Source: Lishizhenia tianjinensis (GTDB lineage: Bacteria > Bacteroidota > Bacteroidia > Flavobacteriales_D > Crocinitomicaceae). From it: a stretch of DNA of 33,469 bases. The stretch lies in contig CAMDLY010000026.1 of NCBI GenBank assembly GCA_945902115.1, positions 1 to 33,469 on the forward strand, written 5' to 3'. The first letter of the stretch is position 1. Every line of letters begins with the position of its first letter. Positions 1 through 33,469 of this stretch are shown here, in pieces. A model generated the notes under the pieces. It saw nothing but the letters and a program-made list of their open reading frames with translations, was not told where the DNA came from and made no database searches. The position numbers and the translations under genes are program-made.

Positions 1-547
1 TACAGAATTCTAGAGAATCAACTAAATACGCTCTTTCACGCGCTAATTCTGCATTTTTCTTTCGTAATTCAAGCAAGTTCATCACACTTTTTGAAAGCGT
101 CTTCAAACTTGTTAGTTGCCAATCACTTAAAGATTTAGGCGTATCATCAATGACACACAAGGTTCCTAATGCATAGTTATCCTCAGAAATCAACGGGATA
201 CCAGCATAAAAAATAACGTGGGGATCTCCAGTTACTAGGGGATTATTTTTAAAACGCTCGTCAATTCGAGAATCTTCAACAATAAATGGATTACTTTGAT
301 CTTGAATGGCATGATTACAAAATGCTAATTCTCTTGGAGTTTCATCTACTCCTAATCCCACTTTTGATTTGAACCATTGACGCTTTTCATCTATTAGACT
401 AATCAAGGCTATCTTAGTGCCGCAAATTTGAGAAGCAAGGACTGTGATGTCATCAAATTCATTTTCCGCTAACGAATCTAAGACATTATAGCTCTGTAGG
501 GCTTTTAGTCTATTTTTTTCATCAGAAGGTAGTTGATTTGATTGCAT
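1..547 (-). CDS. GAF-domain signalling protein, 3' part outside window
   Basis: The ATG is at 545-547 and the frame stays open to the left edge, so about 182 N-terminal residues are visible and the C-terminus is missing. The start (MQSNQLPSDEKNRLKALQSY) followed by residues VLDSLAENEFDDIT is the usual lead-in of stand-alone or sensor-kinase GAF domains. The GAF fold spans roughly residues 25-165, with the typical elements LISLIDEKRQWFKSKVG, ELAFCNHAI and YAGIPL. A charged helix (ELRKKNAELARERAYL) follows, which often links GAF to a histidine kinase or GGDEF output domain; which one cannot be seen here. Its start lies 3 nt after the stop codon of the H-NOX gene, so the two are almost certainly co-transcribed and this protein is the probable signalling partner of the heme sensor. 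Confidence 0.85.
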   Translation of the reverse strand, partial: MQSNQLPSDEKNRLKALQSYNVLDSLAENEFDDITVLASQICGTKIALISLIDEKRQWFKSKVGLGVDETPRELAFCNHAIQDQSNPFIVEDSRIDERFKNNPLVTGDPHVIFYAGIPLISEDNYALGTLCVIDDTPKSLSDWQLTSLKTLSKSVMNLLELRKKNAELARERAYLVDSLEFC

Positions 548-550
548 GTT

Positions 551-1093
551 TTACCACCTAATCAAAAAGACATGGCAACCGTTTTGCTCATTTTTTATTT
601 GTATTTGTTCTGTAGTTACCACCATATTGAAACGCTTACCCAAACCCCTGATTAGGCCATACAACATGGGCACTAAACCTTCACGGTGCGAGCGATACTC
701 CAATTCTACAGAATTTTCTTTTTGGTTTCGCGTAGAGAATTGCGGCGCTGCAAGTTGAGGCATAATATTGTTGATCCGGTAATGCAACATGTCAAGATTT
801 CCCAAAAACTCAACAAAAGAAGAGCCGGTCAAATCCATTAAATCTCCATAACCTTCATCCGCAGTATAGAGTATCCAGTATTCCCCAAAAGCCTCTAAAA
901 TATCGGCTGCATCAGCTTTTAAAACAATTGAAGCATTCTTAACGAGGTCATAGGTTATTTTATCTGGGTATGGATTCATCCCTATAAAATCCATATCCTC
1001 AAAATCTGAAAGTCGACAAATCTCCTTCCAAACCTCTTCCCCATGGTTAGTGACCACAAGATCTTTTATGGCTATATTTACCAGTCCATACAT
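551..1093 (-). CDS. H-NOX heme nitric-oxide-sensing protein
   Basis: A 180-residue stand-alone H-NOX (HNOB) domain, the usual length of the family. It starts MYGLVNIAIKDLV, as many H-NOX proteins do. An upstream in-frame ATG at 1168 would add 25 residues foreign to the family, so the start at 1093 is preferred. The proximal heme ligand is His104 in LDMLHYRI. The heme-propionate motif Y-x-S-x-R is Y133-R-S-H-R137. The position five residues after that Arg, where O2-binding H-NOX proteins carry a distal Tyr, is Pro142, and no distal Tyr is evident. By family knowledge this predicts binding of NO (and CO) but not O2. The partner is the GAF protein 3 nt downstream. The protein should be cytoplasmic, as no signal peptide or membrane segment is present. 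Identification is firm; ligand choice is inferred. Confidence 0.93.
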   Translation of the reverse strand: MYGLVNIAIKDLVVTNHGEEVWKEICRLSDFEDMDFIGMNPYPDKITYDLVKNASIVLKADAADILEAFGEYWILYTADEGYGDLMDLTGSSFVEFLGNLDMLHYRINNIMPQLAAPQFSTRNQKENSVELEYRSHREGLVPMLYGLIRGLGKRFNMVVTTEQIQIKNEQNGCHVFLIRW

Positions 1094-1096
1094 AGT

Positions 1097-1104
1097 CAAA
1101 AATA
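1097..1104 (-). promoter_or_regulatory. -7 box (TATTTTTG) of the H-NOX gene
   Basis: Read on the minus strand, TATTTTTG matches the Bacteroidetes -7 consensus TAnnTTTG and ends only 3 nt before the ATG at 1093. If used, the mRNA would begin at or next to the start codon. No clear -33 TTG was found at the expected distance, so this is moderate evidence only. Confidence 0.45.
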
Positions 1105-1375
1105 TTAGTTTGTCGTAAAGATGATAAAATTGCACGAAATAGTTGTGAAAAGGGAAATAAAACTTCATTTCGTTTTACTATCTAAGTAAAAACACTTAGG
1201 CTCTTGTAAGCATAATCGCTTGAATTAAATTGAAAAGTTTGAAAGTGACTTTACAGATCGAAAATATATTAAATAGTTGCACTGAGTTCAAATCATAACA
1301 AGACTAAGGTGATAGACGAGCACTTAAGAAACATTAAATAAGTGTTAAGAAGAAAATTCTTACTAAATCTTTATA

Positions 1376-1383
1376 TACTTTTG
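1376..1383 (+). promoter_or_regulatory. -7 box (TACTTTTG) upstream of the T9SS protein
   Basis: TACTTTTG fits TAnnTTTG and lies 30 nt upstream of the ATG at 1414. It lies inside the frame that would be used if translation began at the GTG at 1342, which supports 1414 as the true start. No good -33 element is visible. Confidence 0.4.
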
Positions 1384-1413
1384 AGTCCGAAATTGATTAA
1401 CCATTTCCAGATT

Positions 1414-3873
1414 ATGTTAAAAATCTTACTAGCAGTCCTTGTTTTGCAAGTTGCTGAAAGTTTTGCACAAGTTAATATAACACGCCCTGCGTTAACCATT
1501 GAATCCTGTGTTACACCAAGTTCCTATTTAGCCATGGGTAACATTGTAATTACAGAAAATAACAACGCAGATTTTTCCACAGGATCGAATTTGACCTTAG
1601 TTTTTTCACTTCCTGCAAATTTTGAATTTTTACAGAATACCGGATCAGTGAGTGTTACTAATAATCGAAATCTACAAATTGTTACCTCTACGATATCGTC
1701 GAGTCAAATCTCAATTAACTATAACTGCTCGGGAAACAATAAATCGGATCAACTAACGATTTCTGGGCTACAAATTAGAGCTTCAGTAAATCAAACGTCA
1801 ACCATAACACGATCAGGTGGTACGGGTTTAGTGAATGGCCTCGTAACTAATACCGCCCTTACCAATAATTTAAAAGCCACTTTTTTTTCTCCTTTGGTAT
1901 ACCGAACAAAATCCACGCTTACAGGACAATTAGATTGGAATAGCACAAACACTTGGGTATGCGGAGTTGTACCACCGACTGATGGAAGCGCTGATGTGTA
2001 CGTAAGTGTCTACCAAGGAGACTTCAGTGCCTCAAATTTGCTTTATTTTAGAAATGCAAATGTTAAATCCTTGACAGTTGAAACTGGGGCAAATTTTTCT
2101 CCCCCGAGCGGAAATGGTACACTCTTGACAGTCAATGAAAATTTCGTTATCGAATCAGGAGCATTTCTTAGACAAGCCAACTGGCCATCAAATGGATTAA
2201 ACACACTTGTTATTAAAGGTGCTTTTCAGAATAACGGAACCATCACTACAGATGGTGCAAATAATAAGTATAGTCTTGATATAACACTAAATGGTACTTC
2301 AGCACAAACTATTTCGGGAACCGGAACATTCAATATGATAAGAGGCTCGCAATTAGCGACCCTTACGCTGGATAATACCTCAGGCATCACTCTCAAATCA
2401 AATTTTTCGACCAACGATGTGAATGGCCCAGGTGGTGCTGTGGTTGTGAACGGTTTACTGTCATTCGATAATTCATCCAACCAATTTACTGGTTCTGGCA
2501 CTCTTACAATGAACGGAAAAACAATTTTAAAAGCTGCTACCTTCTACGGCCACTTCGCAATGACGGGAACTAGAACCTTAGGAGCAACATCCACCATCGA
2601 ATATACGAACACCTTTTCAACAATTAACACAAGCAATATTCCAAGTTTATCGCTCTATCGTTTGACCTCAAATGTTGGTAGTTCTGGAACCCTTTCCGTT
2701 GAGAATAATTTGTCAGTTTTTAACTTATTGACGTTGACTTCGGGAAAAATTAACATGGGCGCAAGTACCTTAACTATTGGAACTACGTCATCAAATGGGG
2801 ATATTAGCGGTGCTAGTGTTAATGCTTACATCATTGCAATTGACGGTACAACACCTGCGCAACTTATTCGTAGGGTAAATTCCACCTCCAACACTACCTA
2901 TGTGTTTCCCATAGGTACAAGTAGTGTCTACACACCTGTTACTGTAAAGTTGATAAGCGGCACACTGTCTAATGCAAGCATCGCCGTTAGGACAAAAAAT
3001 ACTAGTGTAACAGGAGTGAATAGTAATTTAGGCAGAAAATTAAATCGGTCTTGGTTCGTGGAGGCATCAGGCATTACCTCTCCTTCATATGACATAAGCT
3101 ACACCTACGGCTCTATAAATGAATTAGTTGGGGATCCTTTTTTAGATTTAATACCCCTCAAAGTTAGCAATGGGACGTGGTATGCCCCAACAAATTCACT
3201 TTTTACAAATTGTTCTAAAATTGGAAGCAATTCGGTTAGTTATTCTACTAGAACCGTATCTTGGTCGGGTCTCAATTCATTCAGTGAATTCGGAGCAGGG
3301 GGTGATGATCAGATACCTTTGCCTATTGAGCTCGTCTCACTTAACGGGCATTGTGACCAGAGTATCATAAATTTATCATGGCAAACGGCATCAGAATATA
3401 ACAGTGCGTATTTCGATGTGGAGAAATCTAGAGATGGTCAAAACTGGCTCTTGCACACCACGATACAATCTGCCGGAAATTCGAATGAATTGATTACCTA
3501 CGAGTGCACTGATAATTATGGAATTGAGGGAGACAATTATTTTCGATTGCGTCAAGTAGACGTGGATGGAACCGAAAAATTATACGATCCGATAAATGTA
3601 AGTTGCCATGAAAAAACAGCAGGATATATCTCAAGTTATCCCAATCCATCAGGGAGTTCATTTCAGCTTATTGTGAACAACAAAGCTTTTTATGGAAATA
3701 GTATGTTAAATATTCATAATGCCTCGGGTAAATTAATCGAACAAATCGCCATTGAAGTAAAAGAAGGAATTAACCTGTTCAATATTAATCAAGAGTTAAA
3801 ATCAGGGATCTATTTCTTGAATATTTCTAATGAATCAACGTATTCGCCCCTATTGAGGCACGCGATTTTGTAA
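1414..3873 (+). CDS. Secreted beta-rich protein with T9SS type A sorting domain
   Basis: An 819-residue protein. The ATG at 1414 gives a clean signal peptide (MLKILLAVLVLQVAESFAQ, cut after about residue 19). The frame extends back to a GTG at 1342, but that would place 24 extra residues before the signal peptide. Residues about 20-630 are Ser/Thr/Asn/Gly-rich with repeated short strands of beta-helix or adhesin character and no catalytic motif I recognise. Residues about 640-735 form the fibronectin-like module common before T9SS tails (LPIELVSLNG, LSWQTASEYN, FDVEKSRDGQNW). Residues about 740-819 are a type A sorting domain beginning SYPNPSGSSFQL and ending in short strands. It should be exported by Sec and then T9SS to the cell surface. 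Its specific function is unknown. It stands alone between a divergent signalling pair and the ccsBA operon. Confidence 0.88.
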   Translation: MLKILLAVLVLQVAESFAQVNITRPALTIESCVTPSSYLAMGNIVITENNNADFSTGSNLTLVFSLPANFEFLQNTGSVSVTNNRNLQIVTSTISSSQISINYNCSGNNKSDQLTISGLQIRASVNQTSTITRSGGTGLVNGLVTNTALTNNLKATFFSPLVYRTKSTLTGQLDWNSTNTWVCGVVPPTDGSADVYVSVYQGDFSASNLLYFRNANVKSLTVETGANFSPPSGNGTLLTVNENFVIESGAFLRQANWPSNGLNTLVIKGAFQNNGTITTDGANNKYSLDITLNGTSAQTISGTGTFNMIRGSQLATLTLDNTSGITLKSNFSTNDVNGPGGAVVVNGLLSFDNSSNQFTGSGTLTMNGKTILKAATFYGHFAMTGTRTLGATSTIEYTNTFSTINTSNIPSLSLYRLTSNVGSSGTLSVENNLSVFNLLTLTSGKINMGASTLTIGTTSSNGDISGASVNAYIIAIDGTTPAQLIRRVNSTSNTTYVFPIGTSSVYTPVTVKLISGTLSNASIAVRTKNTSVTGVNSNLGRKLNRSWFVEASGITSPSYDISYTYGSINELVGDPFLDLIPLKVSNGTWYAPTNSLFTNCSKIGSNSVSYSTRTVSWSGLNSFSEFGAGGDDQIPLPIELVSLNGHCDQSIINLSWQTASEYNSAYFDVEKSRDGQNWLLHTTIQSAGNSNELITYECTDNYGIEGDNYFRLRQVDVDGTEKLYDPINVSCHEKTAGYISSYPNPSGSSFQLIVNNKAFYGNSMLNIHNASGKLIEQIAIEVKEGINLFNINQELKSGIYFLNISNESTYSPLLRHAIL

Positions 3874-4040
3874 TTGAATCTGCGCTTGTTATATCCTAAA
3901 CATTAACTTATTCACCAAATATTTACTAGAATTAATCAAAGGTGAGTTTGTAATTTAGTTATTTCCATTAAAGTAACTTCCTACGTTCGTTATTAATCGT
4001 TAAATAGTCCTTTTTTTTAATTATTCTTGTGATGATTGCT

Positions 4041-4048
4041 TATTTTTG
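4041..4048 (+). promoter_or_regulatory. -7 box (TATTTTTG) of the ccsBA operon
   Basis: TATTTTTG matches TAnnTTTG and is followed by 5 nt and then the ATG at 4054, implying a leaderless or nearly leaderless transcript. No TTG is found 17-23 nt upstream, so the -33 element is weak or absent. Its position inside the upstream extension of the reading frame (from 4036) argues for the start at 4054. Confidence 0.5.
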
Positions 4049-4053
4049 TGGCC

Positions 4054-7000
4054 ATGAATTTCACAATTATTAATACCATTTTAAAAGAGTTCTTTTCAAT
4101 GCGCCTCATGGCGTTGGCATTGTTTGTTTTTTTAGCCGCAATCGCCATAGCCACGTTTATTGAATCGCTCTATGGCATTCAGGCTGCAAAAATTTTGGTG
4201 TACAATCATTGGTGGTTTGAAATTTTATTAGTCTACTTGGGAATGTCCTTGATATCGAATATCACTAGGTACAAAATGTGGCAACGCGAGAAAATTGCCA
4301 TGTTGACATTTCACCTATCATTTATCTTTATCTTGATAGGTGCCGGCATAACGAGAAAGATAGGTTTTGAAGGTATTATGGTAGTGCCTGAGGGATCTGA
4401 AATAAATTACATCTACAGTGGAGATCCTCATCTTTTAATTAATATTCAGAATCCTAAGAAAAAAGAATCAGCTGCTACATTTATAGAAGAAAAAAAATTG
4501 CTCTCCATCATTACGAATAATGATTTTGACTTATCCTACGAATTCGAAGGAAAGCCACTTACAATATCCTATGTAGATTTTAAAGCGAAATGCACAAAAG
4601 CCATCGAGTCCAACGCCTCCATAAAAGAATTTGGTATTGAATTATTCACCAACGGAAGAAAGTCTAACGCACTTTTTAAAGAAGAGGTTTTAAGTGTTAG
4701 CGACGTCCCTATTACCCTAAACACGCCATTAGAAGCCCCGGGAATTGAAATTAAATCGTTCGGTGATTCTTTAATGATAAAAAGTGCAGTCCCTATTGAA
4801 GTTGTTAAGATGTCTGAACTCAAGCAAGAAGAACAAAAAACAGGCATTCAGGACTCGACAAAAATTAAAAAGATCCCAGTAAATATTTGGTATCCTTTTA
4901 CTACGCGAACACTTTACAAGGTGGGAAATGATCAGTTCGTTTTCAACCGCATACTCGCAAATTCAAGAAGAGGACTTGTGCCGACGGGAAACTTAAAAGA
5001 AGGACTCGATTACTTAACAGTTTCTGTTACCTACGACGGTAAACAAAAGGAGGTGCAATTAGAAGGAGGAATGGGTAATGTCCCTACCCCTGAAAAGTTT
5101 GAGTTAGGAGAAATGATACTACAACTGGAATACGGAGCAATTCGAAAAACTCTCCCTTTTACCATTACATGTAAAGACTTTCAACTAGATCATTATCCGG
5201 GTTCTCAAGCTCCCTCGTCTTTTGCTAGTGTTGTGCAGGTCAAGGACCCAAGGAGCGGAGAAAAATTTGACCAACGTATTTTCATGAACAATGTCATGGA
5301 TTACGACGGGTACCGCTTTTTTCAGTCCAGTTATAAGTTAGATGATCCATCTACCCCTGAAAACGAAGAAGCAACTGTTTTGCAGGTAAATAGTGACTTT
5401 TGGGGTACTAACATTACGTATTTTGGATATCTCATGATGAGCATTGCCATGATTCTTTCCCTATTTGCCTCAGTAGGACGTTTTCGCCTATTGAATCAGA
5501 AGTTGAAAGGGCTCCAAGAAAGAAGAAAAAATTTATCAGGAATCCCGATATTGTTAGGTATTCTTTGCTTCCAACAAGTCAGTATTGCTCAAATCAATGA
5601 CCACAGCTCACCTGATTTAGTAGATTTCTCTGCTTATCACCAAGTTGTCAGTGAAGATCATTCTGATAAACTAGCGAAATTGCTTATTCAAGAAATCAAA
5701 TACAACCACGAACAACATCAATTTACCCCAACGGGACGCATCATTCCTTTTCACACCATAGCAGATCGCCTGCTTAGAAAAATTTACCGTGGCACCTCCT
5801 TCGATGGAAAAAATCCAGTGCAGGTTATTTTCAGCATGCACTTATACCAACAGCATTGGGCGAAGCAAAATATTATTCAAGTGCCGACCGCGGTAAGAGA
5901 ACGGCTCAAGCTCAATGAATATGCTTCTTTGAGTGAATTAACCGCAGAAAATGGGCAATTCAAGTGGATGGAGGCCTATGAAAAAGCGCATATAAAGTTG
6001 GAGTCACAGCGCAGCGAATTCGATAAAAAACTCATCAAACTGAATGAAAAATTTGAGGTCGTGAAGGGAATTTTTTCATGGAATTATTTCAGGATGGCGC
6101 CACTGGATAAAGACAAACAAAATAGGTGGTTACAACCGAAACGCATGTACGAAGGAATTGTAAATCCCTATGTTCTGGATACAGCTTTTTTCCATGTTAA
6201 TTTAGAGGATTTTCAACAAGCAAACGATACCTCAAATTATCTTCTTTTTGCTGAAATGTACAATGCCTTGTACCCAAGTAAAAATATCAACGAGATCCTC
6301 GCGATGCCACCGCCCACATTATTTATTGATATTTTACACTTTTCTCCGATTCAGAAAGCCCAGCAGTCAGGTAACTATAAACATGCTGAAGAACTGCTCG
6401 GGAACTACAAGAATTTCCTGGAGAAATTCGTCAATTTGTCTCCTGCCGATGTAGAAACCAGCATTTCGATTCTCAGGTATGTACTCATTACAACAGATGA
6501 GGCTGCTCGTACTGGCGACTTTACAAAAGCAGACGCTTTACTTGAAAAAATTATTGCTCGCCAGCGCAGCATTGGAAAAGATGTGGTGCCTTCAGAGACC
6601 ATGGTAGATGCTGAGATTCGCTACAATAAAATGCAGATTTTCAAAAACACAGGCTATGGCTACGCTCTCTGTGGCTTCCTTATGCTGATCTTGTTTTTTT
6701 GGCAATTATTTATCCGTCCTGATGGGAAATTATACCGCATATTAAATGTAATTGTTAAGGTATTCTTTTGGCTTATTATTGCAATGTTTTTGTACCACGG
6801 AGCTGGAATAGGCATGCGTTGGGCAATTTCAGGGCATGCACCTTGGAGCAATGGCTACGAGGCATTGGTATTTATCGCGTGGGTTACGATGATAGCAGGC
6901 ATCGCATTCTCTCGAAAAAATGCCGCAGTATTGCCGGCGACTGCACTTCTAGCCTTTTTTATGTTATTCGTAACAGAACAGAACCTCATGGATCCGGAAA

Positions 7001-7818
7001 TCACTCCACTTGTTCCTGTTCTTCAATCCTATTGGTTGATGATTCACGTGGCCATAATTACCGGAAGTTACGGCTTCCTTGGTCTAGGAGCCATTTTAGG
7101 GTTAATAAATACCCTTCTATTTATTTTCAAACGACAGAAGAATAAAACCATTCTAGATATCAATATCAGCGAATTAACCTATGTCTCGGATATGACAATC
7201 ACCATCGGTTTATTCATGTTAACCATCGGAACCTTTTTAGGGGGTGTATGGGCCAATGAATCGTGGGGAAGGTATTGGGGTTGGGATCCGAAAGAAACGT
7301 GGGCACTGGTTTCAGTGCTCGTTTATGCAATTCTTTTGCACCTGCGATTTATCCCACAAACCAATACAAAGTTTATATACAACACATTTTCTCTTTGGGG
7401 ATATTCCGCTATCCTATTCACGTTTTTTGGGGTAAACTTTATGTTGGTGGGTTTACACTCATATGCGCAAGGGGAAGGACTTGGTAGCTTACCGAGTTGG
7501 TTGCTTTACACCGTAGCCATATTTTATTTTATCTCCGAGCTAGCCGCTACACGCAATACGTTAATGGAAAATACTAAGGACCGATCCTTAAAAACTGTGG
7601 TGAAATATATTGCCATCAAATTGGTGATAGTTACGAGTATTTTCTTGAGCGTTTACCTCATCTTTAAAAGTTATATAGATAGCAGTAATCCTGCGCAAGA
7701 TTACTTATTTACCTCGTTTAAGTACTTGGAATATGCCCTGCTCACGCTTTTGGTAATTGTTGGGGTTAACGCCTTGCTTATCCCACTTAAAATGAGGTGG
7801 ATATTAAAATCCTGGTAA
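4054..7818 (+). CDS. ccsA: Fused ResB-CcsA (CcsBA) cytochrome c heme-lyase
   Basis: A 1254-residue fusion of the two subunits of system II cytochrome c synthetase, which carries heme across the inner membrane and attaches it to CXXCH apocytochromes. The N-terminal ResB/Ccs1-like half begins with membrane segments, including a helix with the TM histidine motif LTFHLSFIFILIGAG. A periplasmic region ends YDGYRFFQSSYK, followed by another helix near residue 470. A long soluble stretch of about 370 residues comes next. The C-terminal CcsA half is polytopic and has the WWD heme-handling motif (ESWGRYWGWDPKETW), with flanking conserved His residues in SGHAPWSNGYEAL and in LVGLHSYAQG. Fused long CcsBA proteins are known in Bacteroidota. 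The ATG at 4054 is chosen over 4036 because of the -7 box just upstream. It overlaps the next gene by 1 nt (TAATG), so an operon is likely. Confidence 0.93.
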   Translation: MNFTIINTILKEFFSMRLMALALFVFLAAIAIATFIESLYGIQAAKILVYNHWWFEILLVYLGMSLISNITRYKMWQREKIAMLTFHLSFIFILIGAGITRKIGFEGIMVVPEGSEINYIYSGDPHLLINIQNPKKKESAATFIEEKKLLSIITNNDFDLSYEFEGKPLTISYVDFKAKCTKAIESNASIKEFGIELFTNGRKSNALFKEEVLSVSDVPITLNTPLEAPGIEIKSFGDSLMIKSAVPIEVVKMSELKQEEQKTGIQDSTKIKKIPVNIWYPFTTRTLYKVGNDQFVFNRILANSRRGLVPTGNLKEGLDYLTVSVTYDGKQKEVQLEGGMGNVPTPEKFELGEMILQLEYGAIRKTLPFTITCKDFQLDHYPGSQAPSSFASVVQVKDPRSGEKFDQRIFMNNVMDYDGYRFFQSSYKLDDPSTPENEEATVLQVNSDFWGTNITYFGYLMMSIAMILSLFASVGRFRLLNQKLKGLQERRKNLSGIPILLGILCFQQVSIAQINDHSSPDLVDFSAYHQVVSEDHSDKLAKLLIQEIKYNHEQHQFTPTGRIIPFHTIADRLLRKIYRGTSFDGKNPVQVIFSMHLYQQHWAKQNIIQVPTAVRERLKLNEYASLSELTAENGQFKWMEAYEKAHIKLESQRSEFDKKLIKLNEKFEVVKGIFSWNYFRMAPLDKDKQNRWLQPKRMYEGIVNPYVLDTAFFHVNLEDFQQANDTSNYLLFAEMYNALYPSKNINEILAMPPPTLFIDILHFSPIQKAQQSGNYKHAEELLGNYKNFLEKFVNLSPADVETSISILRYVLITTDEAARTGDFTKADALLEKIIARQRSIGKDVVPSETMVDAEIRYNKMQIFKNTGYGYALCGFLMLILFFWQLFIRPDGKLYRILNVIVKVFFWLIIAMFLYHGAGIGMRWAISGHAPWSNGYEALVFIAWVTMIAGIAFSRKNAAVLPATALLAFFMLFVTEQNLMDPEITPLVPVLQSYWLMIHVAIITGSYGFLGLGAILGLINTLLFIFKRQKNKTILDINISELTYVSDMTITIGLFMLTIGTFLGGVWANESWGRYWGWDPKETWALVSVLVYAILLHLRFIPQTNTKFIYNTFSLWGYSAILFTFFGVNFMLVGLHSYAQGEGLGSLPSWLLYTVAIFYFISELAATRNTLMENTKDRSLKTVVKYIAIKLVIVTSIFLSVYLIFKSYIDSSNPAQDYLFTSFKYLEYALLTLLVIVGVNALLIPLKMRWILKSW

Positions 7819-8510
7819 TGGATTCTTTGGCTAAACGCATACTATTTGAGGACAATCATGTCCTGGTGGTTAACAAACTCCCCTCGGAAATTGTGCAAGG
7901 CGACAAAACAGGTGACGAGCCACTTCCGGAGCTCATTAAAAGATTTCTTAAGGATAAATACCAAAAGCCTGGCAACGTGTTTTGTGGCGTAGTTCATCGC
8001 TTGGATCGGCCTACAAGTGGTGTGGTAGTTTTTGCGAAAACAAGCAAAGCATTGGAACGTCTTAATGGCCAATTCCGCGACAAAGAAACCAATAAAACCT
8101 ACTGGGCAATCGTAGAGCAGATACCTCAAGAACTAAAGGGTACACTTACAGATTACCTCAAAAAAAATGAGGCGCAAAACAAAAGCTATGTTGTCAACGC
8201 AACTGTTGCTGGTGCGAAACGAGCCGTGATGCACTACAGGCATTTGGCTTCCTCAGACAACTACCACTTGATGGAAGTTAAAATCGAAACCGGAAGGCAT
8301 CATCAGATCCGTGTGCAATTGAGTAAGATGGGCTGTATCATAAAAGGTGATTTAAAGTACGGTGCGAAAAGAGCAAATTCGGATGCCTCCATAGGATTAC
8401 ACGCCAGGTCATTGACATTTACTCACCCAACCACGAAAGAGGAAATGACGTTTGTGGCAAATCCCCCTGAGGACGCAGTTTGGAATTTTTTCTTGAAAAC
8501 GCTATGTTGA
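7818..8510 (+). CDS. RluA-family RNA pseudouridine synthase
   Basis: A 230-residue protein that isomerises specific uridines of rRNA or tRNA to pseudouridine. The catalytic motif HRLDRPTSG is present at residues 60-68, with the nucleophilic Asp63. The conserved later motifs YWAIVE and GRHHQIRVQL, with LKYGA after them, are also seen. It lacks an N-terminal S4 domain, like the shorter RluA/TruC-type members, so the exact target base cannot be named. The ATG at 7818 shares one base with the ccsBA stop codon; a GTG at 7797 is in frame but would add residues inside the ccsBA end. It overlaps queA by 7 nt, suggesting translational coupling. Confidence 0.92.
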   Translation: MDSLAKRILFEDNHVLVVNKLPSEIVQGDKTGDEPLPELIKRFLKDKYQKPGNVFCGVVHRLDRPTSGVVVFAKTSKALERLNGQFRDKETNKTYWAIVEQIPQELKGTLTDYLKKNEAQNKSYVVNATVAGAKRAVMHYRHLASSDNYHLMEVKIETGRHHQIRVQLSKMGCIIKGDLKYGAKRANSDASIGLHARSLTFTHPTTKEEMTFVANPPEDAVWNFFLKTLC

Positions 8511-9721
8511 AAGATAAAATCAGCAAGCTTTCGATGGATGCTTTTCGCTACGAACTTCCGGAAAATAAAATTGCTTTTTTTCCTTTAGAACCGCGAGACT
8601 CAAGTAAATTACTTGTTTATCGAGAGGGCCTTATTACAGATAAATATTACAAGGAACTGAACGAACAGCTACCTGAAAACACCCTATTGATCGCCAACAA
8701 CACCAAAGTAGTAGAAGCACGGCTCTTATTTGAAAAATCCAGCGGGGCAAAAATTGAGGTGTTTTGTTTGGAACCCGATACGCGCTATGCAGATGTGGTG
8801 ACAGGGATGCAGCAAAAGGGTAGTGTTTTTTGGAAATGCCTGATCGGAGGTGCTAAAAAATGGAAAGACGAAGTCTTGACGCTGACAAAGGGTGACATTA
8901 CGCTCAAAGTGAAAAAAACAGAAATAACGGGAAGTCCATCCCTACTGTGCTTCGACTGGAGTGCGGGAAACATTAGCTTCGCTGAAATACTGCATATTTT
9001 CGGAAATATTCCGCTACCGCCCTACATAAAACGTCAAGTAACTCCCCACGATCACCTGGGTTATCAAACGGTGTATGCACAACACGACGGTTCGGTGGCT
9101 GCACCAACAGCAGGTCTACATTTTACGGAAAACTTACTGAATCGTCTCAAAGCAACAAATATTCATACCCATTTCGTCACACTACACGTGGGTGCGGGAA
9201 CATTCATGCCCGTGAAGTCATCGACACTGGGAGATCATGAGATGCACGCAGAATACATCGATGTTTCTAAATCTTTTATTTTAAATTTCTTAGAACATCG
9301 TGGAGCCAAAGTGTGCGTGGGTACAACATCGCTGCGCACCTTAGAAACATTGTATTGGATGGGTGTTAAAGTGCTTACCCAACCAACTGACAACCTGGAA
9401 GGACTTAAAATCACCCAATGGGATGCCTACGAACTCCCGCAAGATACTCCGTGCAATACCGCCTTAAACGCTTTGGTGCATTGGATGTATGATAAGGATG
9501 TAGAAAATCTTGTGTTACCAACGCAATTGTTAATTGCTCCTGGCTATACCATTCGTTCCGTTGATGGTATTCTGACTAATTTCCATCAGCCGGAGTCTAC
9601 CTTGCTCCTGTTGATTCATGGGTTTGTTGGAGAGGATTGGAAACGCATATATGATCACGCTTTGTCAAATGATTACCGTTTTTTAAGTTTTGGGGACGGC
9701 AGTCTTTTGTGGAAAAGATAG
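8504..9721 (+). CDS. queA: QueA: SAM:tRNA ribosyltransferase-isomerase
   Basis: A 405-residue enzyme of queuosine synthesis that moves the ribosyl part of SAM to 7-aminomethyl-7-deazaguanine in tRNA, giving epoxyqueuosine. Family motifs in order are FRYELPENKIAFFPLEPRDSS near the N-terminus, VAAPTAGLHF, TLHVGAGTFMPVK, TTSLRTLE, and TNFHQPESTLLLLIHGFVG near the end. It is longer than the roughly 350 residues of the E. coli enzyme, with extra sequence in the middle. The ATG at 8504 overlaps the stop codon of the preceding gene. The last 24 codons and the stop are part of a 76-bp sequence duplicated exactly at 15483-15558. The -33 element of the downstream tRNA promoter lies inside its final codons. 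Confidence 0.94.
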   Translation: MLKDKISKLSMDAFRYELPENKIAFFPLEPRDSSKLLVYREGLITDKYYKELNEQLPENTLLIANNTKVVEARLLFEKSSGAKIEVFCLEPDTRYADVVTGMQQKGSVFWKCLIGGAKKWKDEVLTLTKGDITLKVKKTEITGSPSLLCFDWSAGNISFAEILHIFGNIPLPPYIKRQVTPHDHLGYQTVYAQHDGSVAAPTAGLHFTENLLNRLKATNIHTHFVTLHVGAGTFMPVKSSTLGDHEMHAEYIDVSKSFILNFLEHRGAKVCVGTTSLRTLETLYWMGVKVLTQPTDNLEGLKITQWDAYELPQDTPCNTALNALVHWMYDKDVENLVLPTQLLIAPGYTIRSVDGILTNFHQPESTLLLLIHGFVGEDWKRIYDHALSNDYRFLSFGDGSLLWKR

Positions 9722-9724
9722 GTT
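9649..9724 (+). repeat. 76-bp direct repeat, copy A (queA 3' end)
   Basis: These 76 bases, from the second half of an Ile codon through the queA TAG plus 3 nt, recur without a mismatch at 15483-15558 in the same orientation. To the left, weaker similarity appears to continue for about 17 nt (9632-9648 against 15466-15482, 10 of 17 matching by eye). To the right the copies diverge at once. The two copies bracket a 5.8-kb segment. Confidence 0.97.
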
Positions 9725-9735
9725 GATTAACTTTG
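9706..9735 (+). promoter_or_regulatory. Bacteroidetes-type promoter of tRNA-Pro
   Basis: The -33 TTTG at 9706-9709, an 18-bp spacer, and the -7 box TAACTTTG at 9728-9735 match the TTG / TAnnTTTG Bacteroidetes consensus. The box ends 6 nt before the mature tRNA 5' end at 9742. The -33 element lies within the queA coding sequence and within repeat copy A, while the -7 box lies just outside the repeat. Confidence 0.8.
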
Positions 9736-9741
9736 TATCAT

Positions 9742-9815
9742 CGGGATGTAGCGCAGTCCGGTAGCGTACACGTCTGGGGGGCGTGTGGTCGCAGGCTCGA
9801 ATCCTGTCATTCCGA
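9742..9815 (+). tRNA. tRNA-Pro (anticodon GGG)
   Basis: A 74-nt cloverleaf. The acceptor arm is CGGGATG paired with CATTCCG, with one G-T wobble. The D arm is GCGC/GCGT, the anticodon stem CACGT/GCGTG encloses the loop CTGGGGG with anticodon GGG, and the T arm is GCAGG/CCTGT with loop CTCGAAT. The discriminator base is A9815. No CCA is encoded (CTTTTT follows), so the tail must be added post-transcriptionally. The T-run directly after may end transcription. Confidence 0.95.
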
Positions 9816-9846
9816 CTTTTTACACACAAATTTCGTGAGTAACCAA

Positions 9847-10026
9847 TTAAATAATTTTTTTCAACTCACTTATCACCTTCTTCATCTCCTCATTATCCTT
9901 CTCTGTCTGAAATTTCTGATCCAAATAGGGTTTAACTTTGTTCCAGAAAATAAAATAATGAAGGAGCAATACTCCTGACCAAAGAAGAATGGAAAAAGAA
10001 AAGAATAGCAAAGGAAGAATACACCC
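9847..10026 (-). pseudogene. Possible gene remnant in the 9816-10131 gap
   Basis: The 316-nt stretch between the tRNA and the next gene holds no convincing intact gene. On the minus strand a frame stays open for 59 codons, bounded upstream by a stop at 10027-10029. It reads as a hydrophobic segment (PLLFFSFSILLWSGVLLLHY), then a charged helix (YLDQKFQTEKDNEEMKKVIS) and a stop codon. It has no plausible start codon. The arrangement (membrane helix, then a W/K/E-rich helix) vaguely resembles the end of short 2TM-type membrane proteins. It could be the tail of a decayed gene or a chance open frame; confidence is low. Confidence 0.25.
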
Positions 10027-10131
10027 TCAAGTAGCATAGCATCAGGGGGAAATAAATCGACTGAAACTTCAATTATGCCAGTTAGATCATTCTAGAATAA
10101 ATTAATATCTTTATAACATAATTTTTACGAT

Positions 10132-10608
10132 ATGCGAAATAGTTTACTCCTCACCCTTTTCTTACTAGGCTCTTTTTCATCCTTCTCCCAACAAATCGTG
10201 CGTTCCACTATCGGCTCAATCGGTTCTACGATGGGAAATGGAACAGTTACAATTCAACAAACAGCCGGTCAACCAAGCGCAACTTCTTTTGTGAAAAGCG
10301 AAAATGGTTCGGCACTTCGACAGGGATTTCACCAACCGTATTATTATGAAATTGAGCGCAATGATTTGAATGCTGCTATCTTTCCAAATCCGAACAACGG
10401 TCAATTTTCTTTTCAAGTGGATTTAGAAGCAAATGAAACCTTTAACTATGTATTGTCAGATCAAAACGGTAGAGAAATTCTAAAAAATATTGGTGATGGA
10501 AATCAATTAACCCAAGTTTCGATTGAACAACCTGCCACGGGTTTGTATCATTTACAAATCACGAGCGGAAAACGCATTTCATCCTTTAAAATCTCCGTAA
10601 TTCATTAA
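10132..10608 (+). CDS. Small secreted protein with T9SS type A sorting domain
   Basis: A 158-residue protein. The signal peptide is MRNSLLLTLFLLGSFSSFSQ. A short mature part of about 60 residues (rich in Gly, Thr and Gln) precedes a type A sorting domain at about 80-158. That domain starts AIFPNPNNGQFSF and carries the usual GLYHLQITSGKR strand near the end. In such short proteins most of the sequence is the sorting tail, so the cargo function is unclear. It is first in a closely spaced three-gene set (6 nt to the next gene, then 22 nt), ended by the terminator at 13290-13317, so a joint surface role is likely. A -7-like TATCTTTA about 20 nt upstream is imperfect. Confidence 0.82.
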   Translation: MRNSLLLTLFLLGSFSSFSQQIVRSTIGSIGSTMGNGTVTIQQTAGQPSATSFVKSENGSALRQGFHQPYYYEIERNDLNAAIFPNPNNGQFSFQVDLEANETFNYVLSDQNGREILKNIGDGNQLTQVSIEQPATGLYHLQITSGKRISSFKISVIH

Positions 10609-10614
10609 TAAATT

Positions 10615-11247
10615 ATGAAAAAAATCATTTTTTCTCTTTCCCTATTTGCGTTGAGTTTTGGCTCAAAAGCGCAAGACGGAAAACTTGTTCAGCAAGTAAA
10701 TTTCAATGCCGGAAAAACATTTTCTAGCTTCTTGTATACAGATGCCAATGGAAATAAAGACGAAAATTTAAGTTATCGTTCGGGAAATACTTACAATTTA
10801 AGTATAGGATTGGGCTTTGGTTCAAAACACCTATTGAGACCTGAAATTCAATATAGCGAGTTGGGTGCAACATCTAGCTTTTTAGATGCACCCTTAGATT
10901 GGAAATTAAATTATCTAGGAGTAGGAGCAACATATTTGTACAAAGCTCTGAATAAAGAGACTATTTCACTTTCTCCTGGGGTTATTGTTGGATATGAATA
11001 CTTGTTGAAAGGCGAACAAACCGTTGGAAATACACGATACGACTTAAACCAATTGGATGCAATTAAAACATGGGACTTAAACACGGGCTTGCTACTCAAT
11101 AGTCGTTTCAAAGTCACAGAATCTCTGTATCTGAATTTCGAATACCGATTTAACATTGGCTTGAATCAAATTGAAAATCAAGACCAAGGAGAAAAATCAA
11201 AAAACATTGGACATAAAGCCCTGTTGGGATTGTCTTTTAACCTTTAA
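10615..11247 (+). CDS. Outer-membrane beta-barrel protein
   Basis: A 210-residue protein with signal peptide MKKIIFSLSLFALSFGSKAQ. The mature part is a run of amphipathic strands of 8-12 residues with aromatic girdles (YNLSIGLGFGSK, LNYLGVGATYLYK, LYLNFEYRFNIGL) and ends in LLGLSFNL, an aromatic/aliphatic terminal strand typical of BAM-inserted barrels. It resembles the outer-membrane beta-barrel domain family common in Bacteroidota (the PorT/OmpA-barrel-like group). It lies between a T9SS-exported protein and a fibre-like protein with very short gaps, suggesting they form or anchor one surface structure. The exact function is not recognisable. Confidence 0.78.
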   Translation: MKKIIFSLSLFALSFGSKAQDGKLVQQVNFNAGKTFSSFLYTDANGNKDENLSYRSGNTYNLSIGLGFGSKHLLRPEIQYSELGATSSFLDAPLDWKLNYLGVGATYLYKALNKETISLSPGVIVGYEYLLKGEQTVGNTRYDLNQLDAIKTWDLNTGLLLNSRFKVTESLYLNFEYRFNIGLNQIENQDQGEKSKNIGHKALLGLSFNL

Positions 11248-11269
11248 ATAAATGCTTAAACATAGAATT

Positions 11270-13270
11270 ATGAAAAACGTCATTTTTAGTTTATTTACTA
11301 TTGTATTTACAGTTAGTCTTTTTGCGCAACAAGCACCTCCACAAGGGATTAATTATCAAGCGATGGTTTATGCACCATATGGAAATCAACAAGTGGGTGT
11401 AAACAGTGCAGGACAAATTCCTGCTAATACGAAACAAGTTCTGGTGAAATTTACGTTGGAAGAAGGAAACAACGGTCCAGTGATTTATGAAGAAACACAT
11501 ACCGATACCACCGACCAATATGGTTTGTTGAACACGGTGATTGGAACAGGAACTCCAACATCTAACAGTCCGGGATTATTTAACCAAATTGATTGGAGTT
11601 TGGGAGATCCGTATTTGCGTGTTAGCATAACCTTAACAGAATACAATTCCACGGTTTCATCGTATCAGAAGTTATGGAGCGTACCTTATGCTTTGTATGC
11701 GGATGAGGCTAACTCAGCGGATTATGCAACCAACAGCGGTCACGCTGATTCTTCAGATTATGCCAATCAAGCAGGAAATGGCATCACAGGAGTAACTGAT
11801 AATGGAGATGGCACCTTGACTTTTAATTATTTTAATGGAAGTATCTACACAACAGGAGTTTTAATTGGTTTAATGGGACAACAAGGACCAGCAGGACAAA
11901 ATGGAACAAATGGAACAAACGGACCAAGTGCTTATGACATTTGGTTATCACAAGGAAACACTGGAACGGAACAAGATTTTTTGAATAGTTTAACTGGCCA
12001 ACAAGGAACTCCTGGTTCGCAAAATGCTTGGAGTTTAACTGGAAATACAGGAACAAACCCAACAACTAATTTTATTGGAACCACCGATGCGCAAGATTGG
12101 GCGATTAAAACGAATAATATAGAAAGAATGAGAGTTACTTCTTCTGGAAATCTTGGCATTGGGACGAGTAGTCCTGCTTCAAATTTAGAAGTTGTTGGTT
12201 TATCGAAATTTGGAATTGGAGGTCAAGCATCAATGGAGCTTTCTTGGGATAATGGCACTCTACTTTCACCTTTAGCTACTTTAAACTCACACTCAGGTGG
12301 GTTAATAAAAGCACCGTTACAAAGTAATTTAATAATGCAAATACGCGGAAACCATTTTGATGATGGATTAATGGTTGTTACAGATAAAAATTTAGATGGG
12401 ACTCCTGATGCAATTCCTTTCAAGGTTCTTTCTAATGGAAATGTTGGAGTTGGGCGATCTATGCCCACTCAACAATTTCACGTTAATAACGACGTTTCTG
12501 GCTCTGATAGTTCTTTTGTTGTAACAGCTGATGGAAAGGTTGGAATTGGGACAAACGCGCCAGATGGGAAATTTCATATTGTTGATAATGCCGGTTCGTT
12601 TTATAGAGATTTTGGAGGGACCACTTGGATTTCTAGGAGTTCTGGGAATGTGCTTTTTTTAACTAATTCAGGGAACTCAACAACTAATACAAGTATATTG
12701 ACATTTCAAAGAGGAGATGGTTCTGGTAGTGATGCTGCATTTTTAACAAGCAGTAATGGTTTAAATGGGGTTAATGCATTTTCTTTTTCAATTGGTGGTG
12801 CAATTCGACAAGTTTGGAATTCAAATGGTAATATTGGAATTGGTACAGGCACACCCGACGCTCTTTTAAGTGTAAACGGTAATGCATCCAAAGCTGGTGG
12901 AGGCTCTTGGGCTACGTTTTCAGATAAGCGAGTTAAGCATGACATAAATCAATTTAATGATGGATTGGATGTATTAATGAAATTGAACCCAGTAACGTTT
13001 AAATACAATGAAAAGTCAGGTTATACAGATGTAAACAAAACCTTTGTAGGTTTCATAGCACAAGATGTTGAGCAAGTTGCACCTTATATGGTTAATATAT
13101 ATGACGATTCAAATGGCCCTAGCGGTCTTTCTGACAAACGACAATTTGACGAAAGTGCTTTGAATAAAATTCTCGTAAATGCTGTTCAAGAGCAACAAGC
13201 GCAAATAGAACAATTGAAAAGGGAATTGGAGGAAATGAAAACGGCAATTAAAGAGTTGAAGAAGAATTAA
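11270..13270 (+). CDS. Collagen-like surface fibre protein with S74 chaperone domain
   Basis: A 666-residue secreted protein. The ATG at 11270 opens a signal peptide (MKNVIFSLFTIVFTVSLFAQ); an ATG at 11252 is in frame but less suitable. Residues about 20-150 form the domain often found in Bacteroidota cell-surface proteins (PPQGINYQAMVY, then LWSVPYALYAD). A short collagen-like Gly-x-y stretch follows (GQQGPAGQNGTNGTNGPS), then SAYDIWLSQGNTGTEQDFLN at about residue 220, a motif seen next to collagen-like tracts and in phage tail fibres. Repeats of the NLGIGTSSP / NVGVG type lie between. The C-terminus is a peptidase S74-type intramolecular chaperone: SDKRVKHDINQF at about 551, then FVGFIAQDVEQVAP. 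The Ser551/Lys556 pair matches the positions that cut the chaperone off in phage tail spikes. It ends in a coiled coil (about 630-666). The terminator at 13290 follows. Confidence 0.88.
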   Translation: MKNVIFSLFTIVFTVSLFAQQAPPQGINYQAMVYAPYGNQQVGVNSAGQIPANTKQVLVKFTLEEGNNGPVIYEETHTDTTDQYGLLNTVIGTGTPTSNSPGLFNQIDWSLGDPYLRVSITLTEYNSTVSSYQKLWSVPYALYADEANSADYATNSGHADSSDYANQAGNGITGVTDNGDGTLTFNYFNGSIYTTGVLIGLMGQQGPAGQNGTNGTNGPSAYDIWLSQGNTGTEQDFLNSLTGQQGTPGSQNAWSLTGNTGTNPTTNFIGTTDAQDWAIKTNNIERMRVTSSGNLGIGTSSPASNLEVVGLSKFGIGGQASMELSWDNGTLLSPLATLNSHSGGLIKAPLQSNLIMQIRGNHFDDGLMVVTDKNLDGTPDAIPFKVLSNGNVGVGRSMPTQQFHVNNDVSGSDSSFVVTADGKVGIGTNAPDGKFHIVDNAGSFYRDFGGTTWISRSSGNVLFLTNSGNSTTNTSILTFQRGDGSGSDAAFLTSSNGLNGVNAFSFSIGGAIRQVWNSNGNIGIGTGTPDALLSVNGNASKAGGGSWATFSDKRVKHDINQFNDGLDVLMKLNPVTFKYNEKSGYTDVNKTFVGFIAQDVEQVAPYMVNIYDDSNGPSGLSDKRQFDESALNKILVNAVQEQQAQIEQLKRELEEMKTAIKELKKN

Positions 13271-13289
13271 TTCACTATCAAAAATTTTT

Positions 13290-13317
13290 AAAACCACCTC
13301 ACTCGGGGTGGTTTTTT
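13290..13317 (+). terminator. Rho-independent terminator
   Basis: A perfect 9-bp stem AAAACCACC / GGTGGTTTT encloses the 8-nt loop TCACTCGG, and a run of T follows. It lies 19 nt after the stop codon of the S74-domain gene and closes the 10132-13270 unit. Confidence 0.85.
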
Positions 13318-13334
13318 GTTTTGTGGGGTTTGGG

Positions 13335-13440
13335 AAACCATTGAAATGGTTGGGGGATGTGTGGTTATTCTCCTAGGTGTCGGATTAATCCGACACCTAG
13401 GAGGTGGTTAATGGGATTTCAATATCATTTCAACGATTTA
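13335..13440 (+). repeat. Transposase-flanking element, copy 1 (34-bp perfect palindrome)
   Basis: The constant left part is AAACCATTGAAATGGTT (13335-13351), itself able to fold with AACCATT/AATGGTT, followed by GGGGGATGTGTGGTTAT. The centre is a perfect palindrome at 13370-13403, of which one half is CTCCTAGGTGTCGGATT. The constant right part holds ATGGGATT (13411-13418) and ATCATTTCAACGATTTA (13424-13440). TTGAAATG on the left (13341-13348) can pair with CATTTCAA on the right (13426-13433), which would enclose the central hairpin. Its last 3 bases are the transposase stop codon. Confidence 0.85.
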
Positions 13441-13887
13441 ATCATTATCCATTTTTACATCCTCAAACCCATGCAATTGTATGAATTTAATGTATTCCGA
13501 TTCAAATGTTTTATTATTGTGATGTTGTTTTTGGTCGCGAATGTAACGGTACACATTATCCACTGCGGAATGTGAAACACCAAACGCACCAAACCCTCGC
13601 TGCCAACTAAATTTTTCGGGAGTTGAATTATTGCTGTTTACAAAATGAGAGCTGCTCCCTTTAATCTGTTTAATAATATCCGTGATTGATATTTGAGGAT
13701 TGATTCCAAATAAACAATGAACATGGTCCGGCATTCCATTGACAATACTCACCATACAACCCATTTTTTTCAATTCCTCTTTTAGAAAACTAAATAATTT
13801 TTGTTCCATTTTTGAATGAATTAGAGGTATTCTGTTTTTTGTTGACCAAACGGCATGAACCCAAATTTTTGAATACGATTTTGACAT
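13438..13887 (-). CDS. REP-associated/IS200-type Y1 transposase (HUH)
   Basis: A 149-residue single-strand DNA transposase of the Y1_Tnp (Transposase_17) family. It starts MSKSYSKIWVHAVWSTKNRI, where the WSTKNR region is typical of the family. The HUH metal-binding motif is H55-V-H57 in GMPDHVHCLF. The catalytic tyrosine is probably Y115 in YIRDQKQHH (Y113 is also close). The FSWQRGFGAFGVSHS region near residue 93 is characteristic of this branch. These enzymes recognise hairpins in single-stranded DNA, nick them and hold the 5' end through the Tyr. All key residues are present and the frame is intact, so it may be active. Its natural substrates here are the two flanking elements; the 3' end of the gene runs into copy 1. 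Confidence 0.93.
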   Translation of the reverse strand: MSKSYSKIWVHAVWSTKNRIPLIHSKMEQKLFSFLKEELKKMGCMVSIVNGMPDHVHCLFGINPQISITDIIKQIKGSSSHFVNSNNSTPEKFSWQRGFGAFGVSHSAVDNVYRYIRDQKQHHNNKTFESEYIKFIQLHGFEDVKMDND

Positions 13888-14012
13888 TTTTAATTTTTTT
13901 TCTATTGAAGTTACGTCTTAAAAAGATTATTTTATAATCATTATTTTGATTGTTTATTCGTATATTTAGTTGGAGAGAATTTATGATGAGAAATTGTTTT
14001 AGAGGCTTGAGT

Positions 14013-14115
14013 AAACCATTGAAATGGTTTGGGGATTGTGTGGTTATAAACCCATAATATGGGTTGCATCCATGGGATTGAATCGTGGTAATATGATAAT
14101 CATTTCAACGATTTA
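14013..14115 (+). repeat. Transposase-flanking element, copy 2 (17-bp palindrome)
   Basis: The left part AAACCATTGAAATGGTT (14013-14029) and the following GGGGATTGTGTGGTTAT agree with copy 1 apart from one T inserted and one G/T change. The central palindrome is unrelated to that of copy 1: AACCCATAATATGGGTT at 14049-14065. The right part again has ATGGGATT (14072-14079) and an exact ATCATTTCAACGATTTA (14099-14115), with about 14 nt more between them than in copy 1. It is oriented the same way as copy 1 and lies upstream of the transposase start. The rest of the 13888-14250 gap holds AT-rich sequence and the inverted repeat at 14168-14209. Confidence 0.85.
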
Positions 14116-14167
14116 TCCCCCAAATCGAGCACGAAATCAATAAACATCAGATAATCTCAATCCCTTC

Positions 14168-14209
14168 TTAATGACGAAAAATGAAGAAAATATATTTTTT
14201 CGTCATTAA
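14168..14209. promoter_or_regulatory. 14-bp perfect inverted repeat upstream of the ATPase gene
   Basis: TTAATGACGAAAAA (14168-14181) and TTTTTCGTCATTAA (14196-14209) are exact inverted copies separated by 14 nt. The right arm ends 6 nt before the -7 box at 14216, placing the repeat over the -33 region. A dimeric-repressor operator is the simplest reading. It could instead be a terminator-like hairpin for upstream transcription or the end of a transposed unit. No regulator gene is nearby. Confidence 0.6.
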
Positions 14210-14215
14210 CATTCG

Positions 14216-14223
14216 TATATTTG
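14216..14223 (+). promoter_or_regulatory. -7 box (TATATTTG) of the ATPase gene
   Basis: TATATTTG fits TAnnTTTG and ends 27 nt before the TTG start at 14251. It overlaps the earlier in-frame TTG at 14221, which makes that codon an unlikely start. No clear -33 TTG exists because the inverted repeat occupies the region. Confidence 0.5.
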
Positions 14224-14250
14224 AACTTCATTTATAAAACAATTACTATT

Positions 14251-15456
14251 TTGATTCGGCGAGAAATTTATTTGCAGAAGCTTCATCAGTTAAAAGACCA
14301 TGACCTAATAAAAGTGGTCACAGGTATTAGACGGAGTGGAAAGTCTACTTTGTTGGAGGCTTTTAAAAATGACTTAATAGAGAGTGGAATAGCACAAGGA
14401 GATATATTTTTTTTGAATTTTGAAGAACGTGAAAATTTGCACCTTACAGAATGGACCGCGCTCTATGACGAGATTATAAAATCGCGTTTATCAGAAAAAA
14501 AAACATATATTTTTCTGGATGAAGTTCAGTTGGTAACTAATTTTGAAAAACTAATTAATGCGCTTTATTCCAAGAAAAACATAGATTTATATGTGACAGG
14601 TTCCAATGCTTATTTGCTTTCTAGTGAACTCGCTACTTTGCTTACAGGCAGATACATTGCCATAAACGTTCAGCCTTATTCATTTGCAGAATACGTCGAA
14701 GCAAACAAAGAAGAGAAAAATACCGATAGGTTATTTCGCCAATACATAAATACGAGTAGTTTTCCCGGAGCAGTAACACTAGCGCAAAGCGATCAAACTT
14801 TAGTAAACGATTATTTGCAATCCATTTATGATACAGTAATTATAAAAGATATCGCACAGCGTAATAAATTGCGTAATTTGAATAACTTGCACCGTGTCAT
14901 TAGTTTTGTTTTTGATTGTGTTGGATCGTACATCTCCCCAACCAATATTGCTGCAGAACTTAGTAAAAAACCATCAAAATCTATTTCTCATAACACGATT
15001 ATCAAGTACTTGGAATTTTTGACTAACTCATATATTATTTATCCTGCCCCACGTTTCGATATAAAAGGAAAGGAATTATTAACCACTAATCAAAAATATT
15101 ATCTAGTGGATTTAGGGTTGAAAAATATAACTACAACCAATAAATACGATTCGGATTTAGGTCGAAAATTGGAGAATGTTGTTTATTTTGAATTACTAAG
15201 ACGCGGTGGAAAAATTTATGTTGGAAAAAACAACGACAAGGAGATTGATTTTATCGTGCAAAAACCCAGTAATGAAAGGGAATATTATCAGGTAGCTCAT
15301 AGTGTTAATGACGAAAAAACATTTAATCGAGAGATTTCGGCATTTAGAAACATTCGTGATAATTATCCAAAATTTTTACTTACATTAGACTATGATAGCG
15401 TCAATATTGATGGCGTGCAAAAGATAAATGTTATAGATTGGTTATTAAATCAGTAA
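14251..15456 (+). CDS. AAA_14 / DUF4143 orphan ATPase
   Basis: A 401-residue protein of the large ATP-binding family with an AAA_14 domain followed by DUF4143. Walker A is GIRRSGKST (residues 25-33, Lys31). Walker B is TYIFLDEVQ (Asp90, Glu91). The sensor region VTGSNAYLLSSELATLLTGR and the family motif PYSFAEY follow. A winged-helix-like middle (residues about 240-310) leads to a C-terminal restriction-endonuclease-like fold with DLGLKN, LENVVYFELLRRG and KEIDFIVQ. The biological role of these proteins is poorly known. No ATG exists near the expected start; TTG at 14251 gives the usual family beginning (MIRREIYLQKLHQLKD). It stands alone, flanked by the inverted repeat and by repeat copy B 26 nt after its stop codon. 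Confidence 0.9.
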   Translation: MIRREIYLQKLHQLKDHDLIKVVTGIRRSGKSTLLEAFKNDLIESGIAQGDIFFLNFEERENLHLTEWTALYDEIIKSRLSEKKTYIFLDEVQLVTNFEKLINALYSKKNIDLYVTGSNAYLLSSELATLLTGRYIAINVQPYSFAEYVEANKEEKNTDRLFRQYINTSSFPGAVTLAQSDQTLVNDYLQSIYDTVIIKDIAQRNKLRNLNNLHRVISFVFDCVGSYISPTNIAAELSKKPSKSISHNTIIKYLEFLTNSYIIYPAPRFDIKGKELLTTNQKYYLVDLGLKNITTTNKYDSDLGRKLENVVYFELLRRGGKIYVGKNNDKEIDFIVQKPSNEREYYQVAHSVNDEKTFNREISAFRNIRDNYPKFLLTLDYDSVNIDGVQKINVIDWLLNQ

Positions 15457-15482
15457 AAAGCGAATGGGAACAGGTAAGGCAG

Positions 15483-15558
15483 ATATGATCACGCTTTGTC
15501 AAATGATTACCGTTTTTTAAGTTTTGGGGACGGCAGTCTTTTGTGGAAAAGATAGGTT
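15483..15558 (+). repeat. 76-bp direct repeat, copy B (detached queA 3' end)
   Basis: An exact copy of 9649-9724: the last 24 queA codons, the TAG and 3 nt. Here the queA frame has a stop (TAA, 15475-15477) just upstream, so it cannot be expressed as QueA. The -33 TTTG of the tRNA promoter is included, but the -7 box is not. Its last base is the first base of the minus-strand stop codon of the next gene (15558-15560). Confidence 0.97.
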
Positions 15559-16226
15559 TAATTTATGCTCTCCAAAAAACTTAAAAATTCGTTATTAACG
15601 AGATGTGCTTTTTCGATAGTTTTATAGTTTTCATATGGAATATACGTTGCTATGTTAATCATCATATCTTTAATAAATATGAAACTCAAAGTTGAAACTG
15701 ATGCTACCCCATTTGCTACATTAAACATAGTTACTATTAATTTTTGATTGATGATTTTTTTATCCAACATTATTATTGTAACGGGATAATCTTCTTTAAA
15801 TATATTTGGGTGAGTTTTAATATACTCATCGATTTTAAAATCCCATTGTATGTTAGAGAATTTTTTTTCTAATGATTTCATCACTAAAACTTTAATTGAA
15901 TCATTTATTTTCTTGTTCAACTCTGGAGTCAGGGTCCAAACCTTGATGTAGTCAGTATTAATTTTGGTTTGATTTTCATCTTTAAGAAAAATATCTCCAC
16001 CCGGCTTTTTAACATAAAGGGCCAAAGGATACTCAGACTGAACAGAAGTCGAGTTTAGAAGCTTTATGGCCTTATTGAAACTTGAAATTTCCTGCCAATC
16101 ATCCATTAATGGTAAATCAATGGTGTCTTTGTTAATGAAAATAGATTTTGAGTATAAAGTCTTTTTTTGACCCAAACTTACTAGACAAATCATTAGAATT
16201 AATAAAGAAAAAACAAAACGCATCAT
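15558..16226 (-). CDS. Secreted protein of unknown function
   Basis: A 222-residue protein with signal peptide MMRFVFSLLILMICLVSLGQ; a second ATG at 16223 is equally possible. The mature part is Lys/Ile/Asn-rich with no cysteines and no motif I recognise. It alternates predicted strands and helices (IKVWTLTPELNKKINDSIKV, KDMMINIATYIPYENYKTI). It is probably periplasmic or outer-membrane associated. It is transcribed divergently from the GH1 gene across a 56-nt AT-rich gap, and a TATATTTA box lies just upstream of its start. Its stop codon coincides with the end of repeat copy B, so the rearrangement breakpoint lies exactly at this gene's end. Confidence 0.7.
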   Translation of the reverse strand: MMRFVFSLLILMICLVSLGQKKTLYSKSIFINKDTIDLPLMDDWQEISSFNKAIKLLNSTSVQSEYPLALYVKKPGGDIFLKDENQTKINTDYIKVWTLTPELNKKINDSIKVLVMKSLEKKFSNIQWDFKIDEYIKTHPNIFKEDYPVTIIMLDKKIINQKLIVTMFNVANGVASVSTLSFIFIKDMMINIATYIPYENYKTIEKAHLVNNEFLSFLESIN

Positions 16227-16282
16227 CGTTTTAAATATATTATAAGTTATTAATTTTATCGTAATAAAATTATAGAATTAAT

Positions 16283-17698
16283 TTGAACTTCAATACTCTC
16301 TTACTGATTTTCGTTTTACTTTCCTTTCATTCGTTTTCACAAAATGGGGATAGTACTGACGGTGCCTTGTTTGCCTCTTTTGGAGAAGAATTTCTTTGGG
16401 GAACAGCCACGGCTGCTTATCAAATCGAGGGCGCTTGGGATGTTGATGGTCGTGGGCCTTCCATTTGGGATGCTTTCAGTCAGAAAGCAGGCAATATAAA
16501 AAACAGCGACAACGGAAATGTAGCCACAGACTTCTACCACCGCTACAAGGAAGATATCCAACTCGCCAAAGACATGCATTTTGAGGTCTTCCGTTTTTCC
16601 ATCTCTTGGTCACGTATTTTTCCCACGGGTACGGGAGAAATAAATGAAAAAGGCCTCGCGTTTTACCACGCTGTTATTGACGAATGCCTGCAGCAAGGTC
16701 TACAACCATGGATAACGCTTTATCACTGGGATTTACCGCAAGCCCTGCACAAAAAAGGAGGCTGGGCAAATAGAGATATTATCACTTGGTTCGGAGAATA
16801 TACGAAACTGTGCGCACGCGAATTTGGCTCAAAAGTAAAACATTGGATGGTGTTCAATGAACCTTCAGCATTTATAGGCCTAGGCTATTTAGCCGGTTAC
16901 CACGCGCCAGGAAAAATAAACCCCACGGCATTTCTCAAAGCGAGCCACCATGCGTGTTTGGCGATGGCGGAAAGTGGTCGCGTGTTGCGTGAAGAAATCC
17001 CCGGTGCTCAGATAGGTACCACGTTCAGCTGTTCGATGGTAGATCCATGGAGAGAAAATGGCAAACACGAAAAAGCTGTTAAGCGAATGGATGCTTTATT
17101 AAATAGAATGTATATTGAACCAAGTCTCGGTCTCGGCTACCCAGAAAAAGACTTCCCATTTCTTCGCAAAATAAAGCGACATCAGCTGCCTGGAGATGCG
17201 GAAAAATTAGCCTTTGATTTCGATTTTATAGGCTTGCAAAACTATTTTCGGATCGTCGTTAAAAAAAGTCCTTTAATACCATTTGTTTGGGCTAGACAAA
17301 TCAGTGCGAAAAAACGAGACATGCCCTACAATGACATGGGCTTTGAAATATATCCTGAGGGGATTTACCGCATCCTCAAACAGTTTTCGCAATACGAAGG
17401 CATCAAGAACATGGTGATCACGGAGAATGGAGTGTGTACTAGAGATTCGCTAGTAGGCAATAAAATTCACGACCCTGAACGCATAGATTTTTTCCGTAAT
17501 TACCTCGGTCAAGTGCTTAAGGCTAAAAACGAAGGGGTTCCTATTTCCGGTTATCTCGTTTGGAGTTTAACGGACAATTTCGAATGGACGGAAGGTTATG
17601 CCCCAAGGTTTGGCTTAGTTTACATTGATTACCTCACTCAAAAACGCATCGTAAAAGATTCAGGATTTTGGTTTGAAAAGCATTTGAAAAGGGAATAA
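16283..17698 (+). CDS. Secreted GH1 beta-glycosidase
   Basis: A 471-residue family 1 glycoside hydrolase, probably a beta-glucosidase, hydrolysing beta-linked sugars from oligosaccharides by the retaining mechanism. The N-terminal family motif is FLWGTATAAYQIEGAW. The acid/base Glu193 sits in FNEPSA and the nucleophile Glu381 in ITENGV. Substrate-binding elements YHWDLPQAL and SLTDNFEWTEGYAPRFGL are intact. Residues 1-20 form a signal peptide (MNFNTLLLIFVLLSFHSFSQ), so the enzyme acts in the periplasm or outside; many GH1 enzymes are cytoplasmic. No ATG precedes the signal peptide in frame, and the TTG at 16283 is the only sensible start. No T9SS tail is present. Confidence 0.93.
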   Translation: MNFNTLLLIFVLLSFHSFSQNGDSTDGALFASFGEEFLWGTATAAYQIEGAWDVDGRGPSIWDAFSQKAGNIKNSDNGNVATDFYHRYKEDIQLAKDMHFEVFRFSISWSRIFPTGTGEINEKGLAFYHAVIDECLQQGLQPWITLYHWDLPQALHKKGGWANRDIITWFGEYTKLCAREFGSKVKHWMVFNEPSAFIGLGYLAGYHAPGKINPTAFLKASHHACLAMAESGRVLREEIPGAQIGTTFSCSMVDPWRENGKHEKAVKRMDALLNRMYIEPSLGLGYPEKDFPFLRKIKRHQLPGDAEKLAFDFDFIGLQNYFRIVVKKSPLIPFVWARQISAKKRDMPYNDMGFEIYPEGIYRILKQFSQYEGIKNMVITENGVCTRDSLVGNKIHDPERIDFFRNYLGQVLKAKNEGVPISGYLVWSLTDNFEWTEGYAPRFGLVYIDYLTQKRIVKDSGFWFEKHLKRE

Positions 17699-17757
17699 AC
17701 CACTAGCAAAAGCTCTCAACCCTCATGGAAGATGTATTATACAACCTTTTCAACCAA

Positions 17758-18891
17758 TCACTTCCCTCCGTTCGTACTCGCCAATTGCACAAATTTCCCT
17801 CCAGACATCTTGAAATTTAGATTTCCGATTGAGAAAGTTTTACCTTCACCGACTTTCGCTATATCGGTTAAGTCTTGTTCCATGGTGTGAATAGATCCTC
17901 CGGTTTGGTAGGCAATCTCCAATAAATTGAGGTTCATGCGCTCGCTTACCCCACACACCACTACCCTGACAGGAATTTTTTCCTTTTTTAAGAACTCCAG
18001 CAGCTGCATATCACATGGATTTTCCCAATTATCTGCAATCAAGACAACGTTCTGTTTGTTTTCAGGATATTTTTTTATCGCATAACAAATTGCCTCTAAA
18101 TCATTTTCTTCGTGTCCGCCTTTCTCCATCGCCTCAAATGCCACATCCAGCAGATTGTCTAGGTTTGTAGTATTCGTGGCCCAAATACCTTTTATATCTT
18201 GAGTTTCTACTTGATTTGTACTCCTAGTATCGTCGTCGTTGAAAAATACAACTTGCTTAAATGTTTTTAATTTATTGTTTGCTGCGATCCATAAGAGCAA
18301 TTGCCCCGTATAAGGCGACATACTTCCTGTAACGTCACAAACCACCAACATCTCCTTCCACGTTTTATTGCGTTCAAAAACTTTCAGTAAGGTAGAATCT
18401 CCCGGTTTTGCTTTTCCCTTTACAAGATCCATAATATTCTTGTTTTCCTGCTGAAACGTCGGCATTTTTCGGTAGTAAATAACAAAGCCATGAAAGTAAT
18501 GCTGCATGTCGGACTCGCTTTTAACATCTAATTGTTTGATGAGTCGCCATTCCACTATACTGTTGTTAAAGGCCATGGGCAAAAATTTATATAGTTCAAT
18601 GATTCTATCACGGTTCAAGCCTGAAAGGTCTGCCCCCTTTGGAAAATCTGAGTATACCAAATCCACTCCAATAATGGTTTGGGTTTTTAATTTTCTCAGT
18701 TCCTCAGGATTAAGGACAGTGCTCTCTCCTGGATTCATTTTTAACTTGAGTATACTGAATCCATCTGCATCAGGTTTGTATTTATTAACCTTAACGGTAT
18801 CTTTGAATCGTATGCGTTCGTTAATGGAAATTTGAGCATTAGTCGATAAAATCACCAATAATAATGCAGCGAAAAGGAGTAATTTTTTCAA
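17758..18891 (-). CDS. Secreted von Willebrand factor A-domain protein
   Basis: A 377-residue protein with signal peptide MKKLLLFAALLLVILSTNAQ. The start codon is TTG (complement of 18889-18891), as no ATG is available and the signal peptide begins exactly here. Residues about 180-355 form a vWA domain with the MIDAS start DVTGSM (Asp186, Ser190; a Thr replaces the first Ser of DxSxS), strand FKQVVFFNDDD, and later VVLIADNWENP and VRVVVCGVS. The N-terminal 160 residues have no recognised domain. Metal-dependent protein binding in the periplasm or at the surface is the likely role. It is transcribed convergently with the GH1 gene, with 59 nt between the two stop codons. Confidence 0.82.
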   Translation of the reverse strand: MKKLLLFAALLLVILSTNAQISINERIRFKDTVKVNKYKPDADGFSILKLKMNPGESTVLNPEELRKLKTQTIIGVDLVYSDFPKGADLSGLNRDRIIELYKFLPMAFNNSIVEWRLIKQLDVKSESDMQHYFHGFVIYYRKMPTFQQENKNIMDLVKGKAKPGDSTLLKVFERNKTWKEMLVVCDVTGSMSPYTGQLLLWIAANNKLKTFKQVVFFNDDDTRSTNQVETQDIKGIWATNTTNLDNLLDVAFEAMEKGGHEENDLEAICYAIKKYPENKQNVVLIADNWENPCDMQLLEFLKKEKIPVRVVVCGVSERMNLNLLEIAYQTGGSIHTMEQDLTDIAKVGEGKTFSIGNLNFKMSGGKFVQLASTNGGK

Positions 18892-18979
18892 GGAGATAAC
18901 TTTTGGAGAGAGTTAAACAATGACTTACAAACGACAACTTTTCAAAAAGTAACAAGTTCAACCAGGCCTATTCAATGAT

Positions 18980-19870
18980 TTATTGCGCAATAAAGGCTGC
19001 AATTCGATCTATGTAGGTTTGATAACCCATAACAAATGGTGTTGTTTCGTGTTCGCCACCGGGAACCAACGCTTTTTCTTTCGGACCTGGTTTGTTGTCA
19101 TACACCAATTGACCGTGATGAGCAACGGTAAGAAAAGAATCGTCCTCCCCGTGAATCCAAAGCAATGGAATGTTCACTTTTTTGATTTCCGTGGCATTGT
19201 CAATTTTTAGATCCACCAAAAAACTACCTGGCATTGACAATAAACCACCGTCTTGAATTAATATTTCAGCAGAAGCAAACGGAGCTTCTAAAATAATTTT
19301 TGAGGGATCAAGCGGATATTCGCCCTGATGACCAGCTACTTCACAAACAGCAGCGGAACCGAGCGAAAACCCCATCATCATCAGGCGTTCGCTTGTTAAT
19401 CCCTTATCTTTGAGCCATTGCAACGCCGCATGAGTTGAGGCATACATATTTTCTTCTGTCGGGGATCCTTTGGTTGCACCATATCCCGGATAATCAAACA
19501 TCAACACTCCATATCTTCCCAAACCTCCCATATGAGCATACAATTTCTGTCGTGGCCAATAGAAATCCATGTGGTCTTTGTTACCATGACAATACAAGAG
19601 AACTGTATCGCTAGCTATAGAGGATGTGTCGCCCACATAAATTCCCTGAATCATAATAGTCTCGCCGTTGTCGATTATTGGAAATTCTACACGATGAATC
19701 ATAGAATTTGGAACCGCGAATTGACCTGAAAGATCAAGACTAGTCTCACCTTGGTATGCATCTAGAAGATAAGTTTCAAGGGGCGAAGGATTAAATAAAA
19801 AACTATCCATACGCTTGCGACAAGACACTACCAAGATCGCTATAAAGGCTAAAAAAAATAATTTCTTCAT
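18980..19870 (-). CDS. Lipoprotein alpha/beta hydrolase
   Basis: A 296-residue serine hydrolase. An ATG at 19960 is in frame, but it lies inside the preceding gene and before a second, better start. The ATG at 19870 gives a lipoprotein signal (MKKLFFLAFIAILVVSC, lipobox LVVSC, Cys17). The nucleophile elbow is GFSLGSA (Ser169), the likely oxyanion loop is LLYCHGNKDH, the acid is Asp243 or Asp244 in HGEDDSF, and the base is His274 in GGEH. It resembles the BEM46/ABHD13-type hydrolases, whose substrates are not known. It lies 4 nt behind the lipoprotein gene at 19875-20579, so the pair is co-transcribed. Confidence 0.88.
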   Translation of the reverse strand: MKKLFFLAFIAILVVSCRKRMDSFLFNPSPLETYLLDAYQGETSLDLSGQFAVPNSMIHRVEFPIIDNGETIMIQGIYVGDTSSIASDTVLLYCHGNKDHMDFYWPRQKLYAHMGGLGRYGVLMFDYPGYGATKGSPTEENMYASTHAALQWLKDKGLTSERLMMMGFSLGSAAVCEVAGHQGEYPLDPSKIILEAPFASAEILIQDGGLLSMPGSFLVDLKIDNATEIKKVNIPLLWIHGEDDSFLTVAHHGQLVYDNKPGPKEKALVPGGEHETTPFVMGYQTYIDRIAAFIAQ

Positions 19871-19874
19871 CTTC

Positions 19875-20579
19875 TTAAAATTTATAATGAACACCAAAAT
19901 AGGCCCCAAGAGCCCCATAGTTACCCAGTAAGCTTGGGTAATCCACGACGATATTTTCATTAGAATAGATAGGTGCTAAAATTTTCATTTCTAATTGATA
20001 ATCCCAATGCCTTCTCTCCCATTGGTGTCCAATTTGCAAACTTGGAATCCAAAATTGTTCGTTTTTTCTACCTTGAGATTCTGTTAAGTAAGGATCGAAC
20101 CAATTGGAAAGACCTGCATATACAGTATTTATTCGTTTGGGATTTTTCCCTTCCACAGCACGCGAGCGATACACGCTGTAATCAAAATAATAATTTGCAT
20201 CTACTTGCGGCCAAAGTCTGTTTGCCCCTGTGTAAAAATCTACCAGAACATTCAATGCTGGGCTTACAGTAATCCCCATTCTATCCTTTTTCCATGGCTG
20301 ATAACATGCGCTTACATCCATTTGACCAATACCAAAAAGCAAGGAGGTTGTATACATATTTCCGGAAACGGTTAAGTCCTCGCGTAAACCATAACCATAA
20401 CCAATACTCGTAAACGGAAGTGGAATTGCACCTATACCGGGAACCTTGGTTATAGGACCACCAAAATGAGCATTTATTGATTGTTCTCCTTTTTCCAATG
20501 GTTTAACATAACGTGTTGGGGCGCATCCGAAAGAAAAAATCAACACATTGAGAAAAAGAATTATTTTGATTGAGTTCAT
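19875..20579 (-). CDS. Lipoprotein, probable outer-membrane barrel-like
   Basis: A 234-residue protein. The signal MNSIKIILFLNVLIFSFGC ends in a lipobox-like FSFGC, so Cys19 would be lipidated. The mature part is rich in aromatic residues, with Gly-rich strands (SIGYGYGLREDLTVSGNMYT, WIPSLQIGHQWE) and ends YGALGAYFGVHYKF, an aromatic last strand as in outer-membrane barrels. A lipid anchor together with a barrel-like C-terminus is unusual, and a surface-exposed lipoprotein is the alternative. No specific family is recognised. It is the first gene of a two-gene unit with the hydrolase and is divergent from aroC (92 nt apart). Confidence 0.72.
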   Translation of the reverse strand: MNSIKIILFLNVLIFSFGCAPTRYVKPLEKGEQSINAHFGGPITKVPGIGAIPLPFTSIGYGYGLREDLTVSGNMYTTSLLFGIGQMDVSACYQPWKKDRMGITVSPALNVLVDFYTGANRLWPQVDANYYFDYSVYRSRAVEGKNPKRINTVYAGLSNWFDPYLTESQGRKNEQFWIPSLQIGHQWERRHWDYQLEMKILAPIYSNENIVVDYPSLLGNYGALGAYFGVHYKF

Positions 20580-20659
20580 CTGTTACACTGAAAATTTAAA
20601 TTCATATTGTCTAAAAGAATTTATCGAGATCAAAACTATCATTTTTTTATTGAATGCCG

Positions 20660-20667
20660 TACTTTTG
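20660..20667 (+). promoter_or_regulatory. -7 box (TACTTTTG) of aroC
   Basis: TACTTTTG fits TAnnTTTG and is separated by CTTT from the ATG at 20672. It lies inside the possible N-terminal extension from the ATG at 20654, which argues that 20672 is the real start and the mRNA is nearly leaderless. No -33 element is clear. Confidence 0.5.
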
Positions 20668-20671
20668 CTTT

Positions 20672-21739
20672 ATGGCAGGATCATCATACGGTACTATTTT
20701 TAAGTTGACAACTTTCGGTGAGTCCCACGGCAAAGCAATAGGCGGTGTTTTGGACGGAGTTCCTTCGGGAATTCACCTTGACCTTGAAAAAATTCAGCAA
20801 GACCTAAATAAACGAAAACCAGGTCAATCAGAATATACAACCTCGCGAGCAGAAGACGATAAATTAATCATTTTATCCGGTTTATTCCAAGGAAAAACAT
20901 TGGGTACTCCCATAGGTTTTTACATAGAAAATACAGACCAACGCAGCGAAGACTATGCTGATATTGCGATGGCTTTCCGACCTTCACATGCAGATTTTAC
21001 CTACACTCATAAATACGGTATTCGAGATCCAAGAGGAGGAGGAAGAAGTAGTGCCCGCGAAACTGCTTGCAGGGTAGTCGCTGGTTCAGTAGCTAAACAA
21101 ATAGTACAATCGATTGGCATCCAATTCTCCACTTATGTTTGCAAGGTTGGTGGCATAGAGATGGTAAAAAATTCTTTTTACACGTCGCCCGAAATCGAAT
21201 CATCTCCAATTCGTTGCCCAGAGCTTGAAATTTCGAAAAAAATGGAAGATCTCATACTATCCGTTAAGGGCGAAGGAGACACCGTTGGAGGAGTGATTCA
21301 ATGCATTATACAAGGAGTTCCTGTAGGCCTCGGAGAACCAGTATTTGATAAATTGCATGCTGAATTAGGTAAAGCAATGTTATCCATTAACGCAACAAAA
21401 GGATTTGAAATCGGCAGTGGTTTTGCCTCGTGCGAATGGAGAGGAAGTCAACACAACGACGCTTTCGATTCCTTAACATCAACCAAAACGAATAATTCAG
21501 GAGGAATACAAGGTGGCATTTCCAACGGTATGCCTATACACTTTAAAGTGGCGTTTAAACCAGTATCGACTCTTCTGAAAGAACAAGAAACAGTCAACGA
21601 GTTGGGCGAAAAGGTCATCATAAAACCTGGAGGACGTCACGACCCTTGTGTGGTCCCTCGAGCAGTGCCAATTGTAGAATCTATGGCTGCTATTGTAATT
21701 CTTGACTTTTATTTAAGAAATAAGTCTGTAACTTTGTAA
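20672..21739 (+). CDS. aroC: Chorismate synthase
   Basis: A 355-residue enzyme making chorismate from 5-enolpyruvylshikimate-3-phosphate, the last shared step to aromatic amino acids, folate and quinones; it needs reduced FMN. The protein opens [20 protein letters not shown], the first family signature. The central signature [17 protein letters not shown] continues into [11 protein letters not shown]. The C-terminal FMN/substrate motifs [15 protein letters not shown], then [16 protein letters not shown], are complete. The ATG at 20672 gives the normal family start ([11 protein letters not shown]). An upstream ATG at 20654 would add six unrelated residues and overlap the -7 box. The length is usual for the family. 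Confidence 0.97.
21729..21736 (+). promoter_or_regulatory. -7 box (TAACTTTG) at the aroC 3' end
   Basis: TAACTTTG lies in the last codons of aroC, 11 nt before the ATG of the next gene. A TTG at 21702-21704 is 24 nt upstream, slightly longer than the usual spacer. It could give the DUF4293 gene its own promoter. Confidence 0.4.
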
Positions 21740-21747
21740 AAAAAACC

Positions 21748-22224
21748 ATGATACAACGCGTTCAATCCTTATATTATTTGGTAGCAATGGTGCTCTTGGG
21801 AGCGTGCCTAACGGGAGTTGATATATATCGCTTTTCTGCAGAAAACGTATATTATGGATTTAATGCTTTTGGTTTTCAAGAGGTTATCAAGCAAGACGAA
21901 AAGGTGATAACAACAGATTCCAAACCCATTTTCATCATTGGAATTGTCATGGTTCTCTTTATTTTTTATGTAGCCATGTCATACAAAAAAATAAACAGAC
22001 AATTATCTTTGGCGCGTTATGTTTCTTTCGCCTATTTATCGATTGTCATAGCCTTAGTTGTATTCGGAGCTTCAGGCACATCGTATTTTTACGGAGGTAA
22101 TTGCACACGCGAACTAGGGGCGGGATTTTCTCTATTGGTCATTGGATTTCCCTTCTGTTACCTGGCTCAATTAGGCATTAAAAGAGATAAAAAACTTTTA
22201 GATTCACTTAACAGATTGCGCTAA
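21748..22224 (+). CDS. DUF4293 membrane protein
   Basis: A 158-residue integral membrane protein of the Bacteroidota-restricted DUF4293 family, recognised from the start MIQRVQSLYYLVAMVLLGA and its four hydrophobic segments (about 9-27, 60-78, 87-106, 116-136). The last helix is followed by a basic tail (KRDKKLLDSLNRLR). No function is known and no catalytic residues are apparent. It sits 8 nt behind aroC and 36 nt before the O-antigen ligase-like gene, so it may be read through from aroC or from its own -7 box. Confidence 0.85.
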   Translation: MIQRVQSLYYLVAMVLLGACLTGVDIYRFSAENVYYGFNAFGFQEVIKQDEKVITTDSKPIFIIGIVMVLFIFYVAMSYKKINRQLSLARYVSFAYLSIVIALVVFGASGTSYFYGGNCTRELGAGFSLLVIGFPFCYLAQLGIKRDKKLLDSLNRLR

Positions 22225-22260
22225 TTCAATATTCACTAGGATTTTGCGTTTCACACTAAT

Positions 22261-23709
22261 ATGGCTTTAACTCAGCAACTAAAAAATTGGTCTAGGTCTC
22301 TCCACTTCGTTGCTTGTGCGTTTTTGATTATTGGTGTTTGTTGCAGTAAATTCCTAATGTCCATGGGTTTACTCCTTGGGGGGATTTCTTTTTTTAGCAG
22401 TGGCGAAATTATTTCTTCGCTAAAAAGACTAATTACAAATCCATTTTTTCTGATGCTTGGCGGTTTCTACTGTTTGCATCTTATGGGTTTGATATGGTCG
22501 GATAATTTATCCTATGGATTCAATGATATCAGACAAAAAAGTTCTCTACTAATTATTCCCATAATATTGCTCTCAAGAAGTGATTGGGGTATTCAAAAAA
22601 TTGATCGGCTTTTAATGTTGTTTCTAGCTACATTATTTATCACCTCTTTAATTAATTTCATTACCTACACATTTTTTAAGGGAGAAATGGCCTTGATCGA
22701 CATCAGAAGTATGTCCTTGTTTGAGTCTCACATTCGGTTTGGTATTCTTATTGGGTTGGGAAGTGGAGTAGCATTATATTTCATAGGAAAGTATAACACT
22801 TACAAGATTTTGCTGATTGGCTTGATCGTATGGTTTGGGTTTTACTCTTACCAAAGTCAAGTATTATCGGGAATACTTAGTTATGTTATATCGTTAGTTA
22901 CCTTCCTGCTTTTTTATTCAAAAAAGAATAAAAATAACTTCGCGTTTTATTCTCTGATTGCACTGCCTTTTTGTTGTTTGGTTGGCCTAATTTTTTATTT
23001 TCAATCACCGGTAGAATACTCGGAAGATGGCGCTGCGAATACTAGCTCCTTGGAAAAAGCTTGGAATAACAGATCTACCATAAAGTATGCAGGTAAAGAT
23101 GCAAAAGCTCAATCAATTAAATACACACTAATTCGTTACCTTGACTCGAAAAAACTACAGCTAGATTCCACAGGGATAAACTCCTTATCTAAAGATGATA
23201 TACAGAATATAGAACTTGGATATGCAGATGTAAGGGAAACACAAGGCGGAATTCCTGCTCGTTTGTTTAGCATCCGGTATGAACTTCAACATCCAGGGAA
23301 CCCAAATTTACACCCCATTACAGAACGTCTCGAGTTGTGGGAAAATGCATGGTATACAATCAAAAAAACACCTTTCCTTGGTGTTGGGAATGGAGATGTA
23401 CACGATGCCTTGCAGGTTTCATACAATGAAAGAAAAAGTGAGCTCACAACCGAAAGACGCTTAAGGGCTCATCAGTCTTACCTTACTTTTTGGTTATCGT
23501 TCGGTATCATTGGGTTGTTTGCTTTTATTTGGTTACAAGGATGTTTTATTCTTAAAGCAGTAAAATCCGCTCAGTTAGTGGCTCTTTGTTTCGGATTGAT
23601 TGCCCTTTGCACCTTTCTTTTCGAAGACACGCTGGAATCACAGGCAGGAATCACCTTTTTTGCTTTTTTCTATTCCTTGTTTTCCATTCATCTCTCCAAA
23701 CACAAATGA
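22261..23709 (+). CDS. O-antigen ligase / Wzy-like membrane protein
   Basis: A 482-residue polytopic protein with about ten to twelve hydrophobic segments and a large loop between the later ones (about 255-400), the layout of the Wzy_C/O-antigen ligase family. Typical features are the RFGILIGLGSG helix and the conserved loop elements ERLELWENAWYTIKKTP, LGVGNGDV and RRLRAHQSYLTFWLSFGIIG. The last carries the His expected in this family. It would join or polymerise surface glycan chains at the periplasmic face. Ligase and polymerase cannot be told apart by sequence. No other glycan genes are adjacent, so the substrate is unknown. Confidence 0.85.
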   Translation: MALTQQLKNWSRSLHFVACAFLIIGVCCSKFLMSMGLLLGGISFFSSGEIISSLKRLITNPFFLMLGGFYCLHLMGLIWSDNLSYGFNDIRQKSSLLIIPIILLSRSDWGIQKIDRLLMLFLATLFITSLINFITYTFFKGEMALIDIRSMSLFESHIRFGILIGLGSGVALYFIGKYNTYKILLIGLIVWFGFYSYQSQVLSGILSYVISLVTFLLFYSKKNKNNFAFYSLIALPFCCLVGLIFYFQSPVEYSEDGAANTSSLEKAWNNRSTIKYAGKDAKAQSIKYTLIRYLDSKKLQLDSTGINSLSKDDIQNIELGYADVRETQGGIPARLFSIRYELQHPGNPNLHPITERLELWENAWYTIKKTPFLGVGNGDVHDALQVSYNERKSELTTERRLRAHQSYLTFWLSFGIIGLFAFIWLQGCFILKAVKSAQLVALCFGLIALCTFLFEDTLESQAGITFFAFFYSLFSIHLSKHK

Positions 23710-23743
23710 AATAAGCGTAACTTCGCGAACCCAATACCATTGA

Positions 23744-25609
23744 ATGAACTATCTTTCTGTTGAACAACTCACAAAAACTTTTGGTGAAAAAAAAATCTTT
23801 CGCGACCTAACTTTTGGTATCGACCAAGGGCAAAAAGTAGCTATAATTGCTAAAAATGGCGCCGGGAAGACTACCTTGTTGAAATGCCTCATGGGTTTAG
23901 ATTCTGTAGACGATGGTCGTGTTGTTTTTCGCAACGATATTCGCGTAGCTTTTATGGAACAGACAGAATTGATGAATGAAAATCAAACTGTTCTTGATGC
24001 TATTTTCGATCACGACCTGCCTGCATTTCAACTCATAAAAGCGTATAACGATGCCCTTGCAAGAAATGACGAAAAAAGTCTAGAGGGTCTATACGAAAAA
24101 ATTTCTGAGAACGATGCATGGGATTTAGAAGTTAAAGTAAATCAACTTTTATCCGTTTTTAAATTAGACAACGTACATCAGCAGATTGGAGAACTTTCTG
24201 GTGGACAGAAAAAGCGGGTGGCATTGGCAAAAGTGTTACTATCCGACGCAGATTTTTTACTGTTAGATGAGCCGACGAATCACCTGGATCTTGATATGAT
24301 CGAATGGCTTGAGCAATTTCTTGCCACCTCAAAATCAACACTTCTGATGGTAACCCACGATCGCTATTTTTTAGAAGTAGTTTGTGATACCATTTTTGAA
24401 CTAGCAGACCAAACCATTTATAAATATAAAGGGAATTTTTCTTACTACCTAGAAAAAAAGGCAGAACGAGAGGAGCAACTGCAATCCACAATAGAAAAAG
24501 CAAAAAATACCTTCCGAAAAGAACTGGATTGGATTAGAAAACAACCCAAGGCAAGAGGAACAAAACAGAAAGCACGCGTAGATGCATTTCAAGATATTAA
24601 AAAAGTCGCACACCAAAAGATAGACGATGACGAATTAGATTTACCCGTAAAAATGGAACGTCTAGGCACGAAAATCGCGGAGTTTCATAAAGTAGGTAAA
24701 GCATTTGGAGAGAAGGTGATTTTATCCGATTTCACCTACAACGTGCAAAGAAATGAGAGACTCGGCATAGTGGGTAATAACGGCACAGGAAAATCCACCT
24801 TTCTAAAAATACTCCTTGGACAAGAGTCCTGCGACAAGGGAAAAACAGTCATCGGAGAAACTGTCGTTTTCGGGTATTATAGCCAAGAACTTATACAAGT
24901 ACCCGACGACTTCAAGGTTATTGACGTAGTAAAAGAAATCGCAGAATACATCCCTTTAGAGAAGGGTCGCCAACTTTCAGCAGCACAACTCCTCGAACGA
25001 TTTTTATTTCCGAGAGACATGCATTACCAATTCGTTTCTAAACTTAGTGGAGGAGAGAAAAGACGCCTGAAATTACTGCGTGTACTCATGAGTAATCCGA
25101 ATTTTTTGATTTTAGATGAGCCTACAAACGACCTAGATATTTTTGTGATGAGTGTTCTGGAAGAATACCTTCGGAATTTCCAAGGATGTTTGATTGTAGT
25201 TTCCCATGACCGATATTTCATGGATAAAATGGTCGATCACCTGTTCGTTTTTGAAGGACAGGGTAAAGTAAAAGATATCGTAGGAAATTATACTGATTTC
25301 CGTAAGGTTAAACAAGACGAAAAACGCGAGACAAAACAAGAAGTTAAAGAAATCAGAAGTGAGAAATCAGAAGACGTAACCATTAAAAGTAAAAGCAAAC
25401 TTTCATTCAAAGAGAAAGAAGAATTTAATAACCTTGAAGCAGACTTAGAAAGCTTGGAAGAAGCAAAGAAAACGTTATCACATATTTTATCCTCGGGGAA
25501 TTTGAGCGGAGAAGATATTTTGAGAAAAGGAGAAGAGTTAGGAAAAGTAATTGCTGAAATCGAGAATAAAACAAATCGTTGGTTGACGCTATCAGAATTA
25601 CAGCAATAA
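23744..25609 (+). CDS. ABC-F family ATPase (Uup-like)
   Basis: A 621-residue soluble protein with two ABC domains and no membrane part, as in ABC-F ribosome-associated ATPases. Domain 1: P-loop KNGAGKTT (Lys42), signature LSGGQKKRVALAKVL, Walker B FLLLDEPTNHLD. The first P-loop Gly is replaced by Ala (IIAKNGAGKTT). Domain 2: GNNGTGKST, LSGGEKRRLKLLRVL, FLILDEPTNDLD. The linker between them is highly charged (RKQPKARGTKQKARVDAF). The C-terminal 80 residues are a charged coiled coil as in Uup (FKEKEEFNNLEADLESLEEA). It is likely to act on ribosomes or branched DNA structures; the precise role is not decided by sequence. A TAACTTCG box lies about 20 nt upstream. Confidence 0.93.
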   Translation: MNYLSVEQLTKTFGEKKIFRDLTFGIDQGQKVAIIAKNGAGKTTLLKCLMGLDSVDDGRVVFRNDIRVAFMEQTELMNENQTVLDAIFDHDLPAFQLIKAYNDALARNDEKSLEGLYEKISENDAWDLEVKVNQLLSVFKLDNVHQQIGELSGGQKKRVALAKVLLSDADFLLLDEPTNHLDLDMIEWLEQFLATSKSTLLMVTHDRYFLEVVCDTIFELADQTIYKYKGNFSYYLEKKAEREEQLQSTIEKAKNTFRKELDWIRKQPKARGTKQKARVDAFQDIKKVAHQKIDDDELDLPVKMERLGTKIAEFHKVGKAFGEKVILSDFTYNVQRNERLGIVGNNGTGKSTFLKILLGQESCDKGKTVIGETVVFGYYSQELIQVPDDFKVIDVVKEIAEYIPLEKGRQLSAAQLLERFLFPRDMHYQFVSKLSGGEKRRLKLLRVLMSNPNFLILDEPTNDLDIFVMSVLEEYLRNFQGCLIVVSHDRYFMDKMVDHLFVFEGQGKVKDIVGNYTDFRKVKQDEKRETKQEVKEIRSEKSEDVTIKSKSKLSFKEKEEFNNLEADLESLEEAKKTLSHILSSGNLSGEDILRKGEELGKVIAEIENKTNRWLTLSELQQ

Positions 25610-25701
25610 AAACAGGGAGCAAACAATTATTTAAAGATTATTTTATATCTCTTATTGAAATTGAATCAATTATTTTTAGATCTTTGAACCGATTTATCAT
25701 T

Positions 25702-27798
25702 ATGAAATTCAGCTTTTTACTTCTAATCTTACTATCGGCTCCATGCCTTTATCACGCACAAACCTTAATATTCGCTGAATTAACTGGTTCTCCAAATGTA
25801 AATACTACAGGTTGGAGTTTTAATGGCGCAACATATGCTGGAGACACCGGTGGAGATGCAGATAATTTTTCCGATGAAATAGTACTAACCAATGCCTCAG
25901 GAGGTCAAAGCGGAGGGATTTTTTACAACCAATCTATTGACCTTTCATCTTGTTACCAATGGAAAGTCGAATTTGATTTCAGAATGTGGGAAGGCAGCGC
26001 GGCAGATGGCATTGCTTTTTGTTTTTTAGATGTGCCACCAACAGGGTTTGTGAGTGGAGGAGGTGTAGGAATTCCAGCAACATCAAACGGGGTTTTTGTC
26101 ATTCTAGACACGTATGATAATGGTTGTGGAACAAACCCGGAAATTCAAATTTATCAGGGTATTAATTATACTGAATGTGGTCCGGGTATGATCAATCGTG
26201 CACAAGGAATGAGTTTTTTGCGGTCAAGTAATTATCAAACCTGCAGAGTAGAATACAACAGCGGCGTTATAACGGTTTATGTTAATAATAACCTGTATTT
26301 GACGGGTACTTACAATGCTAGTTTTGTCGGATATATGGGGTTTACTGCAAGCACAGGTGGTTCAACAGATCAACATTCTCTTAAAAACGTTCGTATTTTT
26401 GCGGATATAGCTGAAGCCGATGCCGGCGCGGATGTTACAATTTGTAGTGGGGGAACTGCACAACTTGGCTCAGCAAATAATCCAACATACACCTATTCCT
26501 GGGGAGGGGCTAATTTGAGCACTAGCACGAGTTCAAATCCTACAGTAACGCTTACCAACAATACAGGACTTGCAATAACAGAGAATTACACCTTACAAAC
26601 TACTCTGACTGCTTCACCCGTTACCTGCCCCGACAATGATCAAGTTACTGTCACTGTGAATCCCGTTCCTGTGATAAGTACATCCAATGCTATTTGTGTA
26701 GGTCAATCGTATAACTTTCTTGGTCAGCCATACTCCGATGCCGGCGTATACACCGTAATGACTACCGATGCGCAAGGTTGTCAGACAAATAACCAGTTGA
26801 CTCTCACAGTTAATCCAAATTTATCATCTACCGTTGACCAAATTATCTGTCAAGGAAGTATTTTTTCTTTTAATGGTCAAGATTATTCGACGGCAGGAAG
26901 TTTTCCTGTAAACCTCACCTCTCAATTCGGATGCGATTCAATTGTGACCTTAAACTTAACCGTTACTCCTTCCCCGACTATACAGTTGAACGAAGCCATT
27001 TGTGCTGGATCATCATTTACTTTTGGAAATCAAAACCTCGATCAAGCGGGGCAATATAGTCAAACTCTTCAAACAATAGCTGGATGTGATTCTGTTATTA
27101 ATTTGAATCTCATTGTAAATCCTGTACTATCGTCGACTCAAAACACCAGTATATGTCAAGGGGAATCTGTCACATTTTTTGGGCAAAGTCTTACAAACTC
27201 AGGTTTATACAATCAAACCCTACAAACGGTAAATGGATGTGATTCAGTTGTAAACCTAAATTTATTGGTAAACCCTCTACCAGATATTCCCTTTATTACC
27301 AATAATAGTCCTGTCGAATGTCCTGGTGATCTAGTAACTTTAAGTGCAGCATCAACACCAAATGCTCAATTTATTTGGAGTGGCCCCCAAAACTTTTCCT
27401 CCTCCGACGCTACCGTGGTTTTCTCCGTTCAACAAATGGATATGGGTGACTACACTGTAATTGCTCAACTAAACGGGTGTTTTTCTGACCAAGCATCAAC
27501 ATCAGTTTCTATAATTAACTTGTATGGTTTTGAAGATTATGAATTTCCTAACGTGATTACAGCGAACAGTGATGGTGTCAATGACTCACTCGACATTAAC
27601 GGACATTACAAAACTTGTCAAGAATACAATCTTTTAATTTTCAATCGTTGGGGTGAATTAGTTTACCAGCAAAATTTGACTAGTGCGTCGTTTAAGGGTC
27701 AGAGTAATTCTGGTGAAGAATTAACTGACGGGATATACTTCTACAGATTGACTTATTCGGATAAAACAAAAAGTGGATTTATGCATTTATTAAGGTAG
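25702..27798 (+). CDS. Lectin-headed adhesin with T9SS type B (CHU_C) tail
   Basis: A 698-residue protein. The ATG at 25702 begins a signal peptide (MKFSFLLLILLSAPCLYHAQ); the frame extends further back but into the ABC-F gene. Residues about 20-210 look like an L-type lectin/concanavalin fold (VEFDFRMWEGSAADGIAFCF, then VILDTYDNG). An Ig-like domain (about 215-325) begins DAGADVTICSGGTAQLG. Four repeats of about 50 residues follow (about 330-530), each of the pattern C-x-G-x-S / F-x-G-Q / G-x-Y / GCDS / LxLxVNP. A second Ig-like domain (CPGDLVTLSA) leads to the gliding-motility-associated C-terminal domain (about 613-698: EFPNVITANSDGVNDSLDIN, FNRWGELVY, LTDGIYFYRL). The domain order indicates a T9SS-exported carbohydrate-binding surface protein. 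Confidence 0.9.
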   Translation: MKFSFLLLILLSAPCLYHAQTLIFAELTGSPNVNTTGWSFNGATYAGDTGGDADNFSDEIVLTNASGGQSGGIFYNQSIDLSSCYQWKVEFDFRMWEGSAADGIAFCFLDVPPTGFVSGGGVGIPATSNGVFVILDTYDNGCGTNPEIQIYQGINYTECGPGMINRAQGMSFLRSSNYQTCRVEYNSGVITVYVNNNLYLTGTYNASFVGYMGFTASTGGSTDQHSLKNVRIFADIAEADAGADVTICSGGTAQLGSANNPTYTYSWGGANLSTSTSSNPTVTLTNNTGLAITENYTLQTTLTASPVTCPDNDQVTVTVNPVPVISTSNAICVGQSYNFLGQPYSDAGVYTVMTTDAQGCQTNNQLTLTVNPNLSSTVDQIICQGSIFSFNGQDYSTAGSFPVNLTSQFGCDSIVTLNLTVTPSPTIQLNEAICAGSSFTFGNQNLDQAGQYSQTLQTIAGCDSVINLNLIVNPVLSSTQNTSICQGESVTFFGQSLTNSGLYNQTLQTVNGCDSVVNLNLLVNPLPDIPFITNNSPVECPGDLVTLSAASTPNAQFIWSGPQNFSSSDATVVFSVQQMDMGDYTVIAQLNGCFSDQASTSVSIINLYGFEDYEFPNVITANSDGVNDSLDINGHYKTCQEYNLLIFNRWGELVYQQNLTSASFKGQSNSGEELTDGIYFYRLTYSDKTKSGFMHLLR

Positions 27799-27873
27799 TA
27801 TTAATTTTATTTGTACTTGCAACTTTTATTTTCCATCGATTGTCTTTATAAAGTGATCTAATTAAATCTGTTC

Positions 27874-29865
27874 ATGCCCTATTTTACTAAATTCTCATTT
27901 TTCGTTTATTTTATGTTGACTGTTTTTCTTCTAAACGGGCAAAATTCGATAAATACGACAGGAGCAGGTTTACGTTGGGTAAGCACAGGAGACATCGACG
28001 TTTCTGGAACACAAATTACTGTGGAAGCTATTTTTAGAAAATCAACAACAGCAAATGCAACCAATTTAGTCTCTAAACATACCGACCCTGCTACTTGCAA
28101 CTATTTATTACGACCAAACAGTTTCCAAATGGCAACAAGTGACGGTTTTTTTGTCTGTACAAATCCTCAACCAACTCTTCAAAATCAATGGTATCATGCG
28201 GCTGCAACTTATGATGGAGCAAGCATAAAATATTATATTAACGGTTGTTTAGTAAATAGTATTCCCGCCACTGGTAATTTAGTTAATACTGACTTAATTA
28301 CTGGTATCGGTATGCAGTCGCAAAACCCACTTGCAACAACAGAAAATTTCAAAGGAAATATTGATGAAGTAAGAATTTGGAATGTGGCTCGCACCGCGCA
28401 AGAAATTGAATTATTTGCAAATTTTTTGCTACCGACAAGTCAGCCGGGACTACTAGCATATTACAAATTTGATAATAATTATATCAACATTCAAGGAAAC
28501 CCAGTATTCAACGGAACACCTCAAGGCACCGTAACTTTCGATATTGAATCTACTCCGTTTGTTCCGCTTACCATTGTGGCTACTGTTCCTACGAACGCCT
28601 CTTGTTTCGGATTCAGTGACGGAAGTATTTCTGTAAACGCTATTGGAACAGGTATCCTGACTTATTCAATCGATGGGACAAACTATGTAGCAACTTCAAC
28701 ATTTTCAAACCTTGCCGCCGGAACCTATACAGTATATGTGAAAAGTGCTCAGGGATGTGTTGTTTCACAAAGTGTAAACGTTACTGAACCTGCTGCAATT
28801 CCTACACCAGTTATACAAGCGCCAACAATTATTTGTCAAAACGATACTATCAGCCTCTCTGTGGATTCTCTATCGGGATTTTCGGTTACATGGTTTGGTC
28901 CTAACACGTATTCAAGTAGTTCTTTTGATACCACACTAACTAATGTTGACAATACACTTAATGGCGACTATAACGTGTTTTATTCCTTTCTCGGTTGTAA
29001 TAGTGATACTAGCTCTTATGCGTTGGATGTGAATCCAGTTTATGATATCGCCATAGACACAACTATATGTTCCAACGAATTTTACACGCTCGGCAACCAA
29101 CAATTGAATTTGCCTGGTTTGTATACCTTATCCTTACAAACTATTGCAGGTTGCGATAGTATTATCAATTTAACCTTATCTGTCAATCCAGCATACTCTA
29201 TTTTAAAGGATACTTCATTTTGTGAAAATGAGTCTTTTACCTTTCAAGGACTTACGATTACCAACACCGGCACCTACCCTTTTTACTTACAAACCTCCCT
29301 CGGTTGTGATAGTACCATTATTTATAATGTGATTGTTTACCCTATTCCTGCTTCACCCTTAATTATTTCCAATTCCCCACTGCTTTGTCCTGGAGATCTC
29401 TTTACATTTTCAGCCGATTCCGTTGCTAACGGCTTGTATGCGTGGAGCGGGGTTGATAATTTCTCCTCGAATATAGCCAGTAATTCCTTCCAAGCATTTC
29501 CAATAAATCAAGGCCCATATTCAGTTAATGTCACAGTAGATGGTTGTGTGAGTGCAAATTCAAGTATCGATTTAACCATAATAAACCTGTATACTTTTGA
29601 CGATTTTGAGTTTCCAAATGTGATGACTGTTAACAACGATAATATCAACGATACGCTAGATTTAGAAAGTTACTTCCAAACCTGTCAGGAATTCACCTAT
29701 TTTTTACACGACAGGTGGGGAAATATAGTATACAAGTTTTCGAGAGGAGAAACCCCATTCATTGGTAATGACAATAAAGGAAATCCGTTAATGGATGGTG
29801 TTTATTTTTATGCCTTGCTTTATGAAAAAGGAACCAAGCAAGGTTATTTTCATTTATTAAGGTAA
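27874..29865 (+). CDS. LamG-headed adhesin with SprB repeat and T9SS type B tail
   Basis: A 663-residue protein that starts MPYFTKFSFFVYFMLTVFLL (signal peptide). Residues about 24-225 are a LamG/concanavalin domain (NQWYHAAATYDGASIKYYI, GNIDEVRIWNVARTAQEIE, LLAYYKFD). A SprB-type repeat lies at about 239-310 (CFGFSDGSISVNA, YTVYVKSAQGC). An Ig-like domain, two of the roughly 50-residue C-x..GCDS repeats and a second Ig-like domain (LCPGDLFTFSA) come before the CHU_C tail (about 578-663: EFPNVMTVNNDNINDTLDLE, HDRWGNIVY, LMDGVYFYALLY). The last 180 or so residues clearly resemble the preceding protein, while the heads differ. It lies 75 nt downstream of that gene, same strand. It is probably a paralogous surface adhesin. 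Confidence 0.9.
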   Translation: MPYFTKFSFFVYFMLTVFLLNGQNSINTTGAGLRWVSTGDIDVSGTQITVEAIFRKSTTANATNLVSKHTDPATCNYLLRPNSFQMATSDGFFVCTNPQPTLQNQWYHAAATYDGASIKYYINGCLVNSIPATGNLVNTDLITGIGMQSQNPLATTENFKGNIDEVRIWNVARTAQEIELFANFLLPTSQPGLLAYYKFDNNYINIQGNPVFNGTPQGTVTFDIESTPFVPLTIVATVPTNASCFGFSDGSISVNAIGTGILTYSIDGTNYVATSTFSNLAAGTYTVYVKSAQGCVVSQSVNVTEPAAIPTPVIQAPTIICQNDTISLSVDSLSGFSVTWFGPNTYSSSSFDTTLTNVDNTLNGDYNVFYSFLGCNSDTSSYALDVNPVYDIAIDTTICSNEFYTLGNQQLNLPGLYTLSLQTIAGCDSIINLTLSVNPAYSILKDTSFCENESFTFQGLTITNTGTYPFYLQTSLGCDSTIIYNVIVYPIPASPLIISNSPLLCPGDLFTFSADSVANGLYAWSGVDNFSSNIASNSFQAFPINQGPYSVNVTVDGCVSANSSIDLTIINLYTFDDFEFPNVMTVNNDNINDTLDLESYFQTCQEFTYFLHDRWGNIVYKFSRGETPFIGNDNKGNPLMDGVYFYALLYEKGTKQGYFHLLR

Positions 29866-29913
29866 ATTACTATTAGTATTATCAATTTATTAGATCAATA
29901 ATAATTCCCATTT

Positions 29914-29947
29914 TTTGTGCATTTTCGGCAACCTAATCTTATCTTCG
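29914..29947 (+). promoter_or_regulatory. Possible promoter of the giant repeat protein
   Basis: TTTG at 29914-29917, a 22-nt spacer and TATCTTCG at 29940-29947 differ from the Bacteroidetes consensus by one base in the -7 box. The box ends 31 nt before the TTG start at 29979. Confidence 0.35.
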
Positions 29948-29978
29948 CACGTTAAAAAGATTAGTTAAAAACGGCGAA

Positions 29979-32900
29979 TTGGATTTAAATTCATTAAAAT
30001 ATTTTTTTCTTTTATTATTTACTTTCAGCATAGGTGGTGTTTTATTTTCACAGGCCTCTAATTTTGCGTGTGAAACTGGAGCTGTCGGTACAAGTACATA
30101 CGTGCCAACCTATAATATCAATTTAAGTTCTAGCCCCGCTGCATCTGCTTCACAAGCCATCATTATACCTTCTAGTGGTTTAGGTGAATGTTGTGGTCAA
30201 GCTAATAATTTCAATTGCTTTGTTTTAGCCGTTACACTTAATCCTGGCGCTCAAGGTATTCAATTTAATTTAAGTGGCGCCTCAGGTAACGCTAGTATTT
30301 GGTATTCTAATTGTAGCATTGGTCCCTTTAATGTTGGATATACTTTTTGTATCAGTGGCGTTGGACCACACTATTTCACTTTTTGTAGGACGGGAGCAAC
30401 AGATTACGGCGTTGTCATTCAATCAATTGCTGCGCCCAGTAATTCAGGTGACGTCATTACACAAGATGCATGCGTGGATAACTTTGTGGTATATGGATTA
30501 CAAGAGTCAAGTATCACTTGGAATTCCATTTCACCGGGGACAATGGGTCAGTATAACAATTACTTGAGTAACATGCAGGGTGGGAATGTTGGAACATCCG
30601 GAGTCACTTATACAAATCAAGATAGTGTTCGTGTCACACCTCCTTCAGGGGCGCCAGCTACCATTCAATATCAGGTTTGTGGAAATACAGTTGGAACCGT
30701 TTGTGCAGCATCTATTCCCTATTGCGCAACGGTTTCGGTAACTGTAGTTCCAACTTTAGGAGTTTCAATAACCCCATCAAACCCAATTTTATGTACTAGT
30801 AATCCAACAATTACAGCAACTCCTTCTGGAGGTCAAGCACCATTTACATATCTATGGTCGGGGCCATCAAATAATGGAGCTACATCCGCCTCTATTGTTC
30901 CATCAGTCGCAGGAACATATTCAGTAATAGTAAATGATGCATCTGGATGCCCGGCCATTTCAGGAAGTACCACAGTTTTTGCCTCCCCGGTAATAACTGG
31001 AACCTCAAACCAAACGTTATGCCTTAATCAAAATTCACTTCCTACGAATTTTACAAGTGTTAATCCAAATACCACATTTACTTGGACAAATAATAATACA
31101 AGTACGGGTATTCCTGCTAGTGGATCTGGTAATCTCCCTGCTTATCTGTTGACAGGTGTTGGTGTTTCAACAATTACGGTAACACCAGCATTATTCGGAT
31201 GTGTTGGTACTCCATCAATCTTTACCATAACAGTCAATGCACTTCCGAATGTAAATGCTGGGCCTGATCAATTAATTTGTGCCAATTCAACAACGAGTGT
31301 CACAGCATCTGGAGCTAATACTTATGTTTGGACACCTAGTGTAACAAATGGGGTTAATTTTACAGCAACAACTTCTGGAACATATACTATTACAGGAACG
31401 GATGGTAATGGATGCCAGAATTCTGATGACTTACTTATCACATTTGACAATATTCTTCCTACGGCGAGTAACCCAGCAGGAGTATCCGTTCAGTGCTCCG
31501 CAGATGTTCCCTTGCCGGATGTCTCGGTGGTTACAGATGAAGCCGATAATTATGGAATCCCAACTGTAAACTGGTTAAGTGATGTAACAAGTGGAGCTTG
31601 CCCAACAACATTGACTAGAACATATCGAGTTACAGATCAATGTGGAAATTTCATTAATGTCACTCAACTATTTACGATTGTTCCATCTACGGATCCTATT
31701 ATACCAGCCAATGGAAGTTCTACTTTGAGTTGTCCTAGCCAAAGTCAAGTTCAACCAACACCGCCGATTGTAACAGATGTCTGTGGTAATATATTAACCC
31801 CGGCTATTTCTACTTCAAGCAACATTGTTTGTGAAGGTGTAAAAACATGGACCTTTACTTTTACAGATTGTGCTGGTAATTCAAGTGTTTGGACGTACAC
31901 ATACACGATTGATTACTCAGGCGGTTTAACAGCACCAGCTAACGGAAGTTCAACGGTATCATGTCCAAGTGCAGCGGTAGACCCAAGTGCTCCAACAAAC
32001 ATTACAGATGCTTGCGGAAGAACAGTATCGGCAGTATTGGTAGGACAAGATGATCCAACACCAGCGTGTAATGGAAATGTTGTTTGGAGATACAGGTACA
32101 CAGCATGTGATGCTACAACAACAGCAGATTGGACATATACATACACGATTGATTACTCAGGAGGCTTAACAGCACCAGCTAACGGAAGTTCAACTGTATC
32201 GTGTCCAAGTGCAGCGGTAAACCCAGGTGCTCCAGCAAATATTACAGATGCTTGCGGAAGAACAGTATCGGCAGTATTGGTAGGACAAGATGATCCTACA
32301 CCAGCGTGTAATGGAAATGTTGTTTGGAGATACAGGTACACGGCTTGTGATGGCACAACAACAGCTGATTGGATTTATACTTACACGATTGATTACTCAG
32401 GAGGCTTAACAGCGCCAGCTAACGGAAGTTCAACTGTATCGTGTCCAAGTGCAGCGGTAAACCCAGGTGCTCCAGCAAATATTACAGATGCTTGTGGAAG
32501 AACAGTATCGGCAGTATTGGTAGGACAAGATGCTCCAACACCAGCGTGTGAAGGATCAGTCGTTTGGAGATACAGGTACACAGCATGTGATGGCACAACA
32601 ACAGCAGATTGGACGTATACTTATACGATTGATTACTCAGGAGGCTTATCAGCGCCAGCTAATGGAAGTTCAACGGTATCATGTCCAAGTGCAGCAGTAG
32701 ACCCAGGTGCTCCCGCAAATATTACAGATGCCTGTGGAAGAACAGTATCGGCAGTATTGGTAGGACAAGACAATCCAACACCAGCATGTAATGGAAATGT
32801 TGTTTGGAGATACAGGTACACAGCATGTGATGCTACAACAACGGCTGATTGGATTTATACTTATGATTTCAATGAAAATATTCCTCCAACAGCTAGTAAT

Positions 32901-33469
32901 CCAGCGCCGATTGTCGTTCAATGTTCAGCAGATATACCAGCTAATGATATTGCTGTAGTGATAGATGAAGCAGATAACTGTACCGTAAATCCTGTCGTGG
33001 CTTTTGTAAGTGATGTTAGCGATGGAAATACCTGTCCTGAAGTAATCACTAGAACATATTCCGTAACAGATGACTGTAACAATGCTATCACTGTCACGCA
33101 AACCATCACCGTAGACGATACCACCCTGCCAACAGCGAGTAATCCAGCGCCGATTGTCGTTCAATGTTCAGTAGATGTTCCACTATCAGATGTAGCAGTA
33201 GTAATTGATGAAGCAGATAACTGTACCGTAAATCCTGTCGTGGCTTTTGTCAGTGATGTTAGCGATGGAAATACCTGTCCTGAAGTAATCACTAGAACAT
33301 ATTCCGTAACAGATGACTGTAACAATGCTATCACTGTAACACAAACCATCACCGTGGACGATACCACCCTGCCAACAGCTAGTAATCCAGCGCCTATTGC
33401 CGTTCAATGTTCAGCAGATGTTCCACTATCAGATGTAGCAGTAGTATTTGATGAAGCAGATAACTGTAC
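29979..33469 (+). CDS. Giant secreted repeat protein (HYR/Ig-like), 3' end outside window
   Basis: One open frame of about 1163 codons runs off the right edge. There is no in-frame ATG near the start. TTG at 29979 begins a proper signal peptide (MDLNSLKYFFLLLFTFSIGG, then VLFSQA). Residues about 26-260 are a Cys-rich globular region (GECCGQANNFNCF, TQDACVDNFVVYGL). Ig/PKD-like domains follow to about 490 (CTSNPTITATPSGGQAPFTY; AGPDQLICANSTTS). HYR-like modules come next: one divergent copy of the 81-residue type (from 31458), one divergent copy of the 80-residue type (about 31690-31919), four near-identical 80-residue units (31920-32879), then 81-residue units from 32886 to the edge. A T9SS type B tail would be expected further right. 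Likely a very long surface adhesin. Confidence 0.9.
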   Translation, partial: MDLNSLKYFFLLLFTFSIGGVLFSQASNFACETGAVGTSTYVPTYNINLSSSPAASASQAIIIPSSGLGECCGQANNFNCFVLAVTLNPGAQGIQFNLSGASGNASIWYSNCSIGPFNVGYTFCISGVGPHYFTFCRTGATDYGVVIQSIAAPSNSGDVITQDACVDNFVVYGLQESSITWNSISPGTMGQYNNYLSNMQGGNVGTSGVTYTNQDSVRVTPPSGAPATIQYQVCGNTVGTVCAASIPYCATVSVTVVPTLGVSITPSNPILCTSNPTITATPSGGQAPFTYLWSGPSNNGATSASIVPSVAGTYSVIVNDASGCPAISGSTTVFASPVITGTSNQTLCLNQNSLPTNFTSVNPNTTFTWTNNNTSTGIPASGSGNLPAYLLTGVGVSTITVTPALFGCVGTPSIFTITVNALPNVNAGPDQLICANSTTSVTASGANTYVWTPSVTNGVNFTATTSGTYTITGTDGNGCQNSDDLLITFDNILPTASNPAGVSVQCSADVPLPDVSVVTDEADNYGIPTVNWLSDVTSGACPTTLTRTYRVTDQCGNFINVTQLFTIVPSTDPIIPANGSSTLSCPSQSQVQPTPPIVTDVCGNILTPAISTSSNIVCEGVKTWTFTFTDCAGNSSVWTYTYTIDYSGGLTAPANGSSTVSCPSAAVDPSAPTNITDACGRTVSAVLVGQDDPTPACNGNVVWRYRYTACDATTTADWTYTYTIDYSGGLTAPANGSSTVSCPSAAVNPGAPANITDACGRTVSAVLVGQDDPTPACNGNVVWRYRYTACDGTTTADWIYTYTIDYSGGLTAPANGSSTVSCPSAAVNPGAPANITDACGRTVSAVLVGQDAPTPACEGSVVWRYRYTACDGTTTADWTYTYTIDYSGGLSAPANGSSTVSCPSAAVDPGAPANITDACGRTVSAVLVGQDNPTPACNGNVVWRYRYTACDATTTADWIYTYDFNENIPPTASNPAPIVVQCSADIPANDIAVVIDEADNCTVNPVVAFVSDVSDGNTCPEVITRTYSVTDDCNNAITVTQTITVDDTTLPTASNPAPIVVQCSVDVPLSDVAVVIDEADNCTVNPVVAFVSDVSDGNTCPEVITRTYSVTDDCNNAITVTQTITVDDTTLPTASNPAPIAVQCSADVPLSDVAVVFDEADNC
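31920..32879 (+). repeat. Four tandem 240-bp repeats (80-residue units)
   Basis: The units begin at 31920, 32160, 32400 and 32640 with an exact 240-bp period and keep the reading frame. Each encodes GGLTAPANGSSTVSCPSAA, ITDACGRTVSAVLVGQD and VVWRYRYTACD. Base differences are few and are shared between units in a patchwork: GATGCTACAACAAC in units 1 and 4, GATGGCACAACAAC in units 2 and 3, and a private GAAGGATCAGTC in unit 3. Unit 4 changes to unrelated sequence in its last 15 or so bases. Confidence 0.95.
32886..33469 (+). repeat. Tandem 243-bp repeats (81-residue HYR-like units)
   Basis: The units begin at 32886, 33129 and 33372; the last is cut by the window edge. Each encodes PTASNPAPIVVQCSADVPLS, DEADNCTVNPVVAFVSDVSD and YSVTDDCNNAITVTQTITVD with only scattered base changes. 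A much older copy of the same module stands at 31458-31690 in the same protein. Confidence 0.95.

What the first reader, a model, noticed from the sequence alone, without database searches (positions are those of the whole stretch)
9649..15558. Exact 76-bp queA-tail duplication brackets a 5.8-kb accessory segment
The 3' end of queA plus its stop codon and 3 nt (9649-9724) occurs again at 15483-15558, same direction, no mismatch. The second copy follows 26 nt after the AAA_14/DUF4143 ATPase gene and is cut off from any queA frame. Between the copies lie tRNA-Pro, a possible gene remnant, three surface genes, a RAYT transposase unit and the ATPase. A duplicated gene end with an intact gene on one side and an orphan tail on the other is what site-specific integration into a gene's 3' end leaves behind, the island having supplied a replacement tail. 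Weaker similarity just left of the repeat (about 10 of 17 bases) fits a donor carrying a related site. No integrase is visible, so the element may be a remnant, may move in trans, or the copy may come from another duplication mechanism. I know of no described element that uses the queA 3' end as a target.
Basis: partly seen in the sequence, partly recalled or inferred. Interest (0 to 1): 0.72.

Follow-up and report, generated by a model that had tools for sequence, protein, structure and literature searches.

The report
Defence gene bracketed by duplicated gene-tail
A stretch of DNA ending in a candidate anti-virus gene was inserted right behind a tRNA-modification gene, leaving a second copy of that gene's last 76 letters on its far side, and the same pattern surrounds this gene family at other places, which hints at a shared way for such genes to move.

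Summary
The 76-bp exact direct repeat is real and occurs only twice in this genome. The gene is a sporadic ~400-aa QueA paralogue ('queA2'), not the canonical queA. The predicted empty site exists: relative G069 has queA2, one tail, then the window's right-hand gene order, without the 5.8 kb. So the segment is an insertion. It is a mosaic ending in an AAA_14/DUF4143 ATPase, PADLOC phage-defence candidate PDC-S01. The ATPase unit is 95% identical in G029, where an orphan Fic-gene tail follows at the same point; both junctions share ATATGAT. The pattern recurs: 21 of 113 such ATPase genes have direct repeats across their flanks versus 5 of 236 other ORFs; inverted repeats do not differ. Of 13 gene-3'-end repeats 11 enclose this ATPase; others enclose PDC-S04, -S09 or -S13 genes. 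Best reading: integrase-less defence cassettes that recombine into gene 3' ends. The recombinase is unknown, most ATPase copies show no repeat, and microhomology-driven insertion remains a serious rival. The interest lies in the family-wide pattern more than in queA.

The parts
7797..8510 (+). rluA-like pseudouridine synthase gene, left neighbour; overlaps the start of queA2
   Evidence: ORF; ccsA-rluA pair kept in 19 of 20 same-genus relatives whose loci were read; rluA-queA2 also in G070; name by similarity, no profile run
8504..9721 (+). queA2, second QueA paralogue, target gene (intact)
   Evidence: PF02547 E 7.4e-91; full-length relatives in 9 of 37 same-genus genomes, own included
9649..9724 (+). 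copy A of the 76-bp repeat: end of queA2 plus 3 nt
9742..9816 (+). tRNA-Pro(GGG)
   Evidence: ARAGORN
10132..10608 (+). T9SS-sorted protein
   Evidence: PF18962
10615..11247 (+). outer-membrane barrel-like protein (below Pfam cut-off)
11252..13270 (+). fibre protein with S74 chaperone domain
   Evidence: PF13884
13441..13887 (-). Y1 transposase (IS200/RAYT type)
   Evidence: PF01797, NF033573
13370..13403 (.). perfect 17-nt-arm palindrome of the RAYT/REP unit
14140..15489 (+). ATPase unit shared with G029 at 95% identity
14221..15456 (+). AAA_14/DUF4143 ATPase, PDC-S01 (start codon may be further in)
   Evidence: PF13173, PF13635; PDLC04787 E 3.3e-144
15483..15489 (+). ATATGAT, shared by ATPase flank and queA2 tail; crossover lies here
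15483..15558 (+). copy B: orphan queA2 tail
15558..16226 (-). orphan ORF of 222 aa, no match in the other 36 of 37 genomes searched
16283..17698 (+). GH1 glycosidase, first of eight genes in the order kept in G069
   Evidence: PF00232

Best explanation
The 5.8-kb segment is an insertion behind queA2, and the part that explains the duplicated tail is the ATPase unit at its right end. AAA_14/DUF4143 ATPases (PDC-S01), and apparently other singleton defence candidates, behave as small cassettes without their own integrase that enter the 3' end of resident genes by one recombination event, probably as a circle carrying a copy of, or a short match to, that gene's tail. The resident gene stays intact on one side and an orphan tail is left on the other. 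Shown: insertion, exact duplication, a near-identical ATPase unit in another species with its native flank, the 7-nt crossover stretch, and the recurrence of gene-tail repeats around the family. Inferred: circular intermediate, single crossover, which recombinase acts, and whether the tRNA, surface genes and RAYT unit came along or were added later between copy A and the ATPase.
For: Empty site in G069 with one tail. ATPase unit 95% identical in G029, followed there by an orphan Fic C-terminal domain (PF21247, E 1.7e-19) at the same point, both junctions at ATATGAT. 21 of 113 tested ATPase ORFs have a direct repeat (21-278 nt) across their 1-kb flanks versus 5 of 236 other ORFs of 300-600 aa (Fisher p 1.8e-7); inverted repeats 1 of 113 versus 2 of 236. 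35 of 69 dispersed direct repeats enclose such an ATPase, 13.2-14.5 expected; of 13 that end within 30 nt of a gene's stop codon 11 do, the window's included. Background not chosen for the ATPase: 1 gene-tail repeat in 80 stretches (1.40 Mb) and 2 in 20 stretches of the genus and order (0.255 Mb). Own genome, C84: 119-nt repeat, 97.5%, ending 2 nt past the stop of an S9 peptidase gene. In G075 and G087 the intact and orphan tails of a GT9 gene share a core (identical in G087, two mismatches in G075) but end in different C-termini (GIGLEI/GIGLKI versus GALALED), as a crossover between two alleles would leave; the same gene family is the target of a distant ATPase (about 24% identity) in G004 and G024.
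Against: 92 of 113 ATPase ORFs, the window's own among them because its left copy is 4.5 kb away, show no repeat within 1 kb. Of 14 plasmid-borne relatives, 1 had repeats within 1 kb and 1 more within 2.5 kb. No shared recombinase was found, and no dif-like inverted core in any of 11 repeat units beyond shuffles. Of 22 bracketed ATPases, flanks were compared with the loci on hand; I established an empty site for the window only (most loci could not answer). The window has 4.5 kb between copy A and the ATPase, where the 21 others have 30-373 nt. G003 and G074 share one orphan tail but hold different cargo, so there the repeat may be older than the ATPase. G005 has an insertion behind queA2 without tail duplication. 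Control ORFs are mostly not recent acquisitions: three small families taken as accessory controls had repeats in 1 of 5 (KilA-N), 2 of 9 (ORF6N, both in one locus) and 5 of 7 (RAYT, from its REPs), a rate like the ATPase's; four KilA-N, ORF6N and RhuM proteins checked are themselves PADLOC candidates, which widens the claim but does not give a clean control.
Confidence: 0.55

Rival explanations
1. Microhomology-driven insertion, for example template switching: a copying fork or an incoming fragment left the chromosome after the queA2 tail, copied the foreign segment and returned 76 bp upstream at the 7-nt match ATATGAT. The 76 bp are an accidental overlap and the ATPase is passive cargo.
For: 7-nt match at the right junction between the ATPase's native flank and queA2; variable repeat lengths (21-278 nt); mosaic content; no recombinase on the contig; G005 insertion without tail duplication.
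Against: Does not by itself explain why repeats are enriched around this ATPase family, why 11 of 13 gene-end repeats enclose it, or the two different tail alleles in G075/G087.
Confidence: 0.27
2. Remnant of, or cargo mobilised in trans by, a classical tyrosine-integrase island that uses the queA2 3' end; the integrase was lost or acts from elsewhere, such as the XerA/integron-like protein on contig C70.
For: Intact gene plus orphan tail, empty site; XerA/integron-like recombinase in the genome.
Against: No integrase on the contig; no inverted core above shuffles; copy B's left flank is the ATPase's native flank with 7 nt in common, so a 76-nt shared attachment site was not there beforehand unless an earlier event made it; other bracketed units hold little more than the ATPase.
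Confidence: 0.1
3. Tandem duplication of the region followed by deletion, leaving a 76-bp stub of a second queA2.
For: queA2 changes neighbourhoods often.
Against: Needs two events with convenient ends; G069 shows the order before insertion with one tail.
Confidence: 0.04
4. Assembly artefact: the 76-bp repeat joins pieces wrongly.
For: The genome is a 105-contig assembly; no reads were available.
Against: The ATPase flank at copy B matches an independent genome up to the junction, the right side matches G069 from 16242 on, and similar brackets occur in many other genomes.
Confidence: 0.04

Closest known systems
Genomic islands and prophages that integrate into the 3' end of tRNA or protein genes by tyrosine recombinases (example: direct-repeat-flanked islands of P. 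fluorescens Pf-5, PMC2647930, passages seen)
   Same: Intact gene on one side, orphan tail as direct repeat on the other, empty site in a relative.
   Different: No integrase on the contig, as little as one gene between the repeats, many different target genes, repeat lengths of 21-278 nt. In Pf-5 queA is only a neighbour of a tRNA-Leu site, not the target.
PDC-S01, candidate single-gene phage defence (PADLOC; passages of PMC12988326 seen)
   Same: The window ATPase matches PDC-S01 at E 3.3e-144; AAA_14 plus DUF4143; the paper describes an ATPase fused to a PD-(D/E)-X-K superfamily domain.
   Different: That paper's main text has 0 occurrences of 'direct repeat', 'integrase', 'insertion site', 'attachment' and 'flank'; movement by duplicated gene tails is not its subject.
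Transposons with target-site duplications, including IS200/RAYT units
   Same: Direct repeats flank an insertion; a RAYT unit lies inside this one.
   Different: Repeats are longer and variable; the RAYT unit has its own REP-like flanks and is nested.

Membership tests
Integrase-type genomic island at a gene 3' end | direct repeat made of the gene's 3' end, intact gene plus orphan tail | tested here: met
Integrase-type genomic island at a gene 3' end | empty site with one tail in a relative | tested here: met
   G069, tail 84% over 56 nt, right side 75-76%; its contig starts inside queA2. Not the same species
Integrase-type genomic island at a gene 3' end | integrase gene inside or beside the element | tested here: not met
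   PF00589 hits only on contigs C1, C5, C70, C94; serine recombinases not searched
Integrase-type genomic island at a gene 3' end | inverted core-type site within the repeat | tested here: not met
   ungapped scan; 113 of 200 shuffles as good for the window unit
Integrase-type genomic island at a gene 3' end | excised circle | not testable with these tools
   needs reads or PCR
PDC-S01 | profile match over the whole protein | tested here: met
   PDLC04787, E 3.3e-144, residues 11-410 of 411
PDC-S01 | anti-phage activity | not testable with these tools
   passage of PMC12988326: experimental validation pending for most of these candidates
AAA+ ATPase with PD-(D/E)XK-like domain | fold | tested here: inconclusive
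   model pLDDT 88.4; best PDB matches are archaeal AAA+ ATPases 2fna and 2qen; the nuclease-like part was not identified separately (Card1 only at rank 28, TM 0.20)
Transposon with target-site duplication | transposase acting on the element's ends | tested here: not met
   only the nested Y1_Tnp gene among the nine proteins scanned

The most novel reading that the evidence does not exclude
PDC-S01 ATPases, and other singleton defence candidates, are autonomous or self-assisted mobile genes: a new kind of integrase-free, one-gene element that inserts at the 3' ends of host genes and rebuilds the gene it enters, the ATPase/nuclease-like protein itself being part of the machinery.
Probability: 0.2. 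Interest if true: 0.9.

Novelty: new variant of a known kind. Interest (0 to 1): 0.68.

Why it matters
PDC-S01 is described as the fourth most common defence candidate across prokaryotes (passage of PMC12988326), and how such single genes spread without an integrase or transposase is, as far as I know, open. A repeated footprint, a duplicated gene tail, would give a direct handle: it marks recent insertions, gives their borders to the base, names target genes and predicts a circle that can be sought. It would also separate recent arrivals from old residents when defence repertoires are compared.

Tried and rejected
Early reading dropped: G005 has queA2 followed by a T9SS-protein fragment and a RAYT fragment, and I first took this to mean that the segment is older than the duplication. 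The genus-wide search then showed closer RAYT relatives elsewhere (G100, G095, G093), G005 turned out to have a TPS-OMP-S74-REP locus on another contig, and G070 showed the site of the G005 insertion unoccupied. So G005 is best read as a second insertion behind queA2; the similarity of its cargo to the window's is not explained.

queA2 moves between gene neighbourhoods with sharp gene borders (G003 versus G033); considered as the source of the repeat and left open. tRNA-Pro as attachment site: the relatives whose flanks I printed (10 loci) show no common flank with the repeat. RAYT or REP as cause: REP-like repeats lie around the RAYT gene, not at the 76-bp repeat. Viral, phage or plasmid origin: no exact match of a 27-nt piece of the tail in viral contigs, no relative of queA2 there by the patterns used; the segment's DNA matches plasmids and phages only in the tRNA and short coding pieces. 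At protein level the ATPase does have relatives in 237 of 72,556 plasmid records, 173 of them Acinetobacter, and in 19 of 50,697 phage records, so carriage by such elements is not excluded. dif-like core in the repeats: not above shuffles. PDB sequence search with the ATPase: 0 hits.

Paper searches: 'queA attB integrase' 1 paper, passages seen, another target; 'DUF4143' 1 paper, listing only; 'AAA_14 transpos' listing, unrelated; 'ATPase DUF234 mobile' listing only; 'PDC-S01' 3 papers, passages of two seen, one listing only; 'guilt-by-embedding / phage defence' listing only; two combined searches, one empty, one listing with nothing to the point. The library holds open-licence papers only; the paper that named the PDC families was not among those seen.

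Rows dropped and choices: repeats with both copies inside ORFs of 150 aa or more were left out (121 raw pairs, 69 kept after this and merging). In one search one of the 8 'controls' with a repeat (L305:5127) was itself an AAA_14 protein; one search uses a profile instead. Stretches were picked from the lists roughly in list order, leaving out places near contig ends; two of them (L304, L363) overlap by about 5 kb. Dropping three possible repeats of one event gives 18 of 110 versus 5 of 236, p 2.8e-6; the number three was my own estimate. Of 15 plasmid stretches fetched, one (L413) was not tested because its left flank is only 0.4 kb.
Full report
OBSERVATION. The two 76-bp stretches are identical and in the same direction; a search of the whole genome (2.52 Mb, 105 contigs) finds these two places only. 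With ten more bases to the left the copies are 97% alike over 86 nt. Copy A is the end of a complete gene; copy B starts 26 nt after the stop codon of an AAA_14/DUF4143 ATPase gene and ends on the stop codon of an orphan ORF on the other strand. Between them lie tRNA-Pro(GGG), a T9SS-sorted protein, a barrel-like protein, an S74 fibre protein, a Y1 transposase unit and the ATPase.

THE TARGET GENE. The protein matches PF02547 but is a second, longer paralogue; the genome's canonical QueA lies on another contig and aligns at 37% identity. Of the 37 same-genus genomes searched, G000 included, 9 have a full-length relative of this paralogue (51-100% identity); the others show only the canonical gene, fragments or nothing, and several are incomplete. 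Its neighbours differ in most of these genomes, and in G003 and G033 the DNA is 89.6% identical over the gene alone while the flanks are unrelated. ccsA-rluA is an old pair in the genus (19 of 20 same-genus relatives read), and none of the 29 other rluA loci read has queA2 within the 1.5 kb fetched.

EMPTY SITE. A DNA search of 86 genomes of the genus with window 9560-16290 found G069, contig C59, which starts inside queA2: queA2, one tail, 46 nt, an unrelated minus-strand ORF, then GH1, VWA, hydrolase, p19875, aroC, p21748, waaL-like and ABC-F in the window's order and orientation, 75-76% identical DNA from window 16242 on. It has no second tail and none of the segment's genes was found in it. 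G070 has ccsA-rluA-queA2, like the window's left side, followed by another gene, and one tail. The window's arrangement is therefore best read as an insertion behind queA2. The minus-strand ORF right of copy B is not the one found in G069 (no blastp match), so that short piece has also changed, and base composition is low across 13.8-16.2 kb on both sides of copy B. In G005 a different 4-kb segment, with a KilA-N gene (PDC-S22) and arsenic-type genes (names recalled), sits behind queA2 relative to G070; it has no tail duplication.

THE JUNCTION AT COPY B. Window 14140-15489 is 95% identical over 1352 columns to G029 contig C38. There the ATPase stop is followed by GAATGGGAACTGACACGGCAGATATGATTAGAATTGC, in the window by GAATGGGAACAGGTAAGGCAGATATGATCACGC; copy A reads GGAAACGCATATATGATCACGC. 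So the left flank of copy B is the ATPase's own flank, and the change from ATPase flank to queA2 tail happens within ATATGAT, which both parents share. In G029 what follows is a 72-aa ORF that is the C-terminal domain of a Fic protein (PF21247, E 1.7e-19): again an orphan gene tail, of another gene, at the same point.

THE PATTERN IN THE FAMILY. I fetched stretches around ATPases of this family from the lists regions in all, not every listed place. With the window and a few loci already held, 103 stretches (1.19 Mb; same genus and some of the same order) gave 124 ATPase ORFs by a profile, of which 113 could be tested. A direct repeat with one copy in each 1-kb flank (blastn E at most 1e-4) was found for 21 of 113, against 5 of 236 other ORFs of 300-600 aa in the same stretches (p 1.8e-7); inverted repeats for 1 of 113 and 2 of 236. 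The window's ATPase counts as a miss here. A smaller first test gave 8 of 44 versus 8 of 189. Counted without starting from genes, 69 dispersed direct repeats were kept, 35 enclose an ATPase (13.2-14.5 expected by random placement); 13 end within 30 nt of the stop codon of a gene of 100 aa or more, and 11 of these enclose an ATPase, the window's among them. The targets include an S9 peptidase gene in this same genome (119 nt, 97.5%), a GT9 glycosyltransferase gene, a 2348-aa protein, a 380-aa dehydrogenase-like gene and a DUF1304-like gene (the last two names are recalled). In 80 stretches fetched with queA2 from genome contigs (1.40 Mb) there was 1 gene-tail repeat, and in 20 stretches of the genus and order not chosen for the ATPase (0.255 Mb; some chosen for RAYT or TPS matches) there were 2.

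WHAT LIES BETWEEN OTHER TAIL REPEATS. Of the two without an ATPase, one (L313) encloses a Fic protein (PDC-S04/SoFic); the other (L361) no ORF. Of the three, one (L096, a Chryseobacterium MAG) encloses a PDC-S13 protein, one (G003) a PDC-S09 protein, one is a pair of RAYT tails. The ATPase itself is PDC-S01 in PADLOC (E 3.3e-144). G003 and G074 share the orphan tail of one gene but carry a PDC-S09-containing, HEPN/MNT-like pair (name recalled) and a PDC-S01 ATPase respectively between the tails. In plasmid NZ_CP048656.1 (Acinetobacter indicus) the ATPase stands beside a BREX locus with two direct repeats across its flanks (78 and 59 nt, 76-78%), one of them starting inside the preceding HNH gene; in related plasmids (H201, H217) a Fic gene is listed between the HNH and DUF4236 genes. 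Of 14 plasmid loci tested outside the genus, this is the only one with repeats within 1 kb; Ilyobacter has one within 2.5 kb.

A USEFUL CASE. In G075 and G087 the intact GT9 gene and the orphan tail share a core (identical in G087, two mismatches in G075) but have different C-terminal codons and stop codons on either side of the ATPase. A plain target-site duplication would give two equal copies; a crossover between the resident gene and a tail brought in from another allele gives this. The same GT9 family is also the target in G004 and G024, with an ATPase only about 24% identical to the one in G075/G087.

CONTROLS AGAINST. Most ATPase copies (92 of 113) show no repeat. Small accessory families gave repeats at a similar rate: KilA-N 1 of 5, ORF6N 2 of 9 in one locus, RAYT 5 of 7 because of its REPs. 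The four KilA-N, ORF6N and RhuM proteins that I then scanned are PADLOC candidates too (PDC-S22, PDC-S05), so they fit a wider class of singleton defence candidates, but a clean control of recently gained non-defence genes is missing. For 22 bracketed ATPases I compared both flanks with the loci on hand; only the window gave a clear empty site, as few loci could answer.

MECHANISM. Best supported: single-crossover insertion of small cassettes at gene 3' ends, with gene-tail identity or a short match as the crossover region. Steps shown: insertion, duplication, a near-identical ATPase unit in another species, position of the crossover, recurrence. Steps inferred: circle, recombinase, order of arrival of the other cargo. 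The genome's tyrosine recombinases are XerD (C1), an XerC-like protein (C5; best model XerC, below its cut-off), a XerA/integron-like protein (C70) and a fragment on C94; none is on this contig. The 76-nt unit has no dif-like core above shuffles. RecA-mediated exchange, an unknown recombinase in trans, or the ATPase with its DUF4143 domain are all open. The AlphaFold model is confident (pLDDT 88.4) and resembles archaeal AAA+ ATPases 2fna and 2qen.

NOVELTY. Islands at gene 3' ends with tail duplication are well known (general knowledge; examples at tRNA genes). What I did not find described, in the searches named under Tried and rejected, is the recurrent association of integrase-less singleton defence candidates with duplicated gene ends. 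The queA2 case itself is one clean and, by its 76 of 76 identity, recent example.

Noticed in passing
window 9742-9816: tRNA-Pro(GGG) differs from 96-97% identical relatives by a C for T in the T-loop (GGCTCGAAT) and a T for C that makes a G-U pair in the acceptor stem; the terminator-like hairpin seen behind several relatives is missing, and its upstream promoter-like sequence runs into the queA2 tail.
   Followed up: partly
window 8504-9721: The ~400-aa QueA paralogue is sporadic in the genus and stands in different neighbourhoods in most genomes that have it, with DNA similarity ending at the gene borders in one close pair: a relocating tRNA-modification gene.
   Followed up: partly
L242 (G000:C70) 6006-8999: A 279-aa XerA/integron-like recombinase preceded by an ORF6N-type gene and followed by two genes that resemble the window's T9SS-sorted and fibre proteins.
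   Followed up: no
L033 (G005:C9), oriented 9246-13215: Second insertion behind queA2: T9SS fragment, RAYT fragment, KilA-N gene (PDC-S22) and arsenic-type genes, without tail duplication.
   Followed up: partly
L408 and hits H201, H217: Acinetobacter plasmids carry either a PDC-S01 ATPase or a Fic gene between an HNH gene and DUF4236; in L408 this lies beside BREX.
   Followed up: no
L392 (G074:C83) and L035 (G003:C35): Shared orphan tail of a 380-aa gene with different cargo between the tails, and a further 555/556-aa AAA_14 gene behind it.
   Followed up: partly
window 31886-33469: Long tandem coding repeats (about 240-nt steps, 86-94% identical) in the last ORF at the contig end.
   Followed up: no
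L361 610-2241: 46-nt direct repeat at a gene end with no complete ORF between the copies.
   Followed up: no
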